DNA from: Xenophilus aerolatus
GTDB lineage: Bacteria > Pseudomonadota > Gammaproteobacteria > Burkholderiales > Burkholderiaceae_C
DNA: 64,000 nucleotides
Reading direction: 5' to 3'
NCBI GenBank assembly: GCA_030418545.1
Contig: QAIB01000001.1
Coordinates: forward strand, 744,001-808,000
Shown: in pieces, positions 1-64,000 of the stretch
How positions within the stretch are numbered: position 1 is the first letter of the stretch
Layout of the letters: every line of letters starts with the position of its first letter
Made by a program: the position numbers and the translations under genes
Notes under the pieces: model-generated
Told to the model about the DNA's origin: nothing
The model's database searches: none
What the model saw: the letters and a program-made list of their open reading frames with translations, nothing else

Positions 1-471
1 TTCACCGAGGACTCGCAGCGCGACCAGTTCCACTACGAGAACCTCAGCGGTGAAAGCCTGGCGATTACCGCGGGCGTGCACCACCCGCTGCGTGGGTCCC
101 GGGCGCCCGGGCTGCGCGAACTGTCGAACTGGCCGTGGATCGTCTACCCGGCCTCGACCGCGCTGCGCAAGGTGTCCGATGACATCTTCAACAGCACGGG
201 CCTGTCGCTCGCCTCGGGCATCGTCGAGACGCCGTCCTTCCTGTTCGCGCTGGAGCTGATGCAGAGCACGACCATGCTGTCCTTGCAGCCCGCCGCGCTG
301 GTGGACAAGTACGTACGGCGCGGGCTGCTCACGCGCATCCCGGCCGAGCTCCCGCACCGCATGCCCGACTTCGGCCTGATCACCCTGCAGGGTGAGCCGC
401 CCGGCACGGCGGTGCTGGCTTTCATGGACGTGGTCCGCAGCCTGGCGAGCCCGCAGGCCGGGTCCGCATAG
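1..471 (+). CDS. LysR-type transcriptional regulator, C-terminal part (5' end outside window)
   Basis: Reading frame 1 is open from the first base to a TAG at 469-471, giving the last 156 residues of a larger protein. The text fits the effector-binding domain of LysR-type regulators: a GVHHPLRG stretch, then L..WPWIVYP, then a GIVETPSFLFALELMQ helix and a DKYVRRGLLTRIP stretch close to the C terminus, where the second subdomain normally ends. The DNA-binding helix-turn-helix lies upstream of the window. It reads toward the operon that starts at 629, but that operon has its own promoter at 550-578. The target genes and inducer cannot be told from this fragment. Confidence 0.8.
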   Translation, partial: FTEDSQRDQFHYENLSGESLAITAGVHHPLRGSRAPGLRELSNWPWIVYPASTALRKVSDDIFNSTGLSLASGIVETPSFLFALELMQSTTMLSLQPAALVDKYVRRGLLTRIPAELPHRMPDFGLITLQGEPPGTAVLAFMDVVRSLASPQAGSA

Positions 472-548
472 AACGAGCTCGGGACGCCGGTACGAGCGCC
501 GCATCGCGAAGTGGCGCGACGCCTGCTGCGAGGCGGTCCCGCCATTAT

Positions 549-562
549 GTTGACATCTAAAC
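549..562. promoter_or_regulatory. degenerate MarR-type operator half-site in the promoter of the opine-dehydrogenase operon
   Basis: The 14 bases GTTGACATCTAAAC keep a perfect right arm (CTAAAC, 557-562) of the inverted repeat found intact at 4940-4953 and 17378-17391. The left arm matches at only three of six positions. The right arm lies in the spacer between the -35 and -10 boxes, as the intact site at 4940 does in its own promoter. Regulation through it is inferred from position and similarity only. Confidence 0.35.
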
Positions 563-578
563 TAATGCAAAGTAATGT
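550..578 (+). promoter_or_regulatory. sigma-70 promoter of the opine-dehydrogenase operon
   Basis: A perfect -35 box TTGACA (550-555) is followed after exactly 17 bases by TAATGT (573-578). It lies 51 bases upstream of the chosen ATG at 629 and is one of the few A+T-rich spots in the region. It is the best-matching promoter I see in the window. Confidence 0.6.
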
Positions 579-628
579 TTATGGCAGGTCCGGGCGCGTC
601 CGTCCGGCCGACCTTGCCAGGAGCAGAC

Positions 629-1702
629 ATGCGTATTGCGGTGTTGGGTGGTGGTCACGGTTGCTATGCGGCCGCAGCGGACCTGTCGGAGGCCGGACAT
701 GAGGTCAGGCTCTGGCGCCGCGATGCACAGGCGCTGCAGCCGGTCGTCGACGCCGGCGCCATCACGCTGAAGGACGCCGCGGGGACGCGGGAAGTCCCGA
801 TCGCGCTGGCCACGCCCGACATCCGGCTTGCGATGCTGGACGCCGAACTGATCGTCGCACCCGTGCCCGCCACGGCGCAGCTGGACATTGCGCGGGCCAT
901 GGGGCCGCACCTGGTGGACGGGCAGGTGGTGTTCCTGCCGCCGGGCACTTTCGGCAGCTACGTGATGGCGCAGGCGGTGCGCGAGGCGGGTCAGCACGCC
1001 GACGTGGCGTGGGCGGAAACGGGCACCTTGCCCTATCTGGCGCGCAAGCACGGGCCGCGCGAAGTGAACCTGACGGTGCGTGCCATCCGGCTGCCGACCG
1101 GCGTCTACCCGCAGCGCGCCTCGGCGCACGCGCTCGCCGTGATCCGCCAGGCGTATCCGGCCGTGCACGATTGCGGCGACGCGCTCTCCGGCGCGCTGAT
1201 GAATGCCGGGCCGGTGATCCACCCGCCGCTCATGGTGATGAACGCCGCGCCCCTGCAGCACTTCGAACGCTGGGACATCCATAACGAGGGCACGCAGCGC
1301 GCCGTGCGCGATGTCACCGACCGGCTCGACCGGGAGCGGATCGCGGTGCGCGAGGCCTTCGGCTATGGCGGCCCGCACTACCCGCTGGCCGACCACTACG
1401 ACAACGACCGGTGGATGTACGGCGACGCGCACAAGCAACTGGTGAAATCGGGCGACTGGCGCGAGCACATCGACCTGTACGGCCACCGCTACATCACCGA
1501 GGACACCGAGCTCGGCCTGGCCCTGCTCGCCTCGGCCGCGCGGCAGGTCGGGGTCGATGCACCCGTCGCGCACGGGCTGCTGGCAATCGTCGGCGGCGTT
1601 CTGGGGCGCGACCTGCGCACGGGGCCCCGGAGCTTCGAGGCCTTGGGGCTCGCCGGCCTCGGGCGCGACGCGCTGGCGCAGAGGCTGCACGATGGCCGCT
1701 GA
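629..1702 (+). CDS. NAD/NADP octopine/nopaline dehydrogenase family protein
   Basis: A 357-residue protein that opens with a Rossmann dinucleotide-binding loop (MRIAVLGGGHGCYAAAADL). The C-terminal half has the helical opine-dehydrogenase signature, with a HPPLMVMNAAPLQ segment followed by DRERIAVREAFG and YITEDTELGL. Such enzymes reductively couple amino acids to keto acids or run the reverse reaction; the substrate here is unknown. An ATG at 575 would add 18 residues. The ATG at 629 is preferred because AGGAG lies 5 bases upstream and the protein then begins directly with the first beta strand. The next gene starts at 1692, inside this one, so the pair is probably translationally coupled. 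Confidence 0.8.
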   Translation: MRIAVLGGGHGCYAAAADLSEAGHEVRLWRRDAQALQPVVDAGAITLKDAAGTREVPIALATPDIRLAMLDAELIVAPVPATAQLDIARAMGPHLVDGQVVFLPPGTFGSYVMAQAVREAGQHADVAWAETGTLPYLARKHGPREVNLTVRAIRLPTGVYPQRASAHALAVIRQAYPAVHDCGDALSGALMNAGPVIHPPLMVMNAAPLQHFERWDIHNEGTQRAVRDVTDRLDRERIAVREAFGYGGPHYPLADHYDNDRWMYGDAHKQLVKSGDWREHIDLYGHRYITEDTELGLALLASAARQVGVDAPVAHGLLAIVGGVLGRDLRTGPRSFEALGLAGLGRDALAQRLHDGR

Positions 1703-2714
1703 GCAGCGCGCCCGCGCGGCGGATGCTCCGCCGCGCTTTGCCGCCGCCGGCGCCGGCCGCATGGGGCGCGGCATTGCGATCGCCTTCGCCTATGCCGGCC
1801 ACCGCATCTCCCTGATCGACCTGCGACAGCGTTCGCACGCGGCGAGGGACGCGCTCGCGGCCGAGGTGCGCAACGAGGTCGAGGGCGCATTGCGCGGTCT
1901 CGTGCAGCAGGGCGTGGTGCGCGAGGACCAGGTGGCGACGATCGCCGCACGCGTGGAGCTGGTCGATGCAGAAGGTGCCCCGTCCGCGCTCGCGGCGGCC
2001 GAACTGGTGTTCGAAGGGGTTCCCGAAACGCTGGAGGCCAAGCGGGACGCCTTCGCATGGCTCAACGCCCATTGCACGCCGGACGCGATCCTCACCTCCA
2101 CCACAAGCAGCATGCTGGTGACCGAACTGGCCGCACTGGTCGAGCGGCCCGAGCGCTTCCTCAACATCCACTGGCTCAACCCGGCGTACGTCATTCCCGT
2201 GGTGGAGCTGAGCTGCCACGAAGGCACCTCCGCCGAGGTGGTGTCCAGGGCGAAGTCGCTGATGGAGTCGATCGGCAAGCTGCCGGTGGTGTGCGGCGCT
2301 GCGCCGGGTTACATCGTGCCGCGGCTGCAGGCGCTCGTCATGAACGAGGCGGCGCGCATGATCGAGGAGGGCGCGGCCACGGCCGAGGAGATCGACAAGG
2401 CCACGCGCTACGGACTGGGGCTGCGCTTCGCGGCGCTCGGCGTGGTGGAGTTCATCGACTTCGGCGGCTGCGACATCCTGCACCACGCGAGCCGCGAAAT
2501 GTCGCGCTCGATCGACGCGGCCCGCTACGCCGCGCCGGCGATCGTCGGCGAGATGGTGGCGCAGGGCCGGCTGGGCCTGAAGACCGGCAGCGGCTTCTAT
2601 GCTTACGAGGGCCGTGACCTGCAGGCCTACCGCGGGGACGTGCTGGCCCGCACGCTCGGCATGCTCCGGCATGCGCAGCTGCTGCGCCCGCCCAGCGACA
2701 CCACGCTGTCATGA
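1692..2714 (+). CDS. 3-hydroxyacyl-CoA dehydrogenase (3-hydroxybutyryl-CoA dehydrogenase family)
   Basis: 340 residues. An N-terminal NAD-binding domain has GAGRMG at residues 20-25. It is followed by the family's SSMLVTELA and NIHWLNPAYVIPVVEL stretches, which carry the region of the catalytic His. The C-terminal helical domain starts at GYIVPRLQALVMNEAARMI. The length is near that of single-function L-3-hydroxyacyl-CoA or carnitine-type dehydrogenases; there is no fused enoyl-CoA hydratase. It overlaps the preceding gene by 11 bases and the next by 4. It probably oxidises a beta-hydroxy acid or its CoA ester; the exact substrate cannot be read from sequence. Confidence 0.8.
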   Translation: MAAEQRARAADAPPRFAAAGAGRMGRGIAIAFAYAGHRISLIDLRQRSHAARDALAAEVRNEVEGALRGLVQQGVVREDQVATIAARVELVDAEGAPSALAAAELVFEGVPETLEAKRDAFAWLNAHCTPDAILTSTTSSMLVTELAALVERPERFLNIHWLNPAYVIPVVELSCHEGTSAEVVSRAKSLMESIGKLPVVCGAAPGYIVPRLQALVMNEAARMIEEGAATAEEIDKATRYGLGLRFAALGVVEFIDFGGCDILHHASREMSRSIDAARYAAPAIVGEMVAQGRLGLKTGSGFYAYEGRDLQAYRGDVLARTLGMLRHAQLLRPPSDTTLS

Positions 2715-3511
2715 CACACATCCGGCGTGCCTTCGCCGACCTGAGCGTCGGACAGGTGCACTACGCCGCCTGCGGCGACCCGCGGGCGCAGCCGGTGCTG
2801 CTGCTGCACCAGTCGCCGCGGAGCTGGCGCGAGTACCAGGCCGTGCTGCCGCTGCTGGGCGCGCGCTGGCATGCGATTGCCATGGACACGGCCGGCTTCG
2901 GCGATTCCGAAGGCGGCGGACCCGCATCGATCGCCCACTACGCGCAGGTCGCGCTCGAACTCGTGGATCACCTGGGCCTGGCGCAGGTGCACGTGGTGGG
3001 CCACCACACGGGCGGCGTGATCGCGGTGGAACTTGCGGCCACCGCGCCGCAGCGGGTGGCGTCGCTGACCCTGTCGTCCACGCCGTTCACCGACGCGGCG
3101 TTCCGCGCCGAGCGTGCGACCCGTCCGCCCATCGACGAGGTGCCGGCCAGCGCCGACGGCAGCCATCTGGCGGCGCTGTGGCAGCGACGTCAGGGCTTCT
3201 ATCCCGAAGGCATGCCGGAGCTGCTGCAGGCCTTCGTGCGCGACGCGCTCGCGGTCGACGACCCGGAGGCGGGGCATCGTGCGGTCGCGAGCTATCGCAT
3301 GGAGGAACGCGTCGAACACATTCGCCAGCCCGTGTGCGTGCTGCGGACGACGCACGATCCCTTTGCCGCGCCGCACGCGGCGGATTGGATCGAGCGCCTG
3401 CCACAGGCCCGGCTCGTCGAGATCGAGGGCGGGATGGTCCCGCTGCCGGACCAGATGCCGGCGCAGTTCGCCGAGGCCGTCGACCGTTTCCTGTCGGGGC
3501 TTCTTCGATGA
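2711..3511 (+). CDS. alpha/beta-hydrolase fold protein with His at the nucleophile position
   Basis: 266 residues with the order of an alpha/beta hydrolase: LLLHQSPRS oxyanion region near residue 31, a DTAGFGDS strand-loop near 59, a nucleophile elbow near 97, and a late THDPF acid loop. The elbow reads GHHTG (residues 97-101), so the usual Ser of G-x-S-x-G is a His. The catalytic mechanism is therefore uncertain, and the protein could be a lyase, a decarboxylase-like enzyme or a binding protein. The start codon overlaps the previous stop (ATGA-type) and its end overlaps the next gene by 4 bases, so the genes are co-transcribed and probably act on one substrate. Confidence 0.75.
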   Translation: MTHIRRAFADLSVGQVHYAACGDPRAQPVLLLHQSPRSWREYQAVLPLLGARWHAIAMDTAGFGDSEGGGPASIAHYAQVALELVDHLGLAQVHVVGHHTGGVIAVELAATAPQRVASLTLSSTPFTDAAFRAERATRPPIDEVPASADGSHLAALWQRRQGFYPEGMPELLQAFVRDALAVDDPEAGHRAVASYRMEERVEHIRQPVCVLRTTHDPFAAPHAADWIERLPQARLVEIEGGMVPLPDQMPAQFAEAVDRFLSGLLR

Positions 3512-4392
3512 AGGCGTGGCGTGTCTCCGCCTGGGGTGCGATGCCGAAGCTGCACGAGCTTCCTGTGCCGGCCCATCGGCCCGGCCGCAGCATCGTGCGC
3601 ATGGCCGCGGCCACGGTGGGCCACATCGACCGCACCGTGATGGCCGGCAAGTTCATGGGACCGCCGCCGCTGCCCTACACGCCGGGCGTGGAGGCGGCCG
3701 GCACGGTGGTCCATTCGGACCGGTTTGTGGCCGGCACGCGCGTGTGGCTGCGCGGTGGGGGCCTGGGCACGCGCACCGACGGCACCTGGTGCGAACTGAT
3801 CGATGCGCCGGACGAGGCCCTGGGCTTCTTGCCCGATGGCGTGTCGATGGCCTGGGGCTCGGCGTTCTTCTCGCCGTCCACCTCGGCGTGGGTGGCATTG
3901 CACGAGGTCGGCGTCCTGCGCCCCGGCGAGCGGGTGGCGGTCACGGGCGCCAGCGGTGCCGTGGGCTCGATGGCCGTGCAGCTCGCGCGCCAGGCCGGCG
4001 CCACGCTCGTGGACAGGCCCGACGCGTCGTCACCGGTCGATCTTCTGGTCGACACCGTGGGCGGCGCGGTCCTGGAGCAAGGCATCCGGGCGGTGGCGCC
4101 GGGCGGGCGCGTGGTGCTCGTGGGCTACACGGCAGGCGAGCAGGTCAGCCTGTTCCTGCCGGAGCTGCTCCAGCGCGACGTTCAGCTGTTGCCGCTGAAC
4201 ATGTACCGCCGCGAGGCGCAGGGCCGAGCGGCCGCGCCGGGACTGCTCGAGCAACTCGCCGATGGGCGGCTGCAGCTGGCCACCCAGTGCTTCGCATTCG
4301 CGGAGGCGCCGCAGGCCCTGAGCTGGATCGCAGAGCGTGGTCACCGTGGGCGCGCCGTGCTGGTGGCCGACACCGAGACCCGGCGCCCCTAG
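3508..4392 (+). CDS. zinc-independent MDR-family oxidoreductase (quinone oxidoreductase-like)
   Basis: 294 residues of the medium-chain dehydrogenase/reductase fold. The N-terminal GroES-like part includes PLPYTPGVEAAGTVV. The nucleotide-binding motif GASGAVGSMAVQLA lies mid-protein, and DLLVDTVGG and GGRVVLVGY follow. The zinc-ligand Cys cluster of alcohol dehydrogenases is absent, so an NADPH-dependent quinone or enone reductase is more likely than a zinc alcohol dehydrogenase. The ATG at 3508 overlaps the preceding stop by four bases, so it is the last gene of the four-gene operon. It converges on the MarR gene, and the two coding regions share 4389-4392. Confidence 0.8.
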   Translation: MKAWRVSAWGAMPKLHELPVPAHRPGRSIVRMAAATVGHIDRTVMAGKFMGPPPLPYTPGVEAAGTVVHSDRFVAGTRVWLRGGGLGTRTDGTWCELIDAPDEALGFLPDGVSMAWGSAFFSPSTSAWVALHEVGVLRPGERVAVTGASGAVGSMAVQLARQAGATLVDRPDASSPVDLLVDTVGGAVLEQGIRAVAPGGRVVLVGYTAGEQVSLFLPELLQRDVQLLPLNMYRREAQGRAAAPGLLEQLADGRLQLATQCFAFAEAPQALSWIAERGHRGRAVLVADTETRRP

Positions 4393-4886
4393 TCTTCGTC
4401 GTCGGAATCCTCGCCGGGGCCTTCGCTCCCGGCATGCAGTTCGACCAATCGTCTCAGTGTTCTCTTGAGCTCCTCGGCGCGGGCGAGGCCGAAGGGTTCG
4501 AGCACGCGGCGTTCGTGCTCGCGCGCCAGGGCGATCAGGTGCTCGACGGCCTTCGCACCTTTGCGGGTGATGCGCACCAGCGTGATGCGTCGATCGCTGT
4601 CATGGGGCAGCCGCTGGACCTGCCCCTTGGCCTCCATGCGGTCGAGCAAGCGCGTCACCGTGGGTTGCTTGGTGACGGTGACCTGCGCGAGGTCGGTGAT
4701 GCTGATCGGCTCGCCATCGGCCAGCGAGGCCATGACGCGCCATTCGGACACGGAAAAGCCGTGCTGGCGCGCCACCTTGTGGAACTCGCCCGAGATGAGC
4801 TGGCTCGCCTGGGCGAGCAGGGCAGGCAGGTAGTCGTCGACGAAGTGACGCGAATTCGGCTCGTGAAGGGTCATAGCGGGATCCAT
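4389..4886 (-). CDS. MarR family transcriptional regulator
   Basis: 165 residues from the ATG at 4886; a second ATG at 4874 would remove four residues and cannot be excluded. The winged helix-turn-helix is clear: SVSEWRVMASLADGEP, then ITDLAQVTVTKQPTVTRLLDRME as recognition helix, then a DSDRRITLVRIT wing. An acidic tail ends in DSDDED. The gene is divergent from the iorA-like gene, and the 14-bp inverted repeat at 4940-4953 lies between them, the usual layout for an autoregulated repressor of an aromatic catabolic cluster. The iad auxin loci are reported to carry two MarR genes, which fits this one plus the one at 29827. Ligand and target are inferred. Confidence 0.85.
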   Translation of the reverse strand: MDPAMTLHEPNSRHFVDDYLPALLAQASQLISGEFHKVARQHGFSVSEWRVMASLADGEPISITDLAQVTVTKQPTVTRLLDRMEAKGQVQRLPHDSDRRITLVRITRKGAKAVEHLIALAREHERRVLEPFGLARAEELKRTLRRLVELHAGSEGPGEDSDDED

Positions 4887-4929
4887 CGTACAGATGGCAC
4901 AGCGATTGCTTCGGTAGGGTAATACATGA

Positions 4930-4958
4930 TTGTGAATAGATTTAGGTCTAAACAGAAT
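4930..4958 (+). promoter_or_regulatory. promoter of the iorA-led operon
   Basis: TTGTGA (4930-4935) and CAGAAT (4953-4958) are 17 bases apart, each with four of six consensus matches. The spacer holds nearly all of the inverted repeat at 4940-4953, so a bound dimer would block RNA polymerase. Predicted by eye. Confidence 0.4.
4940..4953. promoter_or_regulatory. inverted-repeat operator between the MarR gene and iorA-like gene
   Basis: ATTTAG-GT-CTAAAC, with arms TTTAG/CTAAA perfectly complementary. Its reverse complement GTTTAGACCTAAAT matches the site at 17378-17391 in all but the two central bases. MarR proteins bind short palindromes of this size. The site lies in the divergent MarR/iorA gap, within the predicted iorA promoter spacer. 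Confidence 0.6.
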
Positions 4959-5017
4959 CATCCAGCCGATCCCCAATGGACGCTGCCCCCCACGGCGGCT
5001 CTGGAGCACGTAGACCG

Positions 5018-7189
5018 ATGGCCGAGCGATCTTTCGTCGAAGAAGTGAAGAAGCTGCGTCTTGCGGAGGGCGAGACCTTCCGCGGCGAGGGCATCCTGGC
5101 CGTGACCAAGGCGCTGCTGGAATCGGGCGTGTCCTACGTGGCCGGCTACCAGGGCGCGCCGATCTCGCACCTGATGGACGTGCTGGCCGATGCGCAGGAC
5201 ATCCTGGCAGACCACGGCATCCGCTTCGAGAACAGCGCGAGCGAGGCGACGGCCGCGGCCACGCTGGCCGCTTCGGTCAACTACCCGCTGCGCGGCGCCG
5301 TGACCTTCAAGGCCACGGTGGGCACCAACGTCGCGTCGGACGCGCTGGCCAACCTGGCCTCGGGCGGCGTCACGGGCGGGGCGCTGGTCATCGTCGGCGA
5401 GGACTATGGCGAGGGCTCCTCGATCATGCAGGAACGCAGCCACGCGTTCGCCATGAAGTCGCAGATCTGGCTGCTCGACCCGCGCCCGAACCTGCCGAGC
5501 ATCGTGCAGGCGGTGAAGACGGGCTTCGAGCTTTCGGAAGCCAGCAACACGCCGGTGATGCTGCAACTGCGCATCCGCGCCTGCCACGTGCACGGCCAGT
5601 TCACCGCCTCGGACAACCGCCGCGCGAGCTTCACGCTGAAGGAGGCGCTTGAGCATCCACAGCGCGACGTCAGCCGCATCGTGCTGCCCCCGGCGAGCTT
5701 CGTGCACGAGCAGGAGAAGATCAAGGAGCGCTGGCCGGCGGCCGTGCGCTTCATCGAGGAGCGCGGTCTCAACGAGTTCTTCGCCGAGGGCGCCGACGAC
5801 ATCGGCATCATCGTGCAGGGCGGCTGCTACAACACGCAGGTCCGCGCCCTGGAGCGCCTGGGACTGGCCGACGTGTACGGCCGCTCCAGCGTGCCGCTGT
5901 ACGTGATGAACGTGGCCTATCCGGTCATCGACAACGAGGTGCTGCGCTTCTGCGAGGGCAAGCGCGCGGTGCTGGTGGTGGAAGAGGGCCAACCCAACTT
6001 CGTCGAGCAGAACATCGCCACGGTCCTGCGACAGGCGGGCAGCACCACGGCGCTGCACGGCAAGGACGTTCTGCCGCTGGCCGGCGAATACACCGCCCAG
6101 GCGGTGATGGCGGGCACGCGTGCCTTCTGCGAACGCTACGGCCGCCTCGCGCCCCAGGCCGCCCCGGCCCGGCAGGTGCCCGCCGCGCCGCGCAAGATCA
6201 TCCCGCTCGTCAGCGAGGCGCAGCTCATGCCGCTGGAGCGCAGCGTGCATGCCCGGCCGCCGGGCTTTTGCACCGGCTGCCCCGAGCGCCCGATCTTCAG
6301 CGCCATGAAGCTGGTGCAGCGCGACCTGGGCGAACACCATGTGTCGGCCGACATCGGCTGCCACCTGTTCTCGATCCTGCCGCCCTTCAACATCGGCAAC
6401 ACCACCATGGGCTACGGCCTCGGGGCGGCCGGGGCCGCGGCGTTGAACACGCAGGCCGACAAGCGCGCCATCGCCGTGATGGGTGACGGCGGCTTCTGGC
6501 ACAACGGGCTGACCAGCGGCATCGCCAACGCGGTGTTCAACCAGAGCGACAACCTCACGGTGGTGGTCGACAACAACTACACCTCGGCCACCGGCGGGCA
6601 AGACATCCTGTCGTCGAAGGCCGTGAACGCGACGCGCAGCACCGGCCACGAGATCGAGCAGGCGGTGCGCGGCGTGGGCGTCAAGTGGGTCAAGACCCTG
6701 CGCCGCACCTACGACGTGGCCGGCATGCGCGACACGCTCAAGGAGGCGCTGACGACGAAGGACAAAGGTCCGAAGGTCATCATTGCCCAGTCCGAATGCA
6801 TGCTCAACCGCCAGCGCCGCGAGAAGCCGCTGGTGCGCAAGGCCATCGCCGACGGCAAGCGCATGGTGCGCGAGAAATTCGGCGTCGACCCCGACACCTG
6901 CACCGGCGACCATTCCTGCATCCGCCTGTCGGGCTGCCCGTCGCTGTCGATCAAGCCGAACCCCGATCCGCTGCGGCAGGAGCCGGTCGCCGCCGTGATG
7001 GACAGCTGCGTGGGCTGCGGCGTGTGCGGCGAGGTGTCGCACGCGGCGGTGCTGTGCCCTTCCTTCTACAAGGCGCAGGTGGTGAGCAACCCCACGGGCT
7101 GGGACCGGCTGCGCGAGCGTGTGCGCGGCGCCGTCATCGGCTGGTTGCAGCGCCGAGATGCCGAGCGCCGTGCGCGCCTGGCCTTCTGA
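5018..7189 (+). CDS. iorA: indolepyruvate ferredoxin oxidoreductase alpha-type subunit (2-oxoacid:ferredoxin oxidoreductase)
   Basis: 723 residues from the ATG at 5018, which has GGAG at 5003-5006. The upstream ATG at 4976 lacks a ribosome site and would sit almost on the predicted transcript start. Domains in order: a pyrimidine-binding/POR alpha region (GEGILAVTKALLESGVSYVAGYQG), a CTGCPERP motif near residue 417, the TPP-binding region with GDGGFWHNGLTSG and VDNNYTSATGG, and a C-terminal ferredoxin-like Cys region ending in SCVGCGVCGE near residue 663. The family oxidatively decarboxylates indolepyruvate and related aryl-pyruvates to acyl-CoA with reduction of ferredoxin. It pairs with the next gene and could feed indoleacetyl-CoA into the locus, or act on another 2-oxoacid made in the pathway. 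Confidence 0.85.
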   Translation: MAERSFVEEVKKLRLAEGETFRGEGILAVTKALLESGVSYVAGYQGAPISHLMDVLADAQDILADHGIRFENSASEATAAATLAASVNYPLRGAVTFKATVGTNVASDALANLASGGVTGGALVIVGEDYGEGSSIMQERSHAFAMKSQIWLLDPRPNLPSIVQAVKTGFELSEASNTPVMLQLRIRACHVHGQFTASDNRRASFTLKEALEHPQRDVSRIVLPPASFVHEQEKIKERWPAAVRFIEERGLNEFFAEGADDIGIIVQGGCYNTQVRALERLGLADVYGRSSVPLYVMNVAYPVIDNEVLRFCEGKRAVLVVEEGQPNFVEQNIATVLRQAGSTTALHGKDVLPLAGEYTAQAVMAGTRAFCERYGRLAPQAAPARQVPAAPRKIIPLVSEAQLMPLERSVHARPPGFCTGCPERPIFSAMKLVQRDLGEHHVSADIGCHLFSILPPFNIGNTTMGYGLGAAGAAALNTQADKRAIAVMGDGGFWHNGLTSGIANAVFNQSDNLTVVVDNNYTSATGGQDILSSKAVNATRSTGHEIEQAVRGVGVKWVKTLRRTYDVAGMRDTLKEALTTKDKGPKVIIAQSECMLNRQRREKPLVRKAIADGKRMVREKFGVDPDTCTGDHSCIRLSGCPSLSIKPNPDPLRQEPVAAVMDSCVGCGVCGEVSHAAVLCPSFYKAQVVSNPTGWDRLRERVRGAVIGWLQRRDAERRARLAF

Positions 7190-7208
7190 GCCGACACGGG
7201 ATCCCGAG

Positions 7209-8744
7209 ATGACGCAACAGCAACCCATCAAGATCGCCATCCTCGCCATGGGCGGCGAGGGCGGCGGCGTGCTGGCCGACTGGCTGGTGGACCTGGGCGA
7301 GGCCAATGGCTGGATCGCGCAGACCACGTCGGTGCCCGGCGTGGCGCAACGCACCGGCGCCACCATCTACTACGTCGAGATGTACCCCGAGGCGCAGGCG
7401 CATGCCGACGGCGGTCAGCCTGTTCTGGCACTGATGCCGCTGCCGGGCGACGTCGACGTGGTGCTGTGCTCCGAGCTGATGGAAGCCGGCCGCGCCGTCC
7501 AGCGCGGGCTGGTCACGCCCGACCGCACCACGCTGGTGGCCTCCACGCATCGCGTCTATTCCATCGCCGAGAAGAGCGCCATGGGCGACGGCCGCGTCGA
7601 CAGCGCGCAGCTGCTGGCCCATGCCGACCAAGCGGCGCGGCGCTTCGTGCGCTTCGACATGGCCGAGGCCGCGGCGCAGAACGGCAGCGTGATCAGCGCC
7701 GTGCTCTTCGGCGCGCTGGCCGGCACCGGCGTGCTGCCTTTCGGCCGCGAACAGTTCGAGGCCACCATCGAGCGCGGCGGCGTGGGCGTCAAGCCCAGCC
7801 TGAAGGCCTTCGGCGCGGCATTCGTGCGGGCGCAGTCCGGCGAGGCGCCGGCGCAGGCCCAGCCGGTCGCAACTGCCGCGCCGCGCGCCACGTCGGCCGA
7901 CCCGGCCATCCAGGCGCTGCTCACGCGCCTCTACGGCGAGTTCCCGGCTCAGGCACAGACCCTGATGCTCGAAGGCCTGCGCCGCCTGGTCGACTACCAG
8001 GACGTGGCCTATGCCACGCTCTATCTGGACCGCATGGCCCAAGTCTGCAAGCTGCCCGACGACGCGGCCCGCACGCTGGCCTGCGAAACCGCGCGACACC
8101 TGGCGCTGTGGATGAGCTACGAGGACACGGCGCGCGTCGCGCAGCTCAAGACCCGCTCCAGCCGCTTCGCCCGCGTGAAGCAGGAAACCGGCGTCAACGC
8201 CGACCAGGTCATCGCCATCAACGAGTACATGCACCCGGGACTGCGCGAGATCTGCGAGACGCTGCCTGGCGGCCTGGGCCGGTGGCTCATGGGCTCGGGC
8301 GCGCCGCGCCGGCTGGTGGAGGGCATGACGAAGAAGGGCCGCGTGGTGCAGACCAGCTCGGTGCACGGCTTCCTGCTGCTCTCGGCCGTGGCCTTCGCCC
8401 GCCGCTGGCGCCGCAGCACCCTCCGCTACGCGGAAGAAAACGGCCGCATCGAGCAATGGCTGCAGGGCCTGGGCGACGCCGCATCGGCCTCGCCCGAGCT
8501 GGCGGTGGAGCTCGCACGCTGCCAGAAGCTGGTGAAGGGCTACAGCGACACCCACGAGCGCGGCGTGCGCAACTACGACGCCGTGATCGCCGCATGGCGG
8601 CAGGCCAGCCCCACGCTGGCGCCGGCCACCCTGCGCGCCTGGCGCGAGGCGGCGCTGGCCGACGAGCACGGCCATGCACTCAAGGCTGCGCTGGCGAAGC
8701 ATTCGGCCACCCCCACGGCCGGCGCCCTGGCCGTGCCCGCCTGA
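7209..8744 (+). CDS. iorB: indolepyruvate oxidoreductase beta-type subunit with C-terminal DUF6537
   Basis: 511 residues. The first ~195 residues are the POR gamma-type catalytic domain (ILAMGGEGGGVLADWLVDLGE, then TSVPGVAQRTGATIYYVEM). After an Ala/Pro/Gln-rich linker near residue 220 comes a helical domain of ~290 residues (ALLTRLYGEFPAQAQTLMLEG, then LKTRSSRFARVKQ) that matches the DUF6537 region found in some fused indolepyruvate oxidoreductases. It starts 19 bases after iorA and should form one enzyme with it. The extension makes it much longer than archaeal IorB (about 200 residues). Confidence 0.85.
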   Translation: MTQQQPIKIAILAMGGEGGGVLADWLVDLGEANGWIAQTTSVPGVAQRTGATIYYVEMYPEAQAHADGGQPVLALMPLPGDVDVVLCSELMEAGRAVQRGLVTPDRTTLVASTHRVYSIAEKSAMGDGRVDSAQLLAHADQAARRFVRFDMAEAAAQNGSVISAVLFGALAGTGVLPFGREQFEATIERGGVGVKPSLKAFGAAFVRAQSGEAPAQAQPVATAAPRATSADPAIQALLTRLYGEFPAQAQTLMLEGLRRLVDYQDVAYATLYLDRMAQVCKLPDDAARTLACETARHLALWMSYEDTARVAQLKTRSSRFARVKQETGVNADQVIAINEYMHPGLREICETLPGGLGRWLMGSGAPRRLVEGMTKKGRVVQTSSVHGFLLLSAVAFARRWRRSTLRYAEENGRIEQWLQGLGDAASASPELAVELARCQKLVKGYSDTHERGVRNYDAVIAAWRQASPTLAPATLRAWREAALADEHGHALKAALAKHSATPTAGALAVPA

Positions 8745-8757
8745 CGGAAGGCGAACC

Positions 8758-9762
8758 ATGACCGCACCGCCCGCCATCGCCACCCTCCCAATGCGTGTGG
8801 CCGAGACCCGCGCGCTCAACCCGCTGATCCGCCTGTTGCGCCTGGAGCATGCCGAGGGCATCGCGCTGCCCGGCTGGGCGCCCGGTGCGCACATCCAAGT
8901 GCAGGTGCAGTTGCCGGACGGCCAGGCCGACTGGCGCCACTATTCGCTGATCGACCTGGAAGGCGTGGCCGGCACACCCGGCTTCGCGCCCGGGGCCTAC
9001 ACCATCGCCGTCCGACTGGAGGAGGGCGGCCGCGGCGGCTCGCGCTTCATGCACCAGGGCCTGAAGCCTGGCGACCGCGTCACCGTGCAGCCGCCGCGCA
9101 ACGACTTTCCGCTGGACGACGGCGCGGCCCGCGCCGTGTTTCTGGCCGGTGGCATCGGCATCACGCCGCTGGCGAGCATGGCCGCGCGCTGCCGGGCCCA
9201 GGGCCGGCCGGTGGACCTGCATTACGCGGGCCGCAGCCGCGCGCTGCTGGCCTTCGCCGACGAGCTGCAGGCGCTGCTGGGCACCGGTTTGCGCCTGCAT
9301 GCGGACGACGAGGCCGGGGGCGCGGGCTTCGACATCGGCACGCTGCTGGACGGCATGGCGCAGGGCGAGCCGCTCTACGTCTGCGGACCCAAGCCGCTGC
9401 TCGACGCCGTGCTGGCCGCCACGCAGGCGCGCGGCTGGGCGCCGGGCCGCGTGCACTTCGAACTGTTCAGCGCCGCGGCCGTGGAAGCGGGTGACCAAGC
9501 CTTCGAGGTCGAGCTCGCGCAATCGGGCCAGCGCTTCACCGTGCCGGCCGACCAGACGGTGCTGGACTGCCTGATCGAACACGGCTGCGACCCGCTCTAC
9601 GACTGCAAGCGCGGCGAATGCGGCGTGTGCGCCGTGCCGGTGATCGAGGGCCAGGTGGACCACCGCGACTATGTGCTGTCGCAGGCCGAGAAGGACGGCG
9701 GCCAGGTGATGCAAATCTGCATCTCCCGCGCCAAGGGCCCGCGCCTGGTGCTCGACCTGTAG
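8758..9762 (+). CDS. flavin and plant-type 2Fe-2S oxygenase reductase (phthalate dioxygenase reductase type)
   Basis: 334 residues. The FMN/FAD-binding barrel has RHYSL (60-64), the NAD(P)H domain has GGIGITP (131-137) and YVCGPKPLLDAV, and the C-terminal 2Fe-2S domain has Cys283, Cys288, Cys291 and Cys321. This is the class IA order (flavin, NADH, ferredoxin), which passes electrons from NADH to a Rieske oxygenase. It lies 30 bases upstream of the first Rieske alpha gene. It is the only such reductase in the window, so it may serve both Rieske pairs. In an iad-type locus it would match the reductase partner of the auxin dioxygenase. Confidence 0.9.
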   Translation: MTAPPAIATLPMRVAETRALNPLIRLLRLEHAEGIALPGWAPGAHIQVQVQLPDGQADWRHYSLIDLEGVAGTPGFAPGAYTIAVRLEEGGRGGSRFMHQGLKPGDRVTVQPPRNDFPLDDGAARAVFLAGGIGITPLASMAARCRAQGRPVDLHYAGRSRALLAFADELQALLGTGLRLHADDEAGGAGFDIGTLLDGMAQGEPLYVCGPKPLLDAVLAATQARGWAPGRVHFELFSAAAVEAGDQAFEVELAQSGQRFTVPADQTVLDCLIEHGCDPLYDCKRGECGVCAVPVIEGQVDHRDYVLSQAEKDGGQVMQICISRAKGPRLVLDL

Positions 9763-9792
9763 AGACCGGGACCCCGAAAGAGAAGGCATGCC

Positions 9793-11106
9793 ATGACACG
9801 CTACCGAGACAACCCCGACGCCATCCGCGCCCTGGTGCAAGCGCAGCAGGTGCACCGCGACCTCTACATCGACCCGGAGCTGTTCGCGCTGGAGCAGGAG
9901 CATTTCTTCGCCAACACCTGGAACTACGTCGGCCACGACAGCCAGGTGCCCAAGCCGGGCGACTACATCACCGTGGACATCGCGGGCCGGCCGCTGATCG
10001 TGGTGCGCCACACCGACGGCGCGGTCAAGGTGCTGATGAACCGCTGCGCCCACAAGGGCTCGCGGGTGGTCAACGGCGCCTGCGGCAACACGGGCAAGTT
10101 CTTCCGCTGCCCCTACCACGCCTGGACCTTCAGGACCGACGGCGCGCCGCTCGCGATCCCGCTCAAGAACGGCTACGAGGGCACCGGCCTGAAGGACTGC
10201 GACGCGGCCAGGGGGCTGGTGCCGGTGCGGCATGTGCGGCTCTACCGCGGCTTCATCTTCGTCAAGCTCAACGACGTGGGGCAGGACTTCGAGGAGTACT
10301 TCGGCGACTCGCTCTCTTCCATCGACAACATGGCCGACCGCTCGCCCGAGGGTGAGCTGGAGGTGGCGGGCGGGTGCCTGCGCTTCATGCACCAGTGCAA
10401 CTGGAAGATGTTCGTCGAGAACCTCAACGACACCATGCATCCCATGGTGGCGCACGAGTCCTCTGCGGGCACCGCCAAGTCGATGTGGGCCGGGCAGCCG
10501 GACGATGCGCCCAAGCCCATGGCCATCGAGCAGTTCGTGCCCTTCATGTCCGACTACCAGTTCTTCGACGGCATGGGCGTGCGCGTGTACGACAACGGCC
10601 ACAGCTTTTCGGGCGTGCACTTCAGCATCCACAGCAAGTACTCGGGCATCCCCGGCTACGAGGAGGCCATGAAGGCCCGCTACGGCGAGGAGCGCACGGC
10701 GCAGATCCTGGGCATGGCGCGGCACAACACCGTGTACTACCCCAACCTCACGATCAAGGGCGCCATCCAGGCCATCCGCGTGGCACGCCCCATCGCGGTG
10801 GACCGCACCCTGGTCGAGAGCTGGACCTTTCGCCTGAAGGGCGCACCCGAGGAGCTGCTGCAGCGCACCACCACCTACAGCCGGCTCATCAACTCGCCCT
10901 TCTCGGTGGTGGGCCACGACGACCTGCAGGCCTACCGCGGCATCCAGGCCGGCCTGCATGCCAGCGGCAACGACTGGGTCAGCCTGCACCGCAATTACGA
11001 CGCGCACGAGGGCCGCGAGCGCGAGCAGACCAGCAACGGCACCAACGAGCTGCCCATGCGCAACCAGTACCGGTCGTGGCTCAAGCACATGACCCTGACG
11101 ATGTGA
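9793..11106 (+). CDS. Rieske aromatic ring-hydroxylating oxygenase, alpha subunit (first pair; iadD-like)
   Basis: 437 residues. The Rieske 2Fe-2S cluster ligands are visible: CAH at residues 85-87 and CPYH at 106-109. The catalytic domain has the bridging Asp213 and the mononuclear iron ligands His216 and His221 in NLNDTMHPMVAH, with a probable third ligand Asp in the GHDD segment near residue 376. The gene follows the reductase and precedes a beta subunit, so the products should form a three-component dioxygenase. Position in a locus with an isatin-hydrolase-like gene suggests indole-3-acetate as substrate and dioxindole-3-acetate as product; that is inference. The second pair at 19961 is a paralogue. 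Confidence 0.88.
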   Translation: MTRYRDNPDAIRALVQAQQVHRDLYIDPELFALEQEHFFANTWNYVGHDSQVPKPGDYITVDIAGRPLIVVRHTDGAVKVLMNRCAHKGSRVVNGACGNTGKFFRCPYHAWTFRTDGAPLAIPLKNGYEGTGLKDCDAARGLVPVRHVRLYRGFIFVKLNDVGQDFEEYFGDSLSSIDNMADRSPEGELEVAGGCLRFMHQCNWKMFVENLNDTMHPMVAHESSAGTAKSMWAGQPDDAPKPMAIEQFVPFMSDYQFFDGMGVRVYDNGHSFSGVHFSIHSKYSGIPGYEEAMKARYGEERTAQILGMARHNTVYYPNLTIKGAIQAIRVARPIAVDRTLVESWTFRLKGAPEELLQRTTTYSRLINSPFSVVGHDDLQAYRGIQAGLHASGNDWVSLHRNYDAHEGREREQTSNGTNELPMRNQYRSWLKHMTLTM

Positions 11107-11120
11107 GCGAGCGCACGACC

Positions 11121-11618
11121 ATGGCCGAACTCACCCCCGCCACCGTCACCCGCGAGCAACTGCTCGACTTCGTCCTGCACGAGGCCCGGCTGCTCGACGA
11201 GAAGCGCTTCGACGAATGGAATGCGCTCTTCACGGACGACGCCATCTACTGGGTGCCGCTCACACCCGGCCAGCCCGACGGCCTGAACCACACCTCGCAC
11301 CTGTACGAGGACAAGCTGCTGCGCGACCTGCGCATCGAGCGCTTCAAGAGCCCGCGCGCCTTCTCGCAGCAGCCACCCAGCCGCTGCCAGCACGTGCTGC
11401 AGCTGCCCGGGCTGGAGTCGCGCGACGAGGCGGCCAACCGCTTCGTGCTGCGCACGCCCTTCCACTACAGCGAGGCGCAGGCGGACGAGATGCTCTTCCT
11501 CACCGGCGTGGCCTGGCACCACCTGTGCGTGCAGGATGGCGCCCTGCGCATGGTGCTCAAGCGCGTGGACCTGATCAACAGCGATGCCGCGCTGCCGGCG
11601 GTGCAGCTCTTTCTGTGA
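11121..11618 (+). CDS. aromatic ring-hydroxylating dioxygenase, beta subunit (first pair; iadE-like)
   Basis: 165 residues of the SnoaL/NTF2-like small-subunit fold: FVLHEARLLDEKRFDEWNAL near the start, FTDDAIYWVPL, and a SRCQHVLQ strand in the middle. Small subunits are mainly structural in the alpha3beta3 oxygenase. The ATG at 11121 is chosen; it lies 14 bases after the alpha gene, with no strong ribosome site, so translation is probably coupled. Confidence 0.88.
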   Translation: MAELTPATVTREQLLDFVLHEARLLDEKRFDEWNALFTDDAIYWVPLTPGQPDGLNHTSHLYEDKLLRDLRIERFKSPRAFSQQPPSRCQHVLQLPGLESRDEAANRFVLRTPFHYSEAQADEMLFLTGVAWHHLCVQDGALRMVLKRVDLINSDAALPAVQLFL

Positions 11619-11631
11619 GGCAGGCATCGGC

Positions 11632-13260
11632 ATGACGTACCGCACGATCCACGACGCCTTCACGGCCAGCGCCGGGCGCACGCCGCAGGCGGACTTCCTC
11701 TACACCGAGCCGGCCACGGCGGAGGTCTATGGCATTCCGGCCGGCGCCACGCCCTGGGCCGCGGCCGCGGCCGAGGTCGAACGCCTGCGCCTGGCCTATG
11801 CGCAGGCCGGCTGGGGCCATGGCCACCGCGTCGGCCTGCTGCTGGAGAACCGGCCCGCCTTTCTGTATCACTGGTTCGCGCTCAATGCGCTGGGCGTGAG
11901 CGTGGTGCCCATCAACGCCGAGATGCGCTCGGCCGAGCTGGCCTACCTGATCGGCCACAGCGAGATCGGCCTGGCCGTCACGCTGCCGCAGCGCGCCCGC
12001 GACCTGGAGGCCGCTGCGGCCCAGGCCGGCCGGCGCCTGCACACCATGGCCGCCGACGCCGCCGACGTGCCGGCGCCCACCGAGCCGGCACCCCGCGCCC
12101 ACGAGGTCGTCGGCCTGGGCACGGAATGCGCGCTGCTCTACACCTCGGGCACCACCGGCCGGCCCAAGGGCTGTATGCTGAGCAATGCCTACTTCCTGCG
12201 CGCGGGCGAGTGGTATGCGGGCCTCGACGGCGTGTGCGCCTTCCGCCGCGACCAGGAGCGGCTGATGACGCCGCTGCCGCTGAACCACGTCAATGCGATG
12301 GCCTTCTCGACCATGGTGGTGCTGGTGGCCGGCGGCTGCCTGGTGCAGCTGGATCGATTCCACCCCCGCAGCTGGCTGCAGAGTGCGCGCGACAGCGGCG
12401 CCACCATCGTCCATTACCTGGGCGTGATGCCCGCCATGCTGCTGGCCGCGGCCGAGACGCCGGCCGACCGCGACCATGCGATCCGCTGGGCCTTCGGCGC
12501 CGGCGTGGACCGCAAGAACCACGCGCCCTTCGAGGCCCGCTTCGGCTTCCCGCTGGTGGAGGCGTGGGCCATGACCGAGACCGGCGCCGCCGCCTGCATC
12601 ATGGCCAACCACGAGCCGCGGCACGTGGGCACCAGCTGCTTCGGCCGACCCGAGGACTTCGTCGAGGTGCGGCTGGTCGACGACGGGGGCCAGGACGTGC
12701 CCGCCGGCACGCCCGGCGAGCTGCTGGTGCGGTCCAGCGGCGACGACCCGCGGCGCCACTTCTTCGGCGGCTACCTGAAGGACCCGGCCGCCACCGGCGA
12801 AGCCTGGCAGGGCGGCTGGTTCCACACCGGCGACATGGTGCGGCGCGACGAGGCGGGCAGCCTCTTCTTCGTGGACCGCAAGAAGAACGTCATCCGCCGC
12901 AGCGGCGAGAACATCTCGGCGGTGGAGGTGGAAAGCGTGCTCAATCAGCACGCCGCCGTGAAGGTGTCGGCCGTGGCCGCCACGCCCGACGCGGTACGCG
13001 GCGACGAGGTGCTGGCCTGCATTGTCCTCGAGCCCGACGCGGCGGCCATGCCCGACGAGGCGCTGGCCGCGGACATCGTGCGCCACGCGCTCGCCCAGCT
13101 GGCCTACTACAAGGCGCCCGGTCACGTGGCTTTTGTCGAGGCGCTGCCGCTCACGGCCTCGCAGAAGATCCAGCGCGGCGAGCTGCGGCAGATGGCGCAG
13201 GCGCTGCCCGGCACCGGCGCTTGCTTCGACACCCGCGCGATGAAGAAGAGGCAGGACTGA
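11632..13260 (+). CDS. AMP-forming acyl-CoA synthetase (first)
   Basis: 542 residues. The AMP-binding loop [13 protein letters not shown] lies near residue 168, the adenylation motif near EAWAMTETGAA, and WFHTGDMVRRDE and FVDRKKNVIRRSGENIS follow toward the C-terminal domain with its catalytic lysine region (ASQKIQRGELR). Such enzymes join an acid to CoA at the cost of ATP. It sits between the Rieske pair and the Ltp2-like/DUF35 genes, so the likely job is to activate the oxygenation product (dioxindole-3-acetate in the proposed route). Its stop overlaps the next start (TGATG). Confidence 0.85.
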   Translation: MTYRTIHDAFTASAGRTPQADFLYTEPATAEVYGIPAGATPWAAAAAEVERLRLAYAQAGWGHGHRVGLLLENRPAFLYHWFALNALGVSVVPINAEMRSAELAYLIGHSEIGLAVTLPQRARDLEAAAAQAGRRLHTMAADAADVPAPTEPAPRAHEVVGLGTECALLYTSGTTGRPKGCMLSNAYFLRAGEWYAGLDGVCAFRRDQERLMTPLPLNHVNAMAFSTMVVLVAGGCLVQLDRFHPRSWLQSARDSGATIVHYLGVMPAMLLAAAETPADRDHAIRWAFGAGVDRKNHAPFEARFGFPLVEAWAMTETGAAACIMANHEPRHVGTSCFGRPEDFVEVRLVDDGGQDVPAGTPGELLVRSSGDDPRRHFFGGYLKDPAATGEAWQGGWFHTGDMVRRDEAGSLFFVDRKKNVIRRSGENISAVEVESVLNQHAAVKVSAVAATPDAVRGDEVLACIVLEPDAAAMPDEALAADIVRHALAQLAYYKAPGHVAFVEALPLTASQKIQRGELRQMAQALPGTGACFDTRAMKKRQD

Positions 13261-14432
13261 TGGCACGGCGCCGCAGCAACTACGAGGGCGCGGCCGTGGC
13301 CGTGCCCGTCACCGTGCCCTACCAGCGCTACTCCACCGAGGGGGCGCACTGGTTCCTCGGCAGAGCGGTGCGCGCGCTGGTCGAGGCCAGCGGCATCGCC
13401 AAGGACGACATCGACGGCCTGTGCCTGTCGAGCTTCTCGCTGGCGCCCGACACGGCCGTGGGCGTGACCCAGCACCTGGGCCTGTCGCCGCGCTGGCTGG
13501 ACCATGTTCCCACCGGCGGCGCCTCCGGCGTGATGTGCCTGCGCCGCGCCGCGCGCGCGGTGCAGTGCGGCGATGCCGAGGTGGTGGCCTGCGTGGCAGC
13601 CGACACCAACCATGTCGACTCCTTCCGGCAGACGCTGGGCGCCTTCAGCAATTTCGCCCGCGATGCGACCTATCCCTACGGCTCGGGCGGGCCGAATTCC
13701 ATCTTCGCGATGATCACGGCGCACTACATGCGCCAGTTCGGCGCCCGCCGCGAGGACTTCGGCCGCATCTGCGTGGCGCAGCGGCAGAACGCGCTGGGCA
13801 ATCCCAACGCCATGTTCAAGAAGGCGCTGACGCTCGATGAATACATGGCGGCGCGGCCCATCTCCGACCCGCTGCACCTGTTCGACTGCGTCATGCCCTG
13901 CGCCGGCGCCGAAGCCTTCCTGGTGATGACGTCCGAGCGGGCCCGCGACCTCGGCCTGCCCTATGCCACGCTGCGCGGCGGCATCGAGCGCCACAACGCC
14001 TTTGCCGACGATCCGATCATGGTGCGCGGCGGCTGGGCCCGCGACCGCGACGACCTGTATGCGCAGGCCGGCGTGCAGCCCAAGGACATCGACTTCATCC
14101 AGACCTACGACGACTACCCGGTCATCGTGATGATGCATTTCGAGGACCTGGGCTTCTGCGAGAAGGGCGAGGGCGCGGCCTTCGTGCAGTCGCATACGTT
14201 GACGCACGACGGCAGCTTTCCCAACAACACCAGTGGCGGCCAGCTCTCGGCCGGCCAGGCGGGCGCCGCCGGCGGCTTCCTGGGCATGACCGAGACGCTG
14301 CGCCAGCTCACCGGCCAGGCCGGGCCGCGGACGGTGCCCGACGCGAAGCTCGGACTGGTGGCCGGCTTCGGCATGGTCACCTACGACCGCTGCCTGTGCA
14401 CCGGCGCCGTGATCCTCGGGAGGCAGGAATGA
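13260..14432 (+). CDS. thiolase-fold lipid-transfer-type protein, Ltp2-like retro-aldolase candidate
   Basis: 390 residues with the SCP-x/non-specific thiolase fold. At the nucleophile position, where thiolases have Cys in a C-x-S-G motif, this protein reads GASG (residues 87-90), so the catalytic Cys is a Gly. The C-terminal part carries FIQTYDDYPVIVMMHFEDLG and HDGSFPNNTSGGQLS, typical of the branch that pairs with DUF35 proteins. In that branch, Ltp2 of sterol breakdown cleaves a beta-hydroxyacyl-CoA by a retro-aldol reaction instead of thiolysis. Immediately downstream is a DUF35 protein, as expected for such a complex. Applied here, dioxindole-3-acetyl-CoA would yield isatin and acetyl-CoA; this is inference. 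Confidence 0.8.
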   Translation: MARRRSNYEGAAVAVPVTVPYQRYSTEGAHWFLGRAVRALVEASGIAKDDIDGLCLSSFSLAPDTAVGVTQHLGLSPRWLDHVPTGGASGVMCLRRAARAVQCGDAEVVACVAADTNHVDSFRQTLGAFSNFARDATYPYGSGGPNSIFAMITAHYMRQFGARREDFGRICVAQRQNALGNPNAMFKKALTLDEYMAARPISDPLHLFDCVMPCAGAEAFLVMTSERARDLGLPYATLRGGIERHNAFADDPIMVRGGWARDRDDLYAQAGVQPKDIDFIQTYDDYPVIVMMHFEDLGFCEKGEGAAFVQSHTLTHDGSFPNNTSGGQLSAGQAGAAGGFLGMTETLRQLTGQAGPRTVPDAKLGLVAGFGMVTYDRCLCTGAVILGRQE

Positions 14433-14463
14433 TGCGTTTCGTTTTCCGCAGGAGGGCCGCAGG

Positions 14464-15717
14464 ATGACCATGCCCCTCATGCGCCCCAAGCGCAAGAACC
14501 CCGTCCTGCGCACGCGCCAGATGAATCTGCCGCCCTGGGCGCGCGGGCGGGAGGCCCTGGGCATCACCGCCGCCGCGGCCGAGGGCCGCTTCGAGCTCCA
14601 GGTGTGCGAGGAATGCGGCACCGTGCAATACCCGCCGCGCGGCGCCTGCAGGAAGTGCCTGTCGACCGAGCTGCGCTGGCGCCCCCAGACCGGCGAGGGC
14701 GAGTTGCTCAGCGCCACCACGCTGCACCACAGCAACGACCTGTTCTTCCGCGAGCGCCTGCCCTGGCGCCTGGGCATGGTCCGGCTGGACAGCGGCCCCT
14801 CCCTCATGGTCCACCTGCACGGCGAGGTGGGCGAGGCACCGCAGCGCGTGCGCGTGGGTGCCCGGCTCGACCGCGCCGGACAGGCGGTACTGATCGGATT
14901 CCCCTTTGAAGGAAGTGCACACATGGCCGACGACCCGATGCTGCGCGAGATGACCAGCGACCCCAAGTTCCGCAAGGTACTGGTGACGGACGGCAAGACG
15001 CCCGCCGGCCAGGCCCTGGTGCGCGCCCTCGTCAAGGCTGGCGCCGACATCGTGTGGGTGGGCCATGCCGAGCCCTGGAAGCATCTCGGCGGCCTGGAGG
15101 ACATCAGCGCGCTGCCGCAGGTGACGCTGGTGCCGCTGGACCTGACGAACGGCCGCGCCGTCACCGAACTGGCCGGCGAGATCGGCGGCAAGGTGGACAT
15201 CGTGATCAACAACGCCGAGGTGCACCGCACCTTCGGCATCGGCGCGCGCCGCGGCACCGACGTGGCCAAGCTGGAGATGGACATCAACTACTTCGGCCTG
15301 CTGCGCCTGGCGCAGGAGTTCGGCCCCGCGCTCAAGGGCCGCTCGGCCGACGGCGCGACCGGGGCCACGGCCTGGGTCAACCTGCTGTCGATCTACGCGC
15401 TGTCCAACTTTCCGCCGCACGGCACCTTCAGCGCCAGCAAGGCCGCGGCCTATTCGCTGGCCCAGTGCCTGCGCGCCGAGATGCGGCCGGCCGGCATCCG
15501 CGTCATCAATGTGTTCCCCGGCCCGATCGACGACGAATGGAACCAGCACATGCCGCCGCCGAAGCTGGGCCCCGACGCGCTGGCCAATGCCATCGTCAAG
15601 GCGCTGCGCGATGGCGTGGAGGACGTCTACCCCGGCGACGTGGCGCAGGAATGGCTGCAGCGCTGGCGCGACAACCCCAAGGTGCTCGAGCGCGAGCTGG
15701 CGACGAATGGTGGATGA
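14464..15717 (+). CDS. DUF35 (zinc ribbon/OB-fold) protein fused to a degenerate short-chain dehydrogenase domain
   Basis: 417 residues. Residues 1-150 are DUF35: a rubredoxin-like zinc ribbon with Cys48, Cys51, Cys62 and Cys65, then an OB fold rich in GEGELLSATTLHH and FFRERLPWRLGMV. Residues ~165-417 look like an SDR, but the glycine motif is altered (VTDGKTPAGQALV), NNAG is NNAE, and the catalytic Tyr of YxxxK is Phe322 (FSASK, Lys326 kept). The second domain probably lacks redox activity. DUF35 proteins partner with Ltp2-like aldolases, and the gene follows one. The start has AGGAGG at 14450-14455. The fusion may tie cleavage to product handling, or the SDR part may be structural. Confidence 0.8.
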   Translation: MTMPLMRPKRKNPVLRTRQMNLPPWARGREALGITAAAAEGRFELQVCEECGTVQYPPRGACRKCLSTELRWRPQTGEGELLSATTLHHSNDLFFRERLPWRLGMVRLDSGPSLMVHLHGEVGEAPQRVRVGARLDRAGQAVLIGFPFEGSAHMADDPMLREMTSDPKFRKVLVTDGKTPAGQALVRALVKAGADIVWVGHAEPWKHLGGLEDISALPQVTLVPLDLTNGRAVTELAGEIGGKVDIVINNAEVHRTFGIGARRGTDVAKLEMDINYFGLLRLAQEFGPALKGRSADGATGATAWVNLLSIYALSNFPPHGTFSASKAAAYSLAQCLRAEMRPAGIRVINVFPGPIDDEWNQHMPPPKLGPDALANAIVKALRDGVEDVYPGDVAQEWLQRWRDNPKVLERELATNGG

Positions 15718-15739
15718 GGCCACTGGCAAGGAGACACCC

Positions 15740-16561
15740 ATGAGCAACGCAACCCTGACCCCCGCTGCCGCATCTACCGGCCTCGACGCCCTGGCCGGCC
15801 TGGTGGGCGCCCTGGCCAGTGGCCAGATCCGCGTGGTCGACCTCACGCAGACGCTGACGCCCGAGTTCCCGCAGATCGCGCTGCCGCCCGAGATGGGCCA
15901 GTGCTGGCCCTTCCGCATCGAGGAGGTGTCGCGCTACGACGAGCGCGGCCCGGGCTGGTACTGGAACAACTTCTCCTGCGGCGAGCACACGGGCACGCAC
16001 TTCGATGCGCCCATCCACTGGATCTCCGGCCGCGACCTGCCCAACAACGCGGTGGACACCATCCCCGTGCAGAACTTCGTGGCACCGGCCTGCGTGATCG
16101 ACTGCTCGCCCCAGGTCAAGGACGACCCGGACTACCTGCTGACGCTGGAGGACATCGCCGAGTGGGAGGCCGCGCACGGCCGCATCCCCGCCGGCGCGTG
16201 GGTGCTGATGCGCACCGACTGGTCCAAGCGCACCGACCCCGCCGAGTACCAGAACTTCGACGAGACCGGCCAGCACACGCCCGGCCCCAGCACCGCCGCG
16301 GTGCGCTTCCTGGTGGAAGAACGCGGCGTGCTGGGCTTCGGCTCCGAAGCCATCGGCACCGACGCCGGCCAGGGCTACCACCTGCGCCCGCCGTACCCCT
16401 GCCACTACTACATGCACGGAGCAGGACGCTACGGCCTGCAGTGCCTGTGCAACCTGGACCTGTTGCCGCCCGCGGGTGCGGTGCTGATCTGCCCGCCGCT
16501 GAAGATCGAGAAGGGCAGCGGCAGCCCGTTGCGCGTGCTCGCGCTGGTGGGTTCGGCATGA
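15740..16561 (+). CDS. cyclase-family metal-dependent hydrolase, isatin hydrolase-like
   Basis: 273 residues. The metal-binding signature HTGTHFDAPIH lies at residues 83-93 (His83, His87, Asp89, His93), preceded by VDLTQTLTPEFPQ. This is the cyclase family that includes manganese-dependent isatin hydrolase and kynurenine formamidase. Isatin hydrolase opens isatin to isatinate, a step in aerobic indole-3-acetate breakdown through dioxindole-acetate and isatin. The context of Rieske oxygenase, ligase and Ltp2/DUF35 makes isatin more likely than N-formylkynurenine. A good ribosome site (AAGGAG near 15728) supports the ATG at 15740. It overlaps the next gene by 4 bases. Confidence 0.82.
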   Translation: MSNATLTPAAASTGLDALAGLVGALASGQIRVVDLTQTLTPEFPQIALPPEMGQCWPFRIEEVSRYDERGPGWYWNNFSCGEHTGTHFDAPIHWISGRDLPNNAVDTIPVQNFVAPACVIDCSPQVKDDPDYLLTLEDIAEWEAAHGRIPAGAWVLMRTDWSKRTDPAEYQNFDETGQHTPGPSTAAVRFLVEERGVLGFGSEAIGTDAGQGYHLRPPYPCHYYMHGAGRYGLQCLCNLDLLPPAGAVLICPPLKIEKGSGSPLRVLALVGSA

Positions 16562-17295
16562 ATGCAGTGCACGACCGCGGCGTTGCCGTCGTCACCGGCG
16601 GCAGCGCCGGCATCGGCAAGGCGATCTGCCAGGACCTGCTGGACGGTGGCTGGGAGGTGGTCAGCCTGGCCCGACGGACCGCCGACATCGCGCATGCGCG
16701 TCTGCACAGCGTCGAGGTGGACCTGAGCGACCGCGCCGCCACGGCGCAGGCCGCGGCGTACGTGGCGTCGCGCTGGCAGGTCACCACGGTCGTGCACAAC
16801 GCGGGCGTGATCCGCGCCGCGCTGCTGCCGCAGGTACAGCTGACGGACCTGGATGCACTGGTGGAACTGCACCTGGGCTGTGCCGTGCAGCTGGTGCAGG
16901 CCGCGTTGCCGGCGATGCGTGCCGCGGGCTTCGGGCGCGTGGTGCTGCTGTCGTCGCGCGCCGCGCTCGGCCTGGCCACGCGCACCAGCTATTCGGCGAC
17001 CAAGGCCGGCATGCTGGGCATGGCCCGCACCTGGGCGCTGGAGCTCGGCGGCGAGGGCATCACCGTCAATGTCGTCGCGCCCGGCCCCATCCGCACCGAC
17101 ATGTTCTACGACGTGGTCGAGGCCGGCAGCGACAAGGAGAAGGCGCTCGCGGCCAGCGTGCCGGTCAAGCGCCTCGGCGAGTCCGCCGATGTGGCACGGG
17201 CCGTGCGTTTCTTCGTCGAGCCGGCCAACAGTTTCGTGACGGGGCAGGTGCTGTACGTGTGCGGAGGCACCAGCGTGGGCAGTCTCGCGCTGTGA
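16558..17295 (+). CDS. short-chain dehydrogenase/reductase
   Basis: 245 residues. The cofactor motif VTGGSAGIGKA, HNAG, and the active-site YSATK with an upstream Ser (LLSSRAAL) are all intact, so it is a working classical SDR, in contrast to the fused domain at 14464. It resembles 3-oxoacyl-ACP reductase-type enzymes. The ATG overlaps the preceding stop. It is the last gene of the iorA-led run; a separate promoter follows at 17348. Substrate unknown. Confidence 0.8.
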   Translation: MNAVHDRGVAVVTGGSAGIGKAICQDLLDGGWEVVSLARRTADIAHARLHSVEVDLSDRAATAQAAAYVASRWQVTTVVHNAGVIRAALLPQVQLTDLDALVELHLGCAVQLVQAALPAMRAAGFGRVVLLSSRAALGLATRTSYSATKAGMLGMARTWALELGGEGITVNVVAPGPIRTDMFYDVVEAGSDKEKALAASVPVKRLGESADVARAVRFFVEPANSFVTGQVLYVCGGTSVGSLAL

Positions 17296-17347
17296 ACGTG
17301 CGCCGACGCACCAGATCGCACCCACCACCCGCTTGAGGACAGTCCCC

Positions 17348-17376
17348 TTGTCACCCGTGTTTCCGGTCGCTAGGAT
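17348..17376 (+). promoter_or_regulatory. promoter of the binding-protein/transporter operon
   Basis: TTGTCA (17348-17353, five of six) and TAGGAT (17371-17376, four of six) are 17 bases apart. The expected transcript start falls inside the inverted repeat at 17378-17391. It sits in the 194-base gap between the SDR and the first binding-protein gene. Confidence 0.45.
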
Positions 17377-17377
17377 T

Positions 17378-17391
17378 GTTTAGGACTAAAT
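17378..17391. promoter_or_regulatory. inverted-repeat operator ahead of the transporter operon
   Basis: GTTTAG-GA-CTAAAT, six-base arms with one mismatch at the ends. It is the same sequence class as the reverse complement of 4940-4953, sharing all twelve arm bases. It lies directly after the predicted -10 box, where binding would prevent initiation. A common MarR-type regulator for both transcripts is the simplest reading. Confidence 0.6.
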
Positions 17392-17489
17392 AATTGATAA
17401 GTCATGTGCTGAGGCGAGGGGGCCGCGGACCGCGGCACATCGGCGTCGGCGCTGTTCCGTGCGTTTTCACCCATCAGATGGAGTTCGCC

Positions 17490-18659
17490 ATGATGAAATC
17501 TCGACGTCCCCTGCGCAGCCTCGCTGCCCTGGCCTGTGCCACGCTGCTGGGCGCTGCGGCGCCGGCCGCATTCGCGGCCGACTACAAAGTCGGCTTCATC
17601 ACCTCCCTGTCCGGGCCCGTCTCGTCGCTGGGCATTCCCTATCAGAAGGGCATGGCGGCAGCGCAGGCCTTCAAGGGCGACATCGACGGCAAGAAGGTGC
17701 AGGTGATCCAGCTCGACGATGCGTCGGACCCGAGCACGGCCGCACGCAACGCGCGCAAGCTGATCGACGAGGACAAGGTCGACGTCATCATCGGCACGGC
17801 CGGATCGCCCGGGGCGCTGGCCATCGCCGCCGTGGCACGCGAGACCAGGACGCCGCTGATCTCCATCGCCAACGCCAACCTGCCGGGCGAGGAGGGCGCA
17901 TGGATGGTCACGCTGCCCCAGCCGGCGCCGCTGATGGTCAGCGCGGTGGTCGACCGGATGAAGAAATCCGGCGTGAAGACGGTGGGCTACATCGGCTTTT
18001 CCGATGCCTGGGGTGACCTGGTGTACGACGCTCTGCAGAAGAGCGCCGAGCCGGCCGGGATCAAGGTGGTATCCAACGAGCGCTATGCGCGCGCCGACGC
18101 GTCGGTGACGGGCCAGGTGCTGAAGATCGTGGCGCTGAAGCCGGACGCGGTGCTCACCGGAACCTCGGGCACGCCCGGCGCGCTGCCCTACCTGGCGCTG
18201 GCCGAGCGCGGCTACAAGGGCCAGATCTACGGCATGCATGCGCTGATCAACCCCGACTTCGTGCGCGTGGGCGGCGCGGCGGTCGAGGGCCTGCTGGCAC
18301 CCACCGGCCCCGTGATCGTGGCCGAGCAGCTGCCGGCCGACAACCCGATCCGCAAGGTCTCGATGGACTTCCGCGCCGCCTACCAGAAGGCCAACGGCGC
18401 CGCGCCCACCGATGCCTTCTCCGCCTACAGCTTCGATGCCTGGCTGATCTTCCTGGATGCGGCCAAGCGCGCCTCGGCGAAGGCCGAGCCGGGCACGCCG
18501 CAGTTCCGCGTCGTCCTGCGCGACGCCATCACCAGCACGAAGGAGCTGGCGGGCACGCACAGCGTCTACAACTTCAAGCCCAACGACCGCTACGGCTCGG
18601 ACGAACGCTCGCGCGTGGTGGTCAGGCTCGAGAAGGGCCAGTGGAAGCTCGTGCCCTGA
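17490..18659 (+). CDS. branched-chain amino acid-type ABC transporter substrate-binding protein (1)
   Basis: 389 residues with a Sec signal peptide (RR..., hydrophobic ALACATLLGAAA, AFA-A cleavage near residue 30), then a Leu/Ile/Val-binding-protein fold starting YKVGFITSLSGPVSSLG. GGAG at 17480-17483 fits the ATG at 17490, not the in-frame ATG at 17478. It is one of three related binding proteins (also 18778 and 21786). It and the second share a long identical stretch around VAEQLPADNPIRK and the same last residues. The family binds amino acids or aromatic acids in the periplasm; with the surrounding catabolic genes an indole or aromatic acid is likely. First gene after the 17348 promoter. 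Confidence 0.88.
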   Translation: MMKSRRPLRSLAALACATLLGAAAPAAFAADYKVGFITSLSGPVSSLGIPYQKGMAAAQAFKGDIDGKKVQVIQLDDASDPSTAARNARKLIDEDKVDVIIGTAGSPGALAIAAVARETRTPLISIANANLPGEEGAWMVTLPQPAPLMVSAVVDRMKKSGVKTVGYIGFSDAWGDLVYDALQKSAEPAGIKVVSNERYARADASVTGQVLKIVALKPDAVLTGTSGTPGALPYLALAERGYKGQIYGMHALINPDFVRVGGAAVEGLLAPTGPVIVAEQLPADNPIRKVSMDFRAAYQKANGAAPTDAFSAYSFDAWLIFLDAAKRASAKAEPGTPQFRVVLRDAITSTKELAGTHSVYNFKPNDRYGSDERSRVVVRLEKGQWKLVP

Positions 18660-18777
18660 GGCACACAGCGCACTGCACTGCATGCCGGCAGCGCGCGTAC
18701 CTCGCCGTGATGGCCTGAGTGCCGCGCTCCCAGGTCCCGGTCTTCCTTTTCATTTCCTTCTTCCGGAGTTTTTGCCG

Positions 18778-19923
18778 ATGGCCTCTCTGCTGCTTCGTCC
18801 CCTCGCCCTGCTGGCCGCCTCGGCCTTTGCGGTCGGTGCCTTGGCCGCCGACCTCAAGGTGGGCGTCATCAGCTCGCTCTCCGGCCCGGTGTCGGCGCTG
18901 GGCATCCCCTACGAGAAAGGCATCCGCGCCGCCCACGCGCAGATGCCCACCGTTGCCGGTCGCAAGGTCGAGCTGATCGTGCTGGACGATGCGTCGGACC
19001 CGACGACGGCCGGCCGCAATGCCCGCAAGCTTGTGACGGAAGACAAGGTGGACGTGCTCATCGGCACCTCGGGTGTCCCGGGCGCCATGGCCATCGCCGC
19101 GGTGGCGCGCGAAATGAACGTGCCGCTGATCTCGCCCACGCCGGTCTCCTTGCCCGGCGCCGAGAACGGCTGGACGGTGTCGGTGTCGCAACCCTTCGAG
19201 CTGATGGTCGCGGCCGTGGTGGACAAGATGAAGGCCGCGGGCGTGAAGACGGTGGCCTTCATCGGCTTTTCCGATGCGCTGGGCGACCTGGCCTACGACT
19301 CGCTGGTCAAGAGCGCCGACGCGGCCGGCATCAAGGTGGTGGCCAACGAGCGCTATGCGCGCACCGACAGCTCGGTGGCTGGGCAGGTGCTCAAGATCGT
19401 GGCCCAGCGTCCCGATGCGGTGTTCGCCGGCAACTCCGGCACGCCGGGCGCGCTGCCCTACCTGGCGCTGGCCGAGCGCAACTACAAGGGCCGCATCTAC
19501 GGCACGCACGGCTTGATCAACGCCGATTTCGTGCGCGTGGGCGGCAAGGCCATCGAGGGCCTGGAAGTGCCCAGCGGTCCGGTGCTGGTGGCCGAGCAAC
19601 TGCCGGCCGACAACCCGATCCGCAAGGTGTCGATGGACTTCCGGGCCGCCTACCAGAAGGCCAACGGCGCAGCGCCGGTCGATGCCTTCTCGTCGTACAC
19701 CTACGACGCCTACCTGCTGCTCGCCAATGCCGCAGCGCGCGCCAAGGGCGAGCCTGGCACCCAGGCCTACCGCCAGTCGCTCAAGGATGCCATCGTCGCG
19801 ACGCGCGAGCTGGTGGGCACGCATGGAATCTACAACTTCACGCCCGACAGCCGCTACGGCTCGGACAAGCGCGCGGTGGTGATCGTGCGCATGGACAAGG
19901 GTCAGTGGAAGCTGGTGCCCTGA
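18778..19923 (+). CDS. branched-chain amino acid-type ABC transporter substrate-binding protein (2)
   Basis: 381 residues with a signal peptide (MASLLLRPLALLAASAFAV, cleavage at ALA-A) and the fold-typical opening LKVGVISSLSGPVSALG. GGAG at 18765-18768 supports the ATG. It is clearly a paralogue of the protein at 17490: the segment DDASDP, the run VAEQLPADNPIRKVSMDF and the C terminus KGQWKLVP are shared. Tandem copies may bind related ligands (for example indole-3-acetate and another auxin or intermediate). It is followed at 38 bases by the second Rieske pair. Confidence 0.88.
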   Translation: MASLLLRPLALLAASAFAVGALAADLKVGVISSLSGPVSALGIPYEKGIRAAHAQMPTVAGRKVELIVLDDASDPTTAGRNARKLVTEDKVDVLIGTSGVPGAMAIAAVAREMNVPLISPTPVSLPGAENGWTVSVSQPFELMVAAVVDKMKAAGVKTVAFIGFSDALGDLAYDSLVKSADAAGIKVVANERYARTDSSVAGQVLKIVAQRPDAVFAGNSGTPGALPYLALAERNYKGRIYGTHGLINADFVRVGGKAIEGLEVPSGPVLVAEQLPADNPIRKVSMDFRAAYQKANGAAPVDAFSSYTYDAYLLLANAAARAKGEPGTQAYRQSLKDAIVATRELVGTHGIYNFTPDSRYGSDKRAVVIVRMDKGQWKLVP

Positions 19924-19960
19924 ACGCCCACGCGCCCGACCCGCTGCACGGCCCCACGCC

Positions 19961-21277
19961 ATGACCACGCGCTTTCGCAACGACCCGGCCGCCCTCCAGG
20001 CGCTGGTGCAGGAACAGCGGGTGCACCGCGACCTGTACCTGAGCCAGGAACTCTTCGAGCTGGAAGAGGACCGCTTCTTCGCCCGCACCTGGCAGTTCGC
20101 CGGCCATGCGAGCGAGGTGCCCGCCGCGGGCGATTACTGCACGCGGGAGATTGCCGGCCGCCCGCTGCTGATGGTGCGGCAGGCCGACGGCGGCGTGGGC
20201 GTCTTCTACAACCGCTGCGCGCACAAGGGCGCGCAACTGGTGACCGAGGCGCATGGCAACACCGGCCGCTTCTTCCGCTGCCCCTACCACGCCTGGACCT
20301 ACAAACTGGACGGCGCGCCGCTCGCCCTGCCGCTGAAGGCCGGCTACGAAGGCACGGGCCTGGCGCAATGCGAGTCGGGCCAGGGGCTGCAACCGGTGGC
20401 CGGCGTGGCCGTGTATCGCGACTTCGTGTTCGTGCGGCTGGCGAAAGACGGCCCGGGCTTCGACGAGTACTTCGGCGACGTCCTGCACGTGATCGACAAC
20501 ATGGTGGATCGCTCCCCCGAGGGCCGGCTCACCGTGGCGGGCGGCGTGCTGCGCAACGTCATCCACTGCAACTGGAAGATGTACCTGGAGAACATCAACG
20601 ACACGGTGCATCCCATGTCCACCCACGAGTCGGCCACGCAGGCGGCCGATGCACTGTGGAAGGGCCAGCCCGCCGATGCCCCGAAGCCCATGGCGATGGA
20701 GCAGATCCTGCCCTTCGGCTCGGGCTACGACTTCTTCGACCGCATGGGCGGTCGCGTGTACCCCAACGGCCACAGCGTGCTGGGCACGCGCTTCAGCATC
20801 CATTCGAGCTACGCGCAGTTGCAGGACTACGAGGACGGGCTGCGCAGCGCCCTGGGCGAAGAGCGTGCCAACGAGGTGCTGCAACGTTCGCCGCAGAACG
20901 CGGTGCTCTTCCCCAGCCTGTCGGTGAAGGGCTCGCCGCAGGCCATCCGCGTGATCCGGCCGCTGGCCGCCGACCGCACGTTGGTGGAAGCCTGGAGCTT
21001 TCGTGCCGAGGGCGCGCCCGAGCTGCTGCTGCAGCGTTCGATGGGCTACAACCGCCTGGTCTTCTCGCCCATGTCCGTGGTGGCCCATGACGACGTGCAC
21101 CTGTTCGAGAGCATGCAGCAGGGGCTGCGCGGCGAGGGCAACGAATGGGTCAGCCTGCACCGCGGCTTCGTGCCCGGCGAGCGCGACGACGCGGTGGAAG
21201 AGACCAGCGGCACCGACGAGCGCCTGATGCGCAACCAGTTCCGGGCCTGGGCGAAGTGGATGGGAGAGGGCGCATGA
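19961..21277 (+). CDS. Rieske aromatic ring-hydroxylating oxygenase, alpha subunit (second pair)
   Basis: 438 residues. Rieske ligands Cys86, His88, Cys107 and His110, bridging Asp214 and iron ligands His217 and His222 (NINDTVHPMSTH) are all present. The order of segments matches the first alpha subunit throughout, so the two pairs arose by duplication or parallel recruitment. No reductase lies next to this pair; it probably uses the one at 8758. It may act on a different indole or on a downstream aromatic intermediate. Confidence 0.88.
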   Translation: MTTRFRNDPAALQALVQEQRVHRDLYLSQELFELEEDRFFARTWQFAGHASEVPAAGDYCTREIAGRPLLMVRQADGGVGVFYNRCAHKGAQLVTEAHGNTGRFFRCPYHAWTYKLDGAPLALPLKAGYEGTGLAQCESGQGLQPVAGVAVYRDFVFVRLAKDGPGFDEYFGDVLHVIDNMVDRSPEGRLTVAGGVLRNVIHCNWKMYLENINDTVHPMSTHESATQAADALWKGQPADAPKPMAMEQILPFGSGYDFFDRMGGRVYPNGHSVLGTRFSIHSSYAQLQDYEDGLRSALGEERANEVLQRSPQNAVLFPSLSVKGSPQAIRVIRPLAADRTLVEAWSFRAEGAPELLLQRSMGYNRLVFSPMSVVAHDDVHLFESMQQGLRGEGNEWVSLHRGFVPGERDDAVEETSGTDERLMRNQFRAWAKWMGEGA

Positions 21278-21753
21278 CGCTTTCCGCCGAAGACTTCGTC
21301 CTCCACGAGGCCGAGCTGATCGACGACCGCCGCTGGGACGACTGGCTTGCCCTGTTCGCCCCGGACGGTCGCTACTGGATCCCGCTCCAGGGCGCGGCGC
21401 AGGCCGATGCCGACAGCCACAACGCGCTCGCACTGGAAGACCGCATGCTGCTCGAGCTGCGCGTCAAGCGCCTGCACAGCCCGCGCGCCCATTCGCAGCA
21501 TCCGGCCAGCCGCTGCCAGCATGTGTTGCAGACCGCGCGCCGTCTGGCGGCGTTGCCGGGCGACGGCGGGATCGTCCGCCTGCGCACCGCCTTCGTCTAC
21601 ATCGAGGTCCGCGGCCCGCAGCAGGTGCTGCTTGCCGGCCATTGCGTGCACACGCTGGTGCCGGGCGGGCCGCTCGGATGGCTGATCCGCGAGAAGCGCG
21701 TCAACCTGCTCGATGCGGACCAGCCCTTGCCAGCCATCCAGTTGTTCGTCTAG
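21274..21753 (+). CDS. aromatic ring-hydroxylating dioxygenase, beta subunit (second pair)
   Basis: 159 residues, the same fold and motifs as the first beta subunit (EDFVLHEAELIDDRRWDDW, GRYWIPLQ, SRCQHVLQ, and a shared ending PAIQLFV against PAVQLFL). The ATG at 21274 overlaps the alpha stop (ATGA) and has GGGAGAGGG just upstream. Structural partner of the alpha subunit at 19961. Confidence 0.88.
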   Translation: MTLSAEDFVLHEAELIDDRRWDDWLALFAPDGRYWIPLQGAAQADADSHNALALEDRMLLELRVKRLHSPRAHSQHPASRCQHVLQTARRLAALPGDGGIVRLRTAFVYIEVRGPQQVLLAGHCVHTLVPGGPLGWLIREKRVNLLDADQPLPAIQLFV

Positions 21754-21785
21754 TCCATTCCCTTCCTCCAACCAGGAGTGCTCCC

Positions 21786-22955
21786 ATGAAGAAGATGCTG
21801 ATGTCCCTCGGCCGTGGTGTGCTGGCCGCCGGCGCGCTAGCCGCGGCCGCCGTGGCCGCCCAGGCCGCCGACCTCAAGGTCGGCCTGAGCGTGTCGCTGT
21901 CCGGCCCGAACTCCTCGTTGGGCGTGCCCTACGCCAAGGGCATGCAGGCCGCGCTGGCCTACAAGGGCGAGATCGCGGGCCGCAAGGTGCAGCTCATCGT
22001 GCTGGACGACGGCTCCGATCCGACGACCGCGGGCCGCAATGCCCGCAAGCTGGTGGAGGAAGACAAGGTCGATGTGCTGATGGGCACTTCGGGCGTCCCC
22101 GCCGCCATCGCCATGGCGCAGGTGGGCCGCGATGCCAACGTGCCGATGATCGGCCTCACGCCCATCCTCCTGAACCCGGCCGACAACGCCTGGGTGATGA
22201 CGGTGGCGCAGCCCACGCAGCTGATGATCGACGCCGTGGTGCAGCGCATGAAGAAGGACGGCGTGCGCACCGTGGGCTACATCGGCTTCTCCGATGCCTG
22301 GGGCGACCTGGTCTACACCGCACTCAACAAGGCCGCGGCCGACGCCGGCATCCAGGTGCTGGGCAACGAGCGCTACGCGCGTTCGGACCAGTCGGTGACC
22401 GGCCAGGTGCTCAAGCTGCTGGCCATGCGCCCGGACGCGGTGATGACCGGCGGCGCCGGCACGCCGGGCGCCTTGCCCTTCCTGGCCCTGGCCGACCGCG
22501 GCTTCAAGGGCAAGGTCTACGGGCAGCACGGCCTGATCAACCCCGACTTCGTGCGCGTCGTGGGCGCGGCCGGGCAGGGCGCACTCATGCCCACCGGCCC
22601 GGTCATCGTGGCCGAGCAGCTGCCTGCCGACCATCCCACCCGCAAGATGGGCCTGGCCTTCCGGGAGGTGTTCCAGAAGGTCAACAACGCAGCGACGAGC
22701 GATGCCTTCTCGGCCTATTCCTTCGATGGCTGGCTGGTGTTCGCCGATGCCGCCCAGCGCGTGCTGTCGGCCGGCAAGGCCGAGCCGGGCACGCCCGAGT
22801 TCAGGCTGGCCCTTCGCGACGCCATCTTCAGCACGCGGGAGGTGGTGGGCACGCACGGCGTCTACAACTTCAAGCCCGGCGACCTGTACGGCGTCGACGA
22901 GCGCGCCCGCGTGATCGTCACGCTCGACAAGGGCCAGTGGAAGCTGGCGCCCTGA
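21786..22955 (+). CDS. branched-chain amino acid-type ABC transporter substrate-binding protein (3)
   Basis: 389 residues with a signal peptide (MKKMLMSLGRGVLAAGALAAA, AQA-A cleavage) and an LKVGLSVSLSGPNSSLG opening. AGGAG at 21773-21777 sits 8 bases before the ATG. It is the most divergent of the three paralogues but keeps DDGSDPTTAGRNARKL, VIVAEQLPAD and the ending KGQWKLAP. It is the copy closest to the permease genes and may be the cognate subunit of the transporter that follows at 23020-26596. Confidence 0.88.
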   Translation: MKKMLMSLGRGVLAAGALAAAAVAAQAADLKVGLSVSLSGPNSSLGVPYAKGMQAALAYKGEIAGRKVQLIVLDDGSDPTTAGRNARKLVEEDKVDVLMGTSGVPAAIAMAQVGRDANVPMIGLTPILLNPADNAWVMTVAQPTQLMIDAVVQRMKKDGVRTVGYIGFSDAWGDLVYTALNKAAADAGIQVLGNERYARSDQSVTGQVLKLLAMRPDAVMTGGAGTPGALPFLALADRGFKGKVYGQHGLINPDFVRVVGAAGQGALMPTGPVIVAEQLPADHPTRKMGLAFREVFQKVNNAATSDAFSAYSFDGWLVFADAAQRVLSAGKAEPGTPEFRLALRDAIFSTREVVGTHGVYNFKPGDLYGVDERARVIVTLDKGQWKLAP

Positions 22956-23019
22956 GCGGCGCGAAGGGAGCGCAACGCATGTTGAACAACGACGCCACCG
23001 AACGAAGGACCCCACGACC

Positions 23020-24071
<1,052 letters not shown>

Positions 24072-24075
<4 letters not shown>

Positions 24076-25855
24076 AGCGCGGCACTTCCGCCATCCTCAT
24101 CGCCGCCGTGGTCGTCGTGCTGGCCCTGGTGCCCGCGGTGGCCGGCAGCTTCACCGTCTCGCTGCTCAACGACATCGGCATCGGTGCGCTGGTGGCGCTC
24201 GGCCTGGTGCTGCTCACCGGCGTGGGCGGTGCCACGTCCTTCGGGCAGGCGGCCTTCGTCGGCATCGCGGCCTATTCGACGGCCTGGCTCACGACCGCCC
24301 AGGGCCTGTCGCCGTGGATCGGGCTGCCCTTCGCGCTGCTGCTCACGGGCCTGTCGGCGCTGGCCATCGGCGCGCTGACGCTGCGGCTGGGCGGCCACTT
24401 CCTGCCCCTGTCGACCATCGCCTGGGGCCTGTCGATCGCGCTGCTCTTCGGCAACGTGGATGGACTGGGGCGGCACACGGGGCTGTCCAACATCCCGCCC
24501 TTGCGCATCGGCAGCTGGGCGCTGTCGGACCCGCGCTCCATCTACTACCTGATCTGGGCCATCGTGGGCCTGGCCTGCCTGTTCAGCCACAACCTGCTGA
24601 ACTCGCGCCCGGGGCGTGCCATCCGCGGGCTGCGCGGGGGCGCCACCCTGCTGGCCAGCGTGGGCGCCGATGCCTACCGCGTGAAGCTCACGCTGTTCGT
24701 GACGGCGGCGCTGTTCGCCGGGCTGGCGGGCTGGCTGTACGCGCACATGAACCGGTTCGTCAGCCCTTCGCCCTTCGACGTGCGCGCCAGCATCGAGTAC
24801 CTGCTGATGGCCGTGGCCGGCGGCCTGGGCAGCCTGGCCGGTGCCCTGGTGGGAGCCGCCCTGGTGCTGGTGCTCAAGAACGTGCTGCAGGACGTGCTGC
24901 CGCTGGTCACGCAGTGGGCCGGCCAACTCGAGGCGGTGACCTTCGCGGCCCTGTTCATCGCGCTGCTGCACTTCGCCCGCGGCGGGGTGATGGGCTTCGT
25001 GCGGCGCTGGCGTCTGCGCGGCGGCGCGGCGGTGCGTGGCGCCGTGGCGGCGCCGCTCACGCCGGTCGAGCCGCTCCCGCAGCGCGCCATGCCCGCCCGC
25101 GGCACGCCGCTGCTGTCGGTGCAGGGGGCGGTCAAGCGCTTCGGCGGGCTGGTGGCCGTCAACGACGTGAGCTTCGACGTGCAGGCCGGCGAGATCGTCG
25201 GACTGATCGGGCCCAACGGCGCCGGTAAGTCGACCATGTTCAACCTGCTGACGCGGACCGCGCAGATGACCGCCGGCCGGGTGCAGTTCCTGGGGCAGGA
25301 CATCACCGGCATGCGCCAGCGCGACGTCGCGCGGCTCGGCTTGGCGCGGACCTTCCAGCACGTGAAGCTGCGGCCGCACATGAGCCTGCTGGACAACGTG
25401 GCCCTGGGCGCCCACGCGCGCGCGGCCGCCGGCGTGCTGCGTGCCGGCCTGCGCCTGGACCGCCAGGAAGAGCGCCAGATCCTCCAGGAGGCCCAGCGCC
25501 AGCTGGAGCGCATCGGCCTGGGCGATCGTGCCCACGAGATGGCCGGGGCGCTGCCGCTGGGCACCCAGCGCATCCTGGAGATCGCCCGCGCGCTGGCGGC
25601 CGACCCCGTGCTGCTGGTGCTGGACGAGCCGGCCGCGGGCCTGCGGCGCAAGGAGAAGATGGCCTTGGGCGAGCTGCTGCGCAAGCTTCGCGATGAGGGC
25701 GTGACCATCCTCATCGTGGAACATGACATGGACTTCGTGATGAAGCTGGTGGACCGGCTCGTGGTGATGAACTTCGGCGCCAAGCTCGTCGAAGGTGTCC
25801 CGGCCGCAGTGCGCGCCGACGAGCGGGTCCAGGCCGCCTACCTCGGGAGCACGGT

Positions 25856-25859
<4 letters not shown>
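24072..25859 (+). CDS. LivM-LivG fusion: ABC permease joined to ATPase
   Basis: 595 residues. Residues ~1-320 are a LivM-type permease with repeated membrane segments and a [20 protein letters not shown] loop. After a Pro/Ala-rich linker near 325-350 comes a LivG-type ATPase: Walker [11 protein letters not shown]-loop region [18 protein letters not shown], Walker [11 protein letters not shown] and the switch [17 protein letters not shown]. The ABC signature reads LPLGTQ instead of LSGGQ, a variant known in LivG-like ATPases. The fusion gives one polypeptide carrying channel and motor, and the subunit LivF follows. Confidence 0.88.
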
Positions 25860-26582
<723 letters not shown>

Positions 26583-26596
<14 letters not shown>

Positions 26597-28187
26597 AGGG
26601 GCGCTGCTGGCGCCGCCGCAGCGCACGCTGCCGCAGATGCTCGCGCGGCAAGCGGCGCAGTTCGGCGACCGGCCGGCCGTTCGCATCGGCGGGCAACGGT
26701 GGCGCCATGTCGATCTGCCCGCCCGCGCGGCAGGCCGCGCCGGCGCGCTGCAGGCGGCTGGCGTGCAGCGTGGCGACCGCGTGGCGATCCTGGCGGGCAA
26801 CCGGCCGGAGTTCCTCGAGGCCTTCCTCGGCTGCGGCTGGATGGGCGCGGTGGCCGTGCCGATCAACACCGCCTCGATGGGGCCGCAGATCGAGTACTTC
26901 CTGGCCAACAGCCAGGCCGGGCTGCTCGTCATCGAAAGCCAGTACCTCGCGCGGCTGGCCACCGCGGATCTCACGCGCACCGCGCTGCAACGCATCTGGG
27001 TGGTGGCGGATGAAGGGCGGGCGCCGATCCCGCAGGTGCAGGGCCTCACGACCACGGCCTGGCCGGCGGCCGGCGAGGACGTGCCACCTGCCGACGTCGG
27101 CCCCGCCGACACGCTGGGCATCCTCTACACCTCCGGCACCACCGGGCCGTCGAAGGGCGTGCTGTGCCCGCATGCGCAGTACTACGGGTGGGGCGTGAAC
27201 AGCCTGCGCGTGCTGGGCGTGCGCGCCGACGACGTGTTGTGCACCACGCTGCCGCTGTTCCACATCAACGCGCTCAACACCTTCGCCCAGGCCTGCCTGT
27301 CGGGCGCCGAGGTGGTGTTCGAAGGCCGCTTCTCGGCATCGGGCTTCTGGCCCGCCATGCACGCCTGCGGCGCCACGGTGGTCTACCTGCTGGGGGCCAT
27401 GGTGCCGATCCTGCTCGCGCAGCCTCCGGGCGAGACCGAGCGCGGGCACCGCGTGCGCATCGGCCTGGGCCCGGGCGTGCCCGGCCAGGCAGGCGAGGCC
27501 TTCACGGCCCGCACCGGCGTGCGCCTGCTCGAAGGCTACGGCTCGACCGAGACCAACTTCGTCATCGCCACGGCGCCCGGCTCGCCGCGCGCTGGCGTCA
27601 TGGGCTGGGTCCTGCCCGGCTTCGAGGCCCGGGTGGCGGATGAGCACGACGCCGAACTGCCCGACGGCGAAGCCGGCGAACTGCTGCTGCGCGCCCGTGA
27701 GCCGCATGCCTTCGCGAGCGGCTACTTCAACATGCCCGACAAGACCGTCGAGGCGTGGCGCAACCTGTGGTTCCACACCGGCGACCGGGTGGTGCGCGAG
27801 CCCGATGGGGCCCTGCGCTTCGTGGACCGCATCAAGGACGCGATCCGCCGCCGCGGCGAGAACATCTCCTCCTTCGAGGTGGAGCAGGTGCTGCAGAGCC
27901 ACCCCGCCGTGGCGACGGTGGCCGTGTACCCGGTGCGCTCCGAACTGGCCGAGGACGAGGTGATGGCCGCGCTCATCCTGCGCGAAGGGCTGGCGCCGCC
28001 GCCGCAGGAGCTGGCCGCCTGGTGCGAGGCCCGCCTGCCGTACTTCGCGGTGCCGCGCTGGTTCGACATCGTGGACGACCTGCCGCGCACCGAGAACGGC
28101 AAGGTCCAGAAGTACAAGCTGCGCGAGCGTGGCGTGACGGCGTCCGCCTGGGAGCGCACGGCGCCTGCGCGCGCGCAGCGGGGCTAG
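26583..28187 (+). CDS. AMP-forming acyl-CoA synthetase (second)
   Basis: 534 residues. The phosphate-binding loop [13 protein letters not shown] is near residue 179, followed by [41 protein letters not shown] and a C-terminal [11 protein letters not shown] with the usual catalytic Lys. It resembles medium-chain or crotonobetaine/carnitine-type CoA ligases. The start at 26583 lies within livF, so it is coupled to the transporter: a substrate may be activated on entry. It is a different subgroup from the ligase at 11632; which one acts on indole-3-acetate cannot be told from sequence. Confidence 0.83.
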
Positions 28188-28204
28188 CGTTGGACGCAGG
28201 CGGC

Positions 28205-28975
28205 ATGCCCGTTCCCACCGCGCCGCCGGGCGCATTGAAGGGGCGCGTGGCCATCGTGACCGGCGCCGCCCAGGGCCTTGGCGCGTCGATCGCCCGGGCC
28301 CTGGCGGCTGCGGGTGCGCAGGTGGTCCTGGGCGACGCGAATGCCGAAGTCCTTCAGATGGCCCAGCGCCTCGCCGGCGAGGGGGCCGGCAGCCTCGGCG
28401 TGGTGGCGGACGTGTCGGTCGAGGCGCATTGGGAATGCCTGCTGCGCGAAGCCGTGGACGCTTTCGGACGCGTGGATGTGCTGGTCAACAATGCCGCGCG
28501 GACCGCGTCGACTTCCCTCTGGGACATCACGCAGGAGGAATGGGACGCGGTGATGGCCGTGAACCTGCGCGGCTGCTTCCTGGGATGCAGGACCGTGGGC
28601 CGCCACATGCGCGAACGCGGACGCGGCGGGCGCATTGTCAATCTCTCGTCGCTGGCGGGCCAGCAGGCGAGCCCGGCCACGGGGGTGCACTATGCAGCCT
28701 CCAAGGCCGGAATCCTGGCGTTGACGCGCAGCTTCGCGGCGGAGTTCGCGCCCGATGCGATCACCGTCAATGCGGTGGCGCCCGCGGCGATCGAAGGGCC
28801 CATGCTCGACGCACTGGCTGCCGATCGCCGGGATGCACTCCTCGCGCGCATCCCGCTCGGCCGCTTCGGGCATCCCGACGAGGTGAGCGGCGCGGTGCTT
28901 TTCCTGGCGTCCGACGCGGCGGGCTTCGTCACCGGGGCGACGCTGGACGTCAACGGCGGGCGGTTGATGCGCTGA
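28205..28975 (+). CDS. short-chain dehydrogenase/reductase
   Basis: 256 residues. Cofactor motif VTGAAQGLGASIA, NNAA in place of NNAG, Ser in NLSSLAG, active site YAASK, and a C-terminal GATLDVNGG. It is intact and resembles 3-oxoacyl-ACP/CoA reductases. It starts 17 bases after the ligase. Probably oxidises or reduces a CoA-bound intermediate; substrate unknown. Confidence 0.8.
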   Translation: MPVPTAPPGALKGRVAIVTGAAQGLGASIARALAAAGAQVVLGDANAEVLQMAQRLAGEGAGSLGVVADVSVEAHWECLLREAVDAFGRVDVLVNNAARTASTSLWDITQEEWDAVMAVNLRGCFLGCRTVGRHMRERGRGGRIVNLSSLAGQQASPATGVHYAASKAGILALTRSFAAEFAPDAITVNAVAPAAIEGPMLDALAADRRDALLARIPLGRFGHPDEVSGAVLFLASDAAGFVTGATLDVNGGRLMR

Positions 28976-29026
28976 GACGGCGCAAGGACCACATCCCGCC
29001 AAGAACCAAATGCAAGAGGCTGGACG

Positions 29027-29806
29027 ATGAACATGGAAAACAGGACGAACGCCCGGCGGCACGCCCTCGTGACCGGTGGCGGCACCGGCATCGGCGCCGC
29101 GGTGGCGCAACGCCTCGCGGCCGACGGCATGCACGTGACCGTGCTGGGGCGGCGGCGCGAGAAGCTGGCCGCGCTGGTCGCGGCGGACCCCGAGCGCTTT
29201 CACGCGGTGGCGGCCGACGTGTCGGATGCCGACCAGGTGGCCGCGGCGCTCGCCGATGCCACGCGACGCTTCGGCACCGTGCAGGTGCTGGTCAACAACG
29301 CGGGGGCGGCCGAGAGCGCGCCCTTCCTGAAGATGGACGCGGCGCTGTGGCGGCGCATGCTCGACGTCAACCTCACCGGGACGATGGTCTGTACCCAGGC
29401 GGCGTTGCCCGACATGCTCGAATCCGGCTGGGGCCGTGTCGTGAACATCGCCAGCACGGCGGGGCAGGTGGGCTATGCCTACGTCTCGGCCTACTGCGCC
29501 GCCAAGCACGGCGTGATCGGCCTCACGCGCTCCCTGGCGCTCGAGCTCGCGACCAAGGGCGTGACCGTCAACGCCGTGTGCCCCGGCTACACCGAGACCG
29601 ACATCGTGCGCGAGAGCATCGAGCGGGTGGTGGCCAAGACCGATCGCAGCGCCGAGCAGGCGCGCGCCGAATTCGTCAAGGCCAACCCGCAGCGCCGACT
29701 GGTGCAGCCGCTGGAAGTGGCCGATGCGGTGGCGTGGCTCTGCGGCGAGCGTGCGGGCGCCGTCACCGGCCAGTCCGTGTCGGTGAGCGGCGGCGAAGTC
29801 ACCTGA
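29027..29806 (+). CDS. short-chain dehydrogenase, 3-hydroxybutyrate or 3-hydroxyacyl-CoA dehydrogenase-like
   Basis: 259 residues. TGGGTGIGAAVAQRL, NNAG, Ser in NIASTAGQVGY and YCAAKHG are intact. The NAVCPGYTETDIV segment and the Arg-rich late region resemble 3-hydroxybutyrate dehydrogenases and the 2-hydroxyacyl-CoA dehydrogenases of aromatic ring pathways. It lies between the first SDR and the MarR gene in the same direction. It may take a 3-hydroxyacyl-CoA formed after ring cleavage. Confidence 0.8.
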   Translation: MNMENRTNARRHALVTGGGTGIGAAVAQRLAADGMHVTVLGRRREKLAALVAADPERFHAVAADVSDADQVAAALADATRRFGTVQVLVNNAGAAESAPFLKMDAALWRRMLDVNLTGTMVCTQAALPDMLESGWGRVVNIASTAGQVGYAYVSAYCAAKHGVIGLTRSLALELATKGVTVNAVCPGYTETDIVRESIERVVAKTDRSAEQARAEFVKANPQRRLVQPLEVADAVAWLCGERAGAVTGQSVSVSGGEVT

Positions 29807-29826
29807 AGCCGGACACGCGCACCACC

Positions 29827-30390
29827 ATGGCCACGCACGCCAAGAACTTCAAGCTCGTCCAGGCCCTGGGCGACGCGCACATCGGCCTCGAAGCGCGCGC
29901 GCAGGCCGACGACCACCTCGACACCAAGATCTGGCTGCGCCTGTTGGCCTGCAGCACGCAGATCGAGCGCCAGATCCGGCAGATGCTGCGCGCGCGCTTC
30001 TCGACCACGCTGCCGCGCTTCGACTACCTGGCGCAGCTGGACCGCCACCCGGACGGGTTGCGCATGAGCGTGCTGTCGCGCTTCCTGATGGTCACCGGGG
30101 GCAACGTCACCGGCCTGACGGACCAGCTGGTGAAGGAGGGCCTGGTGCAGCGCATCGACGACCCCGAGGACCGGCGCTCCTGGCGGGTGAGCCTGACGGC
30201 GCAGGGGCGCAAGGAGTTCTCGGAGATGGCCGGCGAGCACGAGCGCTGGCTGGCCGCCCTGTTCCAGGGGCTGCCCCAGGGCAGCAAGGACGCGCTCTAC
30301 GAGCAGCTCGGGCAGCTGCGGGTCCACCTGGTGCGGCGTGCGGAGACCCTCGGTCTCGCGCCGGCCGATTCCGCGGGGCGCGCACGATGA
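29827..30390 (+). CDS. MarR family regulator (IadR/BadR-like, second copy in the locus)
   Basis: 187 residues. The winged helix runs from DYLAQLDRHPDGLRMSVLSR through MVTGGNVTGLTDQLVKEGL (recognition helix) to DDPEDRRSWRVSLT (wing). The VTGGNVTG helix is characteristic of MarR regulators of aromatic-acid pathways. It is co-directional with the catabolic genes and overlaps the thioesterase gene by 4 bases, so it would be made when the pathway is on. It, the MarR at 4886, or both could bind the 14-bp repeats at 4940 and 17378. Confidence 0.85.
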   Translation: MATHAKNFKLVQALGDAHIGLEARAQADDHLDTKIWLRLLACSTQIERQIRQMLRARFSTTLPRFDYLAQLDRHPDGLRMSVLSRFLMVTGGNVTGLTDQLVKEGLVQRIDDPEDRRSWRVSLTAQGRKEFSEMAGEHERWLAALFQGLPQGSKDALYEQLGQLRVHLVRRAETLGLAPADSAGRAR

Positions 30391-30815
30391 ACGCCCCGGT
30401 GAGTGGCGACGTGCCGACGAAGCAGCCCTTCGTGCGGCAGGTGCCGATCCGCTTCTCGCATTGCGACCCGGCGGGCATCGTCTTCTTTCCGCAATACCTG
30501 GTGCTGTTCAACCAGCTGGTGGAGGACTGGTTCAACGAGGGGCTCCAGGTGCCTTACGCGGACATGATCGAGCGACGCCGCATCGGCCTGCCGATCGTTC
30601 GCCTGGAATGCGACTTCAAGGCCGTCAGCCGCATGGGCGAGCAGGTCGCCATGTCGCTGGCGGTGGAGCGGGCCGGCACCCGGTCGATCACCCTGGCGCT
30701 CGAGTGCAGGGGCGGGCAGGCGCTGCGCGTGGCGTCGCGCCAGGTGCTGGTGTTCACCGACCTGCAGACCCATCGCGCCATCGACATCCCGGCCGACGTG
30801 CGCAGCCGCCTCTAG
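30387..30815 (+). CDS. acyl-CoA thioesterase, 4-hydroxybenzoyl-CoA thioesterase family
   Basis: 142 residues with a hot-dog fold. RFSHCDPAGIVFFPQYLVLF puts the catalytic Asp at residue 27, in the class that includes 4-hydroxybenzoyl-CoA thioesterase. EDWFNEGL follows. It would hydrolyse an aromatic acyl-CoA, either to release free acid or to recover trapped CoA. It starts four bases inside the MarR gene and closes the catabolic block; the Lrp gene converges on it from 30831. Confidence 0.85.
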   Translation: MNAPVSGDVPTKQPFVRQVPIRFSHCDPAGIVFFPQYLVLFNQLVEDWFNEGLQVPYADMIERRRIGLPIVRLECDFKAVSRMGEQVAMSLAVERAGTRSITLALECRGGQALRVASRQVLVFTDLQTHRAIDIPADVRSRL

Positions 30816-30830
30816 GGCCGGCGGCGCGCT

Positions 30831-31328
30831 TCAGGCGTTGAGCACCTTGCGGATCGGCGGCTTCACGTCTTCCCGCTGCGGCGGCAGCATCGGCTGGTGT
30901 TCGCGCGCGGGGTTGAGGATGATGGACGTTGCCGTCTCGGTGAGGATGCAGAACTTGGTGACCACGGCGTCGAGGTGCGCCACGTCGATGACGGCGATCT
31001 CGAGGATCCAGCTGTCGTCGCCGGTCACGTTGTACGCGTTCACGCATTCCGGCGTCTGCTGGATCAGCTTCACGACGCGTGCGTAATCCGCGCGGCCGAC
31101 GCGGATGATGGCCCGGATGCCGTAGCCCAGGCGACCCAGGTCGACGGTGGCGCGGTAGCCGCTGATGACGCCGGCGGCTTCCAGCTTCTTCACACGCTCG
31201 GTCACGGCGGGCTGGCTCAGGTGCACGCGACGGCCCAGCTCCGCCATCGACAGGCGTGCGTCGGCCTGCAGTTCGGCCAGGATGCGGGTGTCGTAGGCGT
31301 CCAGTGGCGGGTTCAAGGTGGCATTCAT
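30831..31328 (-). CDS. Lrp/AsnC family transcriptional regulator
   Basis: 165 residues. An N-terminal helix-turn-helix (LDAYDTRILAELQADARLSMAELG, then HLSQPAVTERVKKLEAAGVI) is followed by a RAM ligand-binding domain. Start at 31328 has AAGGA six bases upstream; 25 further residues are open upstream but lack family similarity. It is divergent from the DMT exporter at 31451, with a 122-base gap, a common arrangement in which an Lrp-type regulator controls amino acid export. Direct link to the catabolic genes is not evident. Confidence 0.88.
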   Translation of the reverse strand: MNATLNPPLDAYDTRILAELQADARLSMAELGRRVHLSQPAVTERVKKLEAAGVISGYRATVDLGRLGYGIRAIIRVGRADYARVVKLIQQTPECVNAYNVTGDDSWILEIAVIDVAHLDAVVTKFCILTETATSIILNPAREHQPMLPPQREDVKPPIRKVLNA

Positions 31329-31450
31329 GAAAGTCCTTCGATTCGACGGCGAAACGGGCTCATGACGATGAAACACCCATGGCTGGCCGCCAGGGGCCTT
31401 CATACCATGGAGCGAACGATTCCCGAAACCCGCTCCCGAAAGCCGCGCCT

Positions 31451-32371
31451 ATGTCCAGCCTCGTTTCACCCGTCTCGCAGGCACGCGTCGACGCGCGACG
31501 CGCTCTGCCCCCGCTGATCCTGCTGTGCCTGGCGGCCACCTGGCTGGTCTGGGGCTCGACCTACCTGGCCATCAAGTACGCGCTGATCAGCTTTCCGCCC
31601 TTCCTGCAGATGGGCTCGCGCTTCCTCCTGGCCGGCGTGGTTCTGGCGCTGTGGATGCGCTGGGGCGGGGCGGCCTGGCCCACGCGCCGGCAGTGGGGCC
31701 ACGCGCTGGTGGTGGGCGCGTTGATGCTGGGTGGTGGCATGGGCGGCACGGCCCATGCCGAGGTGTCGGTCGGCTCGGGGCTGGTGGTGGCGTTCATCGC
31801 CGTGGTGCCGCTGCTGATCGCGCTGCTCAACCTGCTGTGGGGCATCCGGCCCGCGCCGCTCGAGTGGCTGGGCATCGCGCTCGGGCTTGTGGGCGTGCTC
31901 ATGCTCACGCAGGGCAGCGGGTTCCAAGCCTCGCCGGCCGGACTCGCGGCCATCGCGATCGCGTGCGTCTGCTGGTCGCTGGGCAGCGTGCTCAGCCAGC
32001 GCGCGCTGCCGCTGGCGCCGGGCGCGATGGGCTTCGCCAGCGAGATGGTGTGCGGCGGGCTGGTGCTGATGGGCCTGGCGGCGCTGTCCGGGGAGCGCGC
32101 GCTGTGGCCGCCGCAGCCGGTGGCCGTGGCGGCATGGGCGTACCTCGTGGTGTTCGGCTCGCTGGTCGCCTTCAACGCCTACATGCTGCTGCTGGCGAGG
32201 GCGCCGGCGGCCCTGGCGTCGAGCTACACCTTCGTCAACCCGGTGATGGCGATGCTGCTGGGCGTGTGGATCGCCCACGAGACCGTGACGCGCTTCGAGT
32301 GGTACGCGGTGGGCGTGGTGCTGGCGGGCGTTCTGCTGCTGCTGGTGCAGCACGGCCGGCCACGGCGTTGA
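31451..32371 (+). CDS. EamA/DMT superfamily transporter (YedA-like)
   Basis: 306 residues with about ten hydrophobic segments in two EamA halves. The motif WLVWGSTYLAIKYAL near the N terminus and the second-half ASSYTFVNPVMAMLLGVW are typical of YedA-like drug/metabolite exporters. The ATG at 31451 is preferred; an upstream start at 31379 would add 24 unrelated residues. Probably exports an amino acid or metabolite under control of the divergent Lrp gene. Confidence 0.85.
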   Translation: MSSLVSPVSQARVDARRALPPLILLCLAATWLVWGSTYLAIKYALISFPPFLQMGSRFLLAGVVLALWMRWGGAAWPTRRQWGHALVVGALMLGGGMGGTAHAEVSVGSGLVVAFIAVVPLLIALLNLLWGIRPAPLEWLGIALGLVGVLMLTQGSGFQASPAGLAAIAIACVCWSLGSVLSQRALPLAPGAMGFASEMVCGGLVLMGLAALSGERALWPPQPVAVAAWAYLVVFGSLVAFNAYMLLLARAPAALASSYTFVNPVMAMLLGVWIAHETVTRFEWYAVGVVLAGVLLLLVQHGRPRR

Positions 32372-32404
32372 GCGGGTAGCCGACGACGGAAACGGCTCGG
32401 CCGG

Positions 32405-33037
32405 CTATGGCTTGCCGACCCGCGCCGCCGCGGCCTGACGGGCGCGGGCGAGGGCAGCCTCGACCACGCTGCGCTTGCGCTCCGAAGCGTCGGCGTCGTC
32501 CGCCTCCGCGGTTTCGGACGAGATCGGCGCTTCTCGCCCATCCATCGGGCGCCGGGCGCTATGAATTTCGTAGCGTTTGCGTGCGTCGGCGGCCTGCTCG
32601 GCCGACCACGCGTTCCAGCCCGTGCGGCCGGGGGTGGCGCTCTCCAGGGCGATGCAGTCCACGGGGCATACGGGAACGCACAGTTCGCATCCGGTGCAAT
32701 GGGGCGCGATGACGGTGTGCATGCGCTTGTTCATGCCGACGATGGCGTCGGTCGGGCAGGCGTCCAGGCACAGCGTGCAGCCGATGCACCAGGCCTCGTC
32801 GATCACGGCCAGCATGCGCGGGCCCTCGGTGCCGAATTCGGGGTTCAGCGGGACGGCTTGCCGCCCCGTGAGCGCCGCGAGGCGGCGCACGCCTTCATCG
32901 CCGCCCGGCGGGCACTGGTCGATGCCGGCGCCGCCCGCGGCGATGGCTTCGGCATAGCCGGCGCAGTCGGGATAGCCGCAGCGCGTGCACTGCGTCTGCG
33001 GCAGGGCGTCGAGCAGTCGGGTGGCGAGGGGAGGCAT
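32405..33037 (-). CDS. rsxB: RnfB/RsxB-like electron transport ferredoxin
   Basis: 210 residues. The N-terminal 4Fe-4S motif [16 protein letters not shown]...QCPPGG is followed by two classical ferredoxin motifs ([12 protein letters not shown] and [12 protein letters not shown]). The membrane anchor of canonical RnfB is missing and no other rnf/rsx gene is near, as in other Burkholderiales. It probably relays electrons to Fe-S or reductive enzymes. The C-terminal ~60 residues are charged and helical. A 17-nt palindromic repeat (32558-32574) lies inside the coding sequence. Confidence 0.82.
32558..32574. repeat. 17-nt palindromic repeat, copy inside rsxB
   Basis: GCTATGAATTTCGTAGC, with eight-base arms carrying one mismatch around a central T. 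It is one of at least seven related elements in the window. This one is inside a coding sequence, in the linker after the second ferredoxin motif. Confidence 0.6.
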
Positions 33038-33059
33038 GGCGAAGGGGTCGGAAAGAATG

Positions 33060-33084
33060 AAAAACGCCGGCAGGGCGCCGGCGT
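33060..33084 (-). terminator. intrinsic terminator of the PHB depolymerase gene
   Basis: Read on the minus strand, an eight-base stem ACGCCGGC/GCCGGCGT with a five-base loop is followed by five T residues. It lies 23 bases beyond the stop of the depolymerase gene and before rsxB, so the two minus-strand genes are separate transcripts. Confidence 0.8.
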
Positions 33085-33106
33085 GATTCTCGGGGCCGGC
33101 GGTCGC

Positions 33107-34588
33107 TCAGGCGCGTGGCTTGCGCGAGGTGGCCGACGCCTTGCGCGCCGCCGTGGGCGCCAGCTTGCGCGAACCGGCGGCCTTGCGGGCGGGCGTGGCG
33201 CTGGCGACCGGTGCGGCCTGCGCCGTGGCCTTGCGGGCGGCGGCGCGCGGGCGGGCGGCGGCCGGTGCAGCCTTGATCGTGTCTTCCGCCGTCAGGGCCG
33301 GCGGCGTCTCGACGCGGCGCGTGCGAACCTGGGGCTCGTCGTGCGCGGCGACGAAGGCCTGCACGCGCGGGTAGACCAGGTCACGCCAACGGCGGCCGCT
33401 GAAGATGCCGTAGTGGCCGGCGCCCTTGACCTCGTAATGCTCGCCTTCGGGAATCTGCGTGCACAGCTCGTGCGCGGCGCGCGTCTGGCCCGAGCCCGAG
33501 ATGTCGTCCAGCTCGCCCTCGACGGTGAGCAGGGCAGTGGTGCGGATGTCCTGGGGCCGCACGCGCTCGACCTGGCCTTCGGGGTTTTTCACGTCCCAGG
33601 TGCCGTTGACGAGGTCGAACTCCTGGAACACGGTCTTGATGGTCTCGAGGTAGTAGTCCGCGTCCATGTCGAGCACGGCGTTGTACTCGTCGTAGAACTT
33701 GCGGTGCGCCTCGGCGCTCGCGTCGTCGCCCTTGATGAGGTCCTTGAAGTAGTCGTAGTGGCTGCTGGCGTGGCGGTCCGGGTTCATGGCCACGAAGCCG
33801 GTGTGCTGCAGGAAGCCCGGGTACACGCGCCGCCCTTCACCGGGGAAGCCCTGCGGCACGCGGTAGATGACGTTGTTCTCGAACCATTCGAAGCTCTTGT
33901 TCATCGCCAGGTTGTTCACCGCGGTGGGCGACTTGCGGGCGTCGATGGGGCCGCCCATCATGGTCATCGACAGCGGCGTGGTCTCGCCGCGGCTGGCCAT
34001 GAGCGAGATGGCGGCCAGCACCGGCACGGTGGGCTGGCACACGCTCATCACGTGGCAGTTGCCGTACTCGGCCTGCAGGTGGCGGATGAAGTCCTGCACG
34101 TAGTTGATGTAGTCGTCGAGGTGGAACTCGCCGTCCGACAGGGGCACCAGGCGGGCGTTCTTCCAGTCGGTGATGTAGACCTTGTGGCCCTGGAGCATGG
34201 TGCGCACGGTGTCGCGCAGCAGCGTGGCGTAGTGGCCCGACAGCGGCGCCACGATCAGCACCACGGGTTGCGCCTTCAGCGTCTCGAGCACCTGCTCGTC
34301 GTCGGTGAAACGCTTGAAGCGGCGCAGCTGGCAGAAGGGCTTGTCGATTTCCACGATCTCGTGGATGACGACGTCGGCGCCGTTGACCTTCACGGTCTTG
34401 ATGTCGAACTCGGGCTTCTCGTAGTCCTTGCCCAGCCGGTAGATCAGGTCGTAGCTGGCCGCCACGCGCTGCGCCATCGGCATCTGGCTGAACATCGCGC
34501 CGGAACTGAAGAGCTTGGAGGCAGCCTGCGCGAAGTCGGCGAACGGCTCCATGAGGGAGCGTTGCGCTTCGTAGAGTTGGTACAGCAT
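33107..34588 (-). CDS. phaZ: intracellular polyhydroxybutyrate depolymerase (PhaZ) with a basic Ala/Lys/Arg-rich tail
   Basis: 493 residues from the ATG at 34588. The catalytic Cys184 sits in SVCQPTVPV, as in intracellular PhaZ enzymes that use Cys in place of Ser. SGHYATLL and GAGHYGIFSGRRWR mark the oxyanion and His regions. The enzyme breaks down stored PHB granules in the cytoplasm. The enzyme domain ends near residue 420. A tail of roughly 55 residues rich in AARKA, PARKA and RKPRA repeats follows; it resembles histone H1-like and PhaM-type DNA-binding tails. An alternative upstream start at 34618 adds ten residues without support. Confidence 0.88.
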   Translation of the reverse strand: MLYQLYEAQRSLMEPFADFAQAASKLFSSGAMFSQMPMAQRVAASYDLIYRLGKDYEKPEFDIKTVKVNGADVVIHEIVEIDKPFCQLRRFKRFTDDEQVLETLKAQPVVLIVAPLSGHYATLLRDTVRTMLQGHKVYITDWKNARLVPLSDGEFHLDDYINYVQDFIRHLQAEYGNCHVMSVCQPTVPVLAAISLMASRGETTPLSMTMMGGPIDARKSPTAVNNLAMNKSFEWFENNVIYRVPQGFPGEGRRVYPGFLQHTGFVAMNPDRHASSHYDYFKDLIKGDDASAEAHRKFYDEYNAVLDMDADYYLETIKTVFQEFDLVNGTWDVKNPEGQVERVRPQDIRTTALLTVEGELDDISGSGQTRAAHELCTQIPEGEHYEVKGAGHYGIFSGRRWRDLVYPRVQAFVAAHDEPQVRTRRVETPPALTAEDTIKAAPAAARPRAAARKATAQAAPVASATPARKAAGSRKLAPTAARKASATSRKPRA

Positions 34589-34616
34589 GGGGACCGCGTG
34601 AGTTTTGCTGCGGTGC

Positions 34617-34622
34617 AATATA
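34617..34622 (-). promoter_or_regulatory. candidate -10 box for phaZ
   Basis: The minus strand reads TATATT here, 28 bases before the phaZ ATG, in a local A+T-rich patch. No good -35 box is seen at the right distance, so this is only a weak prediction. Confidence 0.25.
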
Positions 34623-34732
34623 GCAGCGGGCGCGCTGCGCTTCTATCCGCAAAACTACCGTCCTGACGGCACAAGCGCACATCCGGCGGGGCCAGGTGGC
34701 GCCCGGAGTCGCGCAGGTGACGCCGTCGCCGC

Positions 34733-35356
34733 TCAGGTGCCGGCGTAGCGACCCGGCTTGTGGTTGATCCCGAGAAAGCCGCCCATGACCACGGCGCCCA
34801 GGACCGACCAGCCCACCCGCGCCGGCTCGACCACGAAGAGCGCCAGCACCACCACCGTGCAGTCGATGGCCAGCTGCACCTTGCCGGCCCGCCAGCCGCG
34901 GCGCTCCTGCAGGTACAACGCCAGGATGGTCGCGCCGCCCAGGCTCGCCCGGTGCCGCGCCAGGAACAGGCAGCCCGTGCCCAGCATCAATCCGCCGAAG
35001 ACGGCCGCGAAGGCGGGGTGCAGCGACTGGATGGCGATGAAGCGTGGCGCCAGAGCGGTCATGACCGACAGCAGCGCGATGGCCGCGAAGGTCTTGAGCG
35101 TGAACTCGCGCCCCATCTGGCGCCAGGCGAACCAGTAGAAGGGCAGGTTGACCACGAAGAAGAGGGGGCCGAAGCCGATGCCGGTGGCGTAGTGCAGCAG
35201 GAAGGCCGCCCCCGCCGTGCCGCCCGTCAGCAGGCCGGCCTGGCCGAACACCACCATCGCCATGGCGACGAAGAGCGTGCCGGCGAGCACGGCCTGCACG
35301 TCTTCGAAGCGGCTGTGGCTCAGCGTGGGGCGCACGGCGGGGTGGGGGGTGTCCAT
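34733..35356 (-). CDS. YitT family membrane protein
   Basis: 207 residues with about five membrane segments. GTLFVAMAMVVFGQAGLLTGGTAGAAFLL and NLPFYWFAWRQMGREFTLKT match the YitT/DUF161 family, whose function is unclear. The ATG at 35356 is chosen because the 40 residues upstream are not family-like. A 17-nt palindromic repeat lies at 35414-35430, upstream of the gene. Confidence 0.8.
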   Translation of the reverse strand: MDTPHPAVRPTLSHSRFEDVQAVLAGTLFVAMAMVVFGQAGLLTGGTAGAAFLLHYATGIGFGPLFFVVNLPFYWFAWRQMGREFTLKTFAAIALLSVMTALAPRFIAIQSLHPAFAAVFGGLMLGTGCLFLARHRASLGGATILALYLQERRGWRAGKVQLAIDCTVVVLALFVVEPARVGWSVLGAVVMGGFLGINHKPGRYAGT

Positions 35357-35413
35357 CGACGCGGATGGATGCAAGAGCCGCGCCACGCGCGGGGCGCGGC
35401 TGTCGTGCCGACC

Positions 35414-35430
35414 GCTATCGAATCGATAGC
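35414..35430. repeat. 17-nt palindromic repeat, best-formed copy
   Basis: GCTATCGAATCGATAGC: eight-base arms with no mismatch around one central A. It sits two bases past the stop of the nucleotidyltransferase-like gene and upstream of the YitT gene. It serves as the reference for the other copies. Confidence 0.75.
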
Positions 35431-35432
35431 TG

Positions 35433-35999
35433 TCAGCGCCCATCCGGCGGGGGCTGGAGGCCGATTCGATGCACAAGCAAGGGGCGGGCGGGCGCCTGGC
35501 TTTCGGTGTCCAGCACGGTGAGCCAGGGCCAGCGGCGTCGGTAGTCGGCCGCCTTGGCGGCGTACAGCCGGGGATCGGGGCTGCGCCGGTTGGGGCGCAG
35601 CACGCCGCCCATGAGGCCGGCGAGCCCGTCGGGTGCGTACAGCGTCAGCCCGTCGGCACCCGCCTGCAGGCCGACGCAGGTGCCTTCGACGAGGAAGCGG
35701 TCGATGCCGTCCATCGAGTGGGTCAAAGGGGCGTACGGTGCGCCGAAATGCGCCTCGTACCAGGTGTGGACGCGGGCCTGGTTCTTGACTTCCAGCGTCA
35801 CCGGCAGGTCGGCGCACGCCGCTTCCACGCGCCGCGCCACGGCATTCTCGGCCTCGGCCGAGAGGTCGCCGGCGTCGAAATAGAAGAGGTCGTAGTCACG
35901 GATGCCGTCCATGGCCGGACGGCCGGTGCGCAGATTCCACACGGTCTGGAACAGGCAGCCGGCGACCAGCCATGCGTCGGGCAGGCCCAGCGCGGGCAA
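35433..35999 (-). CDS. nucleotidyltransferase-like family protein (DUF925/YitI type)
   Basis: 188 residues from a TTG at 35999. DAWLVAGCLFQTVWNLRTGRP and GIRDYDLFYFDAGDLS fit the small nucleotidyltransferase-like family, where the Asp pair binds metal. The family usually has about 20 residues before this point, and in-frame codons upstream do encode a fitting segment (LFVDQALANPANRAILERLPALG). No ATG, GTG or TTG occurs between those codons and the preceding in-frame stop, so the real start may be a CTG (36104 or 36086), or the protein is shortened. It is directly downstream of the aminotransferase gene (stop at 36106). Confidence 0.65.
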   Translation of the reverse strand: MPALGLPDAWLVAGCLFQTVWNLRTGRPAMDGIRDYDLFYFDAGDLSAEAENAVARRVEAACADLPVTLEVKNQARVHTWYEAHFGAPYAPLTHSMDGIDRFLVEGTCVGLQAGADGLTLYAPDGLAGLMGGVLRPNRRSPDPRLYAAKAADYRRRWPWLTVLDTESQAPARPLLVHRIGLQPPPDGR

Positions 36000-36105
36000 G
36001 CGCTCGAGAATGGCGCGGTTGGCGGGGTTGGCCAGCGCCTGGTCGACAAAAAGCCGGGCCGGCGCCTTGACGGCGCCGCCCGGCAGTTCAAGAGACGAGC
36101 TCAGT

Positions 36106-37302
36106 TCAGACCACCTTGGCGATGGCCTGGCAGACGTAGTCGATGTTCTTGCTGTTCAGCGCCGCCACGCACATGCGGCCGGTGTCGGTGCCGTACACGC
36201 CGAACTCGTTGCGCAGGCGGACCATCTGGTCCTTGGACAGGCCCGAGTAGCTGAACATGCCGATCTGGCTCGTGATGAAGCCCATGTCCTGCTTCACGCC
36301 GGCGGCCTTCAGGCCGTCGACCAGCTTCTGACGCATGGCCTTGATGCGGGTGCGCATGCCGGCCAGTTCTTCTTCCCACAGGGCGCGCAGCTCGGGGTTG
36401 CCCAGCACGGCCGCGACGACCGCACCGCCGTGCGTCGGCGGGTTGCTGTAGTTGGTACGGATCATGATCTTGAGCTGCGAGAGCACCCGTGCGGCCTCGT
36501 CCTTGTCGGCGCACAGCACCGACAGGGCGCCCACGCGCTCGCCGTAGAGGCTGAAGCTCTTCGAGAAGGAGGTCGACACGAAGAAGCTGAGGCCGGCCGC
36601 AACGAACTTGCCGATCACGGCACCGTCTTCCTGGATGCCGTTGCCGAAGCCCTGGTAGGCCATGTCCAGGAAGGGCGTCAGATTGTTGGCCTTGACGGCG
36701 GCGACGACCTGGTCCCACTGGGCCGGGGTGATGTCGTAGCCCGTCGGGTTGTGGCAGCAGGCGTGCAGCACGACGATGGTGCCGGCGGGCGCGGCATTGA
36801 GCGCGGCCAGCATGCCCTCGAAGTTCACGCCGCGCTTTTCGGCGTCGTAGTAGGGATGCGTCTCGACGGTGAAGCCGGCCTGGGTGAACAGGGCGCGGTG
36901 GTTCTCCCAGCTCGGGTCGCTGATGAGCACCTTGGCGTTCGGGCTGAGCTTCTTGAGGAAGTCGGCGCCGATCTTCAGGCCGCCGGTGCCGCCCAGTCCC
37001 TGGACGGTGGCGACTCGGCCGGACTTGACCGGTTCGCTGTCGGCGCCGAAGACCAGCGACTTGACGGCCGCGTCATAGGCGGCGATGCCGTCGATCGGCA
37101 GGTAGCCGCGGGCGCTTGGCGCCTTCATCATGTCGGCTTCGGCCTTCTTCACGCACTCGAGCAGGGGCAGCTTGCCGTTGTCGTCGTAGTACACGCCCAC
37201 GCCCAGGTTGACCTTGTTGGGGTTGGTGTCGGCGGCAAATTGTTCGTTGAGACCCAGGATCGGGTCGCGCGGCGCCATTTCGACGGCGGTGAACAGAGAC
37301 AT
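36106..37302 (-). CDS. aromatic amino acid/aspartate aminotransferase (class I, Iy-type)
   Basis: 398 residues. The PLP Lys lies in STSFSKSFSLYGERVG. The dicarboxylate-binding region and HACCHNPTGYD loop are those of the aspartate/tyrosine aminotransferase family. It moves the amino group between aspartate or aromatic amino acids and 2-oxoglutarate in the cytoplasm. The start MSLFTAVE at 37302 matches family N termini; an upstream start at 37341 adds 13 extra residues. It is divergent from uvrB. Confidence 0.88.
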   Translation of the reverse strand: MSLFTAVEMAPRDPILGLNEQFAADTNPNKVNLGVGVYYDDNGKLPLLECVKKAEADMMKAPSARGYLPIDGIAAYDAAVKSLVFGADSEPVKSGRVATVQGLGGTGGLKIGADFLKKLSPNAKVLISDPSWENHRALFTQAGFTVETHPYYDAEKRGVNFEGMLAALNAAPAGTIVVLHACCHNPTGYDITPAQWDQVVAAVKANNLTPFLDMAYQGFGNGIQEDGAVIGKFVAAGLSFFVSTSFSKSFSLYGERVGALSVLCADKDEAARVLSQLKIMIRTNYSNPPTHGGAVVAAVLGNPELRALWEEELAGMRTRIKAMRQKLVDGLKAAGVKQDMGFITSQIGMFSYSGLSKDQMVRLRNEFGVYGTDTGRMCVAALNSKNIDYVCQAIAKVV

Positions 37303-37471
37303 TTGGAAAAAGTCCTTCGGATGGTGGGCTGCCCGGCGCACAAGGCGGGGCTTTCGGCGAGCCCGCGGCTGCGCTAGCCTTGCGGGTTCGCTTGAATTTT
37401 ACCGGGCCGGTCTGCAGCTGTACTGGAACACCGTCTCCCGACAACCGTCCCCTCCTGTTCTGTAGCGCACG

Positions 37472-39583
37472 ATGCCATCCGCCCCCGACACCCCCGAAGC
37501 CGTCCTGGACTCCCCCCGCGAGGGCGAGTTCGTCAGCTTCCCCGATTCCCCGTTCCAGCTCTTCCAGCCCTACCCGCCGGCCGGCGACCAGCCGACCGCC
37601 ATCGCCAAGCTGGTCGAGGGCGTGCAGGACGGCGAGGTCTTCCAGACCCTGCTGGGCGTGACCGGCTCGGGCAAGACCTACACCATGGCCAACGTGATCG
37701 CGCGGCTGGGCAGGCCGGCGATCGTCTTCGCGCCCAACAAGACGCTGGCGGCGCAGCTGTACAGCGAGTTCCGCGAGTTCTTCCCGAAGAACGCGGTGGA
37801 GTACTTCGTCAGCTACTACGACTACTACCAGCCCGAGGCCTACGTGCCGCAGCGCGACCTGTTCATCGAGAAGGACTCCTCGATCAACGAGCACATCGAG
37901 CAGATGCGCCTGTCGGCCACCAAGAGCGTGCTGGAGCGGCGCGACGTGGTGATCGTGGCGACGGTGAGCGCGATCTACGGCATTGGCACGCCCGAGGACT
38001 ACATGGAGATGCGGCTGATCATGCGTGTGGGCGACAAGGTCGGCCAGCGCGACCTGATCGGCCGGCTGATCCGCATGCAGTACACCCGCAACGAACAGGA
38101 CTTCGCACGCGGCACCTTCCGGGTGCGCGGCGACACCATCGACGTGTTCCCGGCCGAGCACAGCGAACTGGCCGTGCGCATCGAGCTCTTCGACGACGAG
38201 ATCGAGACGCTGTCGCTGTTCGACCCCCTCACGGGCCGCATCCGGCAGAAGGTGCCGCGCTTCACCATCTACCCGTCGAGCCACTACGTCACGCCGCGCG
38301 ACAAGACGCTGCGCGCCGTCGACACCATCAAGGCCGAGCTCGCCGACCGGCTCAAGGAACTGGTCGGTGCCGGCAAGCTGGTCGAGGCCCAGCGCCTGGA
38401 GCAGCGCACCCGCTTCGACCTGGAGATGCTGGCCGAGATCGGCCACTGCAAGGGCATCGAGAACTACACGCGCCACCTCTCGGGTGCCGCGCCGGGGCAG
38501 CCGCCGGCCACGCTGACGGACTACATGCCCAAGGACGCGATCATGTTCCTGGACGAGAGCCACCAGATGATCGGCCAGCTGGGCGCCATGTACAACGGCG
38601 ACCGGGCGCGCAAGACGACGCTGGTGGAATACGGCTTCCGGCTGCCTTCGGCGCTGGACAACCGGCCCCTGAAGTTCGAGGAGTTCGAGACGCGCATGCG
38701 CCAATGCATCTTCGTGTCCGCCACGCCGGCCGACTACGAGAAGACGCACACCGGGCAGGTGGTCGAGCAGCTGGTGCGGCCCACGGGCCTCATCGACCCC
38801 GAGGTGGAGGTGCGCCCGGCGACGCACCAGGTCGACGACGTGCTGCAGGAGATCCGCATCCGCGTCGAGAAGAACGAGCGCGTGCTCATCACCACGCTGA
38901 CCAAGCGCATGGCCGAGCAGCTCACCGACTACCTGGGCGACAACGGCGTGAAGGTGCGCTACCTGCACAGCGACGTGGACACGGTGGAGCGGGTCGAGAT
39001 CCTACGCGACCTGCGCCTGGGCACCTTCGACGTGCTGGTGGGCATCAACCTGCTGCGCGAGGGGCTGGACATACCCGAGGTGTCGCTCGTGGCCATCCTC
39101 GATGCCGACAAGGAGGGCTTCCTGCGGGCCGAGCGCAGCCTGATCCAGACCATCGGCCGGGCGGCGCGCAACCTGCACGGCAAGGCCATCCTGTACGCCG
39201 ACAACATGACGGCGTCGATGAAGAAAGCCATCGACGAGACGGAGCGCCGGCGGGCCAAGCAGATCGCCTTCAACGAGGCCAACGGCATCGTGCCGCGCAG
39301 CATCGTCAAGCAGGTGCGCGAGCTGATCGACGGCGTCTACAGCGAGAAATCGGGCAAGGAGGCGGCCAAGCGCGACCTGGAACGCGCCAAGGTCGAGGAC
39401 ATGTCCGAGAAGGACATCGCCCGGGAGATCAAGCGGCTGGAGAAGCAGATGCTCGAGCACGCCCGCAACCTCGAGTTCGAAAAGGCAGCGCGCGTGCGCG
39501 ACCAGCTGGCGCTGCTGCGCGAGCAGGCCTTCGGCGCAGCGGGCGGCGACAACATCGTGGTCCTGCCGGCCGGCGGCTCCTGA
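37472..39583 (+). CDS. uvrB: excinuclease ABC subunit B
   Basis: 703 residues. Walker [11 protein letters not shown], the beta-hairpin [12 protein letters not shown], helicase motifs DESHQMIGQ and [13 protein letters not shown], and the C-terminal UVR coiled-coil domain ([25 protein letters not shown]) that contacts UvrC are all present. It scans and holds damaged DNA in nucleotide excision repair. A separate transcript from iscR is likely, as 250 bases follow its stop. Confidence 0.97.
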
Positions 39584-39673
39584 CCGTCGAGTGCCGCGTT
39601 CCGCCGCCTTCGCGCGGGATGGAACCGGTTTCAGCGGGTTTACCCGAGCAGAACTCAGGGCTTTCTGATAAAC

Positions 39674-39690
39674 TTGAGCGAAACACTCAA
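39674..39690. promoter_or_regulatory. candidate IscR operator upstream of iscR
   Basis: TTGAG-N7-CTCAA inverted repeat in an A+T-rich stretch, 144 bases before iscR, with two tandem copies of AAAAGTCTG just downstream (39692-39709). Spacing and arms resemble betaproteobacterial IscR boxes, and iscR normally represses its own operon. The rest of the 39584-39833 gap shows nothing else clear. Confidence 0.4.
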
Positions 39691-39833
39691 CAAAAGTCTG
39701 AAAAGTCTGAACTTCGCGAAGAAGGGCCGTCTCTGATCCTCGATGGGCATGAGACGGGCAGGGGCGGAGACGACGCCACCCGGGCTCTGTTCCAGGTGTC
39801 ATTTCAACGGTAAGCACTTCGAAGGAGCTTGCG

Positions 39834-40370
39834 ATGCGTCTCACAACCAAGGGCCGTTTTGCGGTCACCGCCATGATCGATCTGGCACTGCGCCAGAACA
39901 CCGGCCCGGTCACGCTGGCGGCCATCAGCCAGCGGCAGCAGATCTCGCTGTCCTACCTCGAGCAGCTGTTCGGCAAGCTGCGTCGTCACGAGCTCGTCGA
40001 ATCCACCCGCGGCCCCGGCGGCGGCTATTCGCTGGGGCGCAAGGCCTCGGACATCACCGTCGCCGACATCATCGTCTCGGTCGACGAGCCGATCGATGCC
40101 ACCCAGTGCGGCGGCAAGGAAAACTGCCTGGGCGAAGCCGGCCGCTGCATGACGCACGAGCTCTGGGCTTCGCTGAACCAGAAGATGGTCGAGTTCCTCG
40201 ATTCGGTCACGCTGCAGAAGCTGGTCGACGACCAGATCGCCAAGGGCGTCCAGATCGAGAACAAGCCGGCCGTGAAGCGCGCCATCTCGAGCCAGCCGGT
40301 GGTCAAGCCGATTCGCGTGAACGCGCCGAATTCGGTCTTTGCCCTCGGCAACGCCTTCGCCAAATCCTGA
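39834..40370 (+). CDS. iscR: Rrf2-type Fe-S cluster assembly regulator
   Basis: 178 residues. The winged helix ([27 protein letters not shown]) is followed by the 2Fe-2S ligands Cys92, Cys98 and Cys105 and the nearby His108 (C-x5-C-x6-C-x2-H, one residue longer than in E. coli between the second and third Cys). AAGGAG precedes the ATG. IscR with its 2Fe-2S cluster represses the isc operon, and apo-IscR activates other genes. First gene of the isc operon. Confidence 0.95.
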
Positions 40371-40449
40371 TTCGACCGGCCAGTCGCCGGCGGCTGCGGC
40401 CCCGGCCGGCCCACGCGCATTGTTTGACCCACGCCAGCACGAGCAAGCC

Positions 40450-41670
40450 ATGGATGTGACCCCCCATTTCCCGATCTACCTGGACTACGGCGCCACCACG
40501 CCGGTCGACCCGCGCGTGGTCGACGCGATGATTCCCTGGCTGCGCGAGCACTTCGGCAACCCGGCATCCCGCAGCCATGCCTGGGGCTGGGAGGCCGAGG
40601 AGGCCGTCGAGAAGGCCCGCGCGCAGGTGGCCGACCTGATCGGTGCCGACCCGCGCGAGATCGTGTGGACCTCCGGCGCCACCGAGTCCGACAACCTGGC
40701 CATCAAGGGCGCCGCGCACTTCTACAAGGGCAAGGGCAAGCACCTGATCACCGTCAAGACCGAGCACAAGGCAGTGCTGGACGTGATGCGCGAGCTGGAG
40801 CGCCAGGGCTTCGAGGTGACCTACCTCGACGTCGAGGAGAACGGCCTGCTCGACCTGGAGAAGTTCAAGGCGGCGATCCGTCCGGACACCATCCTCGCGA
40901 GCGTCATGTATGTGAACAACGAGATCGGCGTCATCCAGGACGTGGTTGCGCTGGGCAATCTGTGCCGCGAGAAGGGCGTGATCTTCCACGTCGACGCTGC
41001 GCAGGCCACGGGCAAGCTCGAGATCGATGTCGCCAAGCTGCCCATCGACCTGATGAGCCTGGCCTCCCACAAGACCTACGGCCCGAAGGGCATCGGCGCG
41101 CTCTACGTGCGCCGCAAGCCGCGCGTGCGGCTGGAAGCCCAGATGCACGGCGGCGGCCACGAGCGCGGCATGCGTTCGGGCACGCTCCCCACGCACCAGA
41201 TCGTCGGGATGGGCGAGGCCTTCCGCATCGCCAAGGCAGAGATGAAGGACGACATCGCCAAGGCCCAGCGTCTGCAGAAGCGTCTGCTGGATGGCCTGAA
41301 GGACGTCGAGCAGGTCTTCATCAACGGCGACCTCGAGCACCGCGTGCCGCACAACCTGAACATGAGCTTCAACTTCGTCGAAGGCGAGTCGCTCATCATG
41401 GGCATCAAGGGCCTGGCGGTGTCGTCGGGGTCGGCCTGCACCTCGGCCAGCCTGGAGCCGAGCTACGTGCTGCGTGCCCTCGGCCGCAGCGACGAGCTGG
41501 CCCACAGCAGCCTGCGCATGACGATCGGCCGGTTCACGACCGAGGAAGAGATCGATTACGCCATTGCCACCATCAAGCACAACGTGAGCAAGCTGCGCGA
41601 GCTCAGCCCGCTGTGGGAGATGTACCAGGACGGCGTCGACCTGAGCACCATCCAGTGGGCGGCGCACTGA
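40450..41670 (+). CDS. iscS: cysteine desulfurase
   Basis: 406 residues from the ATG at 40450, matching the family N terminus ([17 protein letters not shown]). PLP Lys in [12 protein letters not shown], active-site Cys loop [16 protein letters not shown]. It removes sulfur from cysteine as a persulfide and hands it to IscU. A longer reading frame to 40339 adds 37 Pro/Ala-rich residues unlike the family. It lies 80 bases after iscR. Confidence 0.96.
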
Positions 41671-41712
41671 GTGCCGCGCACCGTAGAACACCACGATTGA
41701 AGAGGTAACACC

Positions 41713-42129
41713 ATGGCTTATTCCGAGAAGGTCATCGACCACTACGAGAACCCGCGCAACGTCGGCTCCTTCGACAAGGGCGACGACTCCGTCGGCACCG
41801 GCATGGTCGGGGCACCGGCCTGCGGCGACGTGATGAAGCTGCAGATCAAGGTCAATGCCGAGACCGGCGTGATCGAGGATGCGCGTTTCAAGACCTACGG
41901 CTGCGGCTCGGCGATCGCCTCGTCGTCGCTCGTGACCGAATGGGTCAAGGGCAAGACGCTCGACGAAGCGGCGGCCCTCAAGAACGCGCAGATCGCCGAG
42001 GAACTGGCGCTGCCGCCGGTGAAGATCCACTGCTCGATCCTGGCCGAGGACGCGATCAAGGCCGCCGTGAACGACTACAAGGCCAAGCACGGCACCAAGG
42101 CGCCGGCCGGCGAAGAAGCCGTTCACTGA
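41713..42129 (+). CDS. iscU: Fe-S cluster assembly scaffold
   Basis: 138 residues. Three conserved Cys are visible ([23 protein letters not shown], and [12 protein letters not shown]), with the LPPVK segment that HscA recognises. It is the scaffold on which the 2Fe-2S cluster is built with sulfur from IscS. AGAGGT precedes the ATG. Confidence 0.97.
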
Positions 42130-42138
42130 TCCCTCCTT

Positions 42139-42164
42139 CTCGTTCGTTCGTTCGTTTGTTCGTC
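42139..42164. repeat. TTCG/GTTC tetranucleotide repeat between iscU and iscA
   Basis: About six units of TTCG with one changed unit (TTTG) just before the iscA start. It leaves the 13 bases before the ATG pyrimidine-rich, with no Shine-Dalgarno sequence. Confidence 0.7.
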
Positions 42165-42176
42165 CGCTCCCGCACC

Positions 42177-42500
42177 ATGTCCGTCACCCTGACCGAAGCC
42201 GCTGCCCGCCACGTGAACCGCTACCTGACCAAGCGGGGCAAGGGGGTGGGCGTGCGGCTGGGTGTCAAGACGACGGGCTGCTCGGGCCTGGCCTACAAGC
42301 TGGAGTACGTGGACGAGATGGCGCCCGAGGACGTTGTCTTCGAAGACCATGGCGTGAAGGTGCTCGTGGACCCCAAGAGCCTGGCCTACATTGACGGCAC
42401 GCAGCTCGACTTCGTGCGCGAGGGGCTCAACGAAGGCTTCAAGTTCAACAACCCGAACGAACGCGACCGCTGCGGCTGCGGCGAGAGTTTTCGGATCTAG
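42177..42500 (+). CDS. iscA: Fe-S cluster assembly carrier IscA (A-type)
   Basis: 107 residues. The three conserved Cys are in [14 protein letters not shown] and the C-terminal RCGCGESF. It carries Fe-S clusters or iron to apo-proteins. The ATG at 42177 is chosen by family length. No ribosome site is seen: the preceding bases are the tetranucleotide repeat and CT-rich sequence, so translation may depend on coupling to iscU. Confidence 0.95.
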
Positions 42501-42529
42501 CCACTCGCTGCGGCGAGGGCGATTGCAAG

Positions 42530-42553
42530 AGCCGCCGCCCGAGGCGGCTTTTT
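42530..42553 (+). terminator. intrinsic terminator or attenuator between iscA and hscB
   Basis: AGCCGCC (42530-42536), a six-base loop, GGCGGCT (42543-42549) and a following run of T residues. It lies within an otherwise continuous operon and would lower hscB-hscA-fdx transcript relative to iscRSUA. Confidence 0.75.
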
Positions 42554-42574
42554 GTTGGCAGTCCTGCGATCGAC

Positions 42575-43093
42575 ATGAACCTCAACGACACCGATTTCGA
42601 ACTCTTCGCCGTGCCAGCGACCTTCGCGCAGGACCGCGCCGCGCTGGACGCGCGCTGGAAGGAACTGCAGCGCGAGGCACACCCGGACCGCTTCGCGGCC
42701 CAGGGCGCAGCCGCCCAGCGCGTGGCGATGCAGTGGTCGGTGCGCATCAACGAGGCCTACCAGCGCCTGAAGGATCCGCTCCAGCGCGCCACTTACCTCT
42801 GCGAGCTGAACGGCGCGCCGGTGCAGGCCGAGACCAACACCGCCATGCCGCCCGAGTTCCTCATGCAGCAGATGGAGTCGCGCGAGGCACTCGACGAGGC
42901 GGCCGACGAACCCGCTCTCGAGGTGTTGCAAGCCGAGGTGGATGCGGCACGTGCGCGGGCCCTGTCTTCGCTGGACTGGCTCATCGACGAGAAGGGCGAC
43001 TTCCCGGCGGCGGCGGCGCAGGTCAGAGCCCTCATGTTCATCGAGCGCTTTGCCTCCGAGGTCGACCAGCGTTTCGACCGGCTGGGACAATAG
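42575..43093 (+). CDS. hscB: Fe-S protein assembly co-chaperone HscB
   Basis: 172 residues. The J-domain carries HPD in [10 protein letters not shown], and the C-terminal helical domain binds IscU. It brings IscU to HscA and stimulates its ATPase. It starts 22 bases past the terminator hairpin, so transcription of the distal genes must read through it or start close by. Confidence 0.95.
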
Positions 43094-43113
43094 GTCTTCG
43101 CTCCTCAGTTTCC

Positions 43114-44970
<1,857 letters not shown>

Positions 44971-44982
44971 AACCACGCCACG

Positions 44983-45321
44983 ATGCCCGTCATCAAGATC
45001 CTTCCCCACGCCGAGTACTGCCCGCAGGGCGCCGAGATCACGGCGCCGGCCGGCACCTCGATCTGCGAAGCGCTGCTCGACAACCACATCAACATCGAGC
45101 ACGCCTGCGACATGAGCTGTGCCTGCACGACCTGCCACGTCATCGTGCGCGAGGGCTACAACTCGCTCAACGAAGCCGACGAGGCCGAGGAAGACCTGCT
45201 CGACCGCGCCTGGGGCCTGGAGCCGCAGTCGCGCCTGTCCTGCCAGGCGATCCTGGCGCAGCAGGATGTGACGGTCGAGATCCCCAAGTACTCGATCAAC
45301 CACGCCAAAGAAAATCATTGA
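44983..45321 (+). CDS. fdx: ISC-type 2Fe-2S ferredoxin
   Basis: 112 residues, adrenodoxin-type. The four cluster Cys are in ACDMSCACTTCHV and RLSCQAIL. It gives electrons for cluster assembly on IscU. It ends one base before dnaQ; iscX, which follows fdx in E. coli, is absent. Confidence 0.95.
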   Translation: MPVIKILPHAEYCPQGAEITAPAGTSICEALLDNHINIEHACDMSCACTTCHVIVREGYNSLNEADEAEEDLLDRAWGLEPQSRLSCQAILAQQDVTVEIPKYSINHAKENH

Positions 45322-45322
45322 G

Positions 45323-46042
45323 ATGAGCCGCCAGATCGTCCTCGACACCGAAACCACCGGCCTCTCGGCCGAGAACGGTGACCGCATCATCGAGCTGGGC
45401 TGCGTGGAGCTGTTCAACCGCAAGCTCACCGGCAACGACCTGCACATCTACTTCAACCCCGAGCGCGAGAGCCACGAAGACGCGCTGCGCGTGCACGGGC
45501 TGACGACCGAGTTCCTGAGCGACAAGCCGAAGTTCGCCACCATGGCGCAGGAGATCGTCGAGTACCTGCGTGGGGCCGAGCTCATCATCCACAACGCGGC
45601 CTTCGACGTCGGCTTCCTCAACAAGGAGCTCGAACTGGCGGGCCTGGCGCCGCTGCGTGAGTTCGTCGGCGAGGTGACCGACACCCTGGCCATGGCCAAG
45701 CAGGTCTATCCGGGCAAGCGCAATTCGCTCGATGCGCTGTGCGACCGCTTCGGCGTCGACCGTTCCAACCGCACCTTCCACGGCGCCAAGCTCGACGCGC
45801 AGTTGCTGGCCGATGTCTACATCAACCTCACGCGCGGACAGGACGCGCTGCTCATCGAGGTGGAAAGCAGCGGCGACGAGCAGGGCATCGTGGTGGCGGC
45901 GGACCTGCGCAGCTTCACGCTGCCGGTGCTCATGGCGTCCGACGACGAAATGACGGCTCATGAGAAGGTGCTGGCCGATCTGGACAAGGCGAGCGGCGGC
46001 AAGACGCTTTTCAAGCTGCTGGCCGAAAAAGCTGTGGCATAA
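45323..46042 (+). CDS. dnaQ: DNA polymerase III epsilon subunit
   Basis: 239 residues. Exo I motif DTETTGL, Exo II HNAAFDVGFLN and Exo III HGAKLDAQLLADVY are intact. It is the 3'-5' proofreading subunit of the replicase, with a C-terminal tail that contacts the alpha subunit. The start lies one base after the fdx stop, so it is probably read together with the isc operon. Its stop codon overlaps the promoter of the tRNA gene. Confidence 0.95.
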   Translation: MSRQIVLDTETTGLSAENGDRIIELGCVELFNRKLTGNDLHIYFNPERESHEDALRVHGLTTEFLSDKPKFATMAQEIVEYLRGAELIIHNAAFDVGFLNKELELAGLAPLREFVGEVTDTLAMAKQVYPGKRNSLDALCDRFGVDRSNRTFHGAKLDAQLLADVYINLTRGQDALLIEVESSGDEQGIVVAADLRSFTLPVLMASDDEMTAHEKVLADLDKASGGKTLFKLLAEKAVA

Positions 46043-46043
46043 T
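46035..46043 (+). promoter_or_regulatory. extended -10 promoter of the tRNA-Val gene
   Basis: TGG-CATAAT (TGN extension at 46035-46037, -10 at 46038-46043, five of six consensus) overlaps the TAA of dnaQ. It lies about 50 bases before the tRNA. No convincing -35 box is seen. Confidence 0.45.
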
Positions 46044-46094
46044 CGTGGGCTTCGCAGCGCACGGCATCTGCAGTGCATCGCGAACATCCAACCA

Positions 46095-46169
46095 GGGCGG
46101 TTAGCTCAGGGGTAGAGCACAGCATTCACACTGCTGGGGTCGGGGGTTCAAAGCCCTCACCGCCCACCA
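46095..46169 (+). tRNA. tRNA-Val (anticodon CAC)
   Basis: A 75-base cloverleaf: acceptor GGGCGGT/ACCGCCC, D arm GCTC/GAGC, anticodon stem CAGCA/TGCTG with loop TTCACAC (anticodon CAC, reads GTG), T stem GGGGG/CCCTC with loop TTCAAAG, and an encoded CCA end. All stems pair. Confidence 0.95.
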
Positions 46170-46184
46170 CACACCTCACGATCG

Positions 46185-46206
46185 CGGCACCTTCGGGTGC
46201 CGTTTT
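46185..46206 (+). terminator. terminator after tRNA-Val
   Basis: CGGCACC (46185-46191), loop TTCG, GGTGCCG (46196-46202), then TTTT. A stable UUCG tetraloop hairpin 15 bases past the CCA end. Confidence 0.8.
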
Positions 46207-46336
46207 CGTTGGTGAGCCGGACGATCCGATTCCGGTGTGTCGGCCGCTGCCGACGTACGCGCCGCCTGTGCGCCGGTACGCACTGCTGCGAGGGGGCGTA
46301 GAACTCGGCTCAACAAGACTCAACCAGGGGTTGACC

Positions 46337-46558
46337 ATGCAGCCGATGTCCACCGAGCTTCCTACGCCGATCACGCCTTCCGGCCCGGACCTTCCCGTTG
46401 AGCCGGACCGCGGGCCGGCCGCGCCGACCCTGCCGCCGTCCGACGCATCGATCCCTGCACCGGGCAAGGCCCCCCATCCTCCGACGCTGCTCTCGTGGCA
46501 GGCTCGCGCCAACCGCCACTTCATGCGGGCTGCCGCGTTCCGCTGGCGCGGCTTCTGA
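46337..46558 (+). CDS. small hypothetical Pro-rich protein
   Basis: A 73-residue frame starting at an ATG with AGGGG seven bases upstream. The sequence is Pro/Ala-rich with a basic C terminus (ANRHFMRAAAFRWRGF), and no family is recognised. The ribosome site sits inside a small hairpin (TCAACC-AGG-GGTTGA, 46320-46334). The remainder of 46170-46598 holds only the tRNA terminator. The longer frame that begins at 46073 runs through the tRNA and is not accepted. Whether this is expressed is uncertain. Confidence 0.35.
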   Translation: MQPMSTELPTPITPSGPDLPVEPDRGPAAPTLPPSDASIPAPGKAPHPPTLLSWQARANRHFMRAAAFRWRGF

Positions 46559-46598
46559 GGACGCCGCTCTTCAAGCGACGTGCCGCTAAGCTCGCGGC

Positions 46599-47705
46599 AT
46601 GGACGAATTCGATTGCGCCGTGATCGGCGCCGGTGTGGTGGGCCTGGCAGTCGCGCGGGCCATGGCGTTGGCAGGGCGCGAGGTCGTCGTGCTGGAGGCC
46701 GAAGGCGCCATCGGCTCGGGCACCAGCTCGCGCAACAGCGAGGTCATCCACGCCGGCATCTACTACCCCGCCGGCTCGCTGAAGGCTCGCCTGTGCGTGG
46801 AGGGCAAGCAGTTGCTCTATGCCTATGCGCAGGAGCGGGGCGTGCCGCATCGTCGCTGCGGCAAGCTGATCGTCGCCGCTTCGCAGGCCGAAGCTGCCGA
46901 GCTCGACGCCATCGTGGCCAAGGGGCGGGCCAACGGCGTCGACGACCTCGTGCTGCTCGATGCTGCGCGAGCCCGGACGCTCGAGCCCGCGTTGGCCTGT
47001 GTTGCCGCGATCCACTCGCCTTCGACGGGCATCGTGGACAGCCACGCCCTGATGCTCAGCCTTCAAGGCGACATGGAGCACGCAGGCGGTGTCCTCGCCC
47101 TCAAATCGGCAGTGCGCGCCGCGCGCTGCACGGTCGCGGGCATCGAACTGGAGATGGTCGACGGCACGGCGTTGCGGTGCCGCACGGTGGTCAACGCGGC
47201 GGGCCTGAACGCGCCAGCGCTGGCGTCCCGCTTCGACGGGCTGGATCCATCGCACGTGCCGCAGGCGCATTGGGCCAAGGGCAGCTACTTCGTGCTTGGC
47301 GGCCGTGCGCCCTTCAGTCGGCTGATCTACCCTGTGCCTGAAGCGGGCGGCCTGGGCGTGCACCTGACGCTCGACCTGGGCGGACAGGCCAAGTTCGGCC
47401 CCGACGTGGAATGGGTCGCCAGCCCCTCGGACCTGCAGGTCGACCCACGCCGCGGCGACGGCTTCTATGCCGAGGTCCGCAAGTACTGGCCGGGCCTCCC
47501 GGACCATGCGCTGCAGCCGGGCTACGCCGGCATCCGCCCCAAGATTTCAGGGCCCGGCGAGGCGGCGAGGGACTTCGTGATCCAGGGGCCGGAGGTCCAC
47601 GGCGTGCCCGGGCTGGTCAATCTTTTCGGCATCGAGTCGCCCGGTCTGACAAGCAGTCTGGCCATTGGCCGACATGTGTGTGAATTGCCGGGAATTGCCG
47701 CGTGA
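46599..47705 (+). CDS. NAD(P)/FAD-dependent oxidoreductase, L-2-hydroxyglutarate oxidase (LhgO)-like
   Basis: 368 residues. N-terminal FAD motif [16 protein letters not shown], then [23 protein letters not shown], a signature of the LhgO/DAAO-like family, and a C-terminal [11 protein letters not shown]. LhgO oxidises L-2-hydroxyglutarate to 2-oxoglutarate and passes electrons to the membrane. The relationship is strong but the substrate is not proven by sequence. Confidence 0.85.
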
Positions 47706-47733
47706 TTGCGCTTCATGTCGCTGTAATATGGCC

Positions 47734-47756
47734 GGCACGCCAGTTGCTGGCGTGCC
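47734..47756. other. strong hairpin upstream of the DUF883 gene
   Basis: GGCACGCCAG and CTGGCGTGCC form a ten-base stem with a three-base loop TTG. It lies in the gap before the DUF883 gene at 47809 and has no T run, so it is not a standard terminator; a 5' UTR structure is possible. Confidence 0.5.
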
Positions 47757-47808
47757 CACTGCCGGTGTTCCTGCCGGTGTCCAGACTCCACTGAGGGAAG
47801 GTTTCTCC

Positions 47809-48120
47809 ATGTCCGTATCCAACAATCTCGAAGCGGCCGCCAATGCGGTGGTCGAAGACCTCGCCAACGACGTGAAGGGCGTGCTTTCGAACAAGGACCT
47901 CGAATCCGTGCCCCAGATCAAGGCGCTCAAGCAGCGGGTGGAGGCCAAGCTGGCCATCGCGCGCGAGCTCGCCTCCGAGAAGAGCAAGATCGCGGCGAAG
48001 AAGGCCAAGGATGCGGCGCAGACGGCCAACGCCTATGCGCACGACGAGCCCTGGCAGATCGCCGGTGCCGCGCTGGCGGTGGGGGTGCTCGTGGGGCTGC
48101 TGCTCGGCAGCCGCCGCTGA
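47809..48120 (+). CDS. DUF883 family membrane-anchored protein (YqjD/ElaB-like)
   Basis: 103 residues: an amphipathic helical part and a single C-terminal membrane helix (WQIAGAALAVGVLVGLLLGS). YqjD/ElaB proteins sit in the inner membrane and associate with ribosomes in stationary phase. GAGGGAAGG precedes the ATG. It is followed by a YqjE-type gene, as in enteric yqjDEK clusters. Confidence 0.85.
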   Translation: MSVSNNLEAAANAVVEDLANDVKGVLSNKDLESVPQIKALKQRVEAKLAIARELASEKSKIAAKKAKDAAQTANAYAHDEPWQIAGAALAVGVLVGLLLGSRR

Positions 48121-48186
48121 TCGGGTGCGTGCATTGCTGATGCCCGTGGACCGACCCCGCTTGCGGCGCGCGGGAAGGCAGGCCGC

Positions 48187-48885
48187 ATGAAGCAGCTGCT
48201 GTCCCTACTCGGCATCGACGCGCGCATTCGTCGCGTGCGTGCCGCGTTGAGTGAAGGCGCCGCCGCCGCCGAAGACCGGGCCCAGTTGCTGGGCATGGCA
48301 TGGGAAGACGAGAAAGGCCACCTCAAGCGGCTGATGGTGCTCCTGGTGGCTTTGATCGGCCTCACGATCGTGATGGCATCGCTGCTGTCGGTCGCCGTGG
48401 TGGTGCACTTCTGGGACACGCCACATCGCGCGACCGCCGCCTGGCTGGTCGCGGCGCTGTGGGTCGTCCTGTGGGTGGCTGCGCTGGTGGGCCTGATGTC
48501 CAGCCTGAGCGGCGCCTCGGCCGCTATGGAGCCTGCCCGCCGGGAATTCGAGCGCGACTGGGTTTACCTCCAGACCCGCTTCGGCGGCGACGACGAGGAC
48601 AAGCCACGCGAGCCGCGCCCTGCGACGCGCCAGGCGCTACTGGACCGCATCGAGCGCCAGCGCCAGCGGCTGATGCTCGAAGAGCGCATGGAGGCGGCCG
48701 CCGAGGCCGCTGCTGCGCAGGAGGCTGCGGCCTACGAGCCGCCCGCCGACAAGGCGATGCGGCTGGCACGCGAGCATCCGATCGCGACGGGCGCCGCGGC
48801 GGCCGTGGTGATGGCCGTGGTCGGCCCGCGCCGGCTTCTGCGTGTCACCGGCTGGCTCTTTCCGATCCTCTGGAAGCTGCGCTGA
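48187..48885 (+). CDS. YqjE-type phage holin family membrane protein with a YqjK-like C terminus
   Basis: 232 residues. Two adjacent membrane helices (LMVLLVALIGLTIVMASLLS and AAWLVAALWVVLWVAALVG) with a short loop, as in YqjE, then a charged coiled-coil (ALLDRIERQRQRLMLEERMEAA) and a last hydrophobic part (HPIATGAAAAVVMAVVGPRRLL) resembling YqjK. It appears to fuse YqjE and YqjK, which are separate in enterobacteria. Function is unknown; probably membrane stress-related with the DUF883 protein. Confidence 0.75.
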   Translation: MKQLLSLLGIDARIRRVRAALSEGAAAAEDRAQLLGMAWEDEKGHLKRLMVLLVALIGLTIVMASLLSVAVVVHFWDTPHRATAAWLVAALWVVLWVAALVGLMSSLSGASAAMEPARREFERDWVYLQTRFGGDDEDKPREPRPATRQALLDRIERQRQRLMLEERMEAAAEAAAAQEAAAYEPPADKAMRLAREHPIATGAAAAVVMAVVGPRRLLRVTGWLFPILWKLR

Positions 48886-48907
48886 GCCTGCGCACCAGCG
48901 CTCATTG

Positions 48908-48942
48908 AACGCCGCCGCAGCCCCGTGCTCCGGCGGCGTTTT
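48908..48942 (+). terminator. terminator after the YqjE-type gene
   Basis: AACGCCGCCG (48908-48917), loop of 13 bases, CGGCGGCGTT (48931-48940) and TTTT overlapping its end. It separates the plus-strand operon from the converging pyrD. Confidence 0.75.
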
Positions 48943-48960
48943 CTCGACGGCGTCGAACGT

Positions 48961-50028
48961 TCAGCGCTCGCGCAGCGCTTGCGCCACCTCGCGCACCAGC
49001 GACGGCCCGCGGTAGATCAGCCCCGTGTAGACCTGCACCACATCGGCGCCGGCCGCCAGCTTGGCGCGCGCATCGTCGCCGCTCATCACGCCACCCACGC
49101 CCACGATCGGAAAGCCCGGCCCGAGGGCGGCACGCAGTTGCGCGATCACGCGGTTGCTGGCCTCGCGCACCGGGGCGCCCGACAGGCCCCCGGCTTCGCT
49201 GCCATGCGGCAGGCCGGCGACTGCATCGCGCGCCAGCGTGGTGTTGGTGGCGATGACGCCGTCCAGGCCGTGGCGCTGCAGCGTCGCGGCGATGACGGCC
49301 ACCTGCGCCTCGTCCAGGTCGGGCGCGATCTTGAGGAACACCGGCACGCGCCTTTGCTGCGTCGCCGCGAGCAGCTGGCGCCGTTCGGCGATGGCGCCCA
49401 GGAGCGCATCCAGCGCCTCGTCGCTCTGCAGGCTGCGCAGGTTGGCGGTGTTGGGGCTGGAGATATTGACCGTGACGTAGTCGGCATGCGGGTACACGCC
49501 TTCCAGGCCCAGCAGGTAGTCGTCGACGGCGCGTTCGATCGGGGTGCTGGCGTTCTTGCCGATGTTCAGGCCCAGCAGCATCGGCTTGCGGCCGGCCGCA
49601 GCCGCCTGCTGCCGGAAGCGCGCCCGCTGCACGTTGGCAATGAAGGCGTCGAGCCCTTCGTTGTTGAACCCCAGCCGGTTGATGAGCGCGTCTGCCTTGG
49701 GCAGGCGGAACATGCGCGGCTTGGGATTGCCCGGCTGCGCCTTCGGCGTGACGGTGCCGACCTCGACGAAACCGAAGCCCATGGCCGAGAAGGCGTCGAT
49801 GCAGCGCGCGTTCTTGTCCAGCCCGGCCGCCAGGCCCACGCGGTTCGGGAAGGGCAGGCCGGCCAGGATCAGCGGGTCGTCCACGCGCGGAGCGGCGTAC
49901 AGGCAGGCCAGCGGCGTGTTCTGCGTGCGGGCCAGGCTGTCGAGCGTCAGTTCATGGGCCGCCTCCGGGTCCATGCCGAAGAGGAAAGGGCGGGCGAGGC
50001 CGTACAGCGCGGGGAGCGAGGCGAGCAT
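48961..50028 (-). CDS. pyrD: dihydroorotate dehydrogenase (quinone), class 2
   Basis: 355 residues. An N-terminal amphipathic membrane-binding region precedes [28 protein letters not shown] (catalytic Ser region), LKIAPDL and the FMN-phosphate loop [23 protein letters not shown]. It oxidises dihydroorotate with quinone in pyrimidine synthesis. The ATG at 50028 matches family length; it is divergent from rpiA with a 50-base gap. Confidence 0.95.
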
Positions 50029-50078
50029 TGGATAATTTGCGGCTTGTGATTCTTCAGACGAACCAAGGATTTTCCGCG

Positions 50079-50777
50079 ATGAGCGCCCCCGCATCCGCCG
50101 CCCCCACCCAGGACGAACTCAAGACCCTCGTGGGCCGCGCCGCGCTCGAGTACGTGGTACGCGGCGAGATCGTCGGCGTGGGCACCGGCTCGACGGTGAA
50201 CAAGTTCATCGACGCGCTGGCCACCATCAAGCACGAGATCAAGGGTGCCGTCTCGAGCTCGATCGCCTCGACCGAACGGCTGCGTGCGCTGGGCATCGAA
50301 GTCTTCGACAGCAATGCGGTCGACGAGCTTGCGGTCTACATCGACGGCGCCGACGAGATCGACGGCCGTGGCCACATGATCAAGGGCGGCGGTGCGGCCC
50401 TCACGCGCGAGAAGATCGTCGCGGCCCAGTCGCGGCGCTTCGTGTGCATCGCCGATGCGTCCAAGCGGGTCGAGGTGCTTGGTGCCTTCCCGCTGCCGGT
50501 AGAGATCATCCCGATGGCGGCGCGGCGCCTCATGCGCCAGTTCGCGGCGTTTGGCGGCCTGGCGCAGGTCCGCGAGAAGGACGGCCTGCCGCTGGTGACC
50601 GACAACGGCCAGCACATCCTCGACGTCACGGGCCTGAAGATCTCCGATCCGCTCGCCTTCGAGAGCGAGGTGAACCAGTGGCCCGGTGTGGTGACGGTGG
50701 GCGTGTTCGCGCACCAGAAGGCGCAGGTCTGCCTGCTCGCGACGCCCGAGGGCGTCCAGACCCTTCGCTACGACTGA
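50079..50777 (+). CDS. rpiA: ribose-5-phosphate isomerase A
   Basis: 232 residues. [31 protein letters not shown] and [14 protein letters not shown] are the substrate loops. It interconverts ribose-5-phosphate and ribulose-5-phosphate in the pentose phosphate pathway. AAGGA nine bases before supports the ATG at 50079; the TTG at 50028 would add 17 unrelated residues. Confidence 0.95.
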
Positions 50778-50834
50778 ACAGCGATCGAACTTCAGGGTAA
50801 ACAGGCCGCAGCGCCCGTCCCGCCTGCGCGATCC

Positions 50835-50851
50835 GCTATCGATTCAATAGC
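50835..50851. repeat. 17-nt palindromic repeat between rpiA and the DUF4124 gene
   Basis: GCTATCGATTCAATAGC: five-base outer arms perfectly paired, same length as the reference copy. It lies downstream of both converging genes. The rest of the 101-base gap shows nothing clear. Confidence 0.6.
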
Positions 50852-50878
50852 GAGCCGGCTGGGCCGCCGCCACTGGCT

Positions 50879-51514
50879 TCAGAAGCGAATGCCGGCCGGG
50901 TTCGACGGCGTCGGCGCCTCGGGTGCCGGCGTCGCGGGCGGGGCCTGCACCGCAGCGGGCGCCGGCGCCGGCGCCGCGGGGGCGGCCTGCTGCGCCACCA
51001 GCGGCTGCGCCGGCGGGTTGCGGTAGCCCGGGGGCAGCTGCACGCTCTTGGGGTAGCCGGCCGCGTCCAGGTACTGCGACCACTCCGCATCGGAGAAGCC
51101 CTTCAACTGCTGGCTGCCGATGGTCAGCAGCGGCAGCCCGTTGCGGCCGCTCAGCCGTTCGAGCGCGGCGATGTCCTCGCTGCTCTTCACGGTGCGTTCG
51201 TCGAAGGGAATGCCACGTGTCTGCAGCAGCTGTCGACCGGTGGCGCAGGGCGCGCAGTCGTCGCCCGTGTAGAGCGTGACCGGGTAGCGCTGCACGATCT
51301 GGCGCAGCTCGAAGGGCAGCTGGGCGCTGGTCCCGGCACTGCCGCCGCTGCGGCCCACGGGCGCGGGCTGCGCATTCGCCGCCGGCGGCCGGTCGGTGTA
51401 GGTCACGCGGCCGTTGGCGTCGACGTTGCGGTACAGGCCCTGGGCCGAGGCCGCACCGGCGGCGAGGAGCAGGGCGCAGGAGCAGCAGAACAGGCGGGCG
51501 GTGGCAGGCGTCAT
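50879..51514 (-). CDS. DUF4124 and glutaredoxin-like periplasmic protein
   Basis: 211 residues. A signal peptide (ARLFCCSCALLLAAGAASA) precedes a DUF4124 segment (LYRNVDANGRVTYTDRPP). A glutaredoxin-like domain follows with a CAPC redox pair (VTLYTGDDCAPCATGRQLL) and a cis-Pro in NGLPLLTIG. The C-terminal 45 residues are Ala/Pro-rich. A disulfide role in the envelope is likely; no partner is adjacent. The gene is separate from prlC, which is also on the minus strand. Confidence 0.8.
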   Translation of the reverse strand: MTPATARLFCCSCALLLAAGAASAQGLYRNVDANGRVTYTDRPPAANAQPAPVGRSGGSAGTSAQLPFELRQIVQRYPVTLYTGDDCAPCATGRQLLQTRGIPFDERTVKSSEDIAALERLSGRNGLPLLTIGSQQLKGFSDAEWSQYLDAAGYPKSVQLPPGYRNPPAQPLVAQQAAPAAPAPAPAAVQAPPATPAPEAPTPSNPAGIRF

Positions 51515-51611
51515 GGCGATGCAGCAGGTGAACGGCGGGCGGCGCGGCCGCAGGCGAAGGCCCGAGCGTACCGCAGCCGGCCGCGCCCGCGGCCGGCGCG
51601 TTCACGCCAGC

Positions 51612-53675
51612 TCAGGCCGGCTGTGCTTCCTCGGCCATGCCCTGGTGGCGCAGCAGGGCGTCGAGCTGCGGCTCGCGGCCGCGGAAGGCCTTGAACGACT
51701 CCATCGCCGTGCGGCTGCCGCCGGCCTCGAGGATGGCCTGCCGGTAGCGCCGGCCGGTGTCCACGCTCGGCTCGCCATTTGCGCCCGCGCTCTCCTCGAA
51801 GGCCGCATACGCGTCGGCCGACAGCACCTCGGCCCACTTGTAGCTGTAGTAGCCAGCCGCATAGCCGCCCGAGAAGATGTGGGTGAAGGTGTTCGGTGTG
51901 CGGCTGAAGGGCGGGGCGGGCAGCACGGCGACCTCGTCGCGCACACGGCCCAGCAGCGCCATCACCGCCCCGGGGGCAGCGGTGGCGGCATGGAATTCGG
52001 TGTGCAGCAGCATGTCGAAGAGCGAGAACTCGATCTGGCGCAGGGTCTGCATGCCGCTCTGGAAGTTCTTCGCCGCGATCATCTTGTCGTACAGCGCGCG
52101 CGGGAGCGGCTCGCCGGTGTCGGCATGCGCCGTCATGTGCTTGAGCACGTCCCACTCCCAGCAGAAGTTCTCCATGAACTGGCTGGGCAGTTCGACCGCG
52201 TCCCACTCCACGCCGCTGATGCCCGAGACGTCGCGCTCGTTCACCTGCGTGAGCATGTGGTGCAGGCCGTGGCCGAACTCGTGGAAGAGGGTGATGACGT
52301 CGTCGTGCGTGAGCAGCGGCGGCTTGCCATCCACACCTTCGGCGAAGTTGCACACCAGCTGGGCGACCGGCGTCTGCAGCGCGCCGGTGTCGGGGCGCAG
52401 CCAGCGCGCGCGCACGTCGTCCATCCAGGCGCCGCCGCGCTTGCCGACGCGGGCCGACGGGTCGAGGTAGAACTGGCCGACCTTCTGGCGGCCCTGCGGC
52501 GTGTCGCGCTCGATGCGGTAGAACTCGACCGTGGGATGCCACACCGGCGCGCTGTCGCGGCGGATGTTCACCTCGAACAAGGTCTCGACGATCTTGAACA
52601 GGCCCGCCAGCACCTTGGGCGCCGGGAAGTACTGCTTCACCTCCTGCTCGCTGAAGGCATAGCGTGCTTCCTTGAGCTTTTCGCCGATGTAGCTCCAGTC
52701 CCAGGGCTGCGGGTCGGCCAGGCCCAGTTCCTTGGCCGCGAACTCGCGCAGTTCGGCCACGTCGCGCTCGCCGTACGGGCGGGCCTTGGCCGCCAGGTCG
52801 CGCAGGAACTTCACCACCTGCTCGGGCGACTCGGCCATCTTGGGAACGACGGACAGTTCACCGAAGTTGGCGTAGCCCAGCAGCTTCGCCTCTTCCTCGC
52901 GCAGCGCCAGGATCTCGGTGATGAGCGCGGTGTTGTCGAAGGCCGGGTCGCCGAACTCGCTGGCGCGCGTGACATACGCGCGGTACAGGCGCTCGCGCAG
53001 GGCGCTGCTCCTGGCGAACTGCATCACCGGCAGGTAGCAGGGCATCTTGAGCGTGAGCTTGTAGCCGTCCTTGCCCTCGGCCTCGGCGGCGGCGCGGGCG
53101 GCCGCGATCACGTCCTCGGGCAGGCCGTCCAGGTCGGCCAGATCGGCATACCAGGCGAAGGCATCGGTCGCGTCCAGCGCGTGCTCGCTGAACTTCTGGC
53201 TCAGTTCCGCCTGGCGTTCCTGGATCTCGGCATAGCGCTTCTTGGCCTCGCCCTGGAGTTCCGCACCACCCAGCACGAAGTTGCGCACGGCGTTCCTGTG
53301 GGCCTGGGCCTGCTCGGGGTTCAGCGTGGAGGGGTCGATGGCCTTGTACTTGGCGTACAGGCGCTCGTCGGAACCCAATTGCGTCCAGAAGGCCGTCACG
53401 CGCGGCATCGCCTCGTTGTAGGCGGCGCGCAGTTCCGGCGTGTCGGCCACGGCGTTCAGGTGGCCGACGGCGCCCCAGGCGCGCGAGAAGCGCTCTGTGG
53501 CGACGTCGAGCACCTTGGCGATGGCATCCCACCGGGCCGGGAATTCGGGCGCGGTGACTTCCTCGAGCGCGACCTCGGCCTGCTTGAGCAGCACGTCGAC
53601 CGCCGGCGCGACATGCTCCGGGCGGATCTGGTCGAAAAGGGGCAGGTCGTCGAAGTCGAGCAGCGGATTGGTCAT
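51612..53675 (-). CDS. prlC: oligopeptidase A (M3 family zinc peptidase)
   Basis: 687 residues. The zinc motif HEFGHGLHHM is near residue 465, with the downstream Glu-containing helix in GISGVEWDAVELPSQFMENFCWEWD. It degrades signal peptides and short peptides in the cytosol. The start MTNPLLDFDDLP matches the family N terminus; the ATG at 53684 is three codons earlier. It follows folD in the same direction with a 92-base gap. Confidence 0.93.
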   Translation of the reverse strand: MTNPLLDFDDLPLFDQIRPEHVAPAVDVLLKQAEVALEEVTAPEFPARWDAIAKVLDVATERFSRAWGAVGHLNAVADTPELRAAYNEAMPRVTAFWTQLGSDERLYAKYKAIDPSTLNPEQAQAHRNAVRNFVLGGAELQGEAKKRYAEIQERQAELSQKFSEHALDATDAFAWYADLADLDGLPEDVIAAARAAAEAEGKDGYKLTLKMPCYLPVMQFARSSALRERLYRAYVTRASEFGDPAFDNTALITEILALREEEAKLLGYANFGELSVVPKMAESPEQVVKFLRDLAAKARPYGERDVAELREFAAKELGLADPQPWDWSYIGEKLKEARYAFSEQEVKQYFPAPKVLAGLFKIVETLFEVNIRRDSAPVWHPTVEFYRIERDTPQGRQKVGQFYLDPSARVGKRGGAWMDDVRARWLRPDTGALQTPVAQLVCNFAEGVDGKPPLLTHDDVITLFHEFGHGLHHMLTQVNERDVSGISGVEWDAVELPSQFMENFCWEWDVLKHMTAHADTGEPLPRALYDKMIAAKNFQSGMQTLRQIEFSLFDMLLHTEFHAATAAPGAVMALLGRVRDEVAVLPAPPFSRTPNTFTHIFSGGYAAGYYSYKWAEVLSADAYAAFEESAGANGEPSVDTGRRYRQAILEAGGSRTAMESFKAFRGREPQLDALLRHQGMAEEAQPA

Positions 53676-53767
53676 GAATGGCATTTTGTGGCGAGGCGGG
53701 TGGCTTCAAGTCGCCGGCGTTTGCATGGCGCCGATCGAGGCGCGCTATGGTGGCCCGTTGGAGCGCG

Positions 53768-54619
53768 TCAGCCGGCCGCGCGTTCCGCGGCCTCGAGGGT
53801 GTTGGCCAGCAGCATGGCGCGCGTCATCGGGCCGACGCCGCCGGGCACGGGCGTGATCCAGCCCGCCACCTCCTTCACGCCGGCGAAGTCCACGTCGCCG
53901 CAGAGCTTGCCTTCGGCGTTGCGGTTCATGCCCACGTCGATGACCACCGCGCCCGGCTTGACCATGTCGGCCGTGAGCAGATTCACCTTGCCGACGGCCG
54001 CGACCACGACGTCGGCCTGCCGCGTCATGGCGCCCAGGTCGGCCGTGGCGCTGTGGCAGATGGTGACGGTGGCGTTCTGCGCCAGCAGCATCATGGCCAT
54101 GGGCTTGCCCACGATGTTGCTGCGGCCGATGACCACAGCGTGCTTGCCGCGCAGGTCGTAGCCGATCGATTCGAGCATCTTCATGCAGCCGTGCGGCGTG
54201 CAGGGCCAGAAGCCCGGCTGGCCGACCATCAGTGCGCCGGCGCTGGCGACGTGGAAGCCGTCGACGTCCTTGGCGGGCGAGATGGCCTCGATCACCTGGT
54301 GGCTGTCCATGTGCTTCGGCAGCGGCAGCTGCACCAGGATGCCGTGCACGGCCGGGTCGTCGTTCAGCGCGTGGATGCGGGCCAGCAGGTCGGCCTCGGC
54401 CATGTCGGCCGGGTAGCGCTCGAGATTCGCGACCAGGCCGGTCTCGCTGCTGTCGTTGACCTTGTGCTTCACGTAGACCTGGCTGGCCGGGTCGTCACCC
54501 ACGAGCACGATGGCCAGCGTGGGCTGGATGCCGCGCGCCTTGAGGGCGGCGGTGCGGCCGGAGACGTCGGCGCGGATCTGGCGGGCGAGGGCGTTGCCGT
54601 CGATGAGCTGGGCGGTCAT
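53768..54619 (-). CDS. folD: methylenetetrahydrofolate dehydrogenase/cyclohydrolase
   Basis: 283 residues. The active-site segment [14 protein letters not shown] carries the conserved Lys, with PLPKHMD and [16 protein letters not shown] (NADP region), and [12 protein letters not shown] near the end. It interconverts 5,10-methylene- and 10-formyl-tetrahydrofolate. A terminator upstream (54649-54679) separates it from the response-regulator gene. Confidence 0.96.
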
Positions 54620-54648
54620 GGCGAGGGGCTTTCTGAATCTTGCAAATG

Positions 54649-54679
54649 AAAACGCCCGCTCACGCAGGTGGGGCGGGCG
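54649..54679 (-). terminator. terminator after the FixJ-type response regulator gene
   Basis: On the minus strand CGCCCGC (54679-54673), a loop of 13 bases, GCGGGCG (54659-54653) and TTTT. It ends the kinase/regulator transcript before folD. Confidence 0.75.
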
Positions 54680-54685
54680 CTCGTA

Positions 54686-54702
54686 GCTATGAAATGTGTA
54701 GC
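54686..54702. repeat. 17-nt palindromic repeat just past the response regulator stop
   Basis: GCTATGAAATGTGTAGC: outer GCTA/TAGC arms intact, inner bases degenerate. It ends two bases from the stop codon of the response regulator on the minus strand. Confidence 0.5.
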
Positions 54703-54703
54703 G

Positions 54704-55348
54704 TCAGGGTGTCGCGGCCTTGGCAGCAGGGGCGGGCGTCTGGCCCAGCGCGATCTTCAGCAGGTCGGCCACGGTGTTGGCGTTGAGCTTTTCCATGATG
54801 TTGGCGCGGTGCGCCTCCACCGTCTTGATGCTGATGCCCAGGTCGTCGGCGATCTGCTTGTTCAGGCGACCGGCGACGATGCGCTCGAGCACCTGCGCCT
54901 CGCGGCCGGTGAGCTTGGACAGCAGCGCATCGCGGCTGGCCGACTGCTGGTGCTGCGCGAAAGCGCTGCGGGCATGGTCGAGCATGCGTTCGACGAGCGT
55001 GACCAGGGCCTCCTCGTTGAAGGGCTTCTGGATGAAGTCCATGGCGCCCTTCTTCATCGAGTCGACCGCCATCGGCACGTCACCGTGGCCGGTGATGACC
55101 ACGATCGGCAGGGGGGACTTGCGCTCGATGAGCTTGTCCTGCAGTTCCAGGCCGGTCATGCCGCCCATGCGGATGTCGACGATCAGGCAGGCGACTTCGC
55201 GCGGGTCGTAGCGGGACAGGAAGGACTCGGCGGAATCGAAGCAGCGGACGCGGTAGTCCTTGCCTTCGAGCAGCCATTGCAGCGAGTCGCGCACCGCTTC
55301 GTCGTCATCCACCACATAGACCGTGCCTTTCTTGGGGATCAAACTCAT
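54704..55348 (-). CDS. FixJ/NarL-type response regulator
   Basis: 214 residues. Receiver domain with acidic pocket VDDDE, phosphorylation site Asp58 (LIVDIRMGG) and Lys in FIQKPF, then a LuxR-type helix-turn-helix (LTGREAQVLERIVAGRLNKQIADDLGISIKTVEAHR). The ATG overlaps the kinase stop (ATGA). It is paired with the kinase at 55345, both on the minus strand, divergent from aceE. The target genes are not visible; the adjacent pyruvate dehydrogenase operon is a candidate. Confidence 0.9.
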   Translation of the reverse strand: MSLIPKKGTVYVVDDDEAVRDSLQWLLEGKDYRVRCFDSAESFLSRYDPREVACLIVDIRMGGMTGLELQDKLIERKSPLPIVVITGHGDVPMAVDSMKKGAMDFIQKPFNEEALVTLVERMLDHARSAFAQHQQSASRDALLSKLTGREAQVLERIVAGRLNKQIADDLGISIKTVEAHRANIMEKLNANTVADLLKIALGQTPAPAAKAATP

Positions 55349-57885
55349 GCAGGTACCTTTGCCTCGTCGCTTGCTACGGAATCGATAGCGCCGGACACCG
55401 GAATCCAGAAGGAAAAACGGCATCCGACCACATCCGGACCATTGTAGAGGTTCTCCGCCTGCATCCGGCCGCGGTGGGATTCCACGATCGTCCGGCACAG
55501 GTTGAGCCCGATGCCCATGCCCTCGGGCTTGGTGGAGAAGAAGGCCTCGTACAGCCGCTCCATGACCTCCGGTGCCAGGCCCATGCCTGTGTCCTGGACC
55601 GAGAACTCGACGGCGTTGTGGCCATCGACCACCTTCGGCACCACCCGCAGCTCCACGCTGCGGCGCGCCACCGGCCGGTCGGCCAGGTCGATCGACTCGG
55701 CCGCGTTCTTCATCAGGTTGACCAGCACCTGCTCGATCAGGATGCGGTCCACGCGCAGGATGGGCAGGCGCGCGGCGACGTAGTGGTTCAGGCGCACGTT
55801 GCGCCGGCGCAGCTCGATGCCGGCCAGCTCGACGGCCTCGCTCACCATCGTCGACACCTCGGCCGGCGTGCGGTTGGGCTCGCTGCGCTTCACGAAGGTG
55901 CGGATGCGCTGGATGATCTGGCCCGCGCGCTGCGCCTGCTTGGAGGTCTTGTCCAGCGCGGCCAGCAGCGCCTCCTCGTCGATCTGGTGGCTGCGGATGC
56001 GCGAGGCCATCCCGTTGCAGTAGTTGCTGATGGCCGTCAGCGGCTGGTTGAGCTCGTGCGCCACGCTGGAGGCCATCTCGCCCATGGTGATCAGGCGGCT
56101 GGCGGCCTGGGCCTTGTCGGCCTGGGCAGCGGCCTGCTCCTCGGCGTCGCGGCGCGGCGTGATGTCGGTGGCGATCACCAGTTGCGCCAGACGGCCGTCG
56201 ACCCAGGTGAGGTAGCGCGAGCGCACCTCCAGCCATTTGCCCAATTCGGGCAGGAAGATCTCGTTGTTGGCCGCCTGCGCGGCGGTGAGCGTGTCCACCG
56301 GAAGTCCGGCCAGCGCGTCGACGTCGTCGAAGGCGGAGTCCTGCGCCGGCGTGTTCGGCACGCCCGCCTGCGCCACCATGTCGAGGTGCCCTTCGGTGTC
56401 GGAGCCGAACCAGGAGCGGTACATCTTGTTGGCGAACAGCAGTTCCTGGCTGCCCAGCGGCGCGACCGACACCGAGGCATCGAGGGCTTCGAGCACGGTG
56501 GTGAAGCGCTCGTACGAGGCCGACAGCTGCTCGCGGATGCGGGTGGGCTCGGTGATGTCGGTCATCGAGGTCATCCAGCCGGCCTGGTGGCCGTGCGCAT
56601 CGATCAGCGGCGAGACGTACAGGCGGGCGTTGAAGACGCTGCCGTTCTTGCGCTTGACGCGCACCTGGAAGCCGCCAGGCAGCGACCGGCCGTGGATTTC
56701 TTCCTCGAGCCGCTCGCTCATGATCTCGTGGTCGGCTTCGAGCCAGTAGGGGAAGGGCGGCGTCTGGCCGACCAGTTCCTGCTCGCTCCAGCCGGTCATC
56801 GCGCAGAAGGCGGCATTCACATAGGTGATGCGCCCCGAGAGGTCGAGCACCCGCATGCCGGTGAGCATCGAGTTCTCCATGGCGCGCCGGAAGTTGGTCT
56901 CGGCCACCAGCGCCTGCTGCGCCGCCAGCCGGCGGCGGGTGTGGCCCCACATGCCGATCAGCGTCCAGCTCGTGAGCACGCTGAGCGCCGCGACCAGCCA
57001 GAACAGGCCATTGCCGACCAAGCCCTGCGAGGTGCGGTACGCCTGCGCGCGCAGCACCAGCCCGTTGCCCACCGGGGAGACGGGCACTTCGAACTGGTTG
57101 GTGTGTTCCGCCCACGGCAGCAGGCGCACCGCCGCGCCGTCGCGCGGATTCACGGTGTTGCCGGCCAGCAGGCCGTCCTTGCCGTCGAGCAGGGCCACCG
57201 CGTAGCGGGCCGACACCTCCGGCGGCACGCCGTAGCGCAGCAGGCCGTCGATGGAGAACTCGCCAAGCACTACCCCCGCGAACAGCCCCTGGTCGTACAG
57301 GGGGATGTGCAGTTGCAGCATGGAGGGCGGCTCGCGGCCGGCGCCCGGCTGCGAGAACACCGGCTGGCGCAGCTCGCGCGCGAGCGCGTAGTTGCTCTCG
57401 ATCTCGCCGGGGCGCAGGACTTCGCCCTGCGGATGCTGTTGCGAGGGGTGGACGCTGGGCGCCGCATAGCTGGCACGTACGGCACGGCGGTCGTCGATCC
57501 AGCTGATCACCTGGAGCTCGGGGTACTGGCTCACCAGCGACTCGGCGCGGCTGGCGAACTCGTTGGGGTCGATCTCGCGGTTGCCGGCATCGCGCGCCAG
57601 GCGCATCAGCTGTTCCTGCCGCTCGAGCAGGCGCAGGCGAAGGCGCTGCTGCGCGTATTCGACGTCGCGCTTCACGGATTCCTGCTCGCGTTCCATTTCC
57701 TCGGCGCGCAGGTAATAGAACGCCGCCACCAGCGCGGCGAGGAACAGCAGAACCGCCACCAGGGGCATCAGCATGGCGACGCTGTCCTGGATCACCGGCG
57801 TCTGCCGGCGCCACCACCTGCGCCACCACGACAAGGGCGAAGCGGGGACCGCATCGCGGGTGACGGGCAGGCTGGGGACGGACAT
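55345..57885 (-). CDS. PAS-domain sensor histidine kinase
   Basis: 846 residues. A membrane helix near residues 30-55 (AMLMPLVAVLLFLAALVAAFYYL), a periplasmic sensor region, a second helix near 300 (LFWLVAALSVLTSWTLIG), then two PAS domains, an H-box with His610 (SSVAHELNQPLTAIS), and ATP-binding N and G boxes ending in STKPEGMGIGLNLCRTIVE. The layout resembles FixL/DctB-type kinases. Start MSVPSLPV at 57885 is chosen, not the ATG at 57915. Its ligand is unknown. A 17-nt palindromic repeat lies at the 3' end of its coding sequence (55373-55389). Confidence 0.9.
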   Translation of the reverse strand: MSVPSLPVTRDAVPASPLSWWRRWWRRQTPVIQDSVAMLMPLVAVLLFLAALVAAFYYLRAEEMEREQESVKRDVEYAQQRLRLRLLERQEQLMRLARDAGNREIDPNEFASRAESLVSQYPELQVISWIDDRRAVRASYAAPSVHPSQQHPQGEVLRPGEIESNYALARELRQPVFSQPGAGREPPSMLQLHIPLYDQGLFAGVVLGEFSIDGLLRYGVPPEVSARYAVALLDGKDGLLAGNTVNPRDGAAVRLLPWAEHTNQFEVPVSPVGNGLVLRAQAYRTSQGLVGNGLFWLVAALSVLTSWTLIGMWGHTRRRLAAQQALVAETNFRRAMENSMLTGMRVLDLSGRITYVNAAFCAMTGWSEQELVGQTPPFPYWLEADHEIMSERLEEEIHGRSLPGGFQVRVKRKNGSVFNARLYVSPLIDAHGHQAGWMTSMTDITEPTRIREQLSASYERFTTVLEALDASVSVAPLGSQELLFANKMYRSWFGSDTEGHLDMVAQAGVPNTPAQDSAFDDVDALAGLPVDTLTAAQAANNEIFLPELGKWLEVRSRYLTWVDGRLAQLVIATDITPRRDAEEQAAAQADKAQAASRLITMGEMASSVAHELNQPLTAISNYCNGMASRIRSHQIDEEALLAALDKTSKQAQRAGQIIQRIRTFVKRSEPNRTPAEVSTMVSEAVELAGIELRRRNVRLNHYVAARLPILRVDRILIEQVLVNLMKNAAESIDLADRPVARRSVELRVVPKVVDGHNAVEFSVQDTGMGLAPEVMERLYEAFFSTKPEGMGIGLNLCRTIVESHRGRMQAENLYNGPDVVGCRFSFWIPVSGAIDSVASDEAKVPA
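55373..55389. repeat. 17-nt palindromic repeat at the 3' end of the sensor kinase gene
   Basis: GCTACGGAATCGATAGC: two differences from the reference copy. It is in frame and encodes part of the last residues of the kinase (AIDSVAS), past the catalytic domain. Confidence 0.55.
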
Positions 57886-58074
57886 CGTTCCAGTGTAGAG
57901 GGTCGGCTTCCGCAACGTGGATCGAGACCCTGATGCGCGATGGCAAGCCTGCCGAATATTTCACATAAAGAAATCAATACGCACCATTTGGAATGAGCAA
58001 TTTTTTGTGAGACACTGCCGCGGCCGCAGGAAGCGGCACTAAATTACTGCCCACACACATCAAGGAGACACAGG

Positions 58075-60792
58075 ATGTCGGCGAATCCCGAGAACCACTT
58101 CGGCGCGGCTGCGAACGACGCGGACACGCAGGAAACCAAGGAGTGGAGGGATGCCCTCTCCGCCGTCATCCAGGCCGAAGGCCCAGCACGCGCCCACTTC
58201 CTGCTGGAAGAGCTGCTCGAGCACGCGCGCCAGAACAGCGTGGACATGCCGTTCTCGGCCAACACCGGCTACGTGAACACCATCGAGCCCGAGATGGAGG
58301 CGCGCAGCCCCGGCAACCTCGAGATCGAGCAGCGCCTGCGCGCCTACATGCGCTGGAACGCCATGGCGATGGTGGTCAAGGCCAACCGCCACCACCCGCC
58401 CGAAGGCGGCGACCTGGGCGGCCACATCGGCTCCTTCGCATCGCTGGCCAGCATGTTCGGCGCCGGCTTCAACCACTTCTGGCAGGCCGAGAGCGAGAAG
58501 CACGGTGGCGACCTGCTTTACATCCAGGGCCACGTCTCGCCCGGCATCTACGCCCGCGCCTACCTCGAAGGGCGCCTGACCGAAGAGCAACTGCTGAACT
58601 TCCGCCAGGAAGTCGACGGCAAGGGCCTGTCGAGCTACCCGCACCCGAAGCTGATGCCCGAGTTCTGGCAGTTCCCGACGGTGTCGATGGGCCTGGGCCC
58701 GCTGATGGCCATCTACCAGGCGCGCTTCCTGAAGTACCTGCATGCCCGCGGCATCGCCGACACCGCCAACCGCAAGGTCTGGGTCTTCTGCGGCGACGGC
58801 GAGATGGACGAGGTCGAATCGCTGGGCGCCATCGGCCTCGCTGCGCGCGAGAACCTCGACAACCTGATCTTCGTCATCAACTGCAACCTGCAGCGCCTGG
58901 ACGGCCCGGTGCGCGGCAACGGCAAGATCATCCAGGAGCTCGAAGGCGAATTCCGCGGCTCGGGCTGGAACGTCATCAAGCTGATCTGGGGCAAGGGCTG
59001 GGACGCGCTGCTCGCCAAGGACCATGACGGCGCCCTGCGCGAGCTCATGATGAAGACCAACGACGGCGACTACCAGGCCATGAAGGCCAACGACGGCGCC
59101 TACGTCCGCAAGCACTTCTTCGGCCGCGACCCGCGCACGGCCAAGATGGTCGAGAACATGACGGACGACGAGATCTGGAATCTGCAGCGCGGCGGCCACG
59201 ACTCGCAGAAGGTGTATGCCGCCTTCCACGCCGCGCAGAACCATGAGGGCCAGCCCACCGTGCTGCTCGTGAAGACCGTCAAGGGCTTCGGCATGGGCAA
59301 GATCGGCGAAGGCAAGAACACCGTCCACCAGACCAAGAAGCTCAGCGACGAGGACATCAAGGTCTTCCGCGACCGCTTCAACATCCCGATCCCGGACAGC
59401 CAGGTCGCCGAGCTGCCCTTCTACAAGCCGGCCGACGACACGCCGGAGATGAAGTACCTGCACGAGCGCCGCAAGGCCCTGGGCGGCTACCTGCCGCACC
59501 GCCGCGTGAAGGCCGACGAGAGCTTCACCGTGCCCGCGCTCGAGACCTTCAAGGCGGTGCTCGAGCCCACGGCCGAGGGCCGCGAGATCAGCACCACGCA
59601 GGCCTACGTGCGCTTCCTCACGCAGTTGCTGCGAGACCAGGCCCTGGGCCCGCGCGTCGTGCCCATCCTGGTGGACGAGGCCCGCACCTTCGGTATGGAA
59701 GGCCTGTTCCGCCAGGTCGGTATCTACAACCCGCACGGTCAGCAGTACACCCCGGTCGACAAGGACCAGGTCATGTACTACAAGGAAGACAAGGCCGGCC
59801 AGATCCTGCAGGAAGGCATCAACGAAGCCGGCGGCATGGCCAGCTGGATCGCGGCGGCCACGAGCTACAGCACGAACAACCGCATCATGGTGCCGTTCTA
59901 CGTGTACTACTCGATGTTCGGCTTCCAGCGCATCGGCGATCTGGCCTGGGCGGCCGGCGACATGCAGGCCCGCGGCTTCCTGCTGGGCGGCACCTCGGGT
60001 CGCACCACGCTCAACGGCGAAGGCCTGCAGCACGAGGACGGCCACAGCCACATCCTCGCGGGCACGATCCCGAACTGCGTGAGCTACGACCCCACCTTCG
60101 CGCACGAGGTCGGCGTCATCCTGCACCACGGCCTGAAGCGCATGGTCGAGAAGCAGGAGAACGTCTACTACTACCTCACGCTGCTCAACGAGAACTACGC
60201 GATGCCCGGCCTGCAGCCCGGCACCGAGGAGCAGATCATCAAGGGCATGTACCTGAGCAAGCAGGCGCCGGCCATCAAGGGCAAGAACGTGCCCACGGTG
60301 CAGCTGCTGGGCAGCGGCACCATCCTGCGCGAATCCTTCTTTGCCCAGGAGCTGCTCGAGAAGGACTGGGGCGTGGCCGCGAGCGTGTGGAGCTGCCCGA
60401 GCTTCAACGAGCTGGCGCGCGACGGCCAGGACGTCGACCGCTGGAACCTGCTGCACCCGACCGACGAGCAGCGCGTGCCCTTCGTGGCGCAGCAGCTGGG
60501 CGGCACGACCGGTCCCGTCGTCGCCTCGACCGACTACATGAAGGCCTACGCCGAGCAGATCCGTCCCTTCATCCCCAAGGGCCGCAGCTACCGCGTGCTG
60601 GGCACCGACGGCTTCGGCCGCAGCGACTTCCGCAGCAAGCTGCGCGAGCACTTCGAGATCAACCGCCACTACATCGTGGTCGCCGCGCTGCGTGCGCTGG
60701 CCGACGACGGCGCGGTGCCCGCGACCAAGGTCGCCGAAGCGATCAAGAAGTACGCCATCAAGGCCGACAAGATCAACCCGCTCTACGCGTAA
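58075..60792 (+). CDS. aceE: pyruvate dehydrogenase E1 component, homodimeric type
   Basis: 905 residues. The TPP-binding segment FCGDGEMDEVESLG with INCNLQRLDGPVRGN, and NTGYVNTIEPEMEARSPG near the start, are diagnostic of AceE. AAGGAG lies upstream of the ATG. It decarboxylates pyruvate and transfers the acetyl group to the lipoyl domain of AceF. The 189-base gap upstream is A+T-richer, but I see no clear promoter or regulator site. Confidence 0.97.
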   Translation: MSANPENHFGAAANDADTQETKEWRDALSAVIQAEGPARAHFLLEELLEHARQNSVDMPFSANTGYVNTIEPEMEARSPGNLEIEQRLRAYMRWNAMAMVVKANRHHPPEGGDLGGHIGSFASLASMFGAGFNHFWQAESEKHGGDLLYIQGHVSPGIYARAYLEGRLTEEQLLNFRQEVDGKGLSSYPHPKLMPEFWQFPTVSMGLGPLMAIYQARFLKYLHARGIADTANRKVWVFCGDGEMDEVESLGAIGLAARENLDNLIFVINCNLQRLDGPVRGNGKIIQELEGEFRGSGWNVIKLIWGKGWDALLAKDHDGALRELMMKTNDGDYQAMKANDGAYVRKHFFGRDPRTAKMVENMTDDEIWNLQRGGHDSQKVYAAFHAAQNHEGQPTVLLVKTVKGFGMGKIGEGKNTVHQTKKLSDEDIKVFRDRFNIPIPDSQVAELPFYKPADDTPEMKYLHERRKALGGYLPHRRVKADESFTVPALETFKAVLEPTAEGREISTTQAYVRFLTQLLRDQALGPRVVPILVDEARTFGMEGLFRQVGIYNPHGQQYTPVDKDQVMYYKEDKAGQILQEGINEAGGMASWIAAATSYSTNNRIMVPFYVYYSMFGFQRIGDLAWAAGDMQARGFLLGGTSGRTTLNGEGLQHEDGHSHILAGTIPNCVSYDPTFAHEVGVILHHGLKRMVEKQENVYYYLTLLNENYAMPGLQPGTEEQIIKGMYLSKQAPAIKGKNVPTVQLLGSGTILRESFFAQELLEKDWGVAASVWSCPSFNELARDGQDVDRWNLLHPTDEQRVPFVAQQLGGTTGPVVASTDYMKAYAEQIRPFIPKGRSYRVLGTDGFGRSDFRSKLREHFEINRHYIVVAALRALADDGAVPATKVAEAIKKYAIKADKINPLYA

Positions 60793-60836
60793 CCAACAAC
60801 CAGAACACACACGCCTAGCGGCGGGAGACACAGAAC

Positions 60837-62522
60837 ATGGCAGCCATTGAAGTGAAGGTGCCGGACATCGGCGATTTCGACGAAGTCGCGGTGATCGAGG
60901 TGCTGGTGAAGGTGGGCGACACGGTCAAGGCCGAACAGTCGCTGATCACGGTCGAGTCGGACAAGGCCTCGATGGAGATTCCGTCGTCCGCCGCCGGCGT
61001 GGTGAAGGAACTGAAGGTCGACGTCGGCTCGAAGGTGAGCGAGGGCTCGGTCGTGCTGGTCCTCGAGGCCGAAGGGGCGGGCGCCGCGGCACCCGCACCG
61101 GCCCCTGCGGCGGCACCGGCTTCCGAGCCGAAAGCGGCTGCAGCGCCCGCTGCGCCTGCGCAGCCTGCTACGAATTCAGGAGCAAGCGCTGCTGTCGGCC
61201 CGGTCGAGGTCAAGGTGCCCGACATCGGCGACTTCAAGGACGTCGCCGTGATCGAGGTCCTCGTCAAGCCCGGCGACACCATCAAGGAAGAGCAGTCGCT
61301 CATCACCGTCGAGTCGGACAAGGCGTCGATGGAGATCCCGTCGTCCGCGGCCGGCACGCTCAAGGAGCTGAAGGTCAAGGTCGGCGACACGGTCAACATC
61401 GGCGACCTGATCGCCGTGCTCGAAGGGGCAGGGGGCTCGGCAGCGCCCGCACCGGCGCCGGCAGCTGCCGCCGCCGCGGCGCCTGCGCCCGTCGCATCGG
61501 CCACGTCGCCCGCACCCGCGCCCGCTGCTGCGGCGCCCGCGGCGGCCGCACCCGCGCACGACCCGACCAAGGCGCCCACCGGCAGCCTGCCGCATGCCTC
61601 GCCCTCGGTGCGCAAGTTCGCGCGCGAGCTCGGCGTGCCGCTGGAAGAGGTCAAGGGTTCCGGTCCCAAGGGCCGCATCACCGAAGCCGACGTCCAGGCC
61701 TTCACCAAGGCCGTGATGAGCGGCGCCACGCAGACCAGGGCCTCGGCTGCCAAGGCGCCGGCCGGCGGTGGCGGCGCCGACGGCGCGGCGCTGGGCCTCA
61801 TTCCCTGGCCGAAGGTGGACTTCACCAAGTTCGGCACGGTGGAGCGCAAGGACCTCTCGCGCATCAAGAAGCTCAGCGGCGCCAACCTGCACCGCAACTG
61901 GGTGATGATCCCGCACGTCACCAACAACGACGAGGCCGACATCACCGAGCTGGAGGCCTTCCGCGTCTCCACCAACAAGGAGAACGAGAAGTCGGGCGTC
62001 AAGGTGACCATGCTGGCCTTCGTCATCAAGGCGGTGGTCGCGGCACTGAAGAAATTCCCCGAGTTCAACACCAGCCTGGACGGCGACACGCTCGTCTACA
62101 AGCAGTACTTCAACATCGGCTTCGCGGCGGACACGCCCAACGGCCTGGTGGTGCCGGTGCTCAAGGACGCGGACAAGAAGGGCATCATCCAGATCAGCCA
62201 GGAGATGGGCGAGCTCGCCAAGAAGGCGCGCGACGGCAAGCTCGGCTCGGCCGACATGCAGGGCGGCTGCTTCTCGATCAGCTCGCTGGGCGGTATCGGC
62301 GGCACGCACTTCACGCCGATCATCAACGCACCCGAAGTCGCCATCCTGGGCCTGTCGAAGGGCCAGATGAAGCCGGTGTGGGACGGCAAGCAGTTCGTGC
62401 CGCGCCTGGTGCTGCCGCTGTCGCTGTCGTACGACCACCGCGTCATCGATGGCGCCGCGGCCGCGCGTTTCAACGCGTTCCTGGGCCAGCTGCTGGCGGA
62501 CTACCGCCGCATCGTCCTCTGA
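60837..62522 (+). CDS. aceF: pyruvate dehydrogenase E2, dihydrolipoamide acetyltransferase with two lipoyl domains
   Basis: 561 residues. Two lipoyl domains with modified Lys43 and Lys162 (each in ESDKASME), Ala/Pro-rich linkers, a peripheral-subunit-binding domain ([21 protein letters not shown]) and the catalytic domain with HRVIDG. It transfers the acetyl group to CoA and forms the core of the complex. A copy of the 17-nt repeat is in the first linker (61167-61183). Confidence 0.97.
61167..61183. repeat. 17-nt palindromic repeat in the aceF linker
   Basis: GCTACGAATTCAGGAGC: left arm close to the family (GCTACGAA), right arm with TCAGGAGC. It encodes ATNSGA in the flexible linker between the two lipoyl domains, where extra residues would be tolerated. 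Confidence 0.45.
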
Positions 62523-62544
62523 CGCTCACCGCGGGCCACAACCG

Positions 62545-63132
62545 ATGACAACCGTGGTGGCCGTTCGCAAGGGCGGCCAGGTGGCGATCGGTGCCGACAC
62601 GCTCGTGACCTTCGGGGACACGCGGCTGTCGCACCGCTCCGAGGACAACCGCAAGCTGTTCACCATCGACGGCGCGAACGGGCGCAACGTGTTCGCCGCC
62701 TCGGGGTCGATCGCGCACTTTCCGGTGCTGCGACATGCGCTCGCGGCCATGCCCAAGGCCGACATCCGGCTGGGCAGCAAGGACGAGGTGTTCCTCACCT
62801 TCACCAAGCTGCACCCGATGCTCAAGGAGACCTTCTTCCTCCAGACCAAGGAGGAGGACCACGATCCCTACGAGTCCAGCCAGTTCAGCCTTTTGCTCGC
62901 CAACGCGAGCGGCATCTACGGCGTGTACAGCTATCGCGAGGTCTTCGAGTTCAAGGAATTCTGGAGCATCGGCTCGGGCCGCAGCTTCGCGCTCGGCGCC
63001 ATGCACGCCGCCTACGGTCGCGCCAAGGGCGCGCGCGAAGTGGCCGAGGCGGGGCTGGCCGCGGGTTGCGAGTTCGACCGCAGCACGGCGGGCCCGCTGG
63101 AAATCATCACTCTCAAACTCAAGGGCGCCTGA
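62545..63132 (+). CDS. proteasome-type Ntn hydrolase, HslV/BPH-like
   Basis: 195 residues. The protein opens MTTVVAVRKGGQVAIGADTL, matching HslV-type proteasome subunits: removal of Met exposes a catalytic Thr, with Asp18 and a nearby Lys37 as likely partners. SGSIAHF and IGSGRSFALGAMHAAY are the usual later strands. It lacks the HslU partner gene here and fits the betaproteobacterial proteasome homologue (BPH) subgroup better than true HslV. It sits between aceF (22 bases) and lpdA (51 bases), so it is part of the pyruvate dehydrogenase operon. Activity and partner are unknown. Confidence 0.7.
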   Translation: MTTVVAVRKGGQVAIGADTLVTFGDTRLSHRSEDNRKLFTIDGANGRNVFAASGSIAHFPVLRHALAAMPKADIRLGSKDEVFLTFTKLHPMLKETFFLQTKEEDHDPYESSQFSLLLANASGIYGVYSYREVFEFKEFWSIGSGRSFALGAMHAAYGRAKGAREVAEAGLAAGCEFDRSTAGPLEIITLKLKGA

Positions 63133-63183
63133 AACCGCAAGGTTGGCGTCCGCACACCAAACACTGACTAGGGGACAGCGCAC

Positions 63184-64000
63184 ATGAGCGAACAACAAGT
63201 CAAGGTGCCGGACATCGGCGATTTCAGCGAAGTCGCGGTGATCGAGGTGCTGGTCAAGCCCGGCGACACGATCAAGGTCGAGCAGTCGCTCATCACCGTC
63301 GAGTCCGACAAGGCCTCGATGGAGATCCCGTCGAGCCACGCCGGCGTGGTCAAGTCGGTGGCCGTGAAGGTCGGCGACAAGGTGAGCGAAGGCTCGGTGG
63401 TGCTGACCGTGGAGGCGACCGAAAGCGCGGCGGCACCTGCGCCCGCGCCGGCCGCGGCGCCGGCCCCTGCGGCTGCTGCGCCAAAAGCGGCGCCGGCGCC
63501 CGCCCCGTCTGCGGCGCCGGCGATCAAATCCGCAGCATCCACCTACACCGGCAAGGTCGACATCGAGTGCGACACGCTGGTGCTGGGCGCCGGCCCGGGC
63601 GGCTATTCGGCCGCCTTCCGCTCGGCCGACCTGGGCATGAAGACGGTGCTGGTCGAGCGCTACGCTACGCTCGGTGGCGTCTGCCTGAACGTGGGCTGCA
63701 TCCCGTCCAAGGCGCTGCTGCACGTCGCCGCCGTGATGGACGAGGTCAAGCATTTCGCCGACCTGGGCGTCGAGTTCGGCGCGCCCAAGATCGACCGCGC
63801 CAAGCTGCTCGCGCACAAGAACAAGGTCGTGGGCAAGCTCACCGGCGGGCTCACCGCGATGGCGAAGATGCGCAAGGTAACCACCGTGCGCGGCCTGGGC
63901 ACCTTCCTCGATGCCTACCACCTCGAGGTCGACGAGACCACCGGCAGCGGCTCGGAAACGACCGGCAGCAAGAAGGTCGTCAAGTTCCGCAACGCCATCA
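63184..64000 (+). CDS. lpdA: dihydrolipoyl dehydrogenase with N-terminal lipoyl domain (3' end outside window)
   Basis: 272 residues visible. An N-terminal lipoyl domain with Lys43 (ESDKASME) is almost identical to those of AceF, followed by an Ala/Pro linker (residues ~80-118). The FAD domain then starts [22 protein letters not shown], with the redox disulfide in [21 protein letters not shown] precedes the ATG. It reoxidises dihydrolipoamide for the pyruvate dehydrogenase complex. The NAD-binding and interface domains lie past the end of the window. Confidence 0.95.

Follow-up and report, generated by a model that had tools for sequence, protein, structure and literature searches.

The iad locus of auxin-degrading bacteria raises the question of how dioxindole-3-acetate (DOAA) loses its acetate side chain, a step which in the preprint on the Variovorax paradoxus locus was inferred from gene annotation (PMC12633357). 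The gene run considered here lies in a window of 64,000 nucleotides (the whole stretch analysed) from Xenophilus aerolatus, a member of the Comamonadaceae, and is the iad locus for auxin degradation known from the literature. Since the locus is already published, the novelty lies in the mechanism and not in the gene set. Reading the protein sequences, we propose, with a probability of roughly 80%, that IadF, IadG, IadH and IadI constitute a CoA-dependent module that would remove the side chain by an IadG/IadH retro-aldol cleavage to isatin and acetyl-CoA, followed by the action of IadI.

The components that the first-pass annotation had named, a Rieske oxygenase pair, an acyl-CoA ligase, a thiolase-fold protein, a DUF35 protein and an isatin-hydrolase-like protein, are all present as open reading frames on the same strand, with matching Pfam domains. 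The span given for them, 9793–16561, contains all of these genes but cuts the operon, to which a divergent MarR gene, iadA and iadB (4976–8744), iadC, iadJ and an auxin-binding-protein homologue also belong, with a second block reaching to about 30.8 kb. The MarR-family regulator (4389–4874, minus strand; Pfam MarR, 4.1e-14) occupies the position of iadR, MarR_73, which sits before iadA (PMC9613470). All other genes are on the plus strand. IadA (4976–7189) resembles the IorA/IotA-like alpha subunit of TPP-dependent 2-oxoacid oxidoreductases, with a TPP_enzyme_C domain and 294.7 bits against the IOR_alpha model, which falls below that model's cut-off of 650.9; by the naming in PMC9613470 iadA is iotA. 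IadB (7209–8744, a picked start codon in a frame open from 7119) is an IorB-like beta subunit with POR and DUF6537 domains (NF006179, 712 bits, cut-off 348). The markers of an iad locus described in PMC9613470, iorB/iadB and iotA/iadA with a MarR gene before iadA, are present. IadC (8758–9762, likewise a picked start, the frame being open from 8674) is the flavin/2Fe-2S reductase of the oxygenase (Fer2, FAD_binding_6, NAD_binding_1), while the Rieske alpha subunit IadD (9793–11106) is close to the solved enzyme, scoring 849 bits over 437/437 amino acids against IadD 9O71/7YLS, and is paired with the beta subunit IadE (11121–11618; Ring_hydroxyl_B). These are followed by IadF, an AMP-forming acyl-CoA ligase (11632–13260; AMP-binding, 5.5e-54) whose proposed product is dioxindole-3-acetyl-CoA, the 390-residue thiolase-fold protein IadG (13260–14432), our candidate retro-aldolase, the 417-residue DUF35-SDR fusion IadH (14464–15717; zf-ChsH2, OB_ChsH2_C, adh_short), and IadI (15740–16561), a Cyclase-family protein to which we assign isatin hydrolase activity. 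IadJ (16558–17295), an SDR dehydrogenase with intact motifs, performs the second oxidation step according to the preprint (PMC12633357). The IadK2-like auxin-binding protein (17490–18659; Peripla_BP_6) gives 718 bits against 7YLT, which is taken to be IadK2 on the strength of the text of PMC10374108. The second block (19961–30815, plus strand) carries another IadD/E-like Rieske pair, a binding protein, an ABC transporter, an acyl-CoA ligase, two SDRs, a MarR gene (29827–30390) and a thioesterase.

This arrangement shows the same gene kinds and order, from the regulator through iadA to K2, and the same two MarR genes, as the locus of V. paradoxus CL14/CL014 (PMC9613470, PMC10374108, PMC12633357); the species is a different one, and the likeness rests on the descriptions in these papers together with the IadD and binding-protein scores. 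In Variovorax, IadCDE and IadJ have been shown by others to make DOAA, and knockouts place iadF, iadG, iadH and iadI between DOAA and anthranilate: loss of any of the four significantly lowers anthranilate and lets C10H9NO4 build up, most strongly in the iadF knockout (PMC12633357). The first-pass annotation had staked its proposal on the ligase and thiolase-like genes being needed for growth on indole-3-acetate, and the Variovorax mutants show that both are needed between DOAA and anthranilate, with metabolites, not growth, as the readout (PMC12633357). C8H7NO3, the formula of isatinate, is seen with the whole gene set, whereas the iadI mutant and an expression strain lacking iadI contain C8H7NO2, the formula of dioxindole, and not isatin, and the step has been read as reductive (PMC12633357). 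Isatin itself has been detected in V. paradoxus CL14 cultures (PMC9613470).

IadG is central to the question. As previously noted from the window alone, residues 87–90 read GASG, and Gly87 (codon 13518–13520, plus strand) aligns with the nucleophile Cys of thiolases and with the corresponding glycines of two steroid side-chain aldolases, Gly89 of CtSal and Gly83 of Ltp2; it is Gly in all 88 aligned IadG sequences. The thiolase motif HDxF, with its catalytic His, is replaced by YDDY (Tyr283-Asp284-Asp285-Tyr286; codons 14106–14117, plus strand), corresponding in the alignment to YDCY in CtSal and YDHF in Ltp2, and GHP is replaced by GQAG, both in 88/88 sequences. The thiolases 7YVY and BbsB retain Cys, HDAF and GHP in the same alignment, so that three features of a thiolase (EC 2.3.1.16), the nucleophile Cys, the HDxF His and the GHP motif, are missing from IadG, while the thiolase fold, Gly for Cys and a Tyr base in YDxx are those of the Ltp2/Sal retro-aldolases. 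A thiolase acts on a beta-keto intermediate in anaerobic auxin breakdown; for IadG such a role is rejected on the loss of nucleophile and His.

The closest solved chain to IadG is CtSal, 9MYR (phmmer 4.2e-50, profile 5.5e-62), and a model of IadG (mean pLDDT 80.9) matches it by Foldseek with a TM score of 0.85 and an E-value of 1.2e-27; the fold match depends in part on the sequence match, and the two lines are not independent. The thiolase 7YVY comes second by fold match. Sequence identity is 32% to Sal, Ltp2 and 4U4E, against 29% to 7YVY and 26% to BbsB; 4U4E is a chain labelled 'thiolase' that carries YDSF. In a phylogenetic tree the HDxF sequences separate from all YDxx sequences with support of 100/99, and inside the YDxx group the placement of IadG with Sal/Ltp2 is weak (forks of 88/72 and 83/44).

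The earlier description of IadG as Ltp2-like, with its suggested comparison of conserved Tyr residues, stands for the Tyr base and the Gly in place of Cys and fails for the acid residue. With Ltp2-ChsH2, the sterol C3 side-chain aldolase with a DUF35 partner (PDB 6OK1), IadG shares these two features and, as proposed here, the cleavage of a ring alcohol; it differs in having Gln333 at the position of the acid Tyr344 and Asp285 at that of His296. The bile-acid C5 side-chain aldolase Sal-Shy of Comamonas testosteroni, also with a DUF35 partner (PDB 9MYR), has in common with IadG the thiolase fold, Gly for Cys, the Tyr base in YDxY, equivalents of Gln347 and Gln352 (the latter being Gln333), an Arg for CoA, the DUF35 partner and, presumably, a beta-hydroxyacyl-CoA substrate. 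In contrast to Sal, IadG has Asp285 for the acid Cys304 and Pro145 for the oxyanion Gln161, and its substrate would be an oxindole. Asp285 and Gln333 are conserved in 88/88 sequences, as are the Tyr base, Gly87 and the equivalent of Gln347; with Asp at the acid-Cys site of Sal and Gln at the acid-Tyr site of Ltp2, IadG is a variant of the type. Replacement of the acid Cys in Sal by Ser, Ala or His left no detectable activity (PMC12329534).

The partner protein fits this picture. IadH consists of a DUF35 part (zinc ribbon and OB fold, residues 36–136) and an SDR part starting at about residue 171. Among solved proteins the former is best matched by ChsH2, which partners Ltp2, and by Shy, which partners Sal; four Cys ligands of the zinc ribbon are kept in 86/86 sequences, a C4 ribbon as in ChsH2 and unlike the Cys3His1 ribbon of Shy, a system from which IadH further differs in having a degenerate SDR, and not a MaoC hydratase, as partner domain. 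The SDR half has neither an intact TGxxxGxG nor, in this genome, the Tyr of YxxxK: the first nucleotide-binding Gly is lost in 86/86 sequences, the Tyr/Lys pair is not kept in 77/86, and the catalytic Tyr site, Phe322 here (codon 15427–15429, plus strand), holds Phe in 70, Tyr in 13, His in two and Ala in one of the 86. As controls, IadJ keeps the Gly motif, with one variable neighbouring column, and Ser, Tyr and Lys in 73/73 sequences, and all four free-standing relatives from the SDR family retain Tyr, Lys and NNAG. The best structure matches of the IadH model are NADP-bound SDRs (5U4S), indicating that the fold persists. Because the motifs are lost, the SDR half is probably a scaffold, and a working dehydrogenase is rejected for most sequences, although we return to it below.

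IadI carries GLQC, WYW and the metal motif HxGTHxDxPxH, each in 83/83 sequences, which is the full isatin-hydrolase signature (GLQC/GLAS, metal motif and WxW pocket) as given in PMC6117287, and confirms the isatin-hydrolase-like protein suspected at the end of the run. It shares these motifs with the isatin hydrolases of Labrenzia and Ralstonia (PDB 5NNB, 5NMP), with 374–378 bits over most of the protein (378 against isatin hydrolase A, 5NNB), but stands in a different operon context. Kynurenine formamidase, the annotation used in the preprint, can be set aside, the arylformamidase model giving 24.6 bits against a curated cut-off of 223.05.

Taken in order, the pathway would run as follows. 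DOAA, made by IadCDE and IadJ, would be converted by IadF to its CoA thioester, on which IadG, together with the DUF35 domain of IadH, would act as retro-aldolase: Tyr283 would deprotonate the hydroxyl on C3, the bond joining this carbon to the side chain would break, and the acetyl-CoA enolate would be reprotonated, probably by Asp285, releasing isatin and acetyl-CoA. IadI, by its family signature, would then hydrolyse isatin to isatinate. The alcohol of DOAA is tertiary and not oxidisable to the keto group that a thiolase needs, which makes retro-aldol cleavage the natural way out, as it is for the side chain at the steroid C17 alcohol. The IadG residues, the nearest solved retro-aldolase, the DUF35 partner and the IadI signature, together with the published mutants, make this the best-supported reading. 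The C8H7NO2 of the iadI mutant fits isatin only on the extra assumption that other enzymes reduce the left-over isatin.

Our reading of IadG, IadH and IadI departs from that of the preprint (PMC12633357), from whose proposed step a one-step retro-aldol would differ. There, by annotation, IadG is a ketothiolase that takes off the acetyl group, IadH an alcohol dehydrogenase and IadI an amidase, the side chain leaving reductively (-C2H2O2) to yield C8H7NO2 before IadI acts. The build-up of C8H7NO2 without iadI agrees with this course, as does the SDR Tyr kept in 13/86 IadH sequences (with Lys in 9/86). Nevertheless, we regard it as improbable, given an IadG without nucleophile, His and GHP in every sequence, a DOAA without a beta-keto group, an IadH whose SDR Gly motif is lost throughout, and an IadI with the signature of isatin hydrolases.

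The same metabolite could be explained if, after retro-aldol cleavage by IadG, the SDR half of IadH reduced isatin to dioxindole within the same complex, with IadI opening dioxindole and isatin a side product; an SDR fused beside an aldolase would suit such channelling. This is slightly less probable still, since the nucleotide and catalytic motifs that are intact in IadJ and the free SDR relatives are lost in most IadH sequences, and IadI closely resembles isatin hydrolases that have been characterised and shares their WxW pocket motif. The absence from IadG of the conserved acid residue of known aldolases would be accommodated if the protein only bound and oriented the CoA ester and the C-C bond were cut otherwise, perhaps once the lactam had been opened, and with another leaving group. 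To this we give the smallest chance, as the mutant series places IadI, the lactam hydrolase, after formation of the C8 compound (PMC12633357), and the Tyr base, Gly87 and both Gln of IadG are invariant.

The proposed CoA-dependent retro-aldol module also holds together in gene order. Among 87 loci examined, iadG and iadH are adjacent in all 85 that have both genes, the other two being cut by a contig end, and iadH and iadI are adjacent in 82 of 83, which argues against a chance gene run; in two loci (L098 and L105) iadI was not seen within their 17 kb. Across 398 genomes searched, with at most four candidates scored per genome, full-length IadH occurs in the same eight as IadG and in no others, giving IadG a DUF35 partner in 8/8. 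Two genomes (G321 and G444), in which IadD was not found, hold the iadF-G-H-I module beside an oligopeptide-type transporter, with no Rieske gene found beside the clusters in the chosen subset of open reading frames scanned, and in them the module may serve in breaking down plant-made oxidised auxin or its conjugates. A luciferase-like monooxygenase gene (L127:471–1559) and a salicylyl-CoA 5-hydroxylase-like fusion (L126:3965–6349) lie near these clusters; neither is tied to the first step.

A description of IadG as an aldolase was not found in the open-licence literature searched, and other papers may exist. The odds slightly favour a broader view in which IadG represents a third type of catalyst among the thiolase-fold acyl-CoA retro-aldolases, one that pairs Tyr with Asp (YDDY) where the other two pair it with Cys or with a second Tyr, and the first in that literature to be assigned outside steroid breakdown, its DUF35 partner being carried on a dead dehydrogenase turned scaffold and the modules of the two genomes without detected IadD degrading oxidised auxin or conjugates. 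Root bacteria that degrade auxin influence how roots grow, and other bacteria have been given the iad route for that purpose (PMC12633357). If IadG and IadH are a retro-aldolase, the pathway would close by known chemistry with recovery of acetyl-CoA, three gene annotations would change, and a family known from steroid breakdown would be extended to an aromatic substrate, with a catalytic pair that is new to it.

The window covers positions 744001-808000 of contig C11 in a 5.84 Mb genome, and each of the genes named in the first-pass annotation was found in it with an open frame. Their run is the published auxin-degradation (iad) locus, itself already known: the order of regulator, iorA/iorB-like pair, reductase, oxygenase, ligase, thiolase-like, DUF35/SDR, cyclase-like, SDR and binding protein matches iadR plus iadA-iadK2 in the accessible text of PMC9613470 and PMC10374108. 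The Rieske alpha subunit (9793-11106, + strand) matches the solved IadD structures (9O71, 7YLS) over its full length with 849 bits, and the binding protein at 17490-18659 matches 7YLT, taken to be IadK2, with 718 bits. The named records closest in IadG are from Xenophilus sp. E41 (100% identity), followed by Pseudacidovorax (96-98%) and Variovorax (83-87%), which places the host among the comamonads. A second block, reaching downstream to ~30.8 kb, contains another Rieske pair, a transporter, a ligase, SDRs, a MarR gene and a thioesterase. Its IadD/IadE-like pair (19961-21753) scores 566-573 bits against solved IadD; several loci have an oxygenase before iadG whose similarity to either copy in the window does not exceed 56-61%. 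The ligase of this block (26583-28187), perhaps an anthranilate-CoA ligase or a related one, has 55-58% identical relatives preceding iadG in 11 loci; one relative, in locus L126, adjoins a salicylyl-CoA 5-hydroxylase-like fusion, of which the window's genome encodes a 50% relative (contig C1:178695-180971).

Judging from its active-site residues, IadG (13260-14432, +) is not a thiolase. Gly87, Asn146, Tyr283, Asp284, Asp285, Tyr286, Gln328 and Gln333 are invariant in all 88 rows (window and 87 related loci), which bears out the earlier claim that Gly replaces the nucleophilic Cys of aligned thiolases; in the common alignment, thiolases 7YVY and BbsB have Cys at this position, HDAF at YDDY and GHP at GQ. 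The nearest solved chain, whether by phmmer, profile search or Foldseek on the predicted model, is CtSal (9MYR), the bile-acid retro-aldolase of Comamonas testosteroni, followed by sequence by 4U4E (a named thiolase with the motif YDSF) and the sterol retro-aldolase Ltp2 (6OK1), and by fold by thiolase 7YVY, ahead of Ltp2. A tree including 13 of the 88 IadG rows separates HDxF from all YDxx rows (support 100/99) and joins IadG to two YDD(Y/F) homologues (97/97), with weak support at the inner forks that bear on whether Sal or Ltp2 is nearer (83/44 and 88/72). A further YDDY homologue (L132:2653-4014, L018 in the alignment), 38% identical to IadG and perhaps a retro-aldolase for another substrate, clusters with genes of the ligase, dienelactone hydrolase, cupin and FAA hydrolase types; none of the 10 ORFs scanned there carries DUF35.

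With residue roles as given in the accessible text of PMC12329534, Tyr283 occupies the position of the base in CtSal (Tyr302) and Ltp2 (Tyr294), and Asp285 stands where these have Cys304 and His296. The base is thus conserved and the acid is new, putatively Asp285. Arg199 (82/88 rows, Lys in 6) aligns with the CoA-binding Arg216 of CtSal, and Pro145 replaces its oxyanion Gln161. In the proposed comparison of conserved tyrosines with Ltp2, Tyr294 has a counterpart in IadG, and Tyr344 is replaced by Gln333, where CtSal has Gln352.

IadH (14464-15717, +) is, by sequence, a DUF35 carrier joined to a degenerate dehydrogenase. All four zinc-ligand cysteines, in a C4 pattern, are present in 86/86 rows. 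The SDR half has Asp or Asn in place of the first Gly of TGxxxGxG in all 86; the Gly of NNAG survives in one (Glu in 83), and both Tyr and Lys of YxxxK in nine. As controls, all 73 IadJ rows from the iad loci examined (16558-17295 in the window) have Gly, Ser, Tyr and Lys, and four free-standing SDR relatives all keep Tyr, Lys and NNAG. The predicted IadH model still matches SDR structures best, so the fold is retained; such a match is no test of catalysis. A search of 398 genomes from the phylum, with up to 4 candidates scored per genome, found IadG (E <= 1e-75) in 8 and full-length IadH in exactly these; four others matched the SDR half alone. The genes are adjacent in 85/85 loci with both. 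Such a pattern would be expected of a fixed complex, which would also account for the need for iadH without a redox step. In locus L128 (genome G257), the IadH frame was called with one internal TAG.

In dioxindole-3-acetate (DOAA), the C3 hydroxyl is a tertiary alcohol in the beta position to the carboxyl group. The CoA ester of DOAA, a beta-hydroxyacyl-CoA, has no oxidation route to a beta-ketoacyl-CoA, which closes thiolysis and leaves retro-aldol cleavage open, as with the C17 alcohol on which Ltp2 acts. IadG/IadH would then release isatin from DOAA-CoA as the substrate of IadI (15740-16561, +). The latter had been described as isatin-hydrolase-like and, by signature, is an isatin hydrolase: its match to isatin hydrolase A reaches 378 bits, and GLQC, WYW and the metal motif are present in 83/83 rows. 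In the accessible text of PMC6117287, GLQC/GLAS plus the metal site is the apparent isatin hydrolase signature, and the kynurenine formamidase motif differs. If IadI takes isatin, the preceding step should yield it, as retro-aldol cleavage does and reductive removal of the side chain does not.

The accessible text of a preprint on Variovorax knockouts (PMC12633357) infers roles from annotation: IadF as maker of the CoA ester and, differently from the reading here, IadG as ketothiolase, IadH as alcohol dehydrogenase and IadI, annotated kynurenine formamidase, as an amidase; "retro-aldol" and "DUF35" do not occur in it. It reports that anthranilate falls significantly when iadCDE or any one of iadF, G, H, I and J is deleted, that C10H9NO4 builds up without iadF, G, H or I (most strongly without F), and that C8H7NO3 and C7H7NO build up strongly only with the complete set. 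C8H7NO3, the formula of isatinate, is according to the preprint not N-formylanthranilate; isatin, dioxindole and isatinic acid are reported from V. paradoxus cultures (PMC9613470, accessible text). C8H7NO2 builds up without iadI, likewise in a strain with iadCDEFGH, J and K2 (PMC12633357). This last is an awkward datum for retro-aldol cleavage. Carbonyl reductases readily reduce isatin to dioxindole, so we read C8H7NO2, by assumption, as a by-product. Retro-aldol cleavage is a putative activity of IadG/IadH that the sequences support well and that fits most of the published mutant data; this reading was not found in the open-licence literature searched.

The iorA/iorB-like 2-oxoacid oxidoreductase genes (iadA/iadB, 4976-8744) are first in the operon, and such genes also adjoin iadG-H-I in two other places, locus L094 and L136:9716-13407 of genome G321; a search of the latter genome found no iadD. 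Since isatinate is an aryl 2-oxoacid, IadA/IadB may convert it to 2-aminobenzoyl-CoA; the published iadC-K2 segment, however, yields anthranilate without iadA/iadB (PMC12633357, accessible text).

PF01177 (Asp/Glu/hydantoin racemase) genes lie near iadG at L126:11431-12978, L127:5211-6017 and L129:9977-10819, in genomes akin to the window's at phylum level only. In genome G273, ~18 kb separate iadG-H-I from the run with iadA-E and iadJ. Genomes G321 and G444 carry iadF-G-H-I, adjoining genes for an oligopeptide-type binding protein and a PF01177 protein, with no IadD at E 1e-40. In Castellaniella (L094), iadA/B immediately precede iadG-H-I, and no iadC, D, E or J above 40% identity occurs in the 17 kb of this locus. 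These arrangements indicate that the G-H-I core can be separate from the oxygenase genes, which would be expected of a core acting on DOAA of any source.
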